A DNA stretch of 64,000 bases, taken from assembly GCF_014203325.1 (NCBI RefSeq), contig NZ_JACHIV010000001.1:5023501-5087500 (forward strand). The letters run 5' to 3'. The notes beneath the pieces are model-generated. The model ran no database searches, was not told the DNA's origin, and worked only from the letters and a program-made list of their open reading frames with translations. Positions 1-64,000 of this stretch are shown piece after piece (positions within the stretch are counted from its first letter, which is position 1; the number at the start of each line of letters is the position of its first letter). The DNA is from Saccharopolyspora gloriosae. GTDB taxonomy: Bacteria > Actinomycetota > Actinomycetes > Mycobacteriales > Pseudonocardiaceae. A program made the position numbers and the translations under genes.

Positions 1-76
1 CGGCGGCGGTGGACGCCGTCGCGCACGCGCCCGTGGTCCACCCGTAGCGCAGCGCGGGGCCTTCCTGACCAGTCAT
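1..76 (-). CDS. cbiD: CbiD, cobalt-precorrin-5B C1-methyltransferase (5' end only)
   Basis: Only the first 25 codons are inside the window; the gene continues past base 1. The ATG at 76 is preceded by a strong GAAGGAGG ribosome binding site. The translated start, MTGQEGPALRYGWTTGACAT, carries the YGWTTGACAT segment that is a hallmark of CbiD N-termini. In the family, CbiD methylates C1 of the corrin ring using S-adenosylmethionine in the oxygen-independent route, where it takes the place of aerobic CobF. It is divergent from cobK, with only 34 bases between the two starts, so the two genes probably share a promoter region. Identification rests on a short stretch, but that stretch is very characteristic. 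Confidence 0.85.
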   Translation of the reverse strand, partial: MTGQEGPALRYGWTTGACATASTAA

Positions 77-110
77 GATGCCGCCTCCTTCACCGTGAAA
101 GGGTGCACGC

Positions 111-860
111 ATGCACAGCAGCGACGCGACCGGGGTGCGGCGCATCCTGGTTCTCGGCGGTACCGGCGAGGCCCGCGACCTCGCCGCGCGGCTCGGCGAC
201 GACGCGGGCGTGCACGTGATCTCCTCGCTGGCGGGCCGGGTGCGCGATCCGAAGCTGCCCGCCGGGGAGGTCCGCGTCGGCGGGTTCGGCGGCGCCGACG
301 GGCTCGCCGCGTGGCTGCGCGAGCACCGCATCGACGCGGTGGTCGACGCGACGCACCCGTTCGCGCGGGTGATCACCGCCAACGCCGCACGCGCCTGCGC
401 GCTGGCGGGCACGCCGCTGCTGGTGCTGCGCCGTCCCGCGTGGGAAGCGGAACCGGGCTGGCACCTGGTGGGCTCGCTGGACGAGGCCGCCGCCGCGCTG
501 CCGGGGCTCGGCGAGCGGATCTTCCTCAGCACCGGCCGCCAGGGCGTGGGCCGGTTCGCGCACCTGGACCTGCGGTTCCTGCTGCGCGCCGTCGACCCGC
601 CGGACCCGCCGCTGCCGCCGCACCTCACGACGCTGCTGGCGCGCGGACCGTTCACCTTCGACGACGAGGTGGCGCTGCTGCGCGAGCACCGCATCGACGT
701 GCTGGTCACGAAGAACAGCGGCGGCCCGATGACCCGCGCGAAGCTCGACGCGGCGCGGGAGCTCGGCGTCGCGGTGGTCGTGGTGCAGCGGCCACCCGAA
801 CCGCGGGTGCCCGCCACCACCGTCGAGGAAGCGCTGGAACGCCTGCGTCACGCCGGGTAG
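111..860 (+). CDS. cobK: Precorrin-6A reductase CobK/CbiJ
   Basis: A 249-residue protein with a nucleotide-binding start (RILVLGGTGEARDLAARL), the VDATHPFA segment near residue 85 and STGRQGVGRF near 140, all typical of CobK. The family reduces precorrin-6A to dihydro-precorrin-6A with NADPH, in the cytoplasm, as a mid-pathway step of corrin ring synthesis. Length matches the family (about 245-260 residues). It is the only plus-strand gene among the minus-strand cobG-H-IJ genes and is divergent from cbiD. Its stop overlaps the 3' end of cobIJ tail to tail by 13 bases. No strong Shine-Dalgarno is visible (GAAAGGGTG upstream), but homology begins directly after this ATG. Confidence 0.93.
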   Translation: MHSSDATGVRRILVLGGTGEARDLAARLGDDAGVHVISSLAGRVRDPKLPAGEVRVGGFGGADGLAAWLREHRIDAVVDATHPFARVITANAARACALAGTPLLVLRRPAWEAEPGWHLVGSLDEAAAALPGLGERIFLSTGRQGVGRFAHLDLRFLLRAVDPPDPPLPPHLTTLLARGPFTFDDEVALLREHRIDVLVTKNSGGPMTRAKLDAARELGVAVVVVQRPPEPRVPATTVEEALERLRHAG

Positions 861-2410
861 CGGCGCGGGGTGAACACCGCGCCACCGACCGCCTTGGTCG
901 TCGACGAGCCGATCACCAGCAGGCAACGCATGTCCACATCGGACGGATCGAGGTCGCCGAGTTCCACCGTCCGCACGGATTCCTGCGGCCCGCCCACGTC
1001 CCGCCCGATGATCACCGGGGTCTCCGGCGCGCGGTGCTTGAGCAGCGCGTCGCGGGCGGCGCCGACCTGCCAGGTCCGGCTGCGCGACGCCGGGTTGTAG
1101 ATCGCCATCGCCAGGTCCGCCTTCGCCGCCGCCTCCAAGCGCTCGACGATGATCTCCCACGGCTTGAGCCGGTCCGACAACGACAGCACGCAGTAGTCGT
1201 GGCCCAGCGGAGCGCCGACGCGGCTCGCCACGGCCTGCGCGGCGGTCAGGCCGGGCAGCACCCGCACCGGGACGTCGGTGAACCGCTCCTCGGTCGCGAC
1301 CTCCAGCACGGCGCTGGCCATCGCGAACACGCCCGGATCGCCGGAGGACACCACCACGACCCGCGAACCGCGCCGGGCCAGGTCCAGCGCGAACTCGGCG
1401 CGCTCGGCCTCGACCCGGTTGTCCGAGGCGTGCTTGCGCTGGCGCGGATTGGTCGCGAGCCGGTCCAGGTAGGGGCCGTAGCCGACGAGGTCGTCGGCGG
1501 CGGCGACGGCGGTGTGGGCCTCCGGGGTCGTCCACTGCGGACCCGCGGGGCCGAGGCCGACGACCACGACCTCGCCGATGCCGGGCTCGCGCGCCGCGGC
1601 GGGCGCGGATTGCTCAGTCGTGGCAGGGGAAACCGGGACGCCGGTCGCGTCCGTCAGGTTCAGCGGGCTGCCCGAGTTCACCGGGCTCGGCAGCAGCGCC
1701 AGCGAGAAGTACGGCACCGACGCCGGATCCACCTCGGCCAGCGGCAGCAACCGCTGGCGCTCCGTGGTGGCGCGCTCCACGAAGTACGCCTCGTCGAGCC
1801 GTCCCGCCTTCTCGAACGCCTCCTTCACACCGTCGAAGGTGCGGCCCAGCTTCATCACCGCGGCCGCGTCCGTCGAGGCCAGGTGCTCGGCGAGCTTGTC
1901 CGGCTCCAGCGTCCCCGGCAGCACCGTCAGCACCTCGTCGCGCTCCGCCAGCGGGCGCCCCAGCATCGCGGCGGCGCCGCTGACGGAGGTCACGCCGGGG
2001 ATCGCGGCCACGTCGAACCGGCCCACCAGGCGCTTGTGCATGTGCATGTAGGAGCCGTAGAAGAACGGGTCGCCCTCGCACAGCAGCGCCACGGTGCGCC
2101 CGGCGGCGAGGTGCGCGGCGAGGCGTTCGGCGGCCTCGGCGTAGAACTCGTCGATCGCGCCCTGGTAGCCGCCGGGGTGGTTCGTGGTCTCCGTCGTCAC
2201 CGGGTAGACCAGCGGTTCCTCGACCTGACCGGCCCGCAGGTACGGCTCGGCGACGGACCGCGCGATGCTGCGGCCGTGCCGGGCGCTGTGGTAGGCGATC
2301 ACGTCGGCCTCACCGATCAGCCGCGCCGCCTTCACCGTCACCAGCTCCGGATCTCCCGGTCCGAGCCCGACGCCGAACAACCTGCCTGCCTGCTCCACGG
2401 TGCTGCTCAC
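848..2410 (-). CDS. cobIJ: CobI-CobJ fusion: precorrin-2 C20- and precorrin-3B C17-methyltransferase
   Basis: A 520-residue protein with two tetrapyrrole methylase domains. Residues about 1-235 are CobI-like (FGVGLGPGDPELVTVKA at the start, then LLCEGDPFFYGSYMHM). Residues about 260-520 are CobJ-like (VVVVGLGPAGPQWTTPEA, then VVSSGDPGVFAMA and AMAIYNPASRSR). A proline/alanine-rich linker joins them. The family adds methyl groups at C20 and C17 from S-adenosylmethionine, the second step with ring contraction. Such CobIJ fusions are common in actinobacteria. The GTG start at 2410 forms a GTGA overlap with the stop of cobH, which implies translational coupling. Longer in-frame upstream extension is possible but lies inside cobH and has no family match. 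Confidence 0.95.
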   Translation of the reverse strand: MSSTVEQAGRLFGVGLGPGDPELVTVKAARLIGEADVIAYHSARHGRSIARSVAEPYLRAGQVEEPLVYPVTTETTNHPGGYQGAIDEFYAEAAERLAAHLAAGRTVALLCEGDPFFYGSYMHMHKRLVGRFDVAAIPGVTSVSGAAAMLGRPLAERDEVLTVLPGTLEPDKLAEHLASTDAAAVMKLGRTFDGVKEAFEKAGRLDEAYFVERATTERQRLLPLAEVDPASVPYFSLALLPSPVNSGSPLNLTDATGVPVSPATTEQSAPAAAREPGIGEVVVVGLGPAGPQWTTPEAHTAVAAADDLVGYGPYLDRLATNPRQRKHASDNRVEAERAEFALDLARRGSRVVVVSSGDPGVFAMASAVLEVATEERFTDVPVRVLPGLTAAQAVASRVGAPLGHDYCVLSLSDRLKPWEIIVERLEAAAKADLAMAIYNPASRSRTWQVGAARDALLKHRAPETPVIIGRDVGGPQESVRTVELGDLDPSDVDMRCLLVIGSSTTKAVGGAVFTPRRYPA

Positions 2411-3072
2411 TCCTGTTCGCTCGCGATCGCGTTGATGGCGGCCACCGCCATCGCGCTGCCACCTCGGCGGCCGTGCACCACGAGGTGCTCCAGCTCCGGG
2501 TGGTCGGCCAGTGCCTGCTTGGACTCGGCTGCGCCGATGAAACCGACGGGCAGGCCGAGCACGGCGGCGGGCTTGCCCGCTCCGGCGTCGACCATCTCCA
2601 GCAGCCGGAACAGCGAGGTGGGCGCGTTGCCGACGGCCACCACCGCGCCGTCGAGCCGGTCCCGCCACAGCTCCATCGCCGCCGCGCTGCGCGTCGTGCC
2701 GAGCTCCTGCGCCAGCTGCGGCACCTGCGGGTCGCCGAGGGTGCAGAGGATGTCGTTGTCCGCCGGGAGGCGACGCCGGGTGACGCCCGCGGCGACCATC
2801 GCGGCGTCGCAGAACACCGGCGCCCCGGCGCGCAGCGCTTCGCGGGCGGCCAGGACCGCGTTCGGCGACCAGGCGATGTCGCGCACCAGGTCGACCATGC
2901 CGCAGGCGTGGATCATGCGGACGGCGACTCCGGCGACTTCCGGTGGCATGCCGTCGAGTTCCGCTTCGGCGCGGATCGTCGCGAAGGAGCGGCGGTAGAT
3001 CTCCGCGCCCTCCCGGATGTACTCGTAGCCACCGGTGCCCTCGGCCCCGGCTGGATTGCGTCCGGTACTCAC
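2407..3072 (-). CDS. cobH: Precorrin-8X methylmutase CobH/CbiC
   Basis: A 221-residue protein, the usual size for CobH. It shows YEYIREGAEIYRRSFATIR near residue 15, the conserved MIHACG motif (with its histidine) near 55, FCDAAMVAAGV near 88 and LPVGFIGAAESK near 175. The family moves a methyl group from C11 to C12 to give hydrogenobyrinic acid. The GTG at 3072 overlaps the cobG stop by 4 bases (GTGA), and the gene in turn overlaps cobIJ by 4 bases, so cobG-cobH-cobIJ reads as one tightly coupled operon. The start gives the length expected for the family. Confidence 0.95.
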   Translation of the reverse strand: MSTGRNPAGAEGTGGYEYIREGAEIYRRSFATIRAEAELDGMPPEVAGVAVRMIHACGMVDLVRDIAWSPNAVLAAREALRAGAPVFCDAAMVAAGVTRRRLPADNDILCTLGDPQVPQLAQELGTTRSAAAMELWRDRLDGAVVAVGNAPTSLFRLLEMVDAGAGKPAAVLGLPVGFIGAAESKQALADHPELEHLVVHGRRGGSAMAVAAINAIASEQE

Positions 3073-4517
3073 ACTGCCCTCCGTGCCGCTTCGAGCGCGG
3101 CGGATAACTCGCCGGCGGGTTCGCCGCCGACCTCGTAGCCGGCCTCGGTGGCCAGCACTTCCACTCCTCGTCCCGCCGGTCGGCCGCAGCGGCGCGAGCA
3201 GCCCGCCCAGTGCACCGGCAACGCGCCGGGCCGGGCGGCGCGCGCCGCGTCGGAGCGCACGTCGGCGAGGGATTTGGCGCAGCCGGGGCTCCCGGTGCAC
3301 GCGGTGACCCCGGCCAGCGGCGCGGCGGTGTCCACCACGAAACCGGCTCCGTCCATTTCGGACAGCAGGGTCGTCGCGTCGTGCTCGGGGATTCCGGGCA
3401 GCAGCAGGGTGCGCCACGGCGTGAGCCGCAGCGGGCGGTCCAGGGCGGCCAGCGCCGCGACCTGCTCGGCGTTCAGCCTGCCCAGCGGGGCGCCCAGCGC
3501 GAGGCTCACCCGGCCGTCGCGGCGGTGCAGGACGCCGAGATCGGCGTGGGTGGCGACGGGCTCGACGGGACGACCCGGACCGGAGTGGCACGTCGTTGCG
3601 GGAGAAGACCCGACGCCGCCGGCCGGTTCCCCCACGCCGGGGGCGGAACCGGCGCGTTCAGCGGCACCGCTCGCGCTGATGGGCCGCTCGGTGCGTTCAG
3701 CCGATCCGCCGGCTGCGGCAGGAACGGTCCCGGCACGCTCAGCGGAACCGTCCGTGCCGGGAGCAGATCCGGTGCTGTCAGCGGACTCCGCGCCGGTGTC
3801 GGCGATCGGCGCACCGTCCTCCGCCGGGCCCGGTTCGGCGATGACGCGCGCGGCGATCAGCCGGGGACCGTCGGTGAGTTCGGCGAGCCGCCAGCTCGCC
3901 GACTCCTGCCGCCGCCGTTCCGCGAGGAACGCCTCCGCCGCGAGCACCGCGGCGCGCGCCGCGTCCGCGGTCGCGACCCGGATTCCTTCGTCCGCACCGG
4001 ACAGCAGCACCGCGACCGAACCGTCCGCCGGGGCGAGCCCGATGTCGGCGGCGAGCCCGGCGACGTCGCCCCGCCCGTCGTCCACGGTGAACAGGAACCG
4101 CCCCGGCAGCTCCGCGAGCGCGGGCGCCGCGCACAACCGCCGGTCGAGCTCGGTCGCCACCGCGTGCACGTCCAGCGACCCCGCGTCGTCGCAACCGGTG
4201 TAGGGCGAGGCGATGATGTTGCGCACCCGCTCGTGCGTCGGCGAGGGCAGCAGGCCCGCGTCGGCCAGCGTCGCCGCGAACTCCGCCACGGCGTGCGGCG
4301 CGAGCCCGCGGACCTGGAGGTTCGCCCGCGAGGTCAGCTCCCAGCCGCCGTCGCCGAGCTCCGCCGCGGCGGCCAGCGCCCGCACCTGCCGCGCGTCGAG
4401 CCGCCCGCCCGGCACCCGGACCCGGGCCAGGCCGCCGTCGGCGGCCTCGTGCACCCGCAGCGCGCCGGGGCACGCGTCCGGTTCGGCTCGTGGCGGCACG
4501 GTTCTCCCCGCTCTCAT
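3069..4517 (-). CDS. cobG: CobG-type precorrin-3B synthase with a disordered insertion
   Basis: A 482-residue member of the nitrite/sulfite reductase fold. LTSRANLQVRGL near residue 61 and the cysteine pattern C407-x5-C413 with C440-x3-C444 fit a 4Fe-4S centre next to sirohaem. In the aerobic pathway CobG is an oxygen-dependent monooxygenase that makes the hydroxylactone precorrin-3B. Family members are usually 360-460 residues. Here residues about 230-320 form a Ser/Ala/Gly/Glu-rich insert with repeated GSAER and AERAG units that lies between the two reductase repeats and is probably a flexible linker. The gene heads the cobG-cobH-cobIJ operon. An alternative is an assimilatory sulfite reductase-like protein, but the cob context favours CobG. 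Confidence 0.88.
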   Translation of the reverse strand: MRAGRTVPPRAEPDACPGALRVHEAADGGLARVRVPGGRLDARQVRALAAAAELGDGGWELTSRANLQVRGLAPHAVAEFAATLADAGLLPSPTHERVRNIIASPYTGCDDAGSLDVHAVATELDRRLCAAPALAELPGRFLFTVDDGRGDVAGLAADIGLAPADGSVAVLLSGADEGIRVATADAARAAVLAAEAFLAERRRQESASWRLAELTDGPRLIAARVIAEPGPAEDGAPIADTGAESADSTGSAPGTDGSAERAGTVPAAAGGSAERTERPISASGAAERAGSAPGVGEPAGGVGSSPATTCHSGPGRPVEPVATHADLGVLHRRDGRVSLALGAPLGRLNAEQVAALAALDRPLRLTPWRTLLLPGIPEHDATTLLSEMDGAGFVVDTAAPLAGVTACTGSPGCAKSLADVRSDAARAARPGALPVHWAGCSRRCGRPAGRGVEVLATEAGYEVGGEPAGELSAALEAARRAV

Positions 4518-5068
4518 CGCTCGTGGTCGGTCGGAACTCCCAGCGCACGGCGCGGGTCTCCGGTGGTGCGCGGCCCTGGGCGCGCACCGGCGGTCGTCGA
4601 TACTACGGCCAGGCCTCGTTGCGGACGCAAAACGCGATGTGCCTCACCACAGCCACCCCCGACCCGGCGGCCTCCCCCGCACGACCGCCCCGCGAACCCC
4701 GGCCGGACCTTGTTCAAGCCCTCGCAATTTCGCGAGAGATCGACCGCCCCCGGCGTGTCGGACACCCCATGTGGACAACTCGTTTCCCCTGATCAGAAGT
4801 GGTTCCACGGCCGGGATCAGGAACGTTCACCTCGATCGGGTCGTTCGATTTCTCGCGAAATTGCGGGAATCGTCCACAACGTGACGAGTGGGGGCGGCGT
4901 GCGGGGGTGCGCCGGTGTCGACCGAGTTCGCGGTGAGGGGATTCCTCGGCGAGCGCTCGTGTCCGGTGGGTGACCGTCGCGCGAGCGTTCCGCCGAACGG
5001 CGCGGTGCCACGTGCGTGATCTCTCGCGCACCAGCGCAGCAGGCCACTTGACGAACGATCGCCCCGTT
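4518..5068. other. Intergenic region between cobG and the cobN riboswitch
   Basis: About 550 bases without a convincing gene; the open frames here have no ribosome binding sites or recognisable protein families. It must hold the promoter of the leftward cobG operon and of the rightward cobN riboswitch transcript. The only structure seen is an inverted repeat at 4723-4865, listed separately. No B12 box is visible facing cobG, so riboswitch control is seen only on the cobN side. Confidence 0.6.
4723..4865. repeat. Inverted repeat with CGCAATTTCGCGAGA arms
   Basis: The left arm (from 4723) reads CGCAATTTCGCGAGAGATCG. The right arm (ending at 4865) is its near-complement, CGATTTCTCGCGAAATTGCG, one mismatch in 20. 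The match extends imperfectly to about 28 bases, with about 100 bases between arms. Each arm is centred on the self-complementary TCGCGA. A related palindrome occurs at 21249-21268, so this looks like a dispersed family. It could be a pair of binding sites or a small non-autonomous repeat; nothing in the window decides. Confidence 0.7.
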
Positions 5069-5236
5069 GCGGAGAGTGGTCGACGGCGACGAGTGGAGGA
5101 AGCCGGTGCGAGTCCGGCGCGGTCCCGCCACTGTCACCGGGGAGCGGACTCCGCACAACGAAGGTCACTGCCCGCGCACGTGCGCGGACGGGAAGGCCGG
5201 AGCGAGCGCCGATCCGGGAGCCAGGACACTCCGCGC
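5069..5236 (+). promoter_or_regulatory. Cobalamin riboswitch upstream of cobN
   Basis: The conserved core is clear: AAGCCGGTGCGAGTCCGGC followed by the B12 box GCCACTGT at 5127-5134, and the closing segment AGCCAGGACACTC at 5219-5231. A P1 helix can be drawn between GCGGAG...GTG at 5069-5078 and CACTCCGC at 5227-5234. Riboswitches of this class bind adenosylcobalamin and lower expression of the downstream gene. Here the downstream genes are a 17-codon ORF and cobN. The helix borders are approximate. Confidence 0.92.
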
Positions 5237-5302
5237 CGCCACCGCCCGGTCCGACACCGGGTGCCGACGACTCCGGGGCGAGGACCCCGAGGAAGGTTGA
5301 CC

Positions 5303-5356
5303 ATGCGTCCTGTCCGCATGCCCGCGTCCCTGCTCAGCCGGGAGCGTGCCGCATGA
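5303..5356 (+). CDS. 17-residue leader ORF coupled to cobN
   Basis: ATG at 5303 with an excellent GAGGAAGG ribosome binding site 6 bases upstream opens a 17-codon frame (MRPVRMPASLLSRERAA) whose stop overlaps the cobN start as ATGA (5353-5356). cobN itself has only a weak ribosome binding site (GGGAGCG), so translation of this short frame could deliver ribosomes to cobN. It sits 67 bases after the riboswitch core, where the expression platform would act. The peptide has four arginines and no recognisable family. I infer a coupling role; it may have no function as a peptide. Confidence 0.55.
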   Translation: MRPVRMPASLLSRERAA

Positions 5357-8300
5357 TCCTGCTGCTGTCCACATCGGACACCGATCTGCTCAGCGCACGC
5401 GCCAGCGGTGCGGACTTCCGCCTCGGCAACCCGGCCCGGCTCGGCGTGGACGACCTGCCGCCGCTGCTGGAGGGCGCCGACCTGGTGATCGTGCGGCTGC
5501 TCGGCGGCCGCCGCGCCTGGGAGGAGGGCCTCGACGCGCTGCTCGCAGGCCCGCGCCCGGTGGTGGTGCTCGGCGGTGAGCAGGCCCCGGACGCGGAGCT
5601 GATGGAGTGCTCCACCGTTCCCGGCGGCGTGTGCGCGCAGGCCCACGCCTACCTCGCGCAGGGCGGCCCGGAGAACCTGACGCAGCTGTTCAACTTCCTG
5701 TCCGACACGGTCCTGCTCACCGGCCACGGCTTCGAGCCGCCGGTGGAGACGCCGAAGTGGGGCCTGCTGGAGCGCGAGCCGCGCAACACCGAGGGCCCGA
5801 AGGTGGCGGTGCTCTACTACCGGGCGCACCACATGGCGGGCAACACCGCGTTCGCGCACGCCCTCTCCGACGCCATCGAGGACGCGGGCGGCCGGGCGAT
5901 GCCGGTGTTCTGCGCGTCGCTGCGCGCCCCGGAACCGGGCCTGCTGGACACGTTGCGCCAGGCCGACGCGCTGATCGTGACGGTGCTCGCGGCGGGCGGT
6001 ACGAAGCCCGCGACGGCCTCGGCCGGTGGGGACGACGAAGCGTGGGACGTGGGCGCGCTCGCCGACCTGGACGTGCCGATCCTGCAGGGCTTGACGCTGA
6101 CCTCCAGCCGCGAAGCGTGGCAGGACAACGACGAGGGCCTGTCCCCGCTGGACATGGCCACGCAGGTCGCGGTGCCCGAGTTCGACGGTCGGCTGATCAC
6201 GGTGCCGTTCTCGTTCAAGGAGAACGACTCGGAGGGCCTGCCGGTGTACGTGGCGGACCCGGAGCGCGCGGCGCGCGTCGCGGGCATCGCCGTGAAGCAC
6301 GCCCGGCTGCGGTACGTGGAGCCGAAGGACAAGCGCCTGGTGCTGATGCTCTCGGCGTACCCGACGAAGCACTCCCGCATCGGCAACGCGGTCGGCCTGG
6401 ACACCCCGGCGAGCGCGGTGGGCCTGCTGCAGCGGCTGCGCGAAGCCGGTTACGACATCGGCCCGGAGGACGGTCCGGACGCGCTGCCCGGCGTGGCCGC
6501 GCAGGACGGCGACGCGCTGGTGCACGCGCTGATCGCCGCCGGTGGCCAGGACCCGGATTGGCTCACCGAGGAGCAGCTGTCCGGCAACCCGGTGCGCATC
6601 CCCGCGAAGCGCTACGCCGACTGGTTCGCGACGCTGCCCGACGACCTGCGCGAGAGCATCGAGGGTCACTGGGGCCCGCCGCCCGGCGAGCAGTTCGTGG
6701 ACCGCTCGCACGACCCGGACGGCGAGATCGTGCTGGCCGCGCTGCGCGCCGGCAACGTGGTGATCATGGTGCAGCCGCCGCGCGGCTTCGGGGAGAACCC
6801 GATCGCGATCTACCACGACCCGGACCTGCCGCCGAGTCACCACTACCTGGCCGCCTACCGCTGGCTGACCGACGAGTTCGGCGCGCACGCCATGGTGCAC
6901 CTGGGCAAGCACGGCAACCTGGAGTGGCTGCCCGGCAAGACGGCGGGCATGTCGGCGTCCTGCGCGCCGGACGCGGCGCTGGCGGACCTGCCGCTGATCT
7001 ACCCGTTCCTGGTCAACGACCCCGGCGAGGGCACCCAGGCGAAGCGCCGGGTGCACGCGACGCTGGTGGACCACCTGGTGCCGCCGATGGCGCGGGCGGA
7101 GAGCTACGGCGACATCGCGAAGCTGGAGCAGCTGCTCGACGAGCACGCGCAGATCTCGGCGATGGACCCGGCGAAGCTGCCCGCGATCCGCAGCCAGATC
7201 TGGACGTTGATGCAGGCCGCGAAGCTGGACCACGACCTCGGGCTGGACGAGCGCCCGCACGAGGCCGAGTTCGACGACATGCTGCTGCACGTCGACGGCT
7301 GGCTCTGCGAGATCAAGGACGCGCAGATCCGCGACGGCCTGCACGTGCTGGGCGCCGCCCCGAAGGGCGAGGCGCGGGTGAACCTGGTGCTGGCGATGCT
7401 GCGCGCCCGGCAGGTGTGGGGCGGCCAGAGCGGCGCGCTGCCCGGCCTGCGCGAGGCGCTGGGCATGTTGGAGGACGGCAGCGTCGCGCGCGGCACCGTG
7501 GACGACGTGGAGACCTCCGCGCACGCCCTCGTCTCCGGCATGGAGGAGCACGGCTGGGAGCTCGGCGCCGTCGTCGAGGTGTGCCGTTCGGTGCTGGGCG
7601 ACGCCCCGGACGACGTGGTGCGGGTGCTGGAGTTCGCGGTCGCGGAGGTGGTGCCGCGCCTGGACGCCACGACCGACGAGATGGGTGCGACGCTGCACGC
7701 CCTCGAAGGCGGCTACGTCCCCGCCGGGCCGAGCGGTTCCCCGCTGCGCGGCCTGATCAACGTGCTGCCGACGGGCCGCAACTTCTACTCGGTGGACCCG
7801 AAGGCGGTGCCGAGCAGGCTCGCCTGGGAGACGGGGCACGCCATCGCGGATTCGCTGATCGAGCGCTACCTCGCCGACACCGGCGAGTACCCGCGTTCGG
7901 TGGGCCTGTCGGTGTGGGGCACCTCGGCGATGCGCACCTCCGGTGACGACATCGCGGAAGTCCTTGCGCTGATGGGCGTGCGGCCCACGTGGGACGAGGC
8001 GTCGCGGCGCGTCAACGGCCTCGAAGTGATCCCGCTCGACGAGCTGGGGCGTCCGCGCGTGGACGTGACGGTGCGCATCAGCGGTTTCTTCCGCGACGCG
8101 TTCCCGCACGTGGTGACGCTGCTCGACGACGCGGTCCGCAAGGTCGCCGCGCTCGACGAGCCGGACGAGCAGAACTTCGTGCGCGCCCACGCCCAGGCGG
8201 ATCTGGCCGAGCACGGCGACGAGCGCCGCGCCACGACGCGCATCTTCGGTTCGAAGCCCGGTGCCTACGGTGCCGGTCTGCTGCCGCTGATGGACAGCAA

Positions 8301-8967
8301 GAACTGGCGCGACGACACCGACCTGGCCGAGGTGTACGCGGTGTGGGGCGGTTTCGCCTACGGCCGCGGCCTGGAGGGCACGGAGGCGCGCGGCGACATG
8401 GAGTCCGCCTACAAGCGCATCTCGGTGGCGGCGAAGAACGTCGACACCCGCGAGCACGACATCGCCGATTCCGACGACTACTTCCAGTACCACGGCGGCA
8501 TGATCGCCACGGTCCGCGCGCTGACCGGCAAGGCGCCGGCGGCCTACATCGGCGACAGCAGCCGCCCGGACGCCATCCGGACGCGGTCGCTGACCGAGGA
8601 GACCTCGCGAGTGTTCCGCGCCCGCGTGGTCAACCCGCGCTGGCTGGAGGCGATGCGCCGCCACGGCTACAAGGGCGCGTTCGAGCTGGCGGCCACGGTG
8701 GACTACCTGTTCGGCTACGACGCCACGACGGGCGTGGTGGGCGACTGGATGTACGAGAAGCTCGCCGAGACCTACGTGCTCGACGAGGAGAACCAGAAGT
8801 TCCTCACCGAGTCCAACCCGTGGGCGCTGCACGGCATCACCGAGCGGCTCCTGGAGGCGGCGAACCGGAACATGTGGGAGTCCCCGAACCCGGACACCCT
8901 CGCCGCCCTGCACGAGGTCTACCTCCAGGCCGAAGGCGACCTGGAGGACGGCCCGGCGAAGGGCTGA
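5353..8967 (+). CDS. cobN: Cobaltochelatase large subunit CobN
   Basis: A 1204-residue protein, the normal CobN size, with the family signatures HLGKHGNLEWLPGK near residue 517, RGLINVLPTGRNFYSVDPKA near 798 and MWESPNPDTLAALHEVY near the C-terminus. CobN is the ATP-dependent large subunit that inserts cobalt into hydrogenobyrinic acid a,c-diamide. It needs partner AAA+ and VWA subunits; in actinobacteria a ChlI/ChlD-like protein is thought to serve, and one is encoded at 30873-32999 under its own cobalamin riboswitch. The ATG overlaps the leader ORF stop (ATGA). The gene is followed by a perfect hairpin (8978-9026) likely to end transcription. Confidence 0.96.
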   Translation: MILLLSTSDTDLLSARASGADFRLGNPARLGVDDLPPLLEGADLVIVRLLGGRRAWEEGLDALLAGPRPVVVLGGEQAPDAELMECSTVPGGVCAQAHAYLAQGGPENLTQLFNFLSDTVLLTGHGFEPPVETPKWGLLEREPRNTEGPKVAVLYYRAHHMAGNTAFAHALSDAIEDAGGRAMPVFCASLRAPEPGLLDTLRQADALIVTVLAAGGTKPATASAGGDDEAWDVGALADLDVPILQGLTLTSSREAWQDNDEGLSPLDMATQVAVPEFDGRLITVPFSFKENDSEGLPVYVADPERAARVAGIAVKHARLRYVEPKDKRLVLMLSAYPTKHSRIGNAVGLDTPASAVGLLQRLREAGYDIGPEDGPDALPGVAAQDGDALVHALIAAGGQDPDWLTEEQLSGNPVRIPAKRYADWFATLPDDLRESIEGHWGPPPGEQFVDRSHDPDGEIVLAALRAGNVVIMVQPPRGFGENPIAIYHDPDLPPSHHYLAAYRWLTDEFGAHAMVHLGKHGNLEWLPGKTAGMSASCAPDAALADLPLIYPFLVNDPGEGTQAKRRVHATLVDHLVPPMARAESYGDIAKLEQLLDEHAQISAMDPAKLPAIRSQIWTLMQAAKLDHDLGLDERPHEAEFDDMLLHVDGWLCEIKDAQIRDGLHVLGAAPKGEARVNLVLAMLRARQVWGGQSGALPGLREALGMLEDGSVARGTVDDVETSAHALVSGMEEHGWELGAVVEVCRSVLGDAPDDVVRVLEFAVAEVVPRLDATTDEMGATLHALEGGYVPAGPSGSPLRGLINVLPTGRNFYSVDPKAVPSRLAWETGHAIADSLIERYLADTGEYPRSVGLSVWGTSAMRTSGDDIAEVLALMGVRPTWDEASRRVNGLEVIPLDELGRPRVDVTVRISGFFRDAFPHVVTLLDDAVRKVAALDEPDEQNFVRAHAQADLAEHGDERRATTRIFGSKPGAYGAGLLPLMDSKNWRDDTDLAEVYAVWGGFAYGRGLEGTEARGDMESAYKRISVAAKNVDTREHDIADSDDYFQYHGGMIATVRALTGKAPAAYIGDSSRPDAIRTRSLTEETSRVFRARVVNPRWLEAMRRHGYKGAFELAATVDYLFGYDATTGVVGDWMYEKLAETYVLDEENQKFLTESNPWALHGITERLLEAANRNMWESPNPDTLAALHEVYLQAEGDLEDGPAKG

Positions 8968-8977
8968 GCAGTTTTCG

Positions 8978-9026
8978 AGTGAACGGACCGTTCGTCCAAT
9001 CCCATGAGACGAACGGTCCGTTCACT
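8978..9026. terminator. Perfect 19-bp hairpin of the AACGGACCGTTCG family, after cobN
   Basis: Arms 8978-8996 and 9008-9026 are exact complements (AGTGAACGGACCGTTCGTC and its reverse complement) around an 11-base loop. It begins 10 bases after the cobN stop. There is no T-run. Related hairpins stand at 10365, 57491, 57555, 59166 and 59316, always at gene 3' ends, so a transcription-ending or 3'-end-protecting role is inferred. Confidence 0.75.
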
Positions 9027-9101
9027 TCGGGTTCGCAGGAATCAACGCCGGCGGCCGATCGAGAACGCTCTCCCGTGACGGCATCGCGGCGATCTGTTCG
9101 G

Positions 9102-9539
9102 TTACCGATCCGTGTCGGGTTCGCCGGACACGCCGAACATCGCTTCCAATGTTTCCGGGTTGATTCCGGTGTCCACGACCGGCATCGCGCCGTGATAGCT
9201 CGTCCAGGACAGGCACGTCGGGCGCTTTCCGGTCGCGGCGAACTCCTCGGCCGCGTCGAGCACGCTCGTCGCGTCGATCTCCGCACCGGGAGGAAACGGG
9301 ATCCCCGCCCACCCGTACACATTCACATCGCCGTTCGTTCCGCCGGTGCTCACCGTCCCACCATCGGCTTGCCACAGGCACACGCCCCGGTCACCACTGA
9401 ATCCGACGACGAGTTCCGCACCGCTGTCATGCGTGAGATAGACGATCACCCGATCGTCGCCCTGCTGCGCGACCAGCGCAGCACGCACATCTGTCGTGTC
9501 AAGCGAGGTTTCGTCTTCGAGCTCGATCGTGAGCGTCAT
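9102..9539 (-). CDS. Imm1-family immunity protein
   Basis: A 145-residue acidic protein with features of the Imm1 family: a paired beta start (MTLTIELEDET), LTHDSGAELVVGFSG near residue 40, a GWAGIPFPPGAEI segment near 80 and EFAATGKRPTCLSW near 105. Imm1 proteins are small cytoplasmic immunity factors found beside polymorphic toxins, often deaminases. The ATG at 9539 overlaps the stop of the upstream deaminase gene (ATGA), the tight toxin-then-immunity arrangement expected. It would bind and neutralise the neighbouring toxin in the producer; this pairing is inferred from position and family. Upstream in-frame extension lies inside the toxin gene and is not used. Confidence 0.8.
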   Translation of the reverse strand: MTLTIELEDETSLDTTDVRAALVAQQGDDRVIVYLTHDSGAELVVGFSGDRGVCLWQADGGTVSTGGTNGDVNVYGWAGIPFPPGAEIDATSVLDAAEEFAATGKRPTCLSWTSYHGAMPVVDTGINPETLEAMFGVSGEPDTDR

Positions 9540-10303
9540 CGGTTCGCCTTCCCGTGATACGTGCGCCGGTAGGGGCGCCCCTTGCGGTCGGTGCCGGACA
9601 CCGTCACCTGCGAGCCTTCCGGAAGGAACCGCTCCAACACCTGGTGGCAACCCGTCGGCTTAGTCTGATAGCCACACGGAACATGATTGATCACGACCTC
9701 GGCAGACTTCACTCCGGCTCGAATCATCATCGCAGTCGCACGCATCTCGACGTGGTAAGGCAGATATTCGGGCGCCGCGATGCCGAGCCGGGTGATCCGC
9801 TCACGTGCCTCCTGTGTCCAGATGTCCCACTGATCTGACCGGAACTCACCAGCTATCGGCCGATCACCGATTTTGATCTTGCCGACCGTGTGATCTCCCT
9901 TTTCCCGCACTCGCGGCGGAAGCTCCGGCACCGCCCACGCTGCTTCCGGCGGGTACTCGGAGCCGTCGACGCCGACGGCGTTCGGCGACCGCTTCGGCAC
10001 GGCCGTGGGCTCCGGCGTGCGAGCGGCGGCCGGGCCGGGACTCGCACCGAGCCGCGACAGGTAGGCGGTGACCCGCTTCCGGACCGCCCGCACGGTGGCA
10101 CGCACCTCGGCCAGCTGATCGACTGTCATCTCCTGCGACCTGACCGCGTCGAGCGCATCCGGCGCGGACGCACCAGCAAGCGCGTGCGTGAGCGCGTCGC
10201 GGCTCTCCGCCGACGCCATGCCCGCGGCCGTGATCTGCTCGGTCGCCTCGTCGAGCCTGCCGAGCACTGCCGTGAGCCTGCGGTCGACTTCTTCCACGGA
10301 CAT
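9536..10303 (-). CDS. DddA-like (SCP1.201-type) cytosine deaminase toxin
   Basis: A 255-residue protein. The C-terminal part (about 135-255) has the deaminase zinc site: H184-V-E186 in YHVEMRATAMMI, then PCGYQTKPTGC with C210 and C219, followed by LERFLPEGSQVTV. This layout (HxE, then a widely spaced PC...GC and an LP-G strand) matches the SCP1.201/DddA-like deaminases, members of which deaminate cytosine in double-stranded DNA. Residues 1-85 are predicted helical, then a Pro/Ala linker, with no signal peptide. That suggests delivery by a contact-dependent or type VII-like route, but no secretion genes are nearby. The gene is coupled to the Imm1 gene downstream. Activity and target are inferred. 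Confidence 0.82.
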   Translation of the reverse strand: MSVEEVDRRLTAVLGRLDEATEQITAAGMASAESRDALTHALAGASAPDALDAVRSQEMTVDQLAEVRATVRAVRKRVTAYLSRLGASPGPAAARTPEPTAVPKRSPNAVGVDGSEYPPEAAWAVPELPPRVREKGDHTVGKIKIGDRPIAGEFRSDQWDIWTQEARERITRLGIAAPEYLPYHVEMRATAMMIRAGVKSAEVVINHVPCGYQTKPTGCHQVLERFLPEGSQVTVSGTDRKGRPYRRTYHGKANR

Positions 10304-10364
10304 CCGCGCCCCCGGTCCCGTCGCCGTCCAGGCCGATCATGCAGGCGAGCACCGACACAAAGTG

Positions 10365-10413
10365 AGTGAACGGACCGTTCGTCCAATCCCGTTGGACGAA
10401 CGGTCCGTTCACT
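10365..10413. terminator. Perfect 22-bp hairpin of the AACGGACCGTTCG family, 3' of helR
   Basis: Arms 10365-10386 and 10392-10413 are exact complements with a 5-base loop (TCCCG). The hairpin lies 16 bases after the helR stop (minus strand) and about 60 bases upstream of the deaminase start, so it probably separates the helR transcript from the toxin operon. It is the most perfect copy of the family in the window. Confidence 0.75.
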
Positions 10414-10428
10414 CCCAGTGTCCCGGCC

Positions 10429-12618
10429 CTACGCCGAGCCGTCCCGTTCCGCGAGGCCCGACAGCGCCGGGGGCAGCGAGCCCGTGTGCAGGACGCCGAG
10501 GCGTTGGGTGGCTCGGGTGAGGGCGACGTAGAGCTCCGCCGCGCCGCGCGGGCCGTCGGCGAGGATGCGCTCCGGGTCCACGACGAGGACCGCGTCGTAC
10601 TCCAGGCCCTTCGTGTCCGCCGCCGGGACCGCGCCCGGCACCTCCGGCGGCCCGATCACGACGCTGGTGCCGTCGCGACCCGCCTCGTCCCGCACGAATT
10701 CCTCGACGACGGCGGGAAGTTCGTCCGCGGTGACCTTCCTGGACCACGGCTCGACGCCGCACGAGCGGACCGACTCCGGCGGCTTGCCGTCGGGGGCGAA
10801 CTCGGCGAGCAGCGCCGCGGCGACGTTCATGATCTCCGCCGGGGTGCGGTAGTTCACCGTGAGCGACCGGTAGGCCCAGCGGCCGGGCACGTACGGCTCC
10901 AGCATCGCGCCCCACGACGTCGCCCCGGCCTCCGAGCGGCGTTGCGCCAGGTCGCCGACGACCGTGAAGGACCGGCTCGGGCAGCGCCGCATCAGCACCC
11001 GCCAGTCCATTTCGGACAGTTCCTGCGCTTCGTCGACGACGACGTGGCGGTACGTCCACTCCCGGTCCGCGGCGGCGCGTTCGGCGAGGTCGCGGGTGTC
11101 GTGCTCGACGAAGCGGTTCGCGAGGTCCGCGGCGCCCAGCAGGTCGGTGGCGTAGAGGTGGTCCTCGTCGTCCATCGAGTCCTGGCGGCCGGTGAGCTGG
11201 TCCATCACGTCCGACGCGTACTCGGCTTCGGCGGCGCGTTCCCGCTCGGCGGCGCGCGCGGCGCGCTCCTCGGCGGCCTTGTCCCTGCCGAGCAGGTCGA
11301 CGAGCTCGTCGAGCAGCGGCACGTCCGACACCGTCCACGCGGCGCCGTCGGCGCGCAGCAGCGACGGGTCGGCGCCCGCCGCGCGCAGGCGCTCCGGGCT
11401 GGAGTACAGCCCGGCGAGGACGTCCTCCGGCGTCAGCACCGGCCACAGCTCGTCGAGCGCGGCGGTGAACGCCTCGTCACCGGCCAGTTCCGCCAGCAGC
11501 TCCGCCTTCAACCGCTCCCGCGTCACCCGGTCGTCGCCACCCGGCCAGCCGCGCGCGATCCGGGACAGCGCCCGCTCGGTGAGCACGTAGGTGATGATCT
11601 CGGCGAAGACCGCGCGGGCCTCGTTGTGCGGGAGCCCGGACGACCGGGCCTCCTCCCGCGCCCACTCGGCGACGTCGGCGGTGATCCGCTGCGCGGTCCC
11701 GCCCAGCTGCACCGGCAGCGGCTCCTCCGGCACCCGCTGGCGCGCGGCGACCGCCGCGGCGAGCACGTCCAGCATCGCCAGCGATCCCTTGCGCCGCACC
11801 ACTTCCGGCACGTCCTCGGCCGTCACGCGCAGGCCGGGCAGGAGGTCGCCCGCCGTCATGAACACCACGTCGGACTCGCCCAGTGACGGCAGCACGCGGC
11901 CGATGTAGGTCAGGAACTCCGGGTTGGGGCCGACCACGAGCACGCCGTGGCGTTCCATCCGCTCCCGCTGGGTGTAGAGCAGGTAGGCGACGCGGTGCAA
12001 CGCCACCACCGTCTTCCCGGTGCCCGGGCCGCCCTCGATCACGAGCACGCCGGAGTGGTCGAGGCGGATGATCTCGTCCTGCTCGCCCTGGATCGTCGCG
12101 ACGATGTCGCGCATCCCCGCTCCGCGCGGCGCGTTGACCGCCGCGAGCAGCGCCGCGTCGCCGCGCTCCTCGCCGGACGGGCGGCCGAGCACCTCGTCGG
12201 TGAACTCGACGATCCGTCGCCCGCGCGCGTGGAACTGGCGCCGCCTGCGCATGTTCTCCGGCGTGGCCCCGGTCGCGACGTAGAACGGGCGCGCCGCGGG
12301 TGCCCGCCAGTCCAGCAGCAGCGGCTCGTACTCGTCGTCCTCGTCGAAGATGCCGATCCGGCCGATGTAGGAGCGCTCATCGTCCAGCGAGTCCAGCCGG
12401 CCGAAGCACAGCCCGTTGTCGGCCACGTCCAGCCGCTTCATCTCCTTGGCCCGCGTGCGCACCTCGACGTCGCGCTCCACGGCCGTCCCGCCGTTGCCCA
12501 GCAACGCCGCGTCGAACTCGCCCTTCACCCGCGCCCGTTCCGCGTCGAGCCGCGCGTAGAGATCGGCCACGTAGCCACGCTCGGACCGCAGTTCTTCTTC
12601 GTACCCCTGAGTTGACAC
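10429..12618 (-). CDS. helR: HelD-family RNA polymerase-associated helicase, HelR-like
   Basis: A 729-residue UvrD/Rep-type ATPase. The N-terminus (GYEEELRSERGYVADLYARL) is the coiled-coil arm typical of actinobacterial HelD. Walker A is GGPGTGKT at residues 196-203, Walker B is VVVDEAQELS, and later helicase motifs include SLTVNYRTPAEIM and LYVALTRATQRL. HelD proteins enter RNA polymerase, release stalled complexes and, in the HelR subgroup, displace rifamycins. GTG at 12618 follows GAGGAG at a good distance; extension further upstream has no family match. A rifamycin-associated-element-like palindrome lies about 190 bases upstream, which supports HelR rather than plain HelD. Resistance itself is inferred. 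Confidence 0.88.
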   Translation of the reverse strand: MSTQGYEEELRSERGYVADLYARLDAERARVKGEFDAALLGNGGTAVERDVEVRTRAKEMKRLDVADNGLCFGRLDSLDDERSYIGRIGIFDEDDEYEPLLLDWRAPAARPFYVATGATPENMRRRRQFHARGRRIVEFTDEVLGRPSGEERGDAALLAAVNAPRGAGMRDIVATIQGEQDEIIRLDHSGVLVIEGGPGTGKTVVALHRVAYLLYTQRERMERHGVLVVGPNPEFLTYIGRVLPSLGESDVVFMTAGDLLPGLRVTAEDVPEVVRRKGSLAMLDVLAAAVAARQRVPEEPLPVQLGGTAQRITADVAEWAREEARSSGLPHNEARAVFAEIITYVLTERALSRIARGWPGGDDRVTRERLKAELLAELAGDEAFTAALDELWPVLTPEDVLAGLYSSPERLRAAGADPSLLRADGAAWTVSDVPLLDELVDLLGRDKAAEERAARAAERERAAEAEYASDVMDQLTGRQDSMDDEDHLYATDLLGAADLANRFVEHDTRDLAERAAADREWTYRHVVVDEAQELSEMDWRVLMRRCPSRSFTVVGDLAQRRSEAGATSWGAMLEPYVPGRWAYRSLTVNYRTPAEIMNVAAALLAEFAPDGKPPESVRSCGVEPWSRKVTADELPAVVEEFVRDEAGRDGTSVVIGPPEVPGAVPAADTKGLEYDAVLVVDPERILADGPRGAAELYVALTRATQRLGVLHTGSLPPALSGLAERDGSA

Positions 12619-13109
12619 GTTCTCCTCATCGCGACTGGCCGGTTCCGGTGGGCCGTCCATTTCGGTCCGCCGGGCGCGGCGCCCCGGTTCGACGATCTTC
12701 CTCGGCCTTCCGGCGACGTTCCCCCGAGTCCCCGGCAGCACCGCGGGACGTCGCACGCGCGTCCCATTTCCCCAGCGCTCGGCTTCGATGAGCGATTCTG
12801 CGGCAGCACGGGGGGCTTGCCGCAAGTACCCCGGTGCGCTATACGTTGAAGCCGGGAAGGAGAAGAGTCTCCCCCATTCCCGCGCCGCGGAGAACACCCG
12901 CCCGGCCCTTCGCCCGAGGCCCGCTTCCCCGGCATGGCACGGAGTTCCTCGTCACAGCCCACCGCGAACGCGGCCCGGTGCCCGGAGCCGCGCAGCCGCA
13001 CCCGACTCCTCCCGCCATGTCCGATCCGGAACGTGGCGGTCCGCACGTCGCCTGGCCCGGCGGCCCCCTGCCTGGTCAGCTGGGTGCGACAAGCGGAACG
13101 GAGTCGTCC
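12619..13109. other. Divergent control region between helR and an MFS gene
   Basis: About 490 bases with no convincing gene. It contains the palindrome at 12812-12832 and candidate promoters on both strands. On the minus strand TTGCGG lies 19 bases from CAGAAT (12800-12795). On the plus strand TTGCCG lies 17 bases from TATACG (about 12841). Both transcripts would have long leaders of about 170 and 260 bases. Promoter assignments are inferred from sequence only. Confidence 0.55.
12812..12832 (-). promoter_or_regulatory. Rifamycin-associated-element-like palindrome
   Basis: Read on the minus strand the site has GGGG, two bases, then CTTGCGGCAAGCCCC: an inverted repeat with the core CTTGC-G-GCAAG flanked by G4 and C4. 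As I recall it, the rifamycin-associated element (RAE) placed before rifamycin-inactivating genes and helR has the same CTTGCGGCAAG core. It overlaps a possible -35 (TTGCGG) for helR. It would make helR inducible by rifamycins; this is inferred. Confidence 0.7.
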
Positions 13110-14321
13110 ATGTCGCAGGAGCGCGAACTTTCCCCGCCCACGATCACCGCCGCCCCGAGGCCGTTCGCGATCGACGTGCTGGTGGCGTTCGGGCTGGCGC
13201 TCGGATCGTCGTCCGCGCAGGGGCTCGGGCGGTTCGCCTACGGGCTGCTGCTGCCGTCGATGAGCGGTGCGCTGCACTGGTCGTTCGCGACGGCCGGGCT
13301 GATGAACACCGCGAACGCGCTCGGCTACCTGCTGGGCGCGCTCGTCGCGGCCCCGGCCGCGCGCCGCTGGAACCCGCGCCGGCTGTTCGTCTCCGGCCTG
13401 ATCGCCACCGCGCTGCTGCTGTTCGCCGCCGCGCTCACCGGCGACGTCGTGGTGCTGTTCGTGCTGCGGCTGGCGACCGGTGTCGCGGGCGCGGTGGCCT
13501 TCGTGCTCGGCGGCGTGCTCGCCACCGGTTTCAGCCAGGGCAGGCCCGGCGGGCGGTCCGCGGTGCTGCTCGGCATCTACTTCAGCGGCGGCGGGCTCGG
13601 CGTGCTGCTGTCCGGCCTGGCGCTGCCACCGGTGCTGCGGGCGGGTCCGCCGGACGACGCGTGGCGCTGGGGCTGGGTGGTGCTCGGCGCGCTGGCGGCC
13701 CTGTCGGTGCTGCTGGTGATCCCGGCGGCCAGGCGGACCGCGGCGCCGCCGCCGTCGCCGGACGGGGCGCGGTTCTCGCCGAAGCCGATCATCGCCACCT
13801 TGATCGCCTACGGCCTGTTCGGCGTCGGGTACATCGCGTACATGACCTTCATCGGCGCCTACCTGGAAGCGGGCGGGGCGGGCACCGCGGAGGTCTCGGT
13901 GTTCTGGTCGGTGCTGGGCGCTTCCGCGATCGCGGGCGGTTTCGCGTGGGGGCCGATGCTGGGGCGGTTGCACGGCGGCCGGGCGCTGGCGGTGCTGCTG
14001 GTGGTCCTGGCGGTGGGCGCGGCGCTGCCGCTGATCTCCACCGGCGTCGTGGCCGAGTTCGCCTCCGCGCTGCTGTTCGGCTGCTCGTTCCTGTCCGTGG
14101 TCACCGCCGTGACCACCACCGCGCGCCACGCGCTGCCGCCGCACCGGTGGGCCGCCGCGATCGGCGCGCTCACCACCGTGTTCGCCGCCGGCCAGTGCGC
14201 GGGTCCGGTGCTGGCGGGGGTGCTCTCCGACGGCGGCGGCATCGGCACCGGCCTGCTCATGTCCGTCGGCATCCTGGCGTGCGCGGCGCTGGTCGCCCTC
14301 GCCCAGCCCGCGGCCCGGTGA
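13110..14321 (+). CDS. MFS transporter, YbfB/YjiJ family
   Basis: A 403-residue membrane protein with about 12 hydrophobic segments and the YbfB/YjiJ-type start (LGSSSAQGLGRFAYGLLLPSM) near residue 25. Loops carry RRWNPRRLFVSG between helices 2 and 3, typical of the major facilitator fold. Substrate is unknown. ATG at 13110 follows ACGGAG; in-frame extension upstream reads through low-complexity sequence and is unlikely. It is divergent from helR and may share its control region, so a role in drug efflux is possible but not shown. It is convergent with the small zinc-ribbon gene at 14330. Confidence 0.85.
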   Translation: MSQERELSPPTITAAPRPFAIDVLVAFGLALGSSSAQGLGRFAYGLLLPSMSGALHWSFATAGLMNTANALGYLLGALVAAPAARRWNPRRLFVSGLIATALLLFAAALTGDVVVLFVLRLATGVAGAVAFVLGGVLATGFSQGRPGGRSAVLLGIYFSGGGLGVLLSGLALPPVLRAGPPDDAWRWGWVVLGALAALSVLLVIPAARRTAAPPPSPDGARFSPKPIIATLIAYGLFGVGYIAYMTFIGAYLEAGGAGTAEVSVFWSVLGASAIAGGFAWGPMLGRLHGGRALAVLLVVLAVGAALPLISTGVVAEFASALLFGCSFLSVVTAVTTTARHALPPHRWAAAIGALTTVFAAGQCAGPVLAGVLSDGGGIGTGLLMSVGILACAALVALAQPAAR

Positions 14322-14329
14322 TCGGTCGG

Positions 14330-14554
14330 TCAGCGCGGGAAGCGGACGAGCTCCGTGGCGGCCTCGGGCTGGCGTCCCTGCCCCGAGGAGCACGCGCCGC
14401 ACACCACGCGCGGCTTCTCCGGCCTGCCGAGGCGGCGGTGGACCCGGCCGCGGATCACGTGCCCGCACCGGGCCACCGGCTGCGGACCACCGGTGCGCAG
14501 CTCCACCGCGTGCCACAACGACTCCCGTTCCGAAGCCATGAACACCCGTGCCAT
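14330..14554 (-). CDS. Small Cys/His protein of unknown function
   Basis: A 74-residue basic protein with MARVFMASERESLWHAVELR at the start and two Cys motifs, RCGH near residue 30 and VVCGACSSG near 52, which could hold one zinc ion. It has a good ribosome binding site (GGGAGG, 7 bases before the ATG). I do not recognise a named family; short proteins of this type in actinomycetes are usually annotated as hypothetical. It ends 8 bases from the MFS stop, convergent, and starts about 110 bases from the divergent XRE gene. Confidence 0.65.
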   Translation of the reverse strand: MARVFMASERESLWHAVELRTGGPQPVARCGHVIRGRVHRRLGRPEKPRVVCGACSSGQGRQPEAATELVRFPR

Positions 14555-14663
14555 GCGTACCTCCCTGTTGCCTGCCTCCCAGGTGATCGACGTCTAATAG
14601 ACGCCGATTAATAGCTCGTTCGGGTCACGAAGCGCGCGCAGCGGACTGGCTACGATCTGCTCC

Positions 14664-15521
14664 GTGCCCGCAGACACCATCCGAGTCACGCCCCGAGCGC
14701 GCGCGCTCGCCGCCGCCATTCGATCCACCAGGGAGAACTCCGGAATCAGCGGCCGGGAATTGAGCAAAAGGCTCGGCCTGAGCCACGGAACCGTGTCGCA
14801 CTGGGAAACCGGCCGCCGCATTCCGACACCGGAGGACGTCGCCTCGTTCCTCGCGGTGGCGGGCGTGACCGGAAAGGAACGGCAACGACTGCTCGACCTC
14901 GCCCGGCACGCGAGCGAACCGAATTGGCTCACCGTGGGAATGCCCGGAATTCCGCAGCAGCTCGCGGGCGCCGTGGAATGCGAGCGGTCCGCTTCGGCGA
15001 TCGTCGAGTGGGCGCCGATGGCCGTGCCCGGCCTGCTGCAGACCGCGGGCTACTCCCGCGCGGTCTCGGCAGCGGGCGGGCTCACCTCCGATGAGACCGA
15101 ACGGCGAGCCACCGTCCGAGCCGGGCGGCGCGAGATCATTCTGCGGGATGATCCGGTTCGATTCACCGCGTTGATCGGTGAGCACAGCCTTTCCGATCGG
15201 ATCGGAACTCCGCCGGTGATGCTGGACCAGCTGCACTTCCTGCTGGAACTCGCGGAACGCGACAACGTCACGATCCAGGTCGTGCCGCCCCGCGTCGGCT
15301 GGCATCCGGGACTGGCAGGCCCGTTCGTGCTCTACGACTTCCCCGATTCGCCCGCGGTCGTGCACTTCGAGCACTACAGTTCCGGTGCTTTCGTCCCGGA
15401 CGACGACGACGTCCAGGCATATCGGCAGGCCGTGAGCAGAATTCGCGAACTCGCGCTGAGCCCGGCCGACACGATCGATCTGATCACGGAATCAGCGAGC
15501 GAACTGGAGAGATCAGCATGA
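14664..15521 (+). CDS. XRE-family regulator with DUF5753 (Scr1-like)
   Basis: A 285-residue protein. Residues about 15-75 are a helix-turn-helix (GISGRELSKRLGLSHGTVSHWETGRR), and residues about 100-275 match DUF5753, with AMAVPGLLQTAGYSRAV-like and VVPPRVGWHPGLAGPF motifs. Such proteins are paired with a small DUF397 partner encoded just downstream, as here (ATGA overlap at 15518). A TACGAT -10-like hexamer ends 8 bases before the GTG start and no Shine-Dalgarno is present, so the mRNA may be leaderless. Family members act in developmental or antibiotic control, but the targets here are unknown. Confidence 0.9.
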   Translation: MPADTIRVTPRARALAAAIRSTRENSGISGRELSKRLGLSHGTVSHWETGRRIPTPEDVASFLAVAGVTGKERQRLLDLARHASEPNWLTVGMPGIPQQLAGAVECERSASAIVEWAPMAVPGLLQTAGYSRAVSAAGGLTSDETERRATVRAGRREIILRDDPVRFTALIGEHSLSDRIGTPPVMLDQLHFLLELAERDNVTIQVVPPRVGWHPGLAGPFVLYDFPDSPAVVHFEHYSSGAFVPDDDDVQAYRQAVSRIRELALSPADTIDLITESASELERSA

Positions 15522-15706
15522 CCCCGACGAACTGGCGCACGTCGACCTACACCCACCCCAACGGCAACTGCGTGGAGGTGGGCAGGCTTGGAGATCGCGC
15601 CACCGTCCGCGACACGAAGAACCGCACCGCCGGGTACCTGACCATCGGTGAAGCGCAGTGGGCGACGTTCGTGCGGGAGATCGCCTCCGGCCGCTACGAC
15701 CGGTGA
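15518..15706 (+). CDS. DUF397 protein, partner of the XRE regulator
   Basis: A 62-residue DUF397 protein with the family pattern W-R-T-S near residue 7, GNCVEVGRLGDRATVRDTKN in the middle and AQWATFVREI at the end. It starts with an ATGA overlap with the XRE-DUF5753 gene, the usual arrangement. DUF397 proteins are thought to modulate or be regulated by their XRE partner, in a toxin-antitoxin-like or signalling module; the mechanism is not certain. Confidence 0.9.
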   Translation: MTPTNWRTSTYTHPNGNCVEVGRLGDRATVRDTKNRTAGYLTIGEAQWATFVREIASGRYDR

Positions 15707-15797
15707 CCACGCCCGTGACCTCGGACGTCCCGGCGCCGGCGGAGCGAGCCGAGTCCCACCTCGTGACTCGGGCGCGTCCGGCGGGTAGAGATGAGCC

Positions 15798-15992
15798 ATG
15801 AAGATCACGATCGACGAGGACAGGTGCTGCGGCGCGGGGCAGTGCGTGCTGGAGGCACCGGACGTGTTCGACCAGCGCGCTGAGGACGGCGTGGTGGTGC
15901 TGCTCGACGCCGCTCCTCCCGCCGAACTGCACGAGGCGAGCCGGTCGGCGGAGCAGCTGTGCCCGACCGCGGCCATCGAGATCAGCGAATGA
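15798..15992 (+). CDS. 3Fe-4S-type ferredoxin
   Basis: A 64-residue acidic ferredoxin of the kind that serves actinobacterial cytochromes P450. The cluster ligands fit C10-x5-C16 (CCGAGQC) with a third cysteine in LCPTAAIEI near the end, a three-cysteine pattern that favours a 3Fe-4S cluster. It overlaps the ferredoxin reductase start by 4 bases (ATGA), so the two form an electron-transfer module. No cytochrome P450 gene lies nearby, so the acceptor is encoded elsewhere. Confidence 0.92.
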   Translation: MKITIDEDRCCGAGQCVLEAPDVFDQRAEDGVVVLLDAAPPAELHEASRSAEQLCPTAAIEISE

Positions 15993-17224
15993 CCACCGGC
16001 CGCATCGCGATCGTCGGCGCCTCCGCCGCGGGGCTCACCGCGGCCGAGGCGTTGCGCCGCGAGGGCTGGGACGGCCGGATCAGCCTCATCGGCGACGAGC
16101 CGCACGAGCCCTACGACCGGCCACCGCTGTCCAAGCAGGTGCTCGCGGGCAAGTGGGAACCGGAGCGGACCGGGCTGCGGGCGGCGGACGCCCTCACCGG
16201 GCTCGACCTGGATCTGCGGCTGGGCACCACCGCGACCGGACTCGACGTCCCGAACCGCCGCGTGCTGCTCGGCGAGGAGGCGCTGGACTGCGACGGCGTG
16301 ATCATCGCGACCGGGGTCGCGGCGCGCGCGCTGCCCGGTGCAGCGCACGGCGCGCACGTGCTGCGCGGCCTCGACGACGCGCTGGCGCTGCGCGCCCGGC
16401 TCGCGAACCCGGGACGGCGGCTGGTGATCGTCGGAGCGGGCGTGCTGGGCGTGGAGGTCGCCGCCGTGGCCCGCGAACTCGGTCACGAAGTCGTGGTGGT
16501 CGCTCCCGAGGCGGCCCCGATGGAACGGGCGGTGGGCATCGAGGCCGGTGACCTGCTGGCCGAGGCGCACCGCGCCCACGGCGTCCGGCTGCGGCTCGGC
16601 GAGCTCGTGGACGGGCTGCTCGACGACGGCGGACGGGCCCGCGGCGTGCGGCTCGCGGACGGCTCGGAGCTCACCGGCGACGCGGTGCTGATCGCGATCG
16701 GCTGCACCCCGGCCGTGCAGTGGCTGCGGGACGGGCCGCTCGACCTCGCCGACGGGATCGGCTGCGACTCGTACTGCGCCGCGGCACCGGGGATCTACGC
16801 CGCCGGCGACGTGGCCCGCTGGCACCACCCCGTGCTCAGGCGCCCGGTGCGGATCGAGCACCGGATGAACGCCACCGAGCAGGGCATGGCGGCGGCGCGG
16901 AACCTGCTCGCCGAACTGGACCCGGAGCGCTTCGGCACCCGCCGGGAGTTCGCACCGGTGCCGTACTTCTGGTCCGACCAGTACGGGTTCAAGGTCCAGG
17001 CCTACGGCGACCTCGCCGACGCGGACCAGGTCCAGCTGCGAGTGCTGGACAAGACCGATCCGGGCGCCCCGAAGGCCGCCGCGCTCTACCGGCGCGGGGA
17101 CTCGGCGTTCGGCGCCCTCTCGATCGGCGTACCGCCGAAGCAGGCCCGCGCGCTGCGCGGCGCGGTGGCGACACCGCAACCGTGGGAGCAGGCGCTCGGC
17201 GTCCTCGACGAACTGGCGAGCTGA
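15989..17224 (+). CDS. FAD-dependent ferredoxin reductase
   Basis: A 411-residue flavoprotein of the rubredoxin/putidaredoxin reductase type. It has an N-terminal FAD-binding [26 protein letters not shown] near residue 37, an NAD(P)H-binding [13 protein letters not shown] near 147, and the FAD-contact segment [10 protein letters not shown] near 270. A C-terminal reductase domain follows ([17 protein letters not shown]). It passes electrons from NAD(P)H to the ferredoxin encoded immediately upstream. ATG at 15989 overlaps the ferredoxin stop. It is followed by about 285 bases of non-coding DNA before metG. Confidence 0.92.
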
Positions 17225-17510
17225 ACGCCCCGGGCGTCGTCCGCTCCGGGCGGCGCCCGCGGGCCGCACCCGCGCTGGCGCTGGGGAGGGAAGACGTGAC
17301 CGGCAGGCCCTCCCCCCACCCGCGACCAGCCGCACCCGCCACCCCGCGACCGCGGCAGGGCCGGACCCGGCGGGCAATCGCGCGCCGGTAACATATGCCT
17401 GGTCAACGATGTCGGCCGCCACGTCGCGCCGAGCATCCGCAGCACCGCGCGGCGCCCTGCGACACCAGCCGCGAAGGTCCGCTCAGGAACCGGTATTGGA
17501 GCATCCAAGA

Positions 17511-19229
17511 ATGGCCCGCCACCTCGTCACCAGTGCGCTTCCGTACATCAACGGCATCAAGCACCTGGGCAACATGGTCGGCTCCATGCTCCCCGCCGAC
17601 GTCTACTCGCGGTACCTGCGCCAGCGCGGGCACGAGGTGCTCTACATCTGCGCCACCGACGAGCACGGCACCCCGGCGGAGCTGGCCGCCGCCGACGCGG
17701 GCCTGCCGGTGGCGGAGTTCTGCGAGCAGCAGCACCGGGTGCAGGCCGAGATCTACCGCGGCTTCCAGCTCTCCTTCGACCACTTCGGGCGCAGCTCGTC
17801 GGAGCAGAACAAGGAGATCACCCAGCACTTCGCGCGCAAGCTGCACGAGCACGGCTTCATCGAGCAGAAGTCGATCCGCCAGGTGTACTCGGCCGCCGAC
17901 GGCCGGTTCCTGCCGGACCGCTACATCATCGGCACCTGCCCGCACTGCGGGTACGAGAAGGCGCGCGGCGACCAGTGCGAGAACTGCACGCGCGTGCTGG
18001 ACCCGACGGACCTGATCGAGCCGCGCTCGGCCATCAGCGGCAGCACCGAGCTGGAGGTCCGCGAGACCAAGCACCTGTTCCTCACCCAGTCGAAGCTCAC
18101 CGACGAGGTGGAGCGCTGGCTGGACTCGGCGAGCGCGGAGTGGCCGAACCTGTCGTCGTCCATCGCCCGCAAGTGGCTCACCGAAGGCCTGCGGGACCGG
18201 TCGATCACCCGCGACCTGGACTGGGGCATCCCGGTGCCCGCCGACACGTGGCCCGAGCTGGCCGCCGAGGGCAAGGTCTTCTACGTCTGGTTCGACGCGC
18301 CCATCGAGTACATCGGCGCCACCAAGGAGTGGGCCGACCAGGCGCCGCAGGACCGGGACTGGAAGTCCTGGTGGTACGAGGCCGACGACGTGACCTACAC
18401 GGAGTTCATGGCCAAGGACAACGTCCCGTTCCACACGGTGATGTTCCCGGCCACCGAGCTCGGCACCCGCGAGCCGTGGAAGATGGTCGACTTCGTCCAG
18501 TCGTTCAACTGGCTCACCTACTACGGCGGGAAGTTCTCCACCAGCGACCAGCGCGGGATCTTCACGAACCAGGCACTGGAGCTGCTGCCCGCCGACTACT
18601 GGCGCTACTTCCTCATCGCGAACGCGCCCGAGTCCGACGACGCCTCGTTCTCGTGGGAGCTGTTCGCCTCGGTGGTGAACAAGGACCTCGCGGACACCTT
18701 GGGCAACTTCGTGAATCGCGTGCTGTCGTTCAGCCGCAAGCGCTTCGGCGACCAGGTCCCCGCCGGGAGCGCCGCCGGTGAACCGGAGCAGCGGCTCGCC
18801 GCCGAGATCGGCGGGCTCATCGAGGACTACCAGACGCACCTGGAGGCCAAGCAGTTCCGCAAGGCCGCCCAGGCGCTGCGGTCGCTGTGGAGCGCGGGCA
18901 ACTCCTACCTGGAGGAGAAGGCGCCCTGGATCGAGATCCGCACCGACCAGGACGCCGCGGCGCTGACGCTGCGCACCGCGATGAACCTGATCTACCTGTA
19001 CGCGGTGCTGTCGGAGCCGCTGATCCCGTCCGCGGCGCAGGCCATGCGGGCGGCGTTCGCCTCCGACGACCCGGCGCGCCGCTGGGTGTCGCCGGACGAG
19101 GCGAAGTCCTTCGCGCTGGTCGAGGCGGGCACGGACTTCACCATCCCGCCGGTGCTGTTCGCCAAGATCACCGAGGACGACCTGGAGAACTACCGCACCC
19201 GCTTCGGCGGCTCACCCGACGCCGCCTGA
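17511..19229 (+). CDS. metG: Methionyl-tRNA synthetase
   Basis: A 572-residue class I synthetase. The HIGH-equivalent is HLGN within [14 protein letters not shown] near residue 15; the zinc knuckle has CPHCGY and CENC near residues 143-160; the KMSKS-equivalent reads KFSTS in [13 protein letters not shown] near residue 340. It charges tRNA-Met with methionine. The KFSTS variant and overall form resemble the second, E. coli/eukaryote-like MetRS type rather than the common bacterial type, so this organism may carry another metG elsewhere. ATG at 17511 has GGAG 9 bases upstream. A perfect terminator hairpin follows at 19257. Confidence 0.93.
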
Positions 19230-19256
19230 GCCGGTCGCCGCGCTCAGAGGTTCCGC

Positions 19257-19287
19257 GCGCCCCATCCGTCCCGGACGGATGGGGCGC
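19257..19287 (+). terminator. Rho-independent-type terminator after metG
   Basis: Arms 19257-19270 and 19274-19287 are 14 bp of perfect complement (GCGCCCCATCCGTC) around a 3-base loop, followed by AGCCCTTTTCC. It lies between the convergent metG and cobA genes, 28 bases after the metG stop, and could serve both. Confidence 0.85.
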
Positions 19288-19306
19288 AGCCCTTTTCCGG
19301 AGCCGG

Positions 19307-20551
19307 TCAGCGGCGGGACTCGGGGGTGAGGTCCGCGACCGGGCCGACGATGATCACGGCGGGGGGCTTGATGTCGTTGTCGCGGACCGAATCGGCGGCT
19401 TCGGCGAGGGTGCTGCGCACGGCGTGCTGGGTGCGCATGGTGCCTTCCTGCACGATCGCGACCGGCGACTTCGGGTCGCGGCCGTGCTCGATCAGCACCG
19501 CCGCGAACTCGCCGATGCGCTTGACGGCCATCATCAGCACCAGCGTGCCCTTGAGCCGCGCCAGCGCCGGCCAGTCCACCAGCGAGGTCTCGTCGTGCGG
19601 CCCGACGTGGCCGGACACCACCACCACCTCGTGCGCCACGCCGCGATGCGTCACCGGCACGTCCGCGGCCGACGGGACGGAGAACGCGCTGGTGATGCCG
19701 GGAACGGTCGTCACGGGGACCCCGGCGTCCACGCAGGCCAGCAGCTCCTCGTAGCCGCGGCCGAAGACGTACGGGTCGCCGCCCTTGAGGCGCACCACGA
19801 ACTTCCCGGCCCGCGCGTGCTCGACCAGCAGCTCGTTGATCACGTCCTGGTTGGCGGCGCGGCCGTACGGGATCTTCGAGGCGTCCACGACCTCCACGTG
19901 CGGTCCGAGCTCCTCCAGCAGCTCGCGCGGCGCCAGCCGGTCGGTGATCACCACGTCGGCCTGGCCCAGCAGCTGCCTGCCGCGCACCGTGATCAGGTCC
20001 GGGGCGCCCGGTCCACCGCCGACCAGCGCGACACCGGGCGCGGGCCGCTCGGCGCTCTCGTCCACGACGCCGGTGCGCAGCGCCGCCACCAGCGCGTCCC
20101 GCACGGCGGCGGAACGGCGGTGCGCGCCACCGGCCAGCACGCCCAGCAGCAGCCCGCCGTGCTCGGCGACGGCCGGGGTGACGGCGGTGCCCTGCGCGGC
20201 GTCGTCGGCGCGCACGCAGAACACCCGGGAACGTTCCGCCTCCGCCGCGACGGCCTCGTTCACCTCGCTGCCCGTCGCGCACGCCACCGCGTACCAGGCG
20301 CCGTCCAGGTCGCCCTCGGCGTACGGGCGGCGGTGCCAGGTGAGCTCACCGGCCTCCGCCATCGCCTCGACCGCCGGAGTCGCCTCCGGCGACACGACCT
20401 CGACCCGCGCTCCCGCGTTGATCAACCGGGGCACCCGCCGCTGCGCGACGCTGCCCGCACCGACGACCACCACCCGCTTCCCCGTGAGGTCGAGTCCCGC
20501 GAAGTAGTGGTGTTCGCCGGGCGAGTTCTGCGCAGAAGAGTGCGTGGTCAT
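19307..20551 (-). CDS. cobA: Uroporphyrinogen-III C-methyltransferase with CysG-like N-terminus
   Basis: A 414-residue fusion. Residues about 10-150 match the precorrin-2 dehydrogenase/sirohaem ferrochelatase N-domain (GLDLTGKRVVVVGAGSVAQR). Residues about 165-410 are a SAM-dependent uroporphyrinogen methylase (VALVGGGPGAPDLITVRG, then VRLKGGDPYVFGRGYEE and VPGITSAFSVPS). It makes precorrin-2, the branch point to sirohaem and cobalamin, and may also oxidise it to sirohydrochlorin. It therefore feeds the cob genes on both sides, and it could supply sirohaem for CobG. ATG at 20551; divergent from the DUF1876 gene. Calling it cobA or cysG is a matter of usage. Confidence 0.92.
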   Translation of the reverse strand: MTTHSSAQNSPGEHHYFAGLDLTGKRVVVVGAGSVAQRRVPRLINAGARVEVVSPEATPAVEAMAEAGELTWHRRPYAEGDLDGAWYAVACATGSEVNEAVAAEAERSRVFCVRADDAAQGTAVTPAVAEHGGLLLGVLAGGAHRRSAAVRDALVAALRTGVVDESAERPAPGVALVGGGPGAPDLITVRGRQLLGQADVVITDRLAPRELLEELGPHVEVVDASKIPYGRAANQDVINELLVEHARAGKFVVRLKGGDPYVFGRGYEELLACVDAGVPVTTVPGITSAFSVPSAADVPVTHRGVAHEVVVVSGHVGPHDETSLVDWPALARLKGTLVLMMAVKRIGEFAAVLIEHGRDPKSPVAIVQEGTMRTQHAVRSTLAEAADSVRDNDIKPPAVIIVGPVADLTPESRR

Positions 20552-20973
20552 GCCGTCCGTCGTTCGTATCGTGGTGTCGCCGCGGCGCCATCGCCGAGGC
20601 CTGGGTGCGCGACCGCGCCACCACGCGCTCGTGGTGGTCACCGCGCCCGCCGCGACGGCACCGGGCGGTGGTCGCGCGAGCTCGCGATCCGCCGGTGCGG
20701 ACGGGCGTCGCCGACCGGGCGCAACGCCGACCCATCTTGCCACGGACGTCGCCGGGATCAGCCTTGCGAACGGCTCGGGCGAGCACCTCTCCCGCGGTGG
20801 CCCACCGGACGGGCGCCTCGGTCGACCGCAGTATCGTGACCCGCCCGCGAACGAAGGTCAAACCTCCGGTGACCTCTCTCACCAGCGAACTCGCCGCCGC
20901 CACCGGCCCGGACCGCTTTGCCGAGCGATTCCGCGCGGCGCATCCTGGGGGCAGGCGAACCAGGGAGGCGGCC
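20552..20973. other. Intergenic region between cobA and a DUF1876 gene
   Basis: About 420 bases with no gene that I can support. The open frames lack ribosome binding sites and family matches. It must carry divergent promoters for cobA and the DUF1876 gene; no riboswitch core or B12 box was found. Confidence 0.5.
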
Positions 20974-21243
20974 ATGCACGCGAACCGGACGCTCACATTG
21001 GACATGCAGGTCATCGAAGCGGGGGCGAAGACCACCGCGGACGTCGGGATGATCACCGGCGACGGCCGGGCGCTGCACGGGCACGGCACCGCGCGACGGC
21101 ACCCGGACGACCCGGACGTCCCGCAGATCGGGGATGAGATCGCGCTCGCCAGAGCGCTGTTCGAACTGGGCCACAAGCTGCTCGACACGGCGGCGGGCGA
21201 CATCGGCGAACGCCAGCACCGCCGAGTGCACCTCATGGCGTGA
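20974..21243 (+). CDS. DUF1876 domain protein
   Basis: An 89-residue protein that matches DUF1876: a strand start, KTTADVGMITGDGRALHGHG near residue 20, ARRHPDDPDVPQIGDEIALA near 40, and a final helix HKLLDTAAGDI. The domain is common in actinobacteria as a small double-stranded-RNA-binding-like fold of unknown role. ATG at 20974 follows GGGAGG 6 bases upstream, which decides against longer in-frame starts. It stands alone, divergent from cobA. Confidence 0.85.
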   Translation: MHANRTLTLDMQVIEAGAKTTADVGMITGDGRALHGHGTARRHPDDPDVPQIGDEIALARALFELGHKLLDTAAGDIGERQHRRVHLMA

Positions 21244-21248
21244 CTCCC

Positions 21249-21268
21249 GCGATTTCTCGCGAGATCGC
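21249..21268. repeat. TTTCTCGCGA-type palindrome
   Basis: The site GCGATTTCTCGCGAGATCGC has arms GCGAT and ATCGC around CTCGCGAG, nearly self-complementary. It resembles the arms of the inverted repeat at 4723-4865 and sits 6 bases after the DUF1876 stop. Confidence 0.5.
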
Positions 21269-21485
21269 CCACCCCGGGTGACGTGTGACCCCTGGTGCGG
21301 TGAGCTCGGATGCGGGCGGTCGCCGCGGCCGCGGGACGGTCCGGTATCGGGGCTGGTGGAGCGGATTCCGCGCGGAATCCCGGCGCTCGGCGGGATCACT
21401 CGCGCGGGGCGGTGCGCACAGGTCTTGGTCATCTTCTCGCGTGGTGTCATCGGCGCGTGATCGCAACCGCGCTCCGGACGACACC

Positions 21486-22136
21486 TCACCGCTCGGCGTC
21501 CAGGTAGGCCAGCACGGCCCGCACTCGCCGGTGGTCGTCGGAGGACTGCGCCAAGTCGAGCTTCGCGAAGATGCTCGCGGTGTGCTTGCCGACGGCGCTC
21601 TCGCTGACGTGCAGGCGCTGCGCGATGGCCGTGTTGGACCGGCCCTGCGCCATCAGCTCCAGCACGGCGCGTTCGCGTTCGGTGAGCCGCCGCAGCGGTG
21701 CGTCCCGGGCCCGGTGGTCCAGCAGCTTCGCGATCACCTCGGGATCCATCGCGGTACCGCCCGCCGCGACCCGGCGCACCGCGTCGACGAACTGCTCCGC
21801 GTCGAACACGCGGTCCTTGAGCAGGTAGCCCACCGCGCCCGACCCGTCGGTGAGCAGCTCGCGCGCGTAGAGCCGCTCCACGTGCTGGGACAGCACCAGC
21901 ACCGGCAGGCCGGGGATCTCCGCCCGCGCGCGCAACGCCGCCTGCAGCCCCTCGTCGGTGTGGGTCGGGGGCAGCCGCACGTCGACGACCGCCACGTCCG
22001 GGCGGTGCTCGGTGAGCGCGCGCGCCAGTTCGGGCCCGGTCTCCACCCCGGCGACGACCTCGAACCCGTGCGCGGTCAGCAGGGTCGTCAGGCCGTCGCG
22101 GAGGAGGAAGAGGTCTTCGGCGAGGACGACGCGCAT
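21486..22136 (-). CDS. LuxR/NarL-family response regulator
   Basis: A 216-residue response regulator. The receiver domain (about 1-120) has the acidic pair ED near residue 7, the phospho-acceptor aspartate in VAVVDVRLPP near 52, and YLLKDR near 103. The C-terminal LuxR helix-turn-helix (LTERERAVLELMAQGRSNTA, then SESAVGKHTASIFAKL) follows. It is encoded with, and overlaps by 49 bases, the histidine kinase upstream. It presumably controls genes in response to a signal sensed at the membrane; targets are unknown. Confidence 0.93.
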   Translation of the reverse strand: MRVVLAEDLFLLRDGLTTLLTAHGFEVVAGVETGPELARALTEHRPDVAVVDVRLPPTHTDEGLQAALRARAEIPGLPVLVLSQHVERLYARELLTDGSGAVGYLLKDRVFDAEQFVDAVRRVAAGGTAMDPEVIAKLLDHRARDAPLRRLTERERAVLELMAQGRSNTAIAQRLHVSESAVGKHTASIFAKLDLAQSSDDHRRVRAVLAYLDAER

Positions 22137-23932
22137 GGGATCTCCATCGTGGCGCGGGTCGGGCCACCCGCTGGGCTGCTGAGGTCGAGCGTGCCGTCGA
22201 AGGTGCCGAGCCTGCGGCGGATCCCCCGCAGGCCGGTGCCGCAGCCGGTGTCGGCGCCGCCGCGGCCGTCGTCGGTCACCGCGATGCGCAGCACCCCGTC
22301 CGCGTGCCCGAGTTCGACGCGGGCGGTGTCCGCCTCTGCGTGCTTGAGCACGTTGCCGAGCAGTTCGCTGACCGCGAAGTAGGCGGCCGATTCCACGGCC
22401 ATCGGACACCTGCCCGGCAGGCTCCCGGCGATCTCCACCGGCAGCGCCACGTCGAGCGCCAGCGCCCGGATCGCGTCGGCTAACCCCCGCTCCACCAGCA
22501 CCGGTGGCCTGATCCCGCGCACCAGGTCGCGCAGTTCGTCGAGCACGCGGCGGGAATCCGCTCCGGTCTCGTCGAGCATGTCCCGCGCGCGCTGCGGCTC
22601 CCGGTCGAGCAGGACGCGGATCGCACCGAGCTTCAGGCCGAGCGCCACCAGCCGAGCCTGCGGCCCGTCGTGCAGGTCGCGTTCGATCCGGTCCAGTTCG
22701 CGGGCTTCGGCGTCGACGGCGTCGGCTCGGGTCTCGGTGAGCCGCCGCACCCGCCGCGCCAGCTCGGCCCGCCGCGTCGGCGCCAGCAGCGACCGCGCCC
22801 ACCAGCCGTGCAGCCGCATCGCGAGCGGTGCCAGCACGAGCACCGCGGCGATGGCCGCCACGCCGAGCCCGGCGGTGACGATCCGGTGCGCGGCGAACCA
22901 GTCCTGCCACGGCGAGTCCGGGAACTCCAGGTCGGTGAGCGCTTCGATGATCCACACCCAGAACGGCGCCCACACGCTCTGCGTGGCCCAGAGGGCCAGC
23001 GCCGCCGGCGGCACCACCAGCGCCGCCGTCACGACCGGGTCGCCGCTCAGCCAGGCCAGATCTCGCCAGGTCGCGGGATCGCGCAGCGCGTTCACGTAGC
23101 GGGCGTGCCGGATCGCCGGGCCGGGCGACTCCGTCAGCCGATCACCGCTGCGGTACAGGCCGTCCGCGGTCGGCTCCGGCGGGGGCGGGTCCGGGCGGTG
23201 CGGCGCGGGTATCTCCACACCGCTCCACCGCGCCGCCACGGTCCGGTTGAGCCCGGTCAGCGCCGTGGTGCTCGCGACGATCCGCGCCCAGAACCGGTGC
23301 GCTCCGAGCACGTGCAGCAGCAGGAACGTCCCCACCAGCCACGCCGCGCCCAGCAGGTTCAGCACCGACAGCAGGCCGAGCACGACCAGCCGCCAGCAGT
23401 CGAGCAGGGAACGCTGGACCGTGCGCCACCAGGCGCGCGGCGGTCGGGGCGGACCGAGCAGGCTCGCCGTCCACCGGGCGTGCCAGCGCAGCGCGGGCTC
23501 ACCGATCAGCACCGCGAGCAGTCCGAGCGGGGCGCCGACGAGCGGGCTCAGCAGCATCCAGTTCATGTCCCGCGCGGTCGCCGGGTCGCTGGACACCCGG
23601 TGGGTGCGCTGGACGTAGTGCGGCAGGTGCGGCGACCGGTACAGGTAGTTGTCCCACCGGTACCGGCCTTCCGCGTCCGGCTGCGGAACCGGGGGCACCG
23701 GCAGGTAGTCGACGTCCGCCTCGATCCCCTGCCGCCGCGCGCGGCGGCGTGCCGAGTCCGCCACCGCACGGCACCGGTCCAGCAACCGTTCGCCCGGATC
23801 GCACGCCCCGACGGTGATCAGCACGATCGACAGGACGTAACCGACGAACGCCACCGGCCCCGCCAGCCCCAGCCCGAACAGCACCAGCCCTCGTCCTGCG
23901 CTCGCCCCGCGCCGCCGCGCCCAGTCCCTCAT
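22088..23932 (-). CDS. Membrane sensor histidine kinase (HisKA_3 type)
   Basis: A 614-residue kinase. The N-terminal half has several hydrophobic segments and long soluble loops that look like two repeats of a similar unit (YRWDNYLYRSPHLPHYVQ and LYRSGDRLTESPGPAIRHAR). The dimerisation/phospho-acceptor helix is ELDRIERDLHDGPQARLVAL near residue 435, and the ATPase domain carries AVSELLGNVLKHA, DDGRGG and GTGLRGIRRRLG. The start is taken at the ATG at 23932; another ATG lies at 23941. The last residues read through the response regulator start in another frame, a 49-base overlap. It follows the cobM-cobL-cbiG genes by about 95 bases and may be read with them. Confidence 0.88.
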   Translation of the reverse strand: MRDWARRRGASAGRGLVLFGLGLAGPVAFVGYVLSIVLITVGACDPGERLLDRCRAVADSARRRARRQGIEADVDYLPVPPVPQPDAEGRYRWDNYLYRSPHLPHYVQRTHRVSSDPATARDMNWMLLSPLVGAPLGLLAVLIGEPALRWHARWTASLLGPPRPPRAWWRTVQRSLLDCWRLVVLGLLSVLNLLGAAWLVGTFLLLHVLGAHRFWARIVASTTALTGLNRTVAARWSGVEIPAPHRPDPPPPEPTADGLYRSGDRLTESPGPAIRHARYVNALRDPATWRDLAWLSGDPVVTAALVVPPAALALWATQSVWAPFWVWIIEALTDLEFPDSPWQDWFAAHRIVTAGLGVAAIAAVLVLAPLAMRLHGWWARSLLAPTRRAELARRVRRLTETRADAVDAEARELDRIERDLHDGPQARLVALGLKLGAIRVLLDREPQRARDMLDETGADSRRVLDELRDLVRGIRPPVLVERGLADAIRALALDVALPVEIAGSLPGRCPMAVESAAYFAVSELLGNVLKHAEADTARVELGHADGVLRIAVTDDGRGGADTGCGTGLRGIRRRLGTFDGTLDLSSPAGGPTRATMEIPCASSSPKTSSSSATA

Positions 23933-24026
23933 GAGCACCATTCTTCTGAGACGGGCGCGTCCGCACAGTCGACTTGGCCACCGAACCGGGGTGGAGTTGT
24001 CCCCACCCCGCTCTGGGCCACGCGGG

Positions 24027-25391
24027 TCAGGGCGTCGTGGGAGCGGGGATTCCGGGGATCGCCGCGATGGTCAGGTCGGCCGAGCCCGGTTCGGCGCGCA
24101 CCGCGGCGTGCTCGGCCGCGGCGTCGCCCGCGCCGACGAACGCCGTGGCGTGGCCGTCGCGGGCGTGCGCGACGGCGGCGCGCGCACCGGCTCCAGCGGA
24201 GTCGACGACCTCCGTCCGCGCACCCGGATGCAGCAGGTCGCGGACCTGGTCGAGGTCCCGCGCGCCGCCGATGACGGCGGCGGCGCGGCGGAGTTCGGCC
24301 TCGGCGCGCGGTGTCCGCAGGTCGGCGGGTCCGGGGCCGAGACCGACGACGGTGACCTGCCCGCGCGGGCGGATGCGGGCGGCGGCGACGGTGACCCCGT
24401 CCGCGACGAGCTTCGGCACCACCAGCTCGACCGCGATGTCGTTGCGCCCCAACGGGTTCCGATCCCCATGGGAGTCCGGCGCGGCGAGTTCCCCGGCCGC
24501 TCGCAGCGCGGCGGCTTCGGCGACGCTGGCGGTGCCCGTCTCCCGCAGCACCTCCGCGCTCGGGTTCGGCACCTCGACCTCGGCGAGCTCCGCCGCCGGG
24601 TACAGCCGCAGCGGCAGCTCCTCGGCGTCGGCGGAATGCCAGAAGCCCAGGTCCTGCACGGCGTCGAGAATGCCGCGCTCGTCGGCCTTCGACTCCGCCG
24701 TGGCGAACGCGCGGATCGCCCGCGGATCGAGCCCGTGCTCCCGGTCCAGCCGGGACATCAGCCCGGTCACGGCGGTGCGAGACACGCCGCGCACCGCACC
24801 GACGCCCACCACGAGCGTCGGCGGGATCAGCCGGACCGTTCGCTCCCCGAGCTCCCCGGTGGGCCGCCGGTCGTCGACCACGACCGTCCACTCCGGCTCG
24901 TCGCAGTGCGCCGAGACGTTCTCCGGCAGCGCGGGCAGCGGGAATCCGTGCGGGTTGACCAGTCGCACGTGCTCCTCGTCGGCGACCGACCGGGCACACC
25001 CGGCGAGATCACCGTCCACAGTGGCCGAGAGGTGGTCGACGAGCTCGTCCAGCGGGCTCACCGCCTCGCCCGCGGTCAGCACCGGGGTCCGGCCCAGCAC
25101 CTCCGCGATCTGCGGCGCCACGGCCTGCGCGCCACCGGAGACGGTGACGGCGAACCGCTCGTCGACGCACACGACCTCCGGGTCGGTGCGCTCGTCGCGC
25201 AGCAGCGGCGCGATCAGCCGCACCGCCGCCCCGACCGGCAGGAACAGCACCACCACGTCCAGCGAGGACCACATCCGGCGCAGCGCCGGGCCCGGCCCGC
25301 CGTCGACGAGCATCGCGTCCGGCCCCCACCGCGCGGCGAGTTCGGTCGCCGTGCGCTGCTCCTGCCGGGAGCGCGGGAACAACCCGATCAC
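24027..25391 (-). CDS. cbiG: CbiG, cobalt-precorrin-5A hydrolase, with a truncated methylase tail
   Basis: A 454-residue protein. Residues about 1-335 cover CbiG: IGLFPRSRQEQRTATELA at the start, LDVVVLFLPVGAAVRLIAPL, the VDERFAVTVSGG region, and the conserved VVGVGAVRGVSRTAV. CbiG opens the delta-lactone of cobalt-precorrin-5A in the anaerobic route. Residues about 340-454 begin like a tetrapyrrole methylase (QVTVVGLGPGPADLRTPRAE) but stop after about 110 residues, less than half a domain. The GTG start overlaps the cobL stop (GTGA). The tail may be the remnant of a CbiG-CobJ fusion, since an intact CobJ is present in cobIJ. Confidence 0.88.
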   Translation of the reverse strand: MIGLFPRSRQEQRTATELAARWGPDAMLVDGGPGPALRRMWSSLDVVVLFLPVGAAVRLIAPLLRDERTDPEVVCVDERFAVTVSGGAQAVAPQIAEVLGRTPVLTAGEAVSPLDELVDHLSATVDGDLAGCARSVADEEHVRLVNPHGFPLPALPENVSAHCDEPEWTVVVDDRRPTGELGERTVRLIPPTLVVGVGAVRGVSRTAVTGLMSRLDREHGLDPRAIRAFATAESKADERGILDAVQDLGFWHSADAEELPLRLYPAAELAEVEVPNPSAEVLRETGTASVAEAAALRAAGELAAPDSHGDRNPLGRNDIAVELVVPKLVADGVTVAAARIRPRGQVTVVGLGPGPADLRTPRAEAELRRAAAVIGGARDLDQVRDLLHPGARTEVVDSAGAGARAAVAHARDGHATAFVGAGDAAAEHAAVRAEPGSADLTIAAIPGIPAPTTP

Positions 25392-26593
25392 GAGTCGGCC
25401 TTGCGGCGCCCGGACACCAGCACGACCGGCGCCGTGGGCTCCAGCTTCGAACCGCCGTCGGCGAGCTCCACGAGCCTGCTCGCGGCCAGCTGCACGCCGC
25501 GCACCTCGTAGCCCGCGGCCCGCAGCGCCTCCCGGGTGGGGCCGACCCGCTCCAGCTCCGTCAGCTCCACCACGATCCGGGCCGCGCCCGCGTGCGCGCA
25601 CGCGGCGACGACGTCGCCGCCGCCCCCGCCGACGAACACCGCGTCCGGTTTCGGCAGCTCCCGCAGCGACTGCGGCGCGGCCTCCTCCTCGACCCGCACG
25701 TCCACGCCGTGCGCGGCGGCGTTGGTGATCAGCCGCACGACCTGGGCCTGGTCCGATTCGACCGCGATCGTCGCGGCGCCCAGCCGCGCGCACTCCACCG
25801 CGACCGAACCGGAGCCCGCGCCGACGTCCCAGACGAGCGTGCCGGGCCGCGCGGCGAGCTCCGCCAGGGCGACCGCGCGCACCTCCGAGGGAGTGACGTC
25901 GCCGTCGCGGTGCGAGAACTCGTCCTCGGACAGCGCCCAGCCCGACGCGGGCGGCAGCACCGCACCACCGGCGAGCCAGCCGCGAGCGCCGATCTCCTTC
26001 GGTTCCTCCGCGCACAGCACCACCGCGTCCGGGCGCCAGGTGCGCCGCGCGGCTTCCTCCGGGGTGACGGTGCTGATCTTCTCGGCGTCGCCGCCGAGGT
26101 CTTCGCCGACGACCAGGGTGCGCCGCCAGCCCGCGAGGCCGGAGGCGAGCTGCGCCGGGCCGGCGCCCGTCCCGCTGAGCACCAGCACCGCCGGGCGCGC
26201 CCGGCACAGGTTCAGCACCCGCGGCAGGTCCGCTTCGTCGGCCGCCGCGACCGGCACCTCGTCCCACGGCCTGCCCAGCCGGGCCATCAGCCGCGCCACG
26301 TTCGGAGCGGCGGGCGTGACCGCGCACCGCACCCCGCGCTCGCGCAATTCCCGCAGCACGCCGAAGAATCCGGGGTCGCCGTCGACGAGAACGACGCCGG
26401 TCTCCTCCCCGGCCAGCGAGGTCAGCGCGCCGACCGCCCGGCCCCACTGCTCCAGTTCCAGCGACCGGGCTTCCTGCGGGGCGTGCGCGTCCAGATGTCT
26501 GCGCGAGCCCACCACGAGCCGCGCCGACCGCAACACTTCGGCGGTGCCCGCGGGCAACTCCGCCCCGTCGACCCCGATCACCGTGACCGTCAC
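25388..26593 (-). CDS. cobL: Precorrin-6Y C5,15-methyltransferase CobL (CbiE-CbiT fusion)
   Basis: A 401-residue two-domain protein. Residues about 1-200 are the CbiE-type methylase (VTVIGVDGAELPAG, then VVLVDGDPGFFGVLREL). Residues about 210-401 are the CbiT-type domain with a SAM-binding LVWDVGAGSGSVAVE and a DAVFVGGGGG segment. It adds methyl groups at C5 and C15 and decarboxylates the C12 side chain. GTG at 26593 is preceded by GAGG; an ATG 60 bases upstream lacks a site and is less likely. The gene follows cobM by about 120 bases and is coupled to cbiG. Confidence 0.93.
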   Translation of the reverse strand: MTVTVIGVDGAELPAGTAEVLRSARLVVGSRRHLDAHAPQEARSLELEQWGRAVGALTSLAGEETGVVLVDGDPGFFGVLRELRERGVRCAVTPAAPNVARLMARLGRPWDEVPVAAADEADLPRVLNLCRARPAVLVLSGTGAGPAQLASGLAGWRRTLVVGEDLGGDAEKISTVTPEEAARRTWRPDAVVLCAEEPKEIGARGWLAGGAVLPPASGWALSEDEFSHRDGDVTPSEVRAVALAELAARPGTLVWDVGAGSGSVAVECARLGAATIAVESDQAQVVRLITNAAAHGVDVRVEEEAAPQSLRELPKPDAVFVGGGGGDVVAACAHAGAARIVVELTELERVGPTREALRAAGYEVRGVQLAASRLVELADGGSKLEPTAPVVLVSGRRKADS

Positions 26594-26716
26594 GTCTTCC
26601 ACCTCGTCCTGCCAGGCCGCTTCACCGGCCGGTCTCGCGGATCGCGAGCCCATCTCAGCTTGCCATGCCGGGTGAGCGCGCCGCGGCGAGCGTCCGGCGT
26701 CGCGGCGCCCTGCCGA

Positions 26717-28327
26717 TCAGCTCGACGCGTCGCCCTTGTTCTTCGCCGATTTCGCCCCCGCCGCACGGGATTTGGCGCCCGCCGCCTTGGTCTGCGCCTT
26801 GGTCTGGGCCTTCGACTGGGACTTCGCCCGGGAGCGGGTCTTGGCCGTGGTGCGGGAGGTTCCGGTGGTGTTCGCCGCGGACGTGCGCGCGGTCTCCTGG
26901 GCGGCATCCTCCGTGGCCTCGGTCGCCGCTTCCGCGTCGGGCGCGGCTTCCGCTTCGGGCACGGCCTCCTGCTCGGCGGGCTCGTCGCGCACCACCGACA
27001 ACGCGGCCCGCGCCGGGCGCGCGCTCTCCTCGTCGTCGACGGAAGCGGTGCCGACGTCGTCGAGCTGCGGGGCGAGCGCCGGTTCCGGTTGCGGCACGGG
27101 GATTCCCCCGGCCGGAGCCTCGGTCTCCTCCCCGCGCGAGTCGGCCACGGACTCCGCCGCGTCCGGCGTCCGCGCGGACTTGTCCGCGGCGCCGAACAGC
27201 TCCGGCTGCGCGGGATCCTCGGTGCGGCGCTGCCGGGACTGCGCCCGAGCGGCACCGCGGGCGGCCTCCTGCCACTCCCGCACCGCCCACCACGCGATGT
27301 TCGGCACGGCTGCACCGGTGCCGGTCTCGGCCGAGCCGGTCACGGCGTCGGCACCTGATGGCGCCGCCTCGGCCGCCCGCGCGACCGGTTCCGCCGCGCG
27401 CCGCGACGCCGGAGCCCGCTCGCCCGTCTCCGGCCGGTCGACGTCCGCGCCACCGGTTCCGACGTGGAACACCGCCGCGCCGCCCGGAACGTCCTCCTGG
27501 TCGGAACCGGACGGGGTCGCGCCGGTGTGCCGCCGCGCCGAGCGGTAGCCGCGGCGCCGCGCCGGGGAATCCGTCCGGCGATAACCGGATTCACCGTGCT
27601 GGCCCCGAGTCCTGCCCGTCCCGGCGCCGAGCGCCTTGCCGACGAGGAACAGCGCGGAGCGCCACAGCTTGCGCTGCTTGACCGCCTGCTCCAGCTCGCC
27701 GACGGTGGTGCTCAGCAGCACCTCGTCCGGCCAGCTCACCTTGTAGGCGACCAGCACCGGGACGTCGTCGGCGCAGCCGCCCGCGCGCAGTTCCTCGACC
27801 AGTTGCGCGGCGCGGGAGGCGGGCAGCGTCACCGCCATCGTCGTGCCGTGCCGGGCCAGTTCCCGCACCTGCTCGGCGTCGGCCGTCGCCGTCGAACCGC
27901 CGCCCAGCCGCGTCAGCAGCACCGACGGCGCCACCTCCGGCACCGTCAGCTCGCGGCCCACGGCGGCAGCGGCGGCGGAGAAGCCGTTGACGCCGGGCAC
28001 GATCTCCACGTCCAGTTCCATCTTGGCGCAGGCGTCGTGCTGCTCCTGCACCGATCCCCACAGCGCCGGGTCACCGGCGTGCAGCCGCACGACGCGCAGC
28101 TTGTCGCGTTCCGCGCGGCGGTACACCTCCACGGCCTGCTCGTGGGTCAGCTGGGAGGAGTCGAGCAGTTCCGCGTCGGCGCTCGCGTGCTCGCGCACGC
28201 ACTCGGGCGCGAGCACGCTGGCCGACCACACCACGACGTCGGCTTCGGCGATGCGTCGCGCGGCGCGGACCGTGATGAGGTCCGCGGCGCCTGGTCCGGC
28301 GCCGATGAACGAGATCCGCCCACTCAC
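26717..28327 (-). CDS. cobM: Precorrin-4 C11-methyltransferase CobM with a long disordered tail
   Basis: A 536-residue protein. Residues 1-245 are a complete CobM (ISFIGAGPGAADLITVRAAR, VVRLHAGDPALWGSVQEQ, VPGVNGFSAAAA, YKVSWPDE), which is the whole length of a usual CobM. The remaining roughly 290 residues form a low-complexity extension. It is acidic and Ala/Pro/Glu-rich, with one helical patch (NIAWWAVREWQEAARGA near residue 345), and ends in an alternating Lys/Ala/Ser stretch (AKSQSKAQTKAQTKAAGAKS) like those of DNA-binding tails. CobM methylates C11 of precorrin-4. GTG at 28327 follows GAGGAG. The tail's role is unknown. Confidence 0.92.
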   Translation of the reverse strand: MSGRISFIGAGPGAADLITVRAARRIAEADVVVWSASVLAPECVREHASADAELLDSSQLTHEQAVEVYRRAERDKLRVVRLHAGDPALWGSVQEQHDACAKMELDVEIVPGVNGFSAAAAAVGRELTVPEVAPSVLLTRLGGGSTATADAEQVRELARHGTTMAVTLPASRAAQLVEELRAGGCADDVPVLVAYKVSWPDEVLLSTTVGELEQAVKQRKLWRSALFLVGKALGAGTGRTRGQHGESGYRRTDSPARRRGYRSARRHTGATPSGSDQEDVPGGAAVFHVGTGGADVDRPETGERAPASRRAAEPVARAAEAAPSGADAVTGSAETGTGAAVPNIAWWAVREWQEAARGAARAQSRQRRTEDPAQPELFGAADKSARTPDAAESVADSRGEETEAPAGGIPVPQPEPALAPQLDDVGTASVDDEESARPARAALSVVRDEPAEQEAVPEAEAAPDAEAATEATEDAAQETARTSAANTTGTSRTTAKTRSRAKSQSKAQTKAQTKAAGAKSRAAGAKSAKNKGDASS

Positions 28328-28518
28328 TGTTCGCTCTCCTCTTCCGCATCACCGCTACGGCCGTGCGCGCCGAACCGTCCACATCGGACATCGCCGAAGG
28401 GAGGGGCATCGGCCCGATGGCCAAGGAGGCGATGGCGTGGCCGGACCGGTGGCACCGGGCAGCACGTCGCCCACCGTGGCCGCGCAGGTGACGACCGTAC
28501 CCGGTGATCGTGGCGCGC

Positions 28519-29910
28519 TCACACGGCCGTACCCGCACCGCCGGTCACGGTGCGCGAGCAGCTGGTCACGAACCGCGACACCGCCTCCGGCGTCCCCGCC
28601 GGATGGGTGTGCAGGTAGGAGGCGTGCAGCCCGCCGCGGACGAATCCCTCCGCCACCGCCGAGTCCGCGCGCCAGAACCACGCCGGGTCCGCGCCGTGGC
28701 CCGGATCGAGCCGGGTGCGGTGGAACTCGTGCCCGGTGAACCGCGCGCCGCGCACGCCCAGCACCGAATCCGCGGCGGCGACCGCGTCGCGGTAGCCCAG
28801 CGTCAGCCGCGGCGACATCTCGGCCCGCGCCGGGATCACCCCGCACAGCGGATGCCCGTCGAGCTCTTCCGCGAGGTAGAGCAGCCCGCCGCACTCGGCG
28901 TGGATCGGCGCACCGGTCGCGGCGAACCGGGTGATCTCCGCGCGCAGCGCCGCGTTCGCCGACAGCGCGGCGGCGTGCTGCTCCGGGAATCCGCCGGGCA
29001 GCACGAGCCCGCGAGCGCCCGCGGGCAGCGCCTCGTCGCGCAGCGGGTCGAGCACCGCCACCTCGGCACCGGCGGCGGTGAGCAGCTCGACGTGCTCGGT
29101 GTAGGCGAAGGTGAACGCGGGACCACCGGCCACGGCGATCACCGGGCGGTCCGCGACCGGTTCCACCTCGGCCGCCGCGTCCCAGGCCGGGCCGTCGAGC
29201 GCCGGGGCGCTGCGCGCCAGCGCGACCACCGCGTCCAGGTCCACCCCGGCCTCGACGGCGTCCGACATCGCCTCGACCGCCTCGGTGGCGGCACCGCCGT
29301 GCTCGGCCGCGGTGACCAGGCCCAGGTGCCGCGACGGCACGCTGAGCCCGCCGGTGCGCCCCAGCGACCCCAGCACCGGCAGCCCCACCGAGTCCGACGC
29401 GTCCCGCAGCACCTGCTCGTGGCGCGGCGAGCCGACCCGGTTGAGGATCACCCCGGCCAGCCGCACCCCCGGCTGGAAGCTGCGGAAGCCGTGCAGCAGC
29501 GCCGCGATGCTCTGCGACTGCCCCTGCGCGTCGACGACCAGCACCACCGGGGCGCGCAGCAGGCCCGCGACGTGCGCGGTGGAGCCGAACGCGGGCTCGT
29601 CACCGGGTCCGGGGCCGTCGATCTTGCCGTCGAACAGGCCCATCACGCCTTCGGCCACGGACAGGTCGGCGCCCGCGCTGCCGTGCCGGAACAGCGGCGC
29701 GATCCGCTCCTCCCCCACCAGCACCGGGTCCAGGTTCCGCCCCGGGAGCCCGGAGGCGACGTGGTGGTAGCCGGGGTCGATGTAGTCCGGCCCGACCTTG
29801 AACGGCGCCACCCGCAGCGACCGGCGGCGCAGCGCGCCGAGCAGCCCGGTCGCCACCGTCGTCTTGCCCTGACCGGAGCCGGGCGCGGCGATGACGACGC
29901 GCGGGCTCAC
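28519..29910 (-). CDS. cobB: Cobyrinate/hydrogenobyrinate a,c-diamide synthase CobB
   Basis: A 463-residue amidotransferase. The N-terminal part has the P-loop VIAAPGSGQGKTTVATGLLG and FKVGPDYIDPGYH. The C-terminal part is a class I glutaminase-like domain with GLVLPGGFPEQHA and the catalytic cysteine in IHAECGGLLYLAEEL near residue 335. It amidates the a and c carboxylates with glutamine and ATP. The GTG start overlaps the cobO stop (GTGA), so cobO-cobB are coupled. About 190 non-coding bases separate it from cobM. Confidence 0.95.
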   Translation of the reverse strand: MSPRVVIAAPGSGQGKTTVATGLLGALRRRSLRVAPFKVGPDYIDPGYHHVASGLPGRNLDPVLVGEERIAPLFRHGSAGADLSVAEGVMGLFDGKIDGPGPGDEPAFGSTAHVAGLLRAPVVLVVDAQGQSQSIAALLHGFRSFQPGVRLAGVILNRVGSPRHEQVLRDASDSVGLPVLGSLGRTGGLSVPSRHLGLVTAAEHGGAATEAVEAMSDAVEAGVDLDAVVALARSAPALDGPAWDAAAEVEPVADRPVIAVAGGPAFTFAYTEHVELLTAAGAEVAVLDPLRDEALPAGARGLVLPGGFPEQHAAALSANAALRAEITRFAATGAPIHAECGGLLYLAEELDGHPLCGVIPARAEMSPRLTLGYRDAVAAADSVLGVRGARFTGHEFHRTRLDPGHGADPAWFWRADSAVAEGFVRGGLHASYLHTHPAGTPEAVSRFVTSCSRTVTGGAGTAV

Positions 29911-30521
29911 CACTCGATGCCCTTCTGGCCCTTCTGGCCGGCGTCCATCGGGTGCTTGACCTTCGTGGTCTCCAGCACCAGGTCGGCCGCGTCGAGCAGC
30001 GCCTGCGGCGCGTTGCGCCCGGTGATCACCACGTGCTGGTGGCCGGGCCGGTCGCGCAGGGTCTCGACGACCTCGGCGACGTCGATCCAGCCCCAGTGCA
30101 GCGGGTAGGTGAACTCGTCGAGCACGTACATGCCGTGGCGTTCGTCGGCGATCCGGCGGGCGATCTCCTGCCAGCCCTCCAGCGCCGCCGCCGCGTGGTC
30201 CTCTTCGGAGCCCTGCTTGCGCGCCCAGGACCAGCCCTCGCCCATCTTGTGCCACTCGACGGGGCCGCCTTCACCGGTCTCCTCGTGCAGCCTGCCGAGC
30301 GCGCGGAACGCGGCCTCCTCGCCGACCTTCCACTTCGCCGACTTCACGAACTGGAACACGCCGATCGACCAGCCCTGGTTCCAGCCGCGCAGCGCGAGTC
30401 CGAACGCGCTGGTCGACTTCCCCTTCATCTCCCCGGTGTGCACGATCAGCAGCGGACGGTTGCGCCGCTGCCGCGTGGTCAACCCGTCTTGCGGAACAGA
30501 ACTCGGCTTTCCCTGAGGCAT
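29907..30521 (-). CDS. cobO: Cob(I)yrinic acid a,c-diamide adenosyltransferase CobO
   Basis: A 204-residue CobO/BtuR-type protein with the P-loop HTGEMKGKSTSAFGLALR near residue 28, FQFVKSAKWKVGEE near 55, and YVLDEFTYPLHWGWID with the Walker B aspartate near 130. It transfers adenosine from ATP to the reduced corrin cobalt. Length is typical. It begins a unit with cobB, and probably cobM, cobL and cbiG, on the minus strand. It lies downstream of a strong terminator after the chelatase gene, so it probably has its own promoter in 30522-30716. Confidence 0.95.
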   Translation of the reverse strand: MPQGKPSSVPQDGLTTRQRRNRPLLIVHTGEMKGKSTSAFGLALRGWNQGWSIGVFQFVKSAKWKVGEEAAFRALGRLHEETGEGGPVEWHKMGEGWSWARKQGSEEDHAAAALEGWQEIARRIADERHGMYVLDEFTYPLHWGWIDVAEVVETLRDRPGHQHVVITGRNAPQALLDAADLVLETTKVKHPMDAGQKGQKGIEW

Positions 30522-30872
30522 GGGCTCAGACCCTAGGCCACCTCGGTCGGGCGCCGGACCGGCTGTCGCGGACCTCACCGTCTCCGGTCGGCTCGAAAAC
30601 GCCTCGCAGCAACCGTTTTCCGGCCCACCGGCGGCGAATCGCGCGTCGGCCGGATTGGAGCCGACCGACATCGGTGGACTGCTGAGACGCGCTCACCGAC
30701 GGGTCGTCCCGGTGCGAAAAAAAGCGCCCCCGCGCTCGACCGACCTGGGGGTCATCGGGAGCGCGAGGGCACTTCGTGGTCCACCCCTGGGGGTCAGGTG
30801 GACGAGGAAGAGCTTACCAACTACGCCGGGATATTCCTACTCCGCCCGGACCGGGTCGTAACCGAATCGGAA
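30522..30872. other. Intergenic region between the chelatase gene and cobO
   Basis: About 350 bases without a supported gene. It contains the minus-strand terminator at 30717-30770 and, between that and cobO, space for a cobO promoter. No B12 box or riboswitch core is visible before cobO. Confidence 0.6.
30717..30770 (-). terminator. Rho-independent terminator after the ChlI-ChlD gene
   Basis: On the minus strand the stem GCCCTCGCGCTC (30770-30759) pairs with GAGCGCGGGGGC (30737-30726, one G-T pair) and is followed after GC by a run of seven T (30723-30717). This is a classic terminator, about 100 bases after the chelatase stop, and should separate that transcript from cobO. Confidence 0.85.
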
Positions 30873-32999
30873 TCAAGCGGCCCGAGCGGCGGTGTCGCGG
30901 GCCGCGCGCACGACCCCGGCGACGGCGTCGGCGGAGAGCTCCTCCAGCCGCAGGCAGGCCCCGCCGAGTGCGGTGGCGACCTGGCCGGCGAGGCCGAGGC
31001 GCACCATGCCCTGCTCGCAGTCGACCACCACCGACGCCACGCCGAGCCCGGCGAGCAGGCCCGCCGCGCGCATCGAGTCCCGCACCGCCTGCTGCGCCCT
31101 GGCGCGCCCGGTTCCGCCGCCACCGGCGGGAACCGTGGACTTGCCGTCGGTGAGCAGCACCAGCAGCGGACGCCTGCGCGGGTCGCGGGTGCGCTCGGTG
31201 GTCACGACCTGGCGGACCTTGAGCAGCCCGGTGGCCAGCGGCGTGCGGCCACCGGTGCGCAGGTCCCGCATCCGGGTGGCGGCGATCTCCACCGACGACG
31301 TGGGCGGCAGCGCGAGCTCGGCGTCCTCGCCGCGGAAGGTCACCACGCCGACCTTGTCCCGGCGCTGGTAGGCGTCACGCAGCAAGGAGAGCACGGCGCC
31401 GCTGACGGCGGACATGCGTTCGCGGGCGGCCATCGAGCCGGAGGCGTCGACGGCGAACAGCACGAGGTTGCCTTCGCGGCCTTCGCGCACCGACTTCCGG
31501 ACGTCCCCGCGGTGCAGGACCAGTCCGGGGCCGCTGCGCCCGCGCGCCCGCTGGTGCGGGGCCGCCGCGATCAGCGTGGACGGCAGATGCACCCCATGTC
31601 CGTCCACTGTGGAGGATCGGACGGTCTGGCCGCTGCGGGACCGGGCGCGGGAACGCCTGCCGGGAGCGCCTTCGCCGACCCCGGGGACTTCGAGCAACCG
31701 AGCCCGGAACGCCGGTGCGGGCGCGGCCGGGGGCTTGCTCGCGGGAGCCCGACCGTTTCCGTCGTCCTGCCGCGAGCCGCCGTCGCCGTTCGGCGCGGGC
31801 GCCTCCGGCGGGGTCTGCGCCTCGCCACCGCCCGGCCCGTCCGGGCCGTCGTCCGGTCCGCCGTCGGGGGCACCGCCGCCGGGCCCGCCCGGCCCGTCGT
31901 CGGGACCGTCCGGCGGTTCCTCCCCGCCGTCGTCCTGCGCGGAACCCCGGTCGTCGCCCGGCTGGTCCTGCGCGTGCTGGGCGGCGTCGTTGAGCGCCTG
32001 CTGCAGCTGATCCTCTTCGACGCCGGGCTCGTCGAACGGGTCGCGGCGCCGCCGGTGCGGCAGCGCCAGCCGGGCCGCGGCCTCCACGTCCGATTCGGCC
32101 ACGGCGTCCGCGCCGCGCCACGCGGCGTGCGCCACGGCGGTCCGGGCCAGCACCAGGTCCGCGCGCATGCCGTCCACGTCGAACGACGCGCACAGCGCGG
32201 AAATGCGCCGCAGCTCCGCGTCGGGCAGCCGCACCGACTCCACCCGGGACCGCGCCTCGGTGATCCGCCGCGCCAGGTCGGCGTCCGCGTCGGCCCACCG
32301 CGCCGCGAAACCCGCCGGGTCCGCCTCGAACGCGAGCCGCCTGCGCACCACCTCGGTGCGCGTCGCCACGTCGCGCGACGCCGCGACCTGCACGGTGAGC
32401 CCGAACCGGTCGAGCAGCTGCGGACGCAGCTCGCCCTCCTCCGGGTTCATGGTGCCCACCAGCAGGAACGAGGCCGCGTGCGTGACCGACACGCCTTCGC
32501 GCTCCACGTGCGCGCGGCCCATCGCCGCCGCGTCCAGCAGCAGGTCCACGAGGTGGTCGTGCAGCAGGTTGACCTCGTCGACGTAGAGCACGCCGCGGTG
32601 CGCCGCCGCCAGCAGACCGGGCTGGTAGGCGCTGACGCCCTCGGTCAGCGCGCGTTCCAGGTCGAGCGAGCCGACGAGCCGGTCCTCGGTGGCGCCGACC
32701 GGCAGCTCGACCAGTTCCGCGGGCCGCCGCACCCCGGTGATCTCGGCGTGCGGGCCGTCCGGGCACTGCGGGTCGGGCCGGTCCGGGGCGCAGCCGAAGC
32801 GGCAGCCGGGCACGACGTCCAGCGCGGGCAGCAGCGACGCCAGGGCGCGCACCACCGTCGACTTCGCGGTGCCCTTCTCGCCGCGCACCAGCACACCGCC
32901 GATGCGCGGGTGCACCGCGTTCAGCAGCAGCGCCAGCCGCAGGTCGTCGTGCCCGACCACCGCGGTGAACGGGAAGCGCGGGCTCGCGGGAGCAGTCAT
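30873..32999 (-). CDS. ChlI-ChlD-type fused chelatase subunit (putative cobaltochelatase partner of CobN)
   Basis: A 708-residue protein. Residues about 1-330 are a ChlI/BchI-like AAA+ domain ([60 protein letters not shown]). Residues about 345-460 are a Gly/Pro/Asp-rich linker. Residues about 500-708 are a VWA domain with the MIDAS start [16 protein letters not shown] and [15 protein letters not shown]. In magnesium chelatase the two halves are separate proteins. With CobN the fused form is thought to supply the CobS and CobT roles in actinobacteria. It lies directly under a cobalamin riboswitch, like cobN, which supports this. ATG at 32999 follows GAGGAAGGAA. Confidence 0.9.
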
Positions 33000-33045
33000 G
33001 CCAGGTGTTCCTTCCTCGGGTCTCGGACGCCCCGATGTCGGCTGC

Positions 33046-33210
33046 GCCAAGGCGAGGCAGTGTCCTGACTCCCGGATCAACGCGGGACCCCGGCCTTCCC
33101 AGGCAGCAGCGTTCGCCGACGCGCCCGGTGGCTCGCGAGGGAGGCCCGCTCCCCGGTCACAGTGGCGCCGACCGTGCCGGACTCGCACCGGCTTCCTGAC
33201 CTGCCTTGGC
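33046..33210 (-). promoter_or_regulatory. Cobalamin riboswitch upstream of the ChlI-ChlD gene
   Basis: On the minus strand the core reads GAAGCCGGTGCGAGTCCGGC, then the B12 box GCCACTGT at 33166-33159, then GGGAGTCAGGACACTGCC ending near 33055. A P1 helix pairs GCCAAGGCAG (33210-33201) with CTGCC...TTGGC (33060-33046). The switch ends about 45 bases before the gene start. It shares its core with the cobN riboswitch, so both chelatase subunits should fall together when adenosylcobalamin is plentiful. Confidence 0.93.
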
Positions 33211-33267
33211 TGGGACCAGCGTGCATCGTCGCAGATCACGGACGGCCGAGGAACAGCCGCGACGGGC

Positions 33268-33741
33268 TCAGCGCAGCGAGCCGGGGTATCGGTGCATGTC
33301 GACGTGCGGGATGCCGTCTTCGAGATACTCCTCACCCGAGGGTTCGAACCCGAAGCCGCGGTAGAACTCCAGCGCGTAGGTCTGCGCCGACAGCGTCGCC
33401 GGGGCGCGCTGGATCTCGGCGAGCGCGGCGCGCATCAGCTTGCGCCCGAGGCCGAGACCGCGGGCCTCCTTCGCGGTGGCGACGCGGCCGATGCGGAAGG
33501 TGCCGTCGGGGTCTTCGAGCAGCCGCAGGTAGCCGAGCACGTACCCGTCGGCGGAGTCGATCCAGAAGTGCCGAGTGCTGTTCTCCAGGTCCCGGCCGTC
33601 GAGCTCCGGGTACGGGCAGCTCTGCTCGACCACGAACACGTCCACGCGCAGGCGGAGCATGCGGTAGAAGTCCTCAGCGTCGAGGTCGGCCGTGTAGGCG
33701 CGGTGGACTGCGGTGGCGAGCGGTTGCAGGGTCACCATCAC
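33268..33741 (-). CDS. ElaA-type GNAT acetyltransferase
   Basis: A 157-residue GNAT protein of the ElaA group. The start has [20 protein letters not shown] (residues 24-43), followed by [10 protein letters not shown], and the acetyl-CoA-binding segment [20 protein letters not shown] near residue 87. The C-terminal strand [21 protein letters not shown] is also typical. The substrate is unknown. GTG at 33741 or ATG at 33738 could start it; neither has a strong ribosome binding site. It precedes the cobalamin riboswitch by about 55 bases on the same strand. Confidence 0.88.
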
Positions 33742-33959
33742 GGGATATCACATTCCGGCTACGACACCTGCGGTCACCTGCGGCGGAAGTAGCGCAGACC
33801 ACGTCCTGCGCCCGGCCCGCGCGCGGCCGCGGAAATCGGGAAGTGCAGCGCACGAACGCGCCTCGGCCACCCGAAGCGGACATTCCCGATGAACAGGTCG
33901 GCTCCGCCCGAGAACGACGGCGCGCCGGACGTCCCATCCACCGGGACGACCACCTCCGT

Positions 33960-34748
33960 TCAGAGCCGGGCCGCGACGTCCGAGGAGACCGCCGCGATCC
34001 GGGTGTACACGCCGGGCGTGCCGGGCCGCCCGCATCCGGTGCCGTAGGACACGACGCCGATCAGCCTGCCGTCGGTGACGAGCGGCCCGCCGGAGTCCCC
34101 GGCGCACGCGTCCCGGCCGCCTTCCGGCGCTCCCGCGCACACCCGCGTTCCCGGTTCGTAGTCGGAGTACGCGGCCCGGCAGTCCGCGTCGGAGCTGATC
34201 GGCACCTCGGCGGAGCGCAGCACCTCCGAGGACGAGCCGGTCTCGGCGGTGCGCCCCCAGCCGTAGACCCGGGCCTGCTTGCCCGGCCGGTACGGCTCGG
34301 CGTCCCCGGGTTCGGCCATCGGCAGCGGCTGCTGCGCGGCGGGAGCGGTCAAGGTCAGCACCGCCACGTCGTATCCCTCGGTGACGTCCCGGAATTCCGG
34401 GTGCACCCACACGCCCCCGACCGCGCCGTCGGTTCCCCCGGTGTCGCGCAGGTCCGCCCGGCCGGTGATCGCGCGCAGCGCCGCGGGGTCGCGGCCGTCG
34501 ACGCAGTGCGCGGCGGTGACGACCTTGATCGGCGTGACGAGGGTGCCGCCGCAGAACTGGTGCCCCGCGTCGTCGGTCAGCGCCACCGCCCACGGCGCCG
34601 CGCCCTCTTCAGCGCCGCCGAGGACCCGCTCCTGAGCGGGGTCGGCCCCGGCCGGAGCGCCCAGCGCGGTCAGCGCCGCGGCCAACGCGGAGGCGCCGGC
34701 GGCGAAGCGGGCCGGCGAACGCCGCGGCGGGCGGGAGTGGTCGGACAC
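33960..34748 (-). CDS. Secreted trypsin-like serine protease
   Basis: A 262-residue S1 protease. It has a Sec/Tat-like N-terminus (basic SRPPRRSPARFAAGAS, a hydrophobic run and an AGA cleavage region), then the zymogen-style junction RVLGGAEE. The catalytic triad is His in TAAHC, Asp in YDVAVLTL and Ser in GDSGGP. Disulfide cysteines fit bacterial trypsins. GTG at 34748 follows GGAGG 6 bases upstream; a longer in-frame start exists but would bury the signal peptide. A paralogue lies at 36217-37041 on the other side of a LysE gene. It acts outside the cell; the substrate is unknown. Confidence 0.9.
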   Translation of the reverse strand: MSDHSRPPRRSPARFAAGASALAAALTALGAPAGADPAQERVLGGAEEGAAPWAVALTDDAGHQFCGGTLVTPIKVVTAAHCVDGRDPAALRAITGRADLRDTGGTDGAVGGVWVHPEFRDVTEGYDVAVLTLTAPAAQQPLPMAEPGDAEPYRPGKQARVYGWGRTAETGSSSEVLRSAEVPISSDADCRAAYSDYEPGTRVCAGAPEGGRDACAGDSGGPLVTDGRLIGVVSYGTGCGRPGTPGVYTRIAAVSSDVAARL

Positions 34749-35087
34749 GACGGCCTCCAAGACTCGCACCGCTGATCGGAGGTGATCAACGCGTTCGGCG
34801 GCACACGGTAGCGGCCCGGTCACCGAGAGATCAGGAGGGCGAGCTCACATGGGCTCGCAAGAATTTTTCGTTAATATAGTTGTTGACGGGAAAAACTACG
34901 GAGCACTTGCGCGGCCGATCGCCGTTCGTCCCGTAGCCCCGTCCACGATCCTCGGGAGTCCGCGACGACGCGGACCCGAGATCACCCCCGATCCGGTGAA
35001 ACCTTCGACCGGTGGGCCCATCCGCCCACCGGCCACCTTCGTGCGCGCACGACCTGCGCGACGACTCGATCAAGGAGCGAACACGTC
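34749..35087. other. Intergenic region with an AT-rich patch
   Basis: About 340 bases between the divergent protease and LysE genes. Bases about 34858-34905 are strikingly AT-rich for this genome (AATTTTTCGTTAATATAG, then TTGTTGACGG), which is where promoters for both directions are likely. A short open frame through it on the plus strand has no family match and is not called as a gene. Confidence 0.5.
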
Positions 35088-35714
35088 ATGCTGCTGGACT
35101 TCACGACCCTGCCGGCGTTCCTGCTCGCCAGTGCAGTGGTGGTGCTGACACCTGGGGTGGACGCGTTCCTGCTGCTGCGGACCTCACTGCGGCAAGGCAT
35201 CGGCGCCGGCCTGCGCGCCCTGCTCGGCATCCACACCGCGAGCATCCTGCAGGTGGCACTGGTGATCTGCGGCCTCGGCACGCTGATCACGAACAACCCC
35301 GCGGTGCTGGCCACCCTCAAGTGGGCCGGAGCCGCATACCTGGTCTACCTCGCGGTCATGATCGTGCGAGGCCTGTGGCTGACCCGCAAGGAGACCGGCG
35401 ACGGCCTCGAAACGGGCAGCACCACCGACCGCCCGTACCTGCAAGGCCTGCTGAGCAACATCACGAACCCGAAGATGCTCCTGTTCAGCCTGGCCTTCCT
35501 GCCCCAGTTCGTGGGCGCCGCGACGGCCCCCACCCTGCAACTGGTCCTGCTGGGCGCGGTCTTCCTCGTGCTCGCCGCGATCTGGGAAGTCACCATCGTC
35601 CTCGCCGCGGCGCGCATCGCCGACCGCCTCCGCCGCCCCAAGATCGCCCGCTCCCTCGACATGATCAGCGCAGCAGCCTTCTTGACCATCTCGGTCGGCC
35701 TCGTCACGACCTGA
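35088..35714 (+). CDS. LysE/RhtB-family amino acid exporter
   Basis: A 208-residue membrane protein with six hydrophobic segments and the LysE family features VVVLTPGVDAFLLLRTSLRQ near residue 20, GAGLRALLGIH near 40, and LLSNITNPKMLLFSLAFLPQF near 120. The family exports amino acids or derivatives by proton exchange; the substrate here is not known. ATG at 35088 follows AAGGAGCG. It is followed by a large structured repeat (35872-35978). Confidence 0.9.
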   Translation: MLLDFTTLPAFLLASAVVVLTPGVDAFLLLRTSLRQGIGAGLRALLGIHTASILQVALVICGLGTLITNNPAVLATLKWAGAAYLVYLAVMIVRGLWLTRKETGDGLETGSTTDRPYLQGLLSNITNPKMLLFSLAFLPQFVGAATAPTLQLVLLGAVFLVLAAIWEVTIVLAAARIADRLRRPKIARSLDMISAAAFLTISVGLVTT

Positions 35715-35871
35715 CGCCCTCGGTAGCCGCGTGGTCTCGCTCGGCTCCACCCCCAACGACCGTGCTTTGCGGCGAAGCCGTGCAGTGGACGAGCGAAGCG
35801 AAGTCTGCCTCGCGGCCGAAGGCCGTGCCTGTATTCGCGCAGCGAATAGCCCACGTCACAAAGCCGACCAC

Positions 35872-35978
35872 CGGCGGGTTCTCAGTCGGTCTCTCGCGAG
35901 GACAGCTTTTTCCCTCGTGGCGGAGCCACTCGGGAAAAAGATCCCGCAGCGAGAGACCGACTGAGGTTCCGCTACCCG
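35872..35978. repeat. Structured covarying repeat, copy 1
   Basis: Outer stem arms 35881-35897 (CTCAGTCGGTCTCTCGC) and 35949-35965 are perfect 17-bp complements. Flanking GCGG/CCGC adds 4 pairs across a symmetric GTT/GTT loop. Inside are 51 bases with CTTTTTCCC pairing GGGAAAAAG and an innermost GTGGC-GGA-GCCAC hairpin. The inner part is identical, bar one base, to copies at 39.5 and 45.3 kb, while the outer stem differs and still pairs. Several small GAA-loop hairpins precede it (35768-35860). It lies between lysE and a convergent protease gene. Confidence 0.85.
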
Positions 35979-36216
35979 GACACCCCAGCAACACCAGCCG
36001 TGGAAGCAATCCTGAAACCCGACCTTCCACACACCACCGCAACCACACGCCCAAACCCGGGAAGGCTCTAAAACCCGACCCCACACGCCAAGCCGCGCGA
36101 GACTCCACAACCCGCCCCCGCACCAAGCAGAGCACTGCTTTCCTGGTGCTGCAGACGCAGCAAGGCCGGGGCACCCGGCGTGCGCCCCGGCCTTGCCTCC
36201 CCGACTACCCGTGTGA

Positions 36217-37041
36217 TCAGCCCAGCTGGGCCTGCACCTCTTGTTGATAGGTGCTCACGCGGGTGTACACGCCCGGAGTCCCCGGCCGGGCGCAGCCGTT
36301 GCCCCACGAGACGATGCCGATGAGGCGCCCGTCGGCGACGAGCGGTCCGCCGGAGTCGCCTTGGCAGCTGTCCTCGCCGCCTTCGGGCAGACCCGCGCAC
36401 ACCATCGCGTCGGGGTTGTACTGCCCGCCGTAGGCCCGCGAGCAGTCCTGATCGCTGGTGATGGGCGGGTGCGCTTGGAGGAGGGTGCGGGACGGTCCGC
36501 CGCCTTCTTCGGTGGTCCCCCAGCCGAGCACGGTGGTCGCCGCTCCCGGCGCGTAGAGCGCGTTGTCCTGCTGGGTGGCCAGGGGCAGTGGTGTCTGCGG
36601 CAGCTCCCGGTCGACGGTGAGCACCGCGATGTCGGAACCGGTGCTGGCGCTCTGGTATTCCGGGTGCACCCAGACGGTGCGGACTTCGGCTTCGACGCCC
36701 TCGTCGGTCGTCTTGTCGTCGCGCCCGGCGACGACGGTGATCTGCCGTGGTGCTCCGCCGGTGACGCAGTGCGCCGCGGTGACGACCTTGTTCTTGGCGG
36801 CGATGGTGCCGCCGCAGAACTGGTTGCCGCCGGAGTCGGTGAGGTAGACGACCCACGGGTATTCGGTGGTGCTCGCGGGCTCCCCGCCGACGATCTTGGT
36901 GGTGGGGGCACCGGACGTCGGCTCGGACGCCGTGGTGTCCGCCCCGGCCGGGGCGGTGATCGCGACCGAGGCCAGCGCCGCCGCGGTGAGCGCTCCCGAC
37001 ACCGACCACCACCGGGTTCGCCTGCGCAGAGTGTGTGTCAT
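36217..37041 (-). CDS. Secreted trypsin-like serine protease (paralogue)
   Basis: A 274-residue S1 protease with a clear signal peptide (MTHTLRRRTRWWSVSGALTA, then an Ala-rich run to APAGA), the junction KIVGGEPAS near residue 50, and the triad in TAAHC, SDIAVLTV and GDSGGP. Six or more cysteines fit the trypsin disulfides. ATG at 37041 has GGAG 7 bases upstream; a second in-frame ATG at 37053 is less well placed. It closely resembles the protease at 33960-34748, so the two arose by duplication. It acts outside the cell; the target is unknown. Confidence 0.92.
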   Translation of the reverse strand: MTHTLRRRTRWWSVSGALTAAALASVAITAPAGADTTASEPTSGAPTTKIVGGEPASTTEYPWVVYLTDSGGNQFCGGTIAAKNKVVTAAHCVTGGAPRQITVVAGRDDKTTDEGVEAEVRTVWVHPEYQSASTGSDIAVLTVDRELPQTPLPLATQQDNALYAPGAATTVLGWGTTEEGGGPSRTLLQAHPPITSDQDCSRAYGGQYNPDAMVCAGLPEGGEDSCQGDSGGPLVADGRLIGIVSWGNGCARPGTPGVYTRVSTYQQEVQAQLG

Positions 37042-37467
37042 CCCGCTCTCCATCCCCCGGAGCCCCTGCGGCGCGGTCGGGGCGACCGGCCCGCCTCCGG
37101 CTCGTGACAGTGTCGCGGAGAGAGCCGATCACGGCGCGGTGATCGTCCACAACGGCCGATCGTTGTTACCTGATCAGGTGATATATCGGGAGAAAACCCC
37201 TCACCCAGACCAGCACATTCAGTCCACTTCGGACAGTTCGGGCGCGGTCGCCGGAGCTCGCCCCACGCCTGAGAGCGACGGTCTCGAGCAGCCGCTCGGG
37301 CCACCGACCTGACCCCGGCCGCGCGATCGACCCGCCGCTGCGACCGACCGGAGATCACCCGCACGGCGCAGCGGATCACCGGGACGCAGTAGCCGACCGG
37401 ACTCCGGGCGATCGGCACCGGATGATCTCGACGGGCGTCGCGGGAACCGCCGCGCACCAGAGCGGCG
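37042..37467. other. Upstream region of the second protease gene, with a palindrome
   Basis: About 425 bases without a supported gene. The perfect 12-bp palindrome ACCTGATCAGGT at 37168-37179, next to an AT-rich GATATAT, lies about 130 bases upstream of the protease start and could be an operator. Its core recurs upstream of the XRE gene at 57149-57158. A GTCCACTTCGGAC motif is at 37222-37234. Confidence 0.5.
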
Positions 37468-38313
37468 TCAGTAGTCCTTGAGGACTTCGCGGATGAGGTC
37501 GGCGGCGGCGTCGGGGGCGAGGGCCGCGTGCACGATGTCGCGCAGCACGCCCCGATAGGAACTCACCGTTCGCTCGGAATCCAGGAAGGCGGAGGCGTGG
37601 TGGTTCTCCACGTAGACGATGTCCGGCTCGCCGTCATATTCCAAAAGCAGAAATGCACCCTGCAATCCGGGATAGGCGCCGACCGAACGCGGCACGATCC
37701 GCAGGCACACGTGATCCGATTCCATCATCACCAGCAGATGCAGCAGCTGCCGCTTCATCACTCCCGGACCGCCGATCGGGCGGCGCAACGCCGATTCCTC
37801 CAGCACCGAGTGGAACAGCGGAGCGCGCGATCGGCTCAGAATGATCTGCCGCGCCATCCGGGTCGCGATCAAGTCGTCCAGTTCGTCTTCGGACCGCCCC
37901 GGTTCCATACCGGAGATGACGGCGCGCGCGTATTCGGCGGTCTGCAGCAGGCCGGGGATCAGCATCGGTTCGAAACTGTGCATCCGGACCGCTTTGCCCT
38001 CGTAGTCCAGGAAGTCCCGCCAGCGCGCCGGAGCCGCGGCGGGGCGCTGCCACCAGGCGGAGCGGCCCGCGTTGCGCGCCAGCTCTGCGAGGGCGGCGCG
38101 TTCCCGTTCGCCCACCTCGTAGAGCCGCAGCAACGCGGTGACGTCGTCGAGCTGCACGCCGCTGGCCCCGGTCTCGATCCGACTGATCTTGCTGCCCGAC
38201 ACGCCGAGCCGGGCGCCCGCAGCGGTGCAGCTGAGCCCGGCGCGTTCCCGATGACGGCGGAGCTCGGCGGCCACCTGGCGCGAACGGACCGACGTGTGAC
38301 GATTTCCCGGCAT
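37468..38313 (-). CDS. XRE-family regulator with DUF5753
   Basis: A 281-residue protein. The helix-turn-helix is near residues 12-70 (AELRRHRERAGLSCTAAGAR, then VSGSKISRIETG). DUF5753 follows with FEPMLIPGLLQTAEYARAVI near residue 115, ATRMARQIILSR, and IVPRSVGAYPGLQGAFLLLE near 220. ATG at 38313 is chosen because homology starts just after it; other in-frame ATGs at 38340 and beyond have weaker support. Unlike the other two XRE-DUF5753 genes in the window it has no DUF397 partner next to it. Confidence 0.88.
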   Translation of the reverse strand: MPGNRHTSVRSRQVAAELRRHRERAGLSCTAAGARLGVSGSKISRIETGASGVQLDDVTALLRLYEVGERERAALAELARNAGRSAWWQRPAAAPARWRDFLDYEGKAVRMHSFEPMLIPGLLQTAEYARAVISGMEPGRSEDELDDLIATRMARQIILSRSRAPLFHSVLEESALRRPIGGPGVMKRQLLHLLVMMESDHVCLRIVPRSVGAYPGLQGAFLLLEYDGEPDIVYVENHHASAFLDSERTVSSYRGVLRDIVHAALAPDAAADLIREVLKDY

Positions 38314-38786
38314 GACTGCGCTATCCCCCAGCATCGACATCCCCCGAACCGGCATCGGCGAAATCCGGGCTTCGCCGGTACCGATGTCGGCAGAACATTG
38401 GGCACGTGCACCACCGGTTCGACGGGCCGCTTTCCGGCCGCCGACGAATCCGGCGGACCGATTCTCGCATTCGCGGATCCGAGACGTTTTTGCGGTACCG
38501 CCCGCAGAACGGTCGATCCTCGCATTGGTCGGCCCGTGCGGAAATTGTCCCGACCCGTCCGGGCCGTGGTCGCCTACACCGAGATCGGTGTGCACGATGA
38601 CCATGATCCCGAGCCGGACCGGCACCGACAATAACTCGATCAAGTGAATACTTGCACGGGTTGCATCAGCGGTGTCACCGCCCGTCGCGGGCGGCGCCGC
38701 GCGGGCCCGCGCACGGCCCCCACTAGGCTGCGGCCGGGCGGTGCTGATGATCGTCCAGCACCCCGCGCCGTCGAGGAGGAGACCGA
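38314..38786. other. Divergent intergenic region before the PEBP gene
   Basis: About 470 bases. Part of it is open in frame with the XRE gene but is not convincing as coding. An AT-richer patch at 38630-38660 includes CAAGTGAATACTTG (a 5-bp inverted repeat) and may hold promoters for the PEBP gene. Nothing else is evident. Confidence 0.45.
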
Positions 38787-39332
38787 ATGAGCCTGCAACG
38801 CCCGATCGACCCGGACCCGTACTCGCTGCTGCCCGAGGTCCCTTCGTTCACCCTCACCTCGAAGGACGCGCCCACCGACGAGCAGCTCGCGCTCGACCAC
38901 GTCTACAGCGGCATGGGCGCCGGTGGCCGCAACCGCTCCCCGCAGCTGAGCTGGGAGGGCTTCCCCGCCGAGACGCGGAGCTTCGTGGTCACCTGCTTCG
39001 ACCCGGACGCCCCGATCCCCGGCGGTTTCTGGCACTGGACGCTGGTGGACGTGCCCGCCGACGTCACCGAACTGCCCACCGGCGCCGGCTCCGCGACCGG
39101 CTCGGGCGTGCCCGCGGGCGCGTTCCAGGTGCCCAACGACCTCGGCGAGCGCGCCTACGCGGGCGCTGCGCCGCCGCCCGGCGACCGGCCGCACCGCTAC
39201 CTGTTCGCCGTGCTCGCGCTGGATGTTCCGCAGCTCGGGGTGAACGACCAGGTCACGCCCGCCGTCGTCAACTTCACCGCGCTCAACCACACGCTGGCCC
39301 GCGCAGTGCTGTCCACCACGTACGCGCACTGA
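38787..39332 (+). CDS. PEBP family protein (YbhB/YbcL, Raf-kinase-inhibitor-like)
   Basis: A 181-residue protein with the bacterial PEBP signatures: NRSPQLSWEGFPAETRSF near residue 49, DPDAPIPGGFWHWTLVDVP near 72, and GDRPHRYLFAVLALDV near 132. Family members bind phospholipid or small anionic ligands; the role in bacteria is not established. ATG at 38787 has GAGGAG upstream. It ends about 85 bases before the second copy of the structured repeat. Confidence 0.92.
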   Translation: MSLQRPIDPDPYSLLPEVPSFTLTSKDAPTDEQLALDHVYSGMGAGGRNRSPQLSWEGFPAETRSFVVTCFDPDAPIPGGFWHWTLVDVPADVTELPTGAGSATGSGVPAGAFQVPNDLGERAYAGAAPPPGDRPHRYLFAVLALDVPQLGVNDQVTPAVVNFTALNHTLARAVLSTTYAH

Positions 39333-39417
39333 CCCGAAGCGGCCAGAACTCCTCAGCAACGATCTCGCGCCACTCAAGGCGAGCAGCGTTCTCCACCCAG
39401 CGGAGATCAGTGTCATG

Positions 39418-39570
39418 TCAGCGGCGAAGCCGCTGAGCAGCGACCACCCTGCCCACCGGCACCGCCGCGGGTTCTCAGTCGTCTTCTCGCGAGGACAGCT
39501 TTTTCCCTCGTGGCGGAGCCACTAGGGAAAAAGATCCCGCAGCGAGAAGACGACTGAGGTTCCGCCACCC
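39418..39570. repeat. Structured covarying repeat, copy 2
   Basis: A first hairpin, TCAGCGGC-GAA-GCCGCTGA at 39418-39436, is followed by the core. The outer stem is CTCAGTCGTCTTCTCGC at 39474-39490 with its exact complement at 39542-39558, around a 51-base inner part equal to copies 1 and 3 except one base (A for C before GGGAAAAAG). It lies between the PEBP and VanZ genes, both on the plus strand. Confidence 0.85.
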
Positions 39571-39615
39571 GACCCCCAAGCAAGAAGCCCCAAGAAACAT
39601 TCCCCACGGGAGGGT

Positions 39616-40743
39616 GTGGTGCACGTTCGGGTGCTGCCCGCGGTGGCCGCCGTCGTGGTGGCGGTGGCCTTGGTGGTGCTGCTGTTCGTGCCCTACGTCG
39701 CGCGGGAGCACCGCAGGCGCGGTGAACTGCGGCCCGGCACGTTGCTGCTGTTCCTGGCAGCGGTGCTCTACGCGCTCGGCCTGGTCGCCTACGTGCTGGT
39801 GCCGCTGCCGCCGGTGGGGCCGGGCTTCTGCGACGTCTTCGGGGAGCTGCGCCCGCAGTGGCGCCCGTTCGCCGGGTTCGACGGGCTCCGGCGGCCGGGC
39901 GACTGGGCGGAGCTGACCGGGTTGCTCGCCGATCCCGCGGTGCAGCAGTTCGGGTTCAACATCGTGCTGTTCGTGCCGCTGGGCATGTTCGTGCGGCACC
40001 TGCTGCGCGAGGGGTTCGGCGGGACCGTGCTCGCCGGGTTCATGGTGTCGCTGGGGGTGGAGCTCACCCAGATCACCGGGATCTGGTTCCTGTACCCGTG
40101 CCCGTACCGGCTGTTCGACGTCGACGACCTGATGGCGAACACCTTCGGCGCGCTGGTGGGCGCGCTGCTGGCCCGGGTCCTGCGGCTGGTGCCGGGCCAG
40201 CACAGCGGCACCGAGCCGGGTTCGCCGCGCCCGGTCGGGACCTACCGCAGGCTGCTCGGGATGGGCTGCGACGTGCTGCTGCTGTGGTGGCTCGGCGTGG
40301 CGCTGGCGCGCGGCGCGGATCTGCTGCTGCGGCTCGGCGGTGTGCGTCTCGATCCGGCGGCGCAGGTCTGGGTGGAATCCGCCGCGCTGTGGTTCGTCCC
40401 CGCCGTGCTGCTGCTGATCGCCACCGCCGCGGGCCGCGGCAGCACGCTCGGCCAGCACGCCGTGCTGCTGCGCTGCGTCGAGGACGGGAGCGGGGTCGAG
40501 GACGGGCGCGGGCCCGCCGTGCGCCGCGTGCTGCTGCGCTGGCTGGCGGGCCTGGGCGGGTTCGCGCTGGTGGAAGGCCTGATCAACGTGGTGTGGCCGG
40601 TGGCGGGCACCGCGTTCGCGGTGGCCTGGTTCGCGGTGCACGCGCTGTCGGTGCCGCGCAGCCACCACCACCGGGGGCTCACCGGTTCGTTGACGGGCAC
40701 CGACGTCGTGGACTCCCGAGCGCTCAACGCGCCGGCGGAGTGA
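39616..40743 (+). CDS. VanZ-like membrane protein with RDD domain
   Basis: A 375-residue membrane protein. The N-terminal half has VanZ-like features: several helices, FGFNIVLFVPLGMFVRHLLR near residue 112, LGVELTQ near 145, and RLFDVDDLMANTFGALVG near 165. The C-terminal half matches an RDD-type four-helix region (RLLGMGCDVLLLWWLGVALA near 205 and STLGQHAVLLRCVE near 275). VanZ proteins are linked to glycopeptide tolerance in some bacteria, but most homologues have no known role. GTG at 39616 or 39619, close behind GGGAGG, starts it. Confidence 0.82.
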   Translation: MVHVRVLPAVAAVVVAVALVVLLFVPYVAREHRRRGELRPGTLLLFLAAVLYALGLVAYVLVPLPPVGPGFCDVFGELRPQWRPFAGFDGLRRPGDWAELTGLLADPAVQQFGFNIVLFVPLGMFVRHLLREGFGGTVLAGFMVSLGVELTQITGIWFLYPCPYRLFDVDDLMANTFGALVGALLARVLRLVPGQHSGTEPGSPRPVGTYRRLLGMGCDVLLLWWLGVALARGADLLLRLGGVRLDPAAQVWVESAALWFVPAVLLLIATAAGRGSTLGQHAVLLRCVEDGSGVEDGRGPAVRRVLLRWLAGLGGFALVEGLINVVWPVAGTAFAVAWFAVHALSVPRSHHHRGLTGSLTGTDVVDSRALNAPAE

Positions 40744-40774
40744 CCACAGGCGCGTTGACCGCTGTTCCGCCCGA

Positions 40775-41086
40775 TCACGCGGCGGCGGGGTCCTGCTCGA
40801 CCGGCTGCTGCTGAGCGGGCCCGTTGCCGGGGCCGCGTGCGCTGGAGCGGCCGAACACGAACCACAGCACGCAGCCGAGCACCGGCGCCATCACCACGAT
40901 CAGCGCCCACACGGCCTTCGTGGCGCTGTCGGTCTCGGACCGGAAGATGCTCACGAGCGCGCCGATGAACAGCGCGAGGAAGCCGAGCGCGACGAGTCCG
41001 AGCCCGATGAGGAACAGGATGCTCCAGATCGTCTCGGGCGGGTTGTCGGCGGCGGTCTGGGCGAGGGCGAGCTGGGCGTTCAACAT
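40775..41086 (-). CDS. PLDc_N-type small membrane protein
   Basis: A 103-residue protein with two hydrophobic helices and the PLDc_N (cardiolipin synthase N-terminal-like) pattern: SIFRSETDSATKAVWALIVV near residue 48, PVLGCVLWFVFGRSSARG near 70. Proteins with this domain alone occur widely in actinobacteria; the role is unknown. ATG at 41086. A shorter paralogue lies 65 bases upstream on the same strand. Confidence 0.8.
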   Translation of the reverse strand: MLNAQLALAQTAADNPPETIWSILFLIGLGLVALGFLALFIGALVSIFRSETDSATKAVWALIVVMAPVLGCVLWFVFGRSSARGPGNGPAQQQPVEQDPAAA

Positions 41087-41150
41087 GGTTTCTTCCTCTC
41101 GATCGGGGTGGCGGCGCGGACGCCGCCGGAAGTCGCGGAGCGGTCGGGGG

Positions 41151-41417
41151 TCAGTGAGCGAAGCGTTTGCGGGCGTCGGAGCGGCCGACCACGAACCAGA
41201 GCAGGCTGCCGAGGAACGGCGCCAGGAACGCGAGCACGATCCACACGAGCTTCATCCCGCCGGACAAGCCGGAACCGAGGATGCTGATCAGCGCCGCGAT
41301 GAACAGGACCGCGAACGCGGCGACCACCGCGAGCACGCCGCCGGTGAGCACCCACGCGCCGACCTGTTCCCCGGTGCTCGCGGCGAGCGCCGAGTGCTGC
41401 GCGATCAAGGACTTCAT
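41151..41417 (-). CDS. PLDc_N-type small membrane protein (paralogue)
   Basis: An 88-residue protein with two hydrophobic helices and the same PLDc_N pattern as its neighbour (SGGMKLVWIVLAFLAPFLGS, then LLWFVVGRSDARKRF). ATG at 41417 follows GGAGC. The pair at 40775 and 41151 is a tandem duplication. Function is unknown. Confidence 0.8.
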   Translation of the reverse strand: MKSLIAQHSALAASTGEQVGAWVLTGGVLAVVAAFAVLFIAALISILGSGLSGGMKLVWIVLAFLAPFLGSLLWFVVGRSDARKRFAH

Positions 41418-41615
41418 GGGGAGAGCTCCGTTCCTCGTTGGTCAGCGGGTTCCGTGCCGCCGATGAGATCCATGTTGTCCCGCGACGGGGTCCCCGCACG
41501 TCAGCACTTCGGGCCGAGCCGACTTGGCGGAAAGTCGTACGACACCGTGCCCTGAAGCGGGACGTCCCGCATGCCCGCTGCGGAGAACTCTGGTGGCCGG
41601 GAAAGGAGCCACACC

Positions 41616-42353
41616 ATGATCACTGCGCAAGGGCTGACCAAGCGGCACGGGAGCACGACGGTCGTCGACGACCTCTCGTTCACCGTGCGGCCGGGCGTCG
41701 TCACCGGATTCCTCGGGCCCAACGGGGCCGGGAAGTCCACCACCATGCGGCTGATGCTGGGCCTCGACCACGGTCGCGGGCGCACCACGTTCGGCGGGCG
41801 GACCTACGGGGAGCTGGCGGATCCGCTGCGCACCGTCGGGACGCTGCTCGACGCGGGTGCCGCGCATCCGGCTCGGACCGCGCGCGACCACCTGCGGATG
41901 GTCGCCGCGAGCACCGGTATCCCGGACTCGGAGGTCGATCGGGCGCTCGCGGCGGTGGGGCTGGAGTCGGCGCGGTCGCGGCGCGCGGGGAAGTTCAGCC
42001 TCGGCATGCGCCAGCGGCTCGGGCTCGCCACCGCGCTGCTCGGCGACCCGGAATATCTGATCTTGGACGAGCCGGCGAACGGCCTCGATCCGGAGGGGGT
42101 GCACTGGATGCGGCGGTTCCTGCGCGGCCTGGCCGCCGAGGGGCGCACCGTGTTCGCGTCCTCGCACCTGCTCTCGGAGATGTCGCAGCTCGCCGACGAC
42201 CTGGTCGTGATCGGCGGCGGCAGGTTGATCGCCGCGGCGTCGGTGCCTGACTTCATCGCGCGGCACGCGCCGAGGGGCACGTTGGAGGACGCGTACCTGG
42301 CCGCGACGTCGGCGACCGTCCAGTACCGGGGATACGAGAGGAACGCGGCATGA
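41616..42353 (+). CDS. ABC transporter ATP-binding protein
   Basis: A 245-residue ATPase with Walker A GPNGAGKST near residue 38, a Q-loop equivalent in TLLDAGAAHPARTARD, the signature FSLGMRQRLGL near 128, Walker B YLILDEPANGLDPEG near 148, and a switch histidine in FASSHLL. It powers the membrane protein encoded immediately downstream (ATGA overlap). ATG at 41616 follows AAAGGAG. Such pairs, with an adjacent two-component system, often act in peptide or drug export; the substrate is unknown. Confidence 0.93.
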   Translation: MITAQGLTKRHGSTTVVDDLSFTVRPGVVTGFLGPNGAGKSTTMRLMLGLDHGRGRTTFGGRTYGELADPLRTVGTLLDAGAAHPARTARDHLRMVAASTGIPDSEVDRALAAVGLESARSRRAGKFSLGMRQRLGLATALLGDPEYLILDEPANGLDPEGVHWMRRFLRGLAAEGRTVFASSHLLSEMSQLADDLVVIGGGRLIAAASVPDFIARHAPRGTLEDAYLAATSATVQYRGYERNAA

Positions 42354-43159
42354 ACCTGCGCTACGACACCCACCACGACCCGCGCGGCGTGGACGGCCCG
42401 ACCGTGCGGCACGAACCGGTGCGCCCGGCGCCACCACGTCCCGGATCGCGCGATTCCTCCGGAGCACGACCGGGTTTCGGCGCTGCGCTGCGCTACGAGT
42501 GGACCGGTCTGCGGACGTTGCGCGCCCCGTGGCTGCTGGCCGGGGCGGCGCTGCTGCTGCAAGTGCTCGTAGCCGTCTACACCATGACCAAGGACCTCAG
42601 CGCGGCCGAGGCGTTCGACCAGTCCTTCGCGCTGACGCCGAAGCTGGCGGCGCTGCTGGTCGCGGCGATCGGCGTGAACGTGTTCGCCACCGACTACCGG
42701 AACAAGACGATCACCACCACGCTGCTGGCGGTGCGCTCGCGCACCCACGTGGTGCTGGCGAAGACCGCCCTCACCGCGGCGGTGGGCGCGGTGGTCTCGC
42801 TCGCCGCGGTGGCGATCACCTACGTGCTGCTGCGGCCCGGTGATCTCGCGATGGTCTCGACCGTCGGCGCCGGATTGCTGCTCTACGTGGTGCTCTCGGC
42901 GCTGTTCGGGCTCGCGCTGGCCGGGTTGACCAGGAGCTCCGCCGTCGCGCTCAGCGCGGTGCTGCTCGTGCCGCTGCTGCTGGAGCCCATGCTGGTGCTG
43001 GCCTCGCGCCTCGAACTCGCGGCGCTGCCCTTCGCCGCCACCGCGCAGCTGTTCCAGAACCCGGACGCGGCGAGCTGGTGGATGCCGCTGCCGCTGCTGG
43101 GGATCACGGCCGCGTTGTCGGTGGCCACGACGGTGCTGCTGTCCCGGCGGGATGCGTGA
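42350..43159 (+). CDS. ABC transporter permease
   Basis: A 269-residue membrane protein with an N-terminal polar stretch and about six hydrophobic segments starting near residue 58 (WLLAGAALLLQVLVAVYTM). The soluble loop TDYRNKTITTTLLAVRSRTH is typical of ABC-2-type permeases. The ATG overlaps the ATPase stop (ATGA), and its own stop overlaps the next gene's ATG by one base, so the ATPase, permease and kinase genes are one operon. Confidence 0.88.
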   Translation: MNLRYDTHHDPRGVDGPTVRHEPVRPAPPRPGSRDSSGARPGFGAALRYEWTGLRTLRAPWLLAGAALLLQVLVAVYTMTKDLSAAEAFDQSFALTPKLAALLVAAIGVNVFATDYRNKTITTTLLAVRSRTHVVLAKTALTAAVGAVVSLAAVAITYVLLRPGDLAMVSTVGAGLLLYVVLSALFGLALAGLTRSSAVALSAVLLVPLLLEPMLVLASRLELAALPFAATAQLFQNPDAASWWMPLPLLGITAALSVATTVLLSRRDA

Positions 43160-44376
43160 TGTCGCTCGCCGAGACCGACCCCTACCTTGGTCGGGTGCGT
43201 GAAAACGGGAAGTGGGCCGCTCGGCTGGCCTTGTGGGACGGCAAGTTCCGATCGCTGCTGCTGGATCTGCTGATCGCGTTCCTCGCGGTGGCCACGCCGG
43301 ACGATCCGGCGGTCTGGCAGCAGTGGGTGCTGATCCCCGGCAACGCGGCGCTGTTCGGCGCGATGCTGCTGCGCAGGCGGTTCCCGCTGGTCGCGGTCGC
43401 GGCCGCCTCGGCCCACTCGCTGCTGGTGGGTACCGACGGCGGGGCCACGGGCATGGTGGTCGCGATGTACACGCTGGCCAGTCGCCGCGGGCCGACTTCG
43501 GTCACGTGGATCGGCGCCGGGATCGTCGCCGCTTCGCACGTGGTGCGGGTGCTGCTGCCGGGCAACGGGGCGCTGTGGTCCGACGGCCCGTTCACGGTGG
43601 CGCTGGGCGTGCTCGCCGGGTTCGCGATGATCGCGGCGCTGCCGCTGCTGCTCGGGTTGTGGCTCTACTCGCGCAGGGACCTGCTGACGAGCCTGCGGGA
43701 ACGCGCGGTGCAGGCCGAGCGGGAGCGGGATCTGCTGGCGGAGCGCGCGGTCACCGCCGAGCGGCGGCGCATCGCCCGCGAGATGCACGACGTGGTGGCC
43801 CACCGGGTCAGCGTCATCTCGTTGCAGGCGGGGGCGTTGACGATGACGGCCACCGACCAGCGCACCGAGGAGGTCGCCGAGGTGATCCGGGTGTCCAGCT
43901 CGGCCGCGCTCAGCGAGCTGCGGGAGATGCTGCGGGCGCTGCGCGACGATGCCGAGAACCCCGGTGGCGACCACGCGGCACCGTCCTTGGACGGGTTGCG
44001 GGACCTGGTCGAGGATTCGGTCGCGGCGGGCGCGGACATCGCGCTGGACATGCCGCAGGAGTTGCCGGAGACCTCCGCGGTGGTCGGTCGCGCCGCGTAC
44101 CGCGTGCTGCAGGAGGCGTTGACGAACGCGGGCAAGCACGCCCCCGGTTCGCCGGTGCGCGCCGAGATCCTCGCCGCCGCCGACGGCCTGGTGGTGGAGG
44201 TGACCAACCAGCGCGGCGCGGGCACGACGGTGGTGGAGGGCTCCGGCTACGGCCTGATCGGCATGCGGGAGCGGGTCACCCTCGCGGGCGGCACCTTGCA
44301 GGTCGGCCGCACCGACGACGACGGCTACCGGGTGCGGGCCGCGTTCCCGGTGCTGGAGGGCGCGAACGCATCCTGA
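43159..44376 (+). CDS. Sensor histidine kinase linked to the ABC transporter
   Basis: A 405-residue kinase with about five N-terminal hydrophobic segments, a coiled coil (RAVQAERERDLLAERAVTA), the phospho-acceptor helix REMHDVVAHRVSVISLQAGA near residue 210, and an ATPase domain with LQEALTNAGKHAPG and GYGLIGMRERV. It belongs to the HisKA_3 group that works with LuxR-type regulators; such a regulator follows 110 bases downstream. The start overlaps the permease stop (TGATG). Together they probably sense a stress and control the transporter. Confidence 0.92.
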   Translation: MSLAETDPYLGRVRENGKWAARLALWDGKFRSLLLDLLIAFLAVATPDDPAVWQQWVLIPGNAALFGAMLLRRRFPLVAVAAASAHSLLVGTDGGATGMVVAMYTLASRRGPTSVTWIGAGIVAASHVVRVLLPGNGALWSDGPFTVALGVLAGFAMIAALPLLLGLWLYSRRDLLTSLRERAVQAERERDLLAERAVTAERRRIAREMHDVVAHRVSVISLQAGALTMTATDQRTEEVAEVIRVSSSAALSELREMLRALRDDAENPGGDHAAPSLDGLRDLVEDSVAAGADIALDMPQELPETSAVVGRAAYRVLQEALTNAGKHAPGSPVRAEILAAADGLVVEVTNQRGAGTTVVEGSGYGLIGMRERVTLAGGTLQVGRTDDDGYRVRAAFPVLEGANAS

Positions 44377-44485
44377 CCGTCCACAGAGGAACGTGACCGC
44401 GCTGTCCGGTTCCGGGACACCTTGAGGAGACCGGGACCGGGCTGGATACCGTGGGACGGCAACGTCGTCGGGCGCGGGGAGTCAC

Positions 44486-45130
44486 GTGGGCATCAGGGTG
44501 GTCCTGCTGGAGGACGAGGAACTGGTGCGCGGTGGCATCCGCCTCATCCTCGAATCGGATCCGGGCATCGAGGTGGCGGCGGAAGCCCCGGACGGCTCGG
44601 GTGTGGTCGAACTGGTCGCCAAGCACCGGCCGGACGTGGTGCTCACCGACATCCAGATGCCCCGCGTCGACGGCCTGGAGGTGACCAAGCGGGTCACCGC
44701 GCTGCCCGAGGCGCCCGCCGTGCTGGTGCTGACCACGTTCGACGTCGACGAGTACGTGCACGCCGCCCTGCAGGCCGGGGCTTCCGGGTTCCTGCTCAAG
44801 GACACGCCGCCGCGCGAGCTCGCCGCCGCCGTGCACACCGTGGCCTCCGGCGAGGCGATGCTCTCGCCGCGGATCACCAAGCGGCTGCTGGGCACGTTCG
44901 CCGCGGGCAAGGGAAGCTCCGACGCCCGCGGCAAGATGGACCAGCTCACCCCGCGCGAGCGGGAGGTGGCGATCGCCGTGGCGCAGGGCCTGAGCAACGC
45001 GGAGATCGCCGCGCACCTCTACATGAGCGCCTCCACCGTGAAAGTCCACATCGGACGGATCATGGGCAAGCTCGGCGCCTCGAACCGCACCCAGGTAGCC
45101 ATCGTCACCCACGACGCAGGTCTAGCCTGA
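44486..45130 (+). CDS. LuxR/NarL-family response regulator (ABC operon)
   Basis: A 214-residue response regulator with the acidic pair LLEDEE at the start, phospho-acceptor aspartate in VVLTDIQMPRVDG near residue 53, FLLKDTPPRE near 103, and a LuxR helix-turn-helix (LTPREREVAIAVAQGLSNAE, ASTVKVHIGRIMGKLG). GTG at 44486 is behind GGGGAG. It pairs with the kinase upstream. The third copy of the structured repeat begins about 90 bases after its stop. Confidence 0.93.
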   Translation: MGIRVVLLEDEELVRGGIRLILESDPGIEVAAEAPDGSGVVELVAKHRPDVVLTDIQMPRVDGLEVTKRVTALPEAPAVLVLTTFDVDEYVHAALQAGASGFLLKDTPPRELAAAVHTVASGEAMLSPRITKRLLGTFAAGKGSSDARGKMDQLTPREREVAIAVAQGLSNAEIAAHLYMSASTVKVHIGRIMGKLGASNRTQVAIVTHDAGLA

Positions 45131-45221
45131 CCCGCCGCCGGAACGGCCCGCGCGGCGGGCCTCATCACCTTTTCCTTGATCCTGTCCTTCCAGGTGAGCG
45201 GCGTTGTGGGTCTTTGTCCTG

Positions 45222-45374
45222 TCAGCGGCGAAGCCGCTGAGCAGCGACCACCAAAGCAAAAAGACCACCCGCGGGTTCTCAGTGGCTTCCTCGCGAGGAC
45301 AGCTTTTTCCCTCGTGGCGGAGCCACTCGGGAAAAAGATCCCGCAGCGAGGAAGCCACTGAGGTTCCGCCACCT
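45222..45374. repeat. Structured covarying repeat, copy 3
   Basis: A first hairpin, TCAGCGGC-GAA-GCCGCTGA at 45222-45240 (identical to copy 2), is followed by the core. The outer stem is CTCAGTGGCTTCCTCGC at 45278-45294 with exact complement 45346-45362, around a 51-base inner part identical to copy 1. It lies between two convergent response regulator genes. Confidence 0.87.
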
Positions 45375-45409
45375 GACCCATCACTCAAGCCGAGATCAAA
45401 GACAACCGC

Positions 45410-46078
45410 TCAACCGCTCCCCCGAGGCACCACCAGGCCTGATTCGTAGGCGATGACCACTGCCTGCGCCCGGCTGGACACGCCGAGCTTCGTCATCGCC
45501 CGGTTCACGTGGGTCTTCACGGTGCCTTCGCTGACGACGAGGTGTTCGGCGATCTCGGCGTTGGTGGCGCCGGTCGCGATCAGCCGCAGCACGTCCAGTT
45601 CCCGCCGGGTGAGCGTGGACAGCTGCGACGGGATCCCCGAGTTCGGCGGCGGCACCCGCATGTAGGTCTCCACCAAACGCCGGGTGATGGTGGGGCCGAA
45701 CAGCATCCCGCCGTCGGCGACGGTGCGCACCCCGGTGATCAGCGTTTCCGGCGGGCTGTCCTTGAGCAGAAAACCCGACGCGCCCGCCCGCAGCGCCGAG
45801 TACACGTAGTCGTCCAGGTCGAACACGGTCAGCACCAGGATTCCCGGTCGCGGCGGTTCGGCCTCGGCGAGGATCCGCTCGGTGGCGCCCACCCCGTCCA
45901 GCTCGGGCAGCCGCAGGTCCATCAGCACCACGTCGGGGCGCAGTTCCTTCGCCAGCGCCACGGCTTCGCGGCCGTTCGCGGCTTCGCCGACGACGTCGAT
46001 GCCGGGGGTGGCGCGCAGCAGCGCGGCGAACCCGGCCCGCAGCAGGTCCTGGTCGTCGACGATGAGGACACCGGTCAT
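45410..46078 (-). CDS. LuxR/NarL-family response regulator
   Basis: A 222-residue response regulator with the acidic pair in IVDDQDLL, phospho-acceptor aspartate in VVLMDLRLPELDG near residue 54, FLLKDSPPETL near 105, and a LuxR helix-turn-helix (LTRRELDVLRLIATGATNAE, SEGTVKTHVNRAMTKLG). It is paired with the kinase at 46098-47267, 19 bases apart. It resembles the regulator at 44486 with which it is convergent. Confidence 0.93.
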   Translation of the reverse strand: MTGVLIVDDQDLLRAGFAALLRATPGIDVVGEAANGREAVALAKELRPDVVLMDLRLPELDGVGATERILAEAEPPRPGILVLTVFDLDDYVYSALRAGASGFLLKDSPPETLITGVRTVADGGMLFGPTITRRLVETYMRVPPPNSGIPSQLSTLTRRELDVLRLIATGATNAEIAEHLVVSEGTVKTHVNRAMTKLGVSSRAQAVVIAYESGLVVPRGSG

Positions 46079-46097
46079 GCCGCCGCTCCCGGTCCGG

Positions 46098-47267
46098 TCA
46101 GTCCCCGGAGCGGGGAATGCGCAGCGTCACCTGGAAACCGCCCTCGGGGCGGCGCCCCGCTTCGACGGTGCCGCCGTACATCTTCGCCCGTTCGCACATG
46201 CCGATCAAACCGTGCCCGGATGGCCTGCTGCTGTTCGGGGCGGGTGCGCCTTCGTTGCGGACGAGCACGGTCACGGCGTCGGCGTCGTGGCGCACGACGA
46301 CTTCGGCGGTGGCCGACGGGGCGTGCTTGAGCACGTTGGTCAGCGCTTCCTGCACGACGCGGTAGGCGCACAGCTCGGCGCCCGGGGACAGGGCTCGCGG
46401 TTCGCCTTCGGTGCGCAGCCGCACCGCCACTCCGGAGGACCGGACCCGTTCCAGCAGCACCGGGAGCTCGTCGAGCCCGGGTTGCGGCAGGAACCGGGTG
46501 TCGGCGTCGGGCTGCTCCAGGCTGGGCCGCAGCACCCGCAGCAACCTGCCGAGTTCGTCGAGGGAGCTGGTGGTGGTCGCCGAGATCGTGTTCAGCGCCT
46601 CGCGGGCCGTTTCCAGGTCGGAGTCCAGCACGTAGCGCGCGAGGCTCGCCTGCACGGACACGACGGACAGGTGGTGGGCGACGACGTCGTGCAGTTCGTG
46701 GGCGATGCGCATTCGCTCCTCGGTGACGGCGCGCTCGGCCTCCAGGTCCCGTTCGTGGCGTAACCGTTCGGCCTGTTCGCCGCGCACCCGGATCGCGTAG
46801 CCCAGGACGACCGCGATGACGGCTTGGGTGGAGCCGAACAGAATCCCGGCGAACGAATCGGCCGACAACGCGAAGTCGGCGATGCCGTAGGCGACCCCGC
46901 CGCTGACCACCGCGATCACGGCGGCGGCGACGGGCACGGACCGGCCCAGCGGGTGGCGCACCGCCACGGTGTAGATCGCGACCAGCGGGCCGAGCAGCCC
47001 GAGGGAGGTCTTGCAGCCGGAGCCGTAGAACGTGGTCAGCGCGAGCGCGACGACCACCAGCACCGGCATCGGGTACCGCCTGCGCAGCACCAGCGGTGCC
47101 GCGCCGAGCACGGCCGCGGTGTACGCGACGGGGCCGGGGTCGCCGCTGTGGAGCACGTCGGCCGGCGCGATGCCCAGCAGCGCGACGTAGGTGACGAAGC
47201 CCGCCAGCACCGCGTCCGCCAGGTACGGGTACCGCTGCGGCCACGCGGTCCAGCGAGCTGAGTTCAC
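46098..47267 (-). CDS. Sensor histidine kinase
   Basis: A 389-residue kinase with about five N-terminal hydrophobic segments, a coiled coil, the phospho-acceptor helix HELHDVVAHHLSVVSVQASL near residue 190, and an ATPase domain with VVQEALTNVLKHAPSA and GHGLIGMCERAKMYGG. It is of the HisKA_3 group. GTG at 47267 starts it. It forms a two-component system with the LuxR-type regulator downstream. The trigger and targets are unknown. Confidence 0.92.
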   Translation of the reverse strand: MNSARWTAWPQRYPYLADAVLAGFVTYVALLGIAPADVLHSGDPGPVAYTAAVLGAAPLVLRRRYPMPVLVVVALALTTFYGSGCKTSLGLLGPLVAIYTVAVRHPLGRSVPVAAAVIAVVSGGVAYGIADFALSADSFAGILFGSTQAVIAVVLGYAIRVRGEQAERLRHERDLEAERAVTEERMRIAHELHDVVAHHLSVVSVQASLARYVLDSDLETAREALNTISATTTSSLDELGRLLRVLRPSLEQPDADTRFLPQPGLDELPVLLERVRSSGVAVRLRTEGEPRALSPGAELCAYRVVQEALTNVLKHAPSATAEVVVRHDADAVTVLVRNEGAPAPNSSRPSGHGLIGMCERAKMYGGTVEAGRRPEGGFQVTLRIPRSGD

Positions 47268-47563
47268 CGTGCGAACCTAGCCGCCGCGGGAACCCGGTCC
47301 CGTCGTCGGGACCGGCGCTCGGCACCTCGACCGATCTTCCGGGATCCCACCCGAATTCATGTGGTAGACCTGCGTTCGCAGTCGCTCCAGCGGTGATCTC
47401 CGCTAACTTTTTGGTGGGTTCCTACAAAACCTCGGCTCCGGCATGCGCCGGGTCGGACATTGGTGCACCACCCGTTGACGGAGCAGGGTGTAGGTAGGTG
47501 CAGGCGACGCTCCGGGCTCTCGGACGTCGCCTGTTGTGCGTGGCAAATCAGGAGGCTCATCCG
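47268..47563. other. Divergent promoter region before the carboxylase gene
   Basis: Just under 300 bases between the histidine kinase and the carboxylase gene. It includes a comparatively T-rich CTAACTTTTTGGTGGG near 47402 and a TTGACGG near 47474 that could be a -35 element. No gene is evident. The carboxylase ribosome binding site AGGAGG is at its right end. Confidence 0.4.
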
Positions 47564-53035
<5,472 letters not shown>

Positions 53036-53047
53036 GGACGAGGCCGG

Positions 53048-53130
53048 GCCCGCGATCCACGTGGTCGCGGGCTCGGTCGGCGTCAGGAGCGGGAAGCGGG
53101 GATGACCACCCCCTGGAGGGCCATCCCCGC
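53048..53130 (+). terminator. Two tandem hairpins after the carboxylase gene
   Basis: The first pairs GCCCGCGA (53048-53055) with TCGCGGGC (53065-53072). The second pairs GCGGGGATG (53096-53104) with CATCCCCGC (53122-53130). There is no T-run, but the position, 12 bases after the stop, suits a transcription end. Confidence 0.55.
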
Positions 53131-53370
53131 CGGTGCCTCCCCGTGATCGCCGCGCGGCCGCACCCGTTCCGGCATTAGCGCACAGCGATGCGAGGACCAA
53201 GTTAGTGATCTTGGTCGAGAACGGTCGACATCCCTGAGGAGTAGATCCGGGGTAAACCTACGTAGTAGTAGGTAAGCGGGACTCGCCCGTTCCGGATCCT
53301 AGCGGCGCAGCGCCTCCCTCGGTGCCCACCCGGCCACGACCACCGGTCGGGTGATCAGCGACGCTCTCCG

Positions 53371-53396
53371 GGAATCAGCGGGCCGCCCGCGCGGTT
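53371..53396 (+). promoter_or_regulatory. SigR/SigH-type promoter of mycothione reductase
   Basis: GGAAT at 53371-53375 (GGGAAT from 53370), 18 bases, then GTT at 53394-53396. This exactly matches the GGAAT-N18-GTT consensus of the thiol-oxidative-stress sigma factors SigR (Streptomyces) and SigH (mycobacteria). The start codon lies about 58 bases downstream. Mycothione reductase is a known member of such regulons, so control by disulfide stress is likely. Confidence 0.75.
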
Positions 53397-53453
53397 GTAC
53401 CGCGGAGGTGCGCCTCCGGCGCCGCGCACCGCGGTACCCACGACGAGCACAGG

Positions 53454-54863
53454 ATGGACATGCCTCACTTCGACCTGGTCATCATCGGCAGCGGTTCCGG
53501 CAACTCGATCCTCGACGAGCGGTTCGACGACTGGAACGTCGCGATCGTGGAGAAGGGCGTCGGCAGCACCGGGAACTACGGCGGCACCTGCCTGAACGTG
53601 GGCTGCATCCCGACGAAGATGTTCGTGCACACCGCCGACACCGCGTCCAGCCCCGGCGTCGGCACCAAGCTCGGCGTGGACCTGGAGCTGCGGGACGTGC
53701 GCTGGCGCGACATCCGGGACCGCATCTTCGGCCGCATCGACGCCATCTCCGACGGGGGCCGCCGCTACCGCGCCGAGGGCAGCGCGAACGTCACCCTGTT
53801 CCAGGGCGAGGCCCGGTTCACCGGGGTGAAGGAACTCACCGTGGCGACCGGCTCCGGCCCCGAGACGATCACCGCGGACCGCTTCGTCGTCGCCGCCGGC
53901 GGCCGCCCGGCCACTCCCGACATCCCCGGCATCGACGCGGTCGACTTCCACACCAGCGACAGCGTGATGCGCTTGGACGAGCTGCCCGCTCGCATGATCA
54001 TCCTCGGCAGCGGCTTCATCGGCGCCGAGTTCGCGCACGTGTTGTCCGCGCTGGGCGTCGAGGTGACGGTGGTGGCCCGTTCCGGGGCGCTGCTGCGCGC
54101 CGAGGACGAGGACGTGTCGCAGCGGTTCACCGAACTCGCCCAGGCCCGCTGGGACGTGCGCCTCAACCGCAAGCAGACCGGCGTCGAGCGCGACGGCGAC
54201 GTGGTGCGGCTGCACCTGGAAGGCCCCGACGGCGCGGAAACCGTCGAGGCGGAGCAGCTGCTCGTCGCGGTCGGCCGCACCCCGAACTCGGATCTGATCG
54301 ACGCGGTCTCGGGCGGCTTGAAGGTCCGCGAGGACGGCAAGATCGAGGTCGACGCCGAGCAGCGCACCTCCGTCGACGGCGTGTGGGCGCTGGGCGACGT
54401 CAGCTCCGACCACGAGCTCAAGCACGTAGCGAACCACGAGCAGCGCGTCGTGCAGCACAACCTGCTGCACCCCGACGAGCTCATCGACTCCGACCACACC
54501 TACGTGCCGCACGCGGTGTTCTCCTCCCCGCAGATCGCCGCCGTCGGGCTCACCGAGCAGCAGGCGCGGGAGCAGGGCGTCGACTACGTCACGAAGATCC
54601 AGAACTACGGCGACATCGCCTACGGCTGGGCGATGGAGGACACCACCGGTTTCCTCAAGCTGCTCGCCGACCCCGCCGACGGCACCATCCTCGGCGCGCA
54701 CATCATCGGCCCGCAGGCGCCGACCTTGCTGCAGCCGCTGATCCAGGCCATGCAGTTCGGCCTGGACGCCCGCACGATGGCCCGCGGCCAGTACTGGATC
54801 CACCCGGCCATGCCGGAACTGCTGGAGAACGCCCTGCTCGGGCTGGAACTGCACCCGGAGTGA
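53454..54863 (+). CDS. mtr: Mycothione reductase
   Basis: A 469-residue pyridine nucleotide-disulfide oxidoreductase. It has the FAD-binding LVIIGSGSGNSILDERFDDW, the redox-active cysteine pair in GGTCLNVGCIPTKM near residue 45, an NADPH-binding LGSGFIGAEFAHVLSALG near 182, and the catalytic His in YWIHPAMPELLENALLGLEL at the C-terminus. It reduces mycothiol disulfide with NADPH in the cytoplasm, protecting actinobacteria from oxidative stress. ATG at 53454 or 53460 could start it. A SigR-type promoter lies upstream, which supports the call. Confidence 0.94.
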   Translation: MDMPHFDLVIIGSGSGNSILDERFDDWNVAIVEKGVGSTGNYGGTCLNVGCIPTKMFVHTADTASSPGVGTKLGVDLELRDVRWRDIRDRIFGRIDAISDGGRRYRAEGSANVTLFQGEARFTGVKELTVATGSGPETITADRFVVAAGGRPATPDIPGIDAVDFHTSDSVMRLDELPARMIILGSGFIGAEFAHVLSALGVEVTVVARSGALLRAEDEDVSQRFTELAQARWDVRLNRKQTGVERDGDVVRLHLEGPDGAETVEAEQLLVAVGRTPNSDLIDAVSGGLKVREDGKIEVDAEQRTSVDGVWALGDVSSDHELKHVANHEQRVVQHNLLHPDELIDSDHTYVPHAVFSSPQIAAVGLTEQQAREQGVDYVTKIQNYGDIAYGWAMEDTTGFLKLLADPADGTILGAHIIGPQAPTLLQPLIQAMQFGLDARTMARGQYWIHPAMPELLENALLGLELHPE

Positions 54864-54888
54864 GCTCCGGCCCGATCCCGAGGTGACG

Positions 54889-55392
54889 ATGCGCCTGCTG
54901 CTGCTCGCCGACACGCACCTGCCCAAGCGCGCCAAGGCGCTGCCCGAGCAGGTGTGGCAGGAGGTCGCGCGGGCGGACGTCGTGTTCCACGCCGGAGATT
55001 GGGTGGAGCCGCCGCTGCTGGACGAACTCGAATCCCGCAGCGCGCGGCTCATCGGCGTGTGGGGCAACAACGACGGCGAACAGCTGCGGCGCCGGTTGCC
55101 GGAGATCGCGCGCGTGGAGCTCGATGGCGTCGGTTTCGCGATGATCCACGAAACCGGCGCCGCCCAAGGCCGGGAACGCCGCTGCGACAAGGACTTCCCC
55201 GACGCGGACGTGCTCGTCTTCGGCCACAGCCACATCCCGTGGGACACGGTCACGCCGAACGGCCTGCGCCTGCTCAACCCCGGCTCCCCCACCGACCGCA
55301 GACGCCAACCCCACTGCACGTACCAGACGGCGGAGCTCATTGACGGCGAACTGACAGGGGTCACCCTGCACCGCCTACCGCCGCGCGCCTGA
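54889..55392 (+). CDS. YfcE/MJ0936-like metallophosphoesterase
   Basis: A 167-residue calcineurin-like phosphoesterase with the metal motifs in order: LLADTHLPKRA, HAGDWVEP near residue 35, VWGNNDGEQL near 56, MIHETG near 84, and VFGHSHIPWD near 108, and a final LLNPGSPTD. Such proteins hydrolyse phosphodiesters in the cytoplasm; the substrate is not known. ATG at 54889 is behind GAGGTG; a GTG 6 bases earlier is an alternative. It follows mtr by 25 bases and may be co-transcribed. Confidence 0.92.
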   Translation: MRLLLLADTHLPKRAKALPEQVWQEVARADVVFHAGDWVEPPLLDELESRSARLIGVWGNNDGEQLRRRLPEIARVELDGVGFAMIHETGAAQGRERRCDKDFPDADVLVFGHSHIPWDTVTPNGLRLLNPGSPTDRRRQPHCTYQTAELIDGELTGVTLHRLPPRA

Positions 55393-55422
55393 TCTCGTTG
55401 TTGCTGGGATACAACTGCAAGC

Positions 55423-55710
55423 ATGGATTCAACCGAGTACGAGGGATCAGCCGAAGCCACTGTCACTGCGCAAGGGCGGTCGGCCATCCCGAAGGAAGTC
55501 CGCCAAGCTGCCGGGCGCGAACCGGGAACGAAGGCCTACATCACCGCGAAGGGCACCGGTGGTCGGATCGTCTTGGAGACTCGCGCTCAGAAGATTCAGC
55601 GTTTGCGGACAACGCTAACCAAGCAACTCGGCGCCGACAGTCCCTCGCTCGCCGATGAGCTGGCCGCCGATCGCAGCCGGGACGCCCGACGCGAATCGGG
55701 TGCGACGTGA
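55423..55710 (+). CDS. AbrB/MazE-family DNA-binding protein (orphan antitoxin-like)
   Basis: A 95-residue protein with an AbrB-type swapped-hairpin start (SAEATVTAQGRSAIPKEVRQ, then GTKAYITAKGTGGRIVLETR) and a C-terminal helical tail typical of antitoxins that wrap a PIN-domain toxin. No toxin gene follows: after its stop only about 56 bases precede a convergent DUF397 gene, and the short open frame there lacks PIN motifs. It is either an orphan antitoxin or a stand-alone regulator. Confidence 0.8.
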   Translation: MDSTEYEGSAEATVTAQGRSAIPKEVRQAAGREPGTKAYITAKGTGGRIVLETRAQKIQRLRTTLTKQLGADSPSLADELAADRSRDARRESGAT

Positions 55711-55766
55711 ACGCGGCATCTGAGAGGCAGGGCTATAACGCGCTTCCGGGCGCGTCACCTCAACGG

Positions 55767-55946
55767 TCACGCCATCCAGCGGAGGAACTCCGCCCATGCG
55801 CGGTGCCCCACCGATAACTCGCCGCCGTGCGGGTCCTTCGAATCCCGCACCGAGACCGCCCGCTCGGTCAACCGGACCTCGACGCAAGCATTGGACGAGG
55901 CCGCACTGTGGCTGCTCTTGAACCAACCCGTGTCGTAGTCGTTCAT
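55767..55946 (-). CDS. DUF397 protein (second copy of a duplicated module)
   Basis: A 59-residue DUF397 protein (MNDYDTGWFKSSHSAASSNA, then VSVRDSKDPHGGELSVGHRA). It is very similar to the DUF397 protein at 56080-56256. Its ATG overlaps the stop of a truncated XRE-DUF5753 remnant (ATGA), so it is the surviving partner of a decayed second regulator. Confidence 0.88.
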   Translation of the reverse strand: MNDYDTGWFKSSHSAASSNACVEVRLTERAVSVRDSKDPHGGELSVGHRAWAEFLRWMA

Positions 55947-56060
55947 GCGACATCCTTCAGCTTCTCGACCAGCAAAGAGCGCGTCGCGCCCGCATCCACG
56001 GAGCTCACCGGCGGGGATCGGACGACCATCGAACTCCACCAGCTGCCACCACGAACCTGA
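55943..56060 (-). pseudogene. C-terminal remnant of an XRE-DUF5753 gene
   Basis: Reading the minus strand in the frame that stops at the ATGA with the DUF397 gene gives about 39 residues ending in SSVDAGATRSLLVEKLKDVA. This matches the last residues of the intact regulator at 56256-57119, which end in DPEPARDLLIEKLKDLK. No start codon, helix-turn-helix or DUF5753 core precedes it. It is best read as the 3' stump left after a tandem duplication of the XRE-DUF397 pair and loss of most of one copy. Confidence 0.7.
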
Positions 56061-56079
56061 GCGGCGAGCCCCTGTTCCG

Positions 56080-56256
56080 CTAGTTCAGCGTCGACAGGAA
56101 CGCCGCCCACGCGACGTGCCCCACCGATAACTCGCCACCCTGCGGATCTTTCGAATCCCGCACTGAAACCACCCGCTCAGTCAGCCGCACCTCGACGCAA
56201 GCGTTGGACGAGGTCGAACTGCGGCTGCTCTTGAACCATCCGGTGTCGTAGCGCAT
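56080..56256 (-). CDS. DUF397 protein, partner of the adjacent XRE regulator
   Basis: A 58-residue DUF397 protein (MRYDTGWFKSSRSSTSSNAC, then VSVRDSKDPQGGELSVGHVA). Its ATG overlaps the stop of the XRE-DUF5753 gene by one base (TGATG). It is nearly the same as the DUF397 at 55767-55946, which marks a tandem duplication. Confidence 0.9.
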   Translation of the reverse strand: MRYDTGWFKSSRSSTSSNACVEVRLTERVVSVRDSKDPQGGELSVGHVAWAAFLSTLN

Positions 56257-57119
56257 CACTTCAGATCCTTCAGCTTCTCGATGAGCAAGTCACGAGCCGG
56301 TTCCGGATCAAGGGCAAGCTCTCGAACGCTCTCCCATGCCCGAAACATGGGCGCAGTTTCCACCTCTTGATCGTGGTAAGTACAGGGACCGTGGGAAGTG
56401 GCGCAAGCGATGCGAGGCGCGTTCCCGGCGAAATCCAACGTGATGAGGCCTCCTCCAAGGAGGAACTTGGATGTGGTCGCCCGGCTCAGAACCCGAACGG
56501 TCACCGACGGACGTTCACCTAGCTGGAGCAGGTGGAGGAGCTGACCGCGCATGATCGCCGGGCTCCCGACCGTTTCCTCCAGGGCCGATTCGGTCAGCAC
56601 GAAGTCGATCTGCTTCGGTTCCTCGGCCTCCAACACCCGACGTTGCTGCTGAAGCCGGAACTCGATCCGACGCTCGATCTCCGCTTCGGAGGGCTCCCAC
56701 CAGATTCCGTCCCCTACGCGCATCAACGCGACGACGTAGTCCTGCGACTGCGCGAGTCCCGGGACGATTCCGGTGTCGTAGAAGCCGATCGTGGCGGCAT
56801 CGGCTTGCAGGTCGGCCAGCCGCTCGAACGACTTGGGCAGCTGATCGGTGTACCCCTTCCCGCGCTGCCGCTTCCGGGCCACCGCACCCAACGCGAGCAC
56901 GGTTTCCCGGTCCGCGTCGGCAACTCCGTAGCGGTCGAGCAGCAATCCGAGCTCGTCGACGCTCAGCGAGGCCTTCGCCGATTCGAGGTGGCTGATCCGG
57001 GTGTAGTGCCGGTTGATCGCGCGAGCCGCCTCTTGTTGGGACAGCCCTGCTTCGCGCCGTAGTCGGCGGAGCGTGAGCCCCAGCTGGCGGCGCTCGACGG
57101 TTTGGCGGCCTGTGGGCAC
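56256..57119 (-). CDS. XRE-family regulator with DUF5753
   Basis: A 287-residue protein. The helix-turn-helix is near residues 10-70 (RRLRREAGLSQQEAARAINR, then ISHLESAKASLS). DUF5753 follows with TGIVPGLAQSQDYVVALMRV near residue 120 and VTVRVLSRATTSKFLLGGGL near 210, ending ARDLLIEKLKDLK. GTG at 57119 follows GGAGGAG 6 bases upstream, clearly better than upstream alternatives. It is coupled to a DUF397 gene. A CCTGATCAGG palindrome lies 30 bases upstream (57149-57158). Confidence 0.92.
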   Translation of the reverse strand: MPTGRQTVERRQLGLTLRRLRREAGLSQQEAARAINRHYTRISHLESAKASLSVDELGLLLDRYGVADADRETVLALGAVARKRQRGKGYTDQLPKSFERLADLQADAATIGFYDTGIVPGLAQSQDYVVALMRVGDGIWWEPSEAEIERRIEFRLQQQRRVLEAEEPKQIDFVLTESALEETVGSPAIMRGQLLHLLQLGERPSVTVRVLSRATTSKFLLGGGLITLDFAGNAPRIACATSHGPCTYHDQEVETAPMFRAWESVRELALDPEPARDLLIEKLKDLK

Positions 57120-57273
57120 GAAATCTCCTCCGGCTGATCCATCGGCTACCTGATCAGGGGACCGACAATAGACCACAACCTGTGCTCTAGTTGTCCCACA
57201 AGCCAAACTATGCGGCTTAAATGAAGATCTTTCGTGAACTGTACCGAGACACCGCAGACCAGGAGGAACCCGG

Positions 57274-57492
57274 ATGCGCGAGCAGCGAGCAGTCGAGAAC
57301 GACACCTACGTGTGCCTGTCCGAGCAGGTCAGGGTCACCTTCGAGACCGAACCGGACCGCTCCGTCCAGCTCGACTTCCGAGGCAGCGGCGACGGCCTCA
57401 CCCTGAACTTCACCGAAAAGGCTTTCGCCGAACTCACCAGCGCAGTAGGCCGAGCCAACACCGAACTCCTCGGCATCCCCACCCCGAACTGA
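57274..57492 (+). CDS. Small conserved-looking protein of unknown function
   Basis: A 72-residue acidic protein (MREQRAVENDTYVCLSEQVR, then VTFETEPDRSVQLDFRGSGD, ending in a helix) with no family I recognise. It has a very good ribosome binding site (AGGAGG, 7 bases before the ATG) and is divergent from the XRE-DUF5753 gene, so it could be one of that regulator's targets. It ends inside the first of a run of hairpin repeats. Confidence 0.6.
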   Translation: MREQRAVENDTYVCLSEQVRVTFETEPDRSVQLDFRGSGDGLTLNFTEKAFAELTSAVGRANTELLGIPTPN

Positions 57493-57640
57493 GCGAACGG
57501 ACCGTTCGTCCAAACCCCTTGGACAAACGGTCCGCTCACCCACAACCCGAACCGAGTCAACGGACCGTTCGCCCAAACCCGTTGGACAAACGGTCCGCTC
57601 ACTCGATCCGCAGCTGAGTCAACGGACCGTTCGCCCAACG
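57491..57640. repeat. Cluster of AACGGACCGTTCG hairpins, three copies
   Basis: Copies lie at 57491-57537, 57555-57603 and a half copy from 57617. Arms are imperfect (GACAAACGGTCCGCTCAC on the right side), unlike the perfect copies at 8978 and 10365. They lie between the convergent small gene and the MBL hydrolase gene. They probably act as transcription barriers for both. Confidence 0.7.
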
Positions 57641-57647
57641 CGGACGC

Positions 57648-58433
57648 TCAGGCGGCGAGTTCGGACTCGAAGTCCTGCCACTCCCCCACATCCATGACAC
57701 GCGCGAGTTCTGCCGCATGTCGGCGGAATTCGGCGACCGGGGCGTCCACTTCGGCGGCGTAACCGGCGGGCTTGATCAGGTATTCGTCGTCGTGGTGGAT
57801 CGGCACCGCCGTTCGAGCGCCGAGGATGCTCGCCGCCACCGCCGCCTGCCGCGGGGTCAGCGCCGCCGGGAACGGACTCGGCGGCTGGAGGGCGGGATCG
57901 TCCACCACCGGCCCGTTGATCGGCAGGAACACCGCGTCGAACGGGCCGCAACGCCGCGCGATGGCCCACCAGGCGCCGTGGAACAAGGTGTCCCCGCCGT
58001 GCAGGACGCGCTTGCCGCCCGCCTCAACGACCCAGCTCACCTGCGGGGAACCCAGCCCGTCGACGGCGGGCACGGCGGTGATCCGGAACGGGCCGAGCTC
58101 GCGGCGCTCCCACTCGCCCACCACGTCGGCGGCCAGTCCGCTCGCCGCCAGTTCCCGCTCGACCGGCCCGGTGAGCACGTCGTCGAACGCCGCCGGCCGG
58201 AACACCGGCGCGCCGGGCTTCAGCGCTCGTTCGAGCGCGGGCACCCCGGCGTGGTCGGGGTGCAGGTGCGTCACCAGCGCCGCGTCGACCGACCCGTCGG
58301 CGGGGACGGGCAGCTCCACCCGCGGATCGCGGATCCCGAACAGCTCGTTCGGGTGCTGGACCAGGTCCACCACGACGGTCGTGCCGTCCGCTTCGATTTC
58401 CAGGCCTGCCCAGGCCAAACGCCGGATGCGCAT
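57648..58433 (-). CDS. MBL-fold metallohydrolase (UlaG/YtnP-like)
   Basis: A 261-residue metallo-beta-lactamase-fold protein. Metal ligands are seen in VTHLHPDHAG near residue 55, HGGDTLFHGAWW near 150, and VPIHHDDEYL near 213. It is related to the UlaG-like group of hydrolases; the substrate is unknown. ATG at 58433 follows GAGGAG. It is divergent from a TetR regulator and the shared region contains a perfect 16-bp inverted repeat, so TetR probably represses it. Confidence 0.88.
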   Translation of the reverse strand: MRIRRLAWAGLEIEADGTTVVVDLVQHPNELFGIRDPRVELPVPADGSVDAALVTHLHPDHAGVPALERALKPGAPVFRPAAFDDVLTGPVERELAASGLAADVVGEWERRELGPFRITAVPAVDGLGSPQVSWVVEAGGKRVLHGGDTLFHGAWWAIARRCGPFDAVFLPINGPVVDDPALQPPSPFPAALTPRQAAVAASILGARTAVPIHHDDEYLIKPAGYAAEVDAPVAEFRRHAAELARVMDVGEWQDFESELAA

Positions 58434-58469
58434 CACGTGCTCCTCGGTTCTCCGGTTGACCTGCCGAAA

Positions 58470-58519
58470 TTTAGCGTCCGATCGTTCGCCAAGTCAATAG
58501 CGCACGATCGGACGCTAAA
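58470..58519. promoter_or_regulatory. TetR operator: 16-bp perfect inverted repeat with promoters
   Basis: TTTAGCGTCCGATCGT (58470-58485) and its exact complement (58504-58519) flank 18 bases. On the minus strand a -35 TTGACT and -10 TAAATT spaced 18 bases overlap it and would serve the MBL gene. On the plus strand TAAACT at 58515-58520 would start a nearly leaderless tetR mRNA. Binding by the adjacent TetR is inferred. Confidence 0.8.
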
Positions 58520-58528
58520 CTGGCGGGC

Positions 58529-59170
58529 ATGTCACCTCGACGCTCCGCCGCCGAAGCGCGCGCCACGCGAGCGCGGATCATCCACCGCGCCACCGAGATC
58601 GCCTCCGAGGAAGGACTCGAAGGCGTCACCATCGGCCGCCTGGCGGGCGAGCTGGAGATGAGCAAGTCCGGCGTGCTCGGGCACTTCGGAACCAAGGAAG
58701 CGCTCCAGGCCTCGACCCTGGACGACGCCTTCGCGAACTTCTGGCGCCGCGTCGTGGAAGCCGCCGAACAGCACCGGCCGGGCATGCCGCGGCTGCACGC
58801 GCTCTGCGAGAACTCGGTGACCTTCCTGGCCACCTTGGAACTGCCCGGCGGATGCCTGCTCACGGCGGCGTCGAGCGAATTCGACGGCCGCCCCGGCCTG
58901 GTGCGCGACGCCGTCGCCCAACGGTGGTCGTGGTGGCGCGGCCGGCTGCGCGACGAGCTCGCCGCGGCGGCGGACCACGGCGAACTGCCCGCGCACGTCG
59001 ACGTCGACCAGGCCGTCTTCGAGATCATCGCGGTCGGCCTGGCCCTGAACCAAGCCCTGCAGCTCGACCACGACCCCCGGGCCGTCGACCGCGCGCACCG
59101 CGCCATCCACCGCATCCTCGAAGCAGCACCTGAGCAGGCACGCGCACCCCAGACCGCCCGAGATGAGTGA
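58529..59170 (+). CDS. TetR-family regulator
   Basis: A 213-residue TetR protein. The helix-turn-helix lies near residues 12-60 (TRARIIHRATEIASEEGLEG, then LAGELEMSKSGVLGHFGTKE). The C-terminal ligand-binding region resembles the TetR_C_11-like group, with PGGCLLTAASSEFDGRPG near 110. ATG at 58529 has little leader. It is divergent from the MBL hydrolase gene and probably represses both itself and that gene through the inverted repeat between them. Confidence 0.92.
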   Translation: MSPRRSAAEARATRARIIHRATEIASEEGLEGVTIGRLAGELEMSKSGVLGHFGTKEALQASTLDDAFANFWRRVVEAAEQHRPGMPRLHALCENSVTFLATLELPGGCLLTAASSEFDGRPGLVRDAVAQRWSWWRGRLRDELAAAADHGELPAHVDVDQAVFEIIAVGLALNQALQLDHDPRAVDRAHRAIHRILEAAPEQARAPQTARDE

Positions 59171-59364
59171 ACGGACCCTTCGCCCAACAGGATGGGCGAA
59201 CGGTCCGTTCACTCCACCCGCATCGCGCCGCTGCTGCGGTGAACGGCCCGTTCGCCCAACGAGACCGGGAGAACGGTTCCACTCACTCCGGCTGCGGCGG
59301 GCACTTCCCGATCAAAGTGAACGGACCGTTCGCCCAACAGGATGGGACGAACGGTCCGTTCACT
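59166..59364. repeat. Cluster of AACGGACCGTTCG hairpins, three copies
   Basis: Copies at 59166-59213, 59239-59286 (degenerate) and 59316-59364. In the first, TTCGCCC pairs with GGGCGAA, a paired change from the TTCGTCC/GGACGAA form of other copies, which points to selection for the stem. The cluster fills the gap between the convergent tetR and MFS genes. Confidence 0.75.
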
Positions 59365-59377
59365 CGGTGAGCTCCGC

Positions 59378-60724
59378 TCAGATCACGCGGGGGCGTCCGG
59401 CGAGCATGCCGACGATCGTCTGCGCCACCACGATGACCAGCGCCGCGATCAGCGAGACCGTCCAGGTCGCCGTCACGTCGTGCAGCATCCCGAACAGGAA
59501 CGGGCCCGACGCGGCGATCAGGTAGCCGATGCTCTGCGCCATCGCGGAGAGCTGCCCGGTGTCGGCGGCGTTGCGGGTGCGCAGCGAGATCATCACCAGC
59601 GCCAGCGGGAACGCGCTCATGCCGATGCCGATCAGCACCGCCCACAGCACCGGCGCGGCCAGCGGCGCGAGCAGCAGCCCCAGCAAGCCGGCGAACATGA
59701 GCGCGCCCATCAGCAGCGCCCAGCCGGACTGGCCGCGGGTCCGCGTCACCAGCGGCGGCAGCACCATGTTGATCGGCACGCCGATCAGCAGCAGCACTCC
59801 CAGCAGCGCCCCGGCCGAGGTGGCGTCCATGCCCGCGCCCTTGAACACCTCCGGCAGCCAGCCCATCACCACGTAGGCGATGGTGGACTGCATCGCGAAG
59901 TAGAACGTGATCAGCCAGGCCAGCGGGTTGCGCATCAGCGACCGCCGCTCGCCCTTGACCTCGGTGACGGCCTTCGTGGTGGGCCTCTTGCGGGTGCCGG
60001 GGATCCAGACGCACAGCGCGGCGAGCGCGACGACCATCCACGTCGCCAGCGACCACCGCCAGTTGCCGGTCGCCGAGTTCAGCCACGGCGTGATCGCCGA
60101 ACCGGTGGCACCGCCGGCGGCCATCGCCGTCGTGTAGAGACCGGTGGCCAGGCCGACGCGGCCGGGGAAGGACTCCTTGACCACCACCGGGATCAGCACG
60201 TTGCACATGGCGATCGCCGCGCACACCAGCACGGTGCCCGCCAGCAGCGTCCACGGGCCGCCGAGGACGCGGGTGATCATCGCGGCGGTCAGCAGCGCGA
60301 GCGAGCCGCCGACGACGCGGTTCATCCCCCACCGGCGAGCCAGCAGCGGCGCGCCGATGCCGGCGACGCCGAAGCACAGCGTCGGCACCGAGGTCACGAT
60401 GCTGGCCCAGGTGCTGGTCGCGCCGAGCGAATCGCGCACTTCGCCGAGGATCGAGGCGAGGCTGGTGACGGCGGGGCGCATGTTCGCGGCGGCCAGCGCG
60501 ACGCCCGCCAGCAGGAATCCGCCGCCTGCCAGCGCGCGGGAGCGGGACGGCGCCATCGTCTCCGCTGCGCCTTCGTTGACGAGAACTTCGGCTCTGGCCA
60601 GCGCGGAGGATTCGTCGGCCCGGGTGCCGGGCGCGGCCGAAGCCGCTGACCTGGCATCCTGGTCGGTCACACGGTCGGCGGGAACTCGATCGATCGGGGG
60701 CTGGGTGTGCGACTCAGGAGACAT
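59378..60724 (-). CDS. MFS transporter, CynX/NimT family
   Basis: A 448-residue membrane protein with a 60-residue polar N-terminus, then about 12 hydrophobic segments. The family features ANMRPAVTSLASILGEVRDS near residue 82 and FGVAGIGAPLLARRWGMNRV near 118 fit the CynX/NimT (cyanate/2-nitroimidazole-type) transporters. The substrate here is unknown. ATG at 60724; a GTG two codons earlier is also possible. It is divergent from a FadR-type GntR gene with a palindrome in the gap, so it is probably that regulator's target. Confidence 0.87.
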   Translation of the reverse strand: MSPESHTQPPIDRVPADRVTDQDARSAASAAPGTRADESSALARAEVLVNEGAAETMAPSRSRALAGGGFLLAGVALAAANMRPAVTSLASILGEVRDSLGATSTWASIVTSVPTLCFGVAGIGAPLLARRWGMNRVVGGSLALLTAAMITRVLGGPWTLLAGTVLVCAAIAMCNVLIPVVVKESFPGRVGLATGLYTTAMAAGGATGSAITPWLNSATGNWRWSLATWMVVALAALCVWIPGTRKRPTTKAVTEVKGERRSLMRNPLAWLITFYFAMQSTIAYVVMGWLPEVFKGAGMDATSAGALLGVLLLIGVPINMVLPPLVTRTRGQSGWALLMGALMFAGLLGLLLAPLAAPVLWAVLIGIGMSAFPLALVMISLRTRNAADTGQLSAMAQSIGYLIAASGPFLFGMLHDVTATWTVSLIAALVIVVAQTIVGMLAGRPRVI

Positions 60725-60739
60725 CGCCACCTAGTATGG

Positions 60740-60756
60740 CAAACATAGGATGTTTG
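60740..60756. promoter_or_regulatory. Operator-like palindrome between MFS and gntR genes
   Basis: CAAACATAGGATGTTTG has perfect 7-bp arms and a 3-base centre. It lies 16 bases from the MFS start and 18 bases from the GntR start, where a GntR/FadR dimer could control both. Binding is inferred. Confidence 0.65.
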
Positions 60757-60773
60757 GATGAAAGGACCCTTCA

Positions 60774-61472
60774 GTGCCTTTGGTCACCACCCAGCGCACG
60801 GGTCTGGTCGAACAGGTCATCGCGCAGATGCGCACGCTGGTGAGCTCCGGCGAATGGCCGCTCGGGGAGCGCATCCCCACCGAATCGGAGCTCGTCACCG
60901 CGCTCGGCGTCGGCCGCAACACGGTTCGGGAAGCCGTCCGGGCACTCGCGCACGCAGGACTGCTGGAGGTCCGCCAGGGCGACGGCACCTTCGTCCGCGC
61001 CACCAACGAGCTCTCCGGCGCGGTCCGGCGGCTCTGCGGCTCCGAGCTGCGCCGCATCCTGGAAGTGCGCCGCGCGCTGGAGGTCGAGTCCGCCCGGCTG
61101 GCCGCCGCGGCCCGCACCGATGAGGACGTCGCCGAGCTGGAAACGCTGCTCGCCGCCCGCGACGACGCGGTGGACCGCCTCGACCGCGAAGTGGTCGTGC
61201 ACGAGGACACCCGGTTCCACCTGCGCCTGGTGGCCGCCTCGCACAACCCGCTGCTGATCGGGCTCTACGAAGGCATCAGCGAGGCCGTGCAGTCCAGCGT
61301 CGCCACGACCTTCGACCCCGCGTCGGTCACCCAGGTCTCGCACACCGAGCTGCTCAACGCCGTGCGCTCCGGCGACGCGGACCGCGCCGCGGCCGAAGCC
61401 GGCGGGTTCCTGGACGAATTGCTCGACGCGATCGACGTTCAGCCGGAGAAGCCGACCTCACCCGCCGAGTAG
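60774..61472 (+). CDS. FadR/GntR-family regulator (FCD domain)
   Basis: A 232-residue GntR regulator. The winged helix is near residues 8-75 (MRTLVSSGEWPLGERIPTES, ALGVGRNTVREAVRALAHAG, VRQGDGTFVRA). The FCD ligand domain follows with ELRRILEVRRALEVESARLA near residue 92 and an HxxxH-type metal pocket (FHLRLVAASHN near 145; VSHTELLNAV near 190). GTG at 60774 follows AAAGGA. It is divergent from the MFS gene. Its 3' end overlaps the convergent antitoxin gene by 34 bases. Confidence 0.92.
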   Translation: MPLVTTQRTGLVEQVIAQMRTLVSSGEWPLGERIPTESELVTALGVGRNTVREAVRALAHAGLLEVRQGDGTFVRATNELSGAVRRLCGSELRRILEVRRALEVESARLAAAARTDEDVAELETLLAARDDAVDRLDREVVVHEDTRFHLRLVAASHNPLLIGLYEGISEAVQSSVATTFDPASVTQVSHTELLNAVRSGDADRAAAEAGGFLDELLDAIDVQPEKPTSPAE

Positions 61473-61711
61473 TCGGTCCCGAAGTCGAAGGTGCCCGAAT
61501 CCGCCGCGGCGTCCCCGGCGATCGGGGCGAGCCAGGCCGCGGTGAGCACCCCGGAGGTCACGACCTCCCGGGATCGGCCCGCACCGGCTCGCTGCAACGC
61601 CACCGAGGGCGCGCCGAATCGGGTGATGACGATCTCCTCACCGGACTCCACGCGGTCCAGCAGCTCCGGCAGCCGCGCCTGCGCTTCTTCCACCGAGATC
61701 TCAGTCGCCAT
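61439..61711 (-). CDS. Phd/YefM-type antitoxin (no toxin adjacent)
   Basis: A 90-residue protein whose start (MATEISVEEAQARLPELLDR, then VESGEEIVITRFGAPSVALQ) is a typical Phd/YefM fold. Such proteins bind DNA and neutralise Doc or RelE toxins. No toxin gene lies beside it: cobQ is upstream (20 bases) and the GntR gene is convergent. It may be an orphan antitoxin or a solo repressor. The C-terminal half (SGVLTAAWLAPIAGDAAADS) is not typical. Confidence 0.78.
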   Translation of the reverse strand: MATEISVEEAQARLPELLDRVESGEEIVITRFGAPSVALQRAGAGRSREVVTSGVLTAAWLAPIAGDAAADSGTFDFGTDYSAGEVGFSG

Positions 61712-61730
61712 GCCGAGGATGTTACGCGGG

Positions 61731-63263
61731 TCACTCCCCCGCGTGCATCGCCGCAGGTCCGACCAGGGGAAGACCGCGCGGCGCCCCGCCATCGAGCAGC
61801 CGCAGCAGCGCGCCGGTGTCCAGGTGCCGTTCGACGAGGTCGCCGAGCAGGTCCAGCTGCCCCTCCCGCAGCGCCGCGAACGACACGTCCGGTGCCGCCG
61901 CGAAACCGTCCCGGCCCGCCTGGCGCGCTACGTGCGCGAGGAACCGGCGGCGGAACGCGTCGTTCTCGAACAGGCCGTGCCAGTGCGTGCCGGACGTGGC
62001 ACCGCTGACCGCGCCCTCCGCGCCGAACTCGGTCGTGATCAGCGGGACCAGGTCGTCACCGGGCCGCACCGGCGTGCCGTGGTGGATCTCGTAGCCGGTG
62101 ACCGCCTCGCCGAGCGCGGTGCCGCTCGGGGTGCGCAGCGTCTTCTTCGGCTCGAACTCGATCTCCAGGTCGAGCAGCCCGAGGCCGTCGACGGCACCGC
62201 CCCCGGACTCGACCTCGTCGGTGATCCGCCGGGACAGCATCTGGAAACCACCGCAGATCCCGAACACCGGCAGTCCCGCCCGCGCGTGCGCCAGCACCCC
62301 GTCGGCGAGCCCGGTCCGGTGCAGCCACGCCAAGTCCTCGACGGTCGCCTTGGAACCGGGCAGCACCACCAGGTCCGCGTCGGTCAGCCGGGACGGTTCG
62401 GTCACGAACCGCACGGCCACGCCCGGTTCCGCCGCCAGCGCCTCGATGTCGGTGGCGTTGGAGATGCGCGGCAGCTTCGGCACCGCGACCCGCAGCCACT
62501 GGTCGCCCAGCGGCGGCGCCGGATTGCCCACCACGCCGTCGGCGACGTACGACAACGAGTCCTCGGCGTCGAGCCACAGCTCCTCCGACCAGGGCAGCAC
62601 GCCCTGCACGGGACGGCCGGTCAACGCCCGCACCTGCTCCAGGCCCGGTTCCAGCAGCGCCGGATCACCGCGGAACTTGTTGATCACGAACCCGGACACC
62701 AGCGCCTGATCGGCCGCGTCCAGCAGCGCCAACGTGCCGTAGAGCGCGGCGAACACGCCGCCCCGGTCGATGTCGCCGACCACCAGCACCGGCAGCCGCG
62801 CGGCCTGAGCGAGGCCCATGTTCGCGATGTCGGTCGCCCGCAGGTTGATCTCCGCGGGCGACCCGGCGCCCTCGCAGATCACCTGGTCGTAGTCGCCCCG
62901 CAATCCGTCCAAAGTGGACGACACGGTCTCCAGCAGAGCCGCTTTGCGCTCCCGGTAGGACAACGCGGTGACCTCACCGGCCACCTCGCCCAGCACCACG
63001 ACCTGCGAACTGCGGTCCCCGCCGGGCTTGAGCAGCACCGGGTTGAACCGCACCGACGGCTCCAGCCCGCACGCCGCCGCCTGCACCGCCTGCGCCCGGC
63101 CGATCTCGCCGCCGTCCGGGCACACCACGGAGTTGTTCGACATGTTCTGCGCCTTGAACGGCGCCACCCGCACGCCCGAGCGCGCCAGCCAGCGGCAGAT
63201 CCCGGCGACCAGGACGCTCTTGCCCGCGTCCGAGGTCGTCCCGGCGACCAGCAGCCCGCTCAC
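61731..63263 (-). CDS. cobQ: Cobyric acid synthase CobQ/CbiP
   Basis: A 510-residue amidotransferase. The N-terminal part has [20 protein letters not shown] and [20 protein letters not shown]. The C-terminal glutaminase domain has the catalytic cysteine in [13 protein letters not shown] near residue 333 and a histidine in [14 protein letters not shown] near 430. It amidates carboxylates b, d, e and g of adenosylcobyrinic acid a,c-diamide with glutamine and ATP, a late step of the pathway served by cobO and cobB. The GTG start overlaps the map stop (GTGA), an unusual coupling with methionine aminopeptidase. Confidence 0.95.
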
Positions 63264-64000
63264 GGCTGGGTGAGGATCTCGTTGCCGTCCTCGGTGATCA
63301 GGATGGTGTGCTCGAACTGCGCGGTCCACGACTTGTCCCGCGTGGTCACCGTCCAGCCGTCGCTCCACATGTCGTACTCGTGGGTGCCCAAGGTGATCAT
63401 CGGCTCGATGGTGAACGTCATGCCCGGCTCCAGCACGGTCTGCACCGACGGCTCGTCGTAGTGCAGCACCACCAGCCCGGAGTGGAACGAGCGGCCGATG
63501 CCGTGCCCGGTGAAGTCCCGCACCACGCCGTAGCCGAAGCGCTTCGCGTAGGACTCGATGACCCGCCCGACCACGTTGAGCTGACGGCCCGGCTTCGCCG
63601 CCTTGATGCCGCGCATCGTCGCCTCGTGGGTGCGCTCCACCAGCAGCCGCACCTCCTCCGACGCCTCACCTGCGATGAAGGTGGCGTTGGTGTCGCCGTG
63701 CACGCCACCGATGAAGCCGGTGACGTCGACGTTGACGATGTCGCCGTCCTCGATCACCGTCGAGTCCGGGATGCCGTGGCAGATGACCTCGTTCAGCGAG
63801 GTGCAGCAGGACTTCGGGAAGTTCCGGTAGCCCAGCGTCGACGGGTACACGCCGTTGTCCACGAAGAACTGGTGCACGACCTCGTCGATGCGGTCGGTGG
63901 TGACACCGGGCTCGATGGTCTTGCCCGCGAGCTGCAGCGCCTGCGCCGCGAGCCTGCTCGCCACCCGCATCGCCTCGATGACCTCGGGCGGCTGCACGTC
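63260..64000 (-). CDS. map: Type I methionine aminopeptidase (5' end beyond the window)
   Basis: At least 246 residues, running off the right edge. The metal ligands of type I enzymes are all visible: Asp in NVDVTGF, Asp in HGDTNATF, His in [12 protein letters not shown], Glu in FTIEPMI and Glu in QFEHTIL. It removes the initiator methionine from new proteins. Actinobacterial MapB types have a short N-terminal extension, and the frame is still open at the window edge, so the start is not determined. It overlaps cobQ by 4 bases. Confidence 0.95.

Follow-up and report, generated by a model that had tools for sequence, protein, structure and literature searches.

A dispersed hairpin repeat of Saccharopolyspora gloriosae whose stem sequence turns over at fixed loci

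The attC sites of integrons are single strands that fold into helices of variable sequence, with some bases left unpaired and certain boxes conserved; inverted GTT/AAC boxes go together with an integrase. The BOX element of Streptococcus pneumoniae is described in the relevant sections of PMC3049150 as small, non-coding and interspersed, with middle modules that vary in number and a stem-loop that would form if the element were transcribed; no mobiliser is named in those sections. REP, REPIN and BIME repeats, with their RAYT (Y1) transposases, are portrayed in excerpts of three papers as palindromic, extragenic and of high copy number (PMC2817692, PMC3116915, PMC8266576), and an excerpt of a fourth gives REP a length of 20-40 bp (PMC3733652). 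Bacterial MITEs (PMC10969869) are, by a definition given in PMC3049150, non-coding, highly base-paired and dispersed.

Three copies of a repeat are present in the window, by which the whole analysed stretch of 64,000 nucleotides from S. gloriosae is meant, with cores on the + strand at 35874-35972 (copy 1), 39467-39565 (copy 2) and 45271-45369 (copy 3). The core is composed of GCGG, a GTT loop, a 17-bp stem, an internal loop GAGGACAG-ATCCCGCA and a head. The anatomy that an earlier note had drawn from the three copies was confirmed: the inner 51 bases (core columns 25-75) are nearly invariant, column 58 (C/A/C) being the sole difference, five stem positions (columns 14, 16, 17, 18 and 19) vary with a matching change on the other arm each time, and GTT/GTT and GCGG/CCGC show no variation. 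The variable stem reads TCGGTCTC in copy 1 (35886-35893, pairing with 35953-35960), TCGTCTTC in copy 2 (39479-39486, pairing with 39546-39553) and TGGCTTCC in copy 3 (45283-45290, pairing with 45350-45357). The fold of copy 1 has -71.6 kcal/mol against -39.05 +/- 3.82 in 200 shuffles (z -8.5). As also noted before, copies 2 and 3 are preceded by the same hairpin TCAGCGGCGAAGCCGCTGA, built as TCAGCGGC-GAA-GCCGCTGA on the + strand and designated a type-B leader (39418-39436 and 45222-45240). Other hairpins lie upstream of copy 1, where a type-A leader, a run of mini-hairpins read from the + strand, extends over 35770-35847 and includes CGGC-GAA-GCCG (35770-35780), CGGCC-GAA-GGCCG (35813-35825) and ATTCGC-GCA-GCGAAT (35833-35847). 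The core of copy 1 is followed by a + strand right flank of the ACCCGGACACC..AGCAACAC type (35973-36005, outer limit provisional), found at other copies as well. All three copies do lie after gene ends: copy 1 between convergent LysE-type and trypsin-type genes, copy 2 between tandem PEBP-type and VanZ-type genes, and copy 3 between two convergent LuxR-type response regulators.

The structured family with covariation, first seen in three copies, is real. Among 34 copies from the same genome (30 distinct), 10 of 35 pairs have changed on both sides, including eight consecutive stem pairs, and 99.5% of cells are paired versus 43-53% in slid controls; in a cross-genus set of 24 sequences (23 distinct), 15 of 28 pairs have changed on both sides and 98.0% are paired. 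Mean column identity over 43 own copies is 0.98 outside the stem versus 0.64 in the stem. The head, previously taken as fixed, varies between species and subfamilies; what stays is the pair of internal loops, together with the ends of the stem. Compensation of stem changes held for most own copies but not for all, the arms being inexact in a minority of 5 of the 47 full-length copies in sampled blocks; in relatives' loci from a named scan, 36 of 65 frames have exactly complementary 8-nt arms and 29 are inexact, the latter including G.T pairs and hybrids. Counted as distinct site/type events, G.U mismatches outnumber A.C mismatches by 47 to 27 over all taxa (14 vs 5 in the own genome, 13 vs 11 in the relative G001, 4 vs 5 in the relative G002), in a tally where head columns of other subfamilies were scored at own-copy positions, which inflates the class of other mismatches. 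This excess weakly favours folding of the + strand.

The exact frame pattern finds 202 copies in the S. gloriosae genome and 0 in the control, so the repeat extends far beyond the window. A search with the 24-mer of the head, allowing up to 3 mismatches, gives 286 matches (130 +, 156 -; reversed control 0), which may include single copies counted on both strands, as in the relative G003. The frame pattern matches 28 of 200 host-family genomes and 9 of 46 genera, some single matches perhaps by chance, and the named scan yielded the genera Saccharopolyspora, Actinopolyspora and Halopolyspora. The invariance of the frame in the named scan and in the 202 copies is partly a product of how these loci were chosen, because the exact frame pattern itself fetched them; the own-genome blocks were collected with a loose pattern, and the G004 and G005 loci among L072-L097 with a covariance model. 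No Rfam family matches the repeat, which the earlier note had called novel-looking: the window yielded two cobalamin riboswitches only, and a permissive search with copy 3 scored the core at no more than 20.3 bits, where the gathering score is 100. Plasmid and phage collections gave no match to copy 3 with its flanks in distant mode, and a description of the family was not found in the open-licence PMC literature searched, although it may be described elsewhere.

Placement relative to genes was assessed for 57 own elements in 924 kb, with gene calls from a home-made codon scorer. The type-A leader precedes 30 of them and the type-B leader 25, element C0:340903 being counted as type B; in type A the mini-hairpins before the core vary in number, and in all 30 copies parsed the arms of the last one are complementary, four stem sequences being represented. 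No element lies inside a gene and 56 lie after one. The gaps are tandem in 30 cases (14 on the same strand as the genes, 16 on the opposite one), convergent in 26 and divergent in 1, where about 14 divergent cases would be expected from gap length. The strand of the gene is followed by 7 of 9 tandem elements in G002, unlike in the own genome. A consistent replication-strand rule for exact-head copies was sought across bins and rejected: there are 14 + and 30 - at 1.3-2.3 Mb, 9 + and 1 - at 2.3-3.6 Mb, and 10 + and 4 - at 6.1-6.8 Mb, other bins being about even, with positions above 4.26 Mb taken from among the matches listed. That nearly every element is downstream of at least one gene, with convergent gaps enriched, divergent gaps avoided and strand irrelevant in the own genome, would suit a gene-end element useful to the host, such as a bidirectional terminator or a stabiliser of mRNA 3' ends, spread and then kept by selection. 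This explanation is doubtful, since the hairpin has no T run after it on either strand, harmless insertion would avoid promoters too, copy number by pattern runs from 0 to more than 200 inside the one host family, and, in the alignments listed, no core is seen at the orthologous genes of copy 1 in G002 and G003, of copy 2 in G003, and of copy 3 in G002 and G003.

Where orthologous copies exist, the stem has turned over. The G001 contig ends at the site of copy 1, G001 and G002 carry other stems at the site of copy 2, and at the site of copy 3 both arms of the G001 ortholog read CGGTTTCC, while its head shows one-sided changes. Both arms are kept in 0 of 12 orthologous, same-orientation copies compared with a close relative. 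In six intact pairs, on which the orthologous comparison is based, 38 of 96 stem sites (40%) differ, every change being on both sides, as against 3-5% in the rest of the core (11 of 324 other paired sites and 8 of 174 unpaired sites). Replaced in this way at orthologous loci, the stem therefore carries no locus identity, contrary to an earlier suggestion. The conserved internal loops and covarying helices do resemble those of a structured RNA, and the weak G.U excess over A.C points the same way, so that a family of non-coding RNAs, with a transcript from every copy and the stem marking the copy, was considered. It is decidedly improbable: the stem is not preserved between orthologs, one and the same stem is found at as many as 19 of 84 places in a sample enriched for that stem, and at as many as 5 of 47 in the blocks, strand is random with respect to genes in the own genome, and an Rfam relative was not found. 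As for age, of the 22 own copies that were anchored, 14 are matched by a copy in G001, and for at least 3 of the remaining 8 there is a remnant; therefore, many insertions are old. Movement itself was not seen in the own/G001 comparison, and no clean target duplication was found at seven own/G001 sites and two reverse cases, a weak test given remnants at no fewer than three of the seven sites and flanks that are partly replaced. Per site, the stem diverges about eight times as much as the flanking DNA (40% vs roughly 5%), with the rest of the core nearly fixed.

Signs of exchange between copies were also observed. Four-gamete combinations occur in 49 of 72 stem-pair/site tests, hybrid arms are found in one own copy and several G001 copies, one copy has its head inverted relative to the flanks, and a locus keeps its leader type even where its core has changed (among the nine occupied pairs listed). 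Ordinary concerted evolution, in which gene conversion pastes whole cores, stem diversity is old and only pairing matters, would leave such combinations, hybrids and constant leaders, and agrees with orthologs whose stems lie a mean of 3.17 of 8 apart (n=6), which is not clearly below the value for permuted pairs (3.78, P 0.16). It is unlikely, however, because each of the three rare stems covered by the donor search turned up a single time across four genomes; therefore, no living donor explains them, although a donor may have been lost or changed in frame. At one orthologous pair (own 1.795 Mb and G001 C9:122.9 kb), moreover, both stems are unique, although there is hardly any difference in the leader or the right flank.

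Based on these findings, a model with about an even chance of being right was proposed, in which the repeat is a non-autonomous, modular mosaic element of a BOX/REP-like kind, each arm serving to correct the other. The element, served by a putative mobiliser, would consist of small hairpins as a leader, a core formed by one long, imperfect hairpin, and a short flank on the right, and would work as a folded single strand, either DNA or RNA. A putative protein would read the conserved frame, that is, the loops GTT/GTT and GAGGACAG/ATCCCGCA with the adjoining stem ends, while pairing would be the only requirement on the stem middle and head. Copies would insert into 3' intergenic gaps in either orientation, and settled copies would swap sequence with others. 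The arms would then be put back in register, most simply by one arm being copied from the other during hairpin or cruciform formation, as the pattern suggests, and inter-copy recombination and small mutations would thus turn into new, fully complementary stems. It is quite unlikely that the stem is actively rewritten, by a cellular or element-linked process that supplies both arms of a locus simultaneously with a new 8-bp sequence and leaves the rest of the core fixed; if true, a hypervariable self-complementary tract would be kept by a dedicated hairpin-templated mechanism. Its more than 200 copies in a single genome, which has close relatives, amount to natural experiments run in parallel on how the two arms of a long palindrome are kept matched, and the repeat bears on the spread of palindromic repeats without a Y1 transposase, and on how often covariation in bacterial repeats comes from selection on the fold versus hairpin-templated repair. 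Strong covariation accompanies stem turnover here, so that covariation alone is no proof of a functional RNA.

The REP-like element mobilised by a transposase, offered by the earlier note, was upheld in its placement after genes (56 of 57) but not in its Y1-type enzyme: Y1_Tnp (PF01797) has 0 matches in the own genome at E 0.001, in a search that could miss a very divergent RAYT and that was positive in 5 of 14 control genomes. A retro-element was rejected likewise, reverse transcriptase (PF00078) having 0 own-genome matches and being present in 3 of 14 controls. As regards the terminal inverted repeats that a MITE would share with an insertion sequence of its host, the core is an imperfect palindrome, and inverted flank motifs were seen by eye in some type-B copies. 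It would resemble attC in being a folded single strand in which boxes are conserved, some bases stay unpaired and the helices vary; however, it is dispersed over the chromosome after genes in both orientations, and its GTT motifs are in direct register, not inverted. Like REP, REPIN and BIME as they are described, the repeat is palindromic, high-copy and extragenic, but a REP/RAYT system, which would call for a Y1 enzyme and a 20-40 bp palindrome bearing a tetranucleotide tag, was rejected on size and enzyme: the core with its two internal loops has 99 nt, plus a leader, and the genome holds no Y1_Tnp match. Like MITEs in the accounts cited, it is non-coding, highly base-paired and dispersed, and differs in being GC-rich and in arms that covary across genera; a target duplication was not seen at 9 sites, in the weak test described above. 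With BOX, compared by description only, it shares the form of a small, non-coding, interspersed composite that would make a stem-loop if transcribed, and its mini-hairpins, variable in number in type A, may correspond to the middle modules of the A-(B)n-C build; they stand, however, before the core rather than within it, and the 99-nt core combines a near-invariant frame with a stem that gives way to another at orthologous loci yet stays complementary.

The three copies that the earlier note reported in the window were confirmed on rechecking the sequence, with 99-nt cores on the + strand at 35874-35972 (copy 1), 39467-39565 (copy 2) and 45271-45369 (copy 3). A covariance model, which that note had called for, was built from 34 copies of the S. 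gloriosae genome; it recovers all three, with a weaker match to each on the opposite strand, but no further window copy up to E 10. The fold of copy 1 has a stability far above that of shuffled sequences. Rfam matches in the window are limited to two cobalamin riboswitches (5097-5230 and 33058-33198), both away from the copies, and a permissive Rfam search with copy 3 gave no score near any gathering score. Copy 1 and a LysE-type gene are flanked by a trypsin-type protease gene (36217-37053, Pfam) and a second ORF (33960-34823) with DNA stretches 75-77% like it. Another family of palindromic repeats, GTGAACGGACCGTTCG(T/C)CCAA..TTGG(A)CGAACGGTCCGTTCAC, is present in the window in several copies, some closely spaced, at 8969-9028, 10356-10415, 57483-57647 and 59157-59366.

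A genome-wide search revealed many more than three copies. In the single contig of 6,825,909 bp within which the window falls, a 24-mer of the head with up to 3 mismatches was matched 286 times (130 on the + and 156 on the - strand; reversed control, 0), and the exact frame CTCGCGAGGACAGC-N18..48-GATCCCGCAGCGAG occurs 202 times. The region from 2.3 to 3.2 Mb of this contig is copy-poor, with 2 exact heads in ~0.9 Mb versus 44 in 1.3-2.3 Mb. The head pattern was found in 4 of 100 genomes, namely S. gloriosae and three others of its genus, the covariance model in 6 of 6 Saccharopolyspora genomes searched, and a shorter frame pattern in 28 of 200 host-family genomes from 9 of 46 genera, with 1 to 212 matches each, some of the single ones, as in genome G028, looking like chance. 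Every one of the 11 positive genomes among 397 sampled across the order belongs to the host family. A named scan yielded 84 stretches, and the 80 listed are from Saccharopolyspora (including sp. NFXS83, sp. HNM0986, hirsuta, oryzae, elongata and shandongensis), Actinopolyspora (righensis, alba, biskrensis and mzabensis) and Halopolyspora algeriensis. Phage and plasmid collections gave no match to the element. In the draft genome of the close relative NFXS83 (G001), contigs C14, C19, C20, C21 and C27 end inside or beside an element, and the repeats thus seem to break assemblies.

The anatomy was derived from 57 elements that a loose pattern picked out of 924 kb of S. gloriosae sequence; 30 of them carry a type-A leader, 25 a type-B leader and 2 neither. 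The type-A leader is a series of mini-hairpins with GAA-like loops, the last hairpin being one such as ATGTGC-GAA-GCACAT, and the type-B leader is TCAGCGGC-GAA-GCCGCTGA. All parsed copies are complementary, both in the last type-A hairpin (30/30, four distinct stem sequences) and in the type-B hairpin (22/22, one compensated variant). Type-A arrays vary in length between orthologous loci, for example at position 26393 of sample block B0 (G000:C1 ~1.5764 Mb). Internal loops and adjoining stem ends form a frame conserved across species, GCGGGTTCTCA, CTCGCGAGGACAG, ATCCCGCAGCGAG and TGAGGTTCCGC. The head, which had been described as fixed, changes between species while the frame stays, every version remaining able to pair: it reads CTTTTTCCC..GGGAAAAAG in S. 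gloriosae, CGATTTC..GAAATCG in sp. HNM0986 and a further relative (G005), CCCGTTT..AAACGGG in S. hirsuta, and CCTCGACG..CGATGTCGAGG in Actinopolyspora.

Covariation, proposed from three copies, was borne out within the genome and across genera. Among 34 S. gloriosae copies, 30 of them distinct, both partners have changed in 10 of 35 pairs and 99.5% of cells are paired; shuffles and slid partners fall far short in paired cells and double changes. In 24 sequences from several genera, some fetched with the exact frame so that their frame is invariant by selection, both partners have changed in 15 of 28 pairs, of which 9 belong to the stem and 6 to the head helix of 7 pairs. Variation is concentrated in the stem: mean column identity over 43 S. 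gloriosae copies is 0.64 within it versus 0.98 outside, where only columns 31 and 58 have a majority below 0.9. The 47 full-length elements among the 57 carry 20 distinct 8-nt stems, 42 exactly complementary, and a sample of 84 copies (63 distinct cores), enriched for stem TCGGTCTC, has 27 left stems, with 72 copies exactly complementary and 76 when G.T is admitted. Every stem change among the three window copies is compensated; in the wider samples exact complementarity is missing in 5 of these 47 and in 29 of 65 named-scan frames, mostly from NFXS83 and other relatives (36 of 65 exact).

Stems turn over locus by locus. Around the window NFXS83 is 92-96% identical to S. gloriosae across long stretches; its copy 2 (PEBP-VanZ) and copy 3 (response-regulator) sites are also occupied, with different stems. 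Copy 1 is absent from the orthologous site in the relatives G002 and G003, the NFXS83 contig stops there, and G003 is without all three. When 22 S. gloriosae elements were anchored in NFXS83 by their flanks (anchor identity 87-99%), an element was detected at 14 sites, 12 in the same orientation, and 0 of these 12 matched the S. gloriosae stem in both arms; at the 1.56 Mb site a hybrid agrees with it in one arm. The other 8 gave no finder match, and of 7 inspected at least 3 contain remnants. Deletion remnants are seen at the orthologs of G000:C1 1.7098 Mb and 1.7613 Mb, one being a headless arm-to-arm palindrome and the other a leader hairpin fused to a right arm. In six pairs with both copies of 99 nt, the stem differs at 38 of 96 sites, each change on both arms, with differences at 11 of 324 other paired and 8 of 174 unpaired sites. 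At 1.795 Mb the two genomes hardly differ in the leader and the right flank, but three stem and two head pairs have changed on both sides. Relaxed constraint alone is insufficient, because stem sites diverge more than flanks.

How new stems originate was approached through recombination and a donor search. Four-gamete combinations occurred in 49 of 72 tests, a result that may also come from recurrent mutation, and hybrid arms occur in one S. gloriosae copy and in NFXS83 copies; together with a copy whose head runs counter to its flanks, as though the segment between its arms had flipped (G000:C1 ~53280-53380, element loci L033 and L100), they indicate that copies exchange sequence. Pasting of entire cores would, by itself, call for donors. 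A 15-base pattern was used to search four genomes, including the NFXS83 draft (97% complete), for three rare stems, each of which occurred once: GTGGCCTC and TGGATTTC in S. gloriosae, and TGGTCCTC in NFXS83 at the locus of GTGGCCTC. New stems therefore arise in both arms without a living donor. Correction of imperfect palindromes is familiar from bacterial mutagenesis work, and the simplest process would be the copying of one arm from the other during hairpin or cruciform formation. The rival to such copying would be that selection strongly favours pairing.

A folded + strand would be expected to tolerate G.U better than A.C. Counted as distinct site/type events, mismatches numbered 47 G.T versus 27 A.C in all taxa together (14 versus 5 in S. 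gloriosae, 13 versus 11 in NFXS83, 4 versus 5 in G002), and these counts weakly support the + strand as the putative folding strand. Placement was counted on home-made gene calls with gap lengths that include the elements themselves: the 57 lie in tandem (30; 14 share the strand of the genes and 16 do not), convergent (26) or divergent (1) gaps and 0 inside a gene, versus 62, 13 and 24 per cent tandem, convergent and divergent expected from intergenic length alone. Placement is similar in G003 (3 elements) and in G002 (19 elements, 18 of them classed, with 9 in tandem, 8 in convergent and 1 in divergent gaps), except that 7 of the 9 tandem elements of G002 are on the gene strand.

The Y1 transposase suggested by the earlier note had no match in the S. 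gloriosae genome, nor had a reverse transcriptase, and no clean target duplication was seen at the sites compared. The literature searched contained no description of a family-wide frame in which a self-complementary stem is swapped locus by locus, and the main text of PMC12306157 and PMC3733652 makes no mention of Saccharopolyspora. Among known kinds the element comes closest to BOX elements (PMC3049150), REPs and MITEs, which it resembles in placement, number and palindromic build. It fails the Y1 test for a REP/RAYT system, and any parent insertion sequence of the MITE type would be putative.
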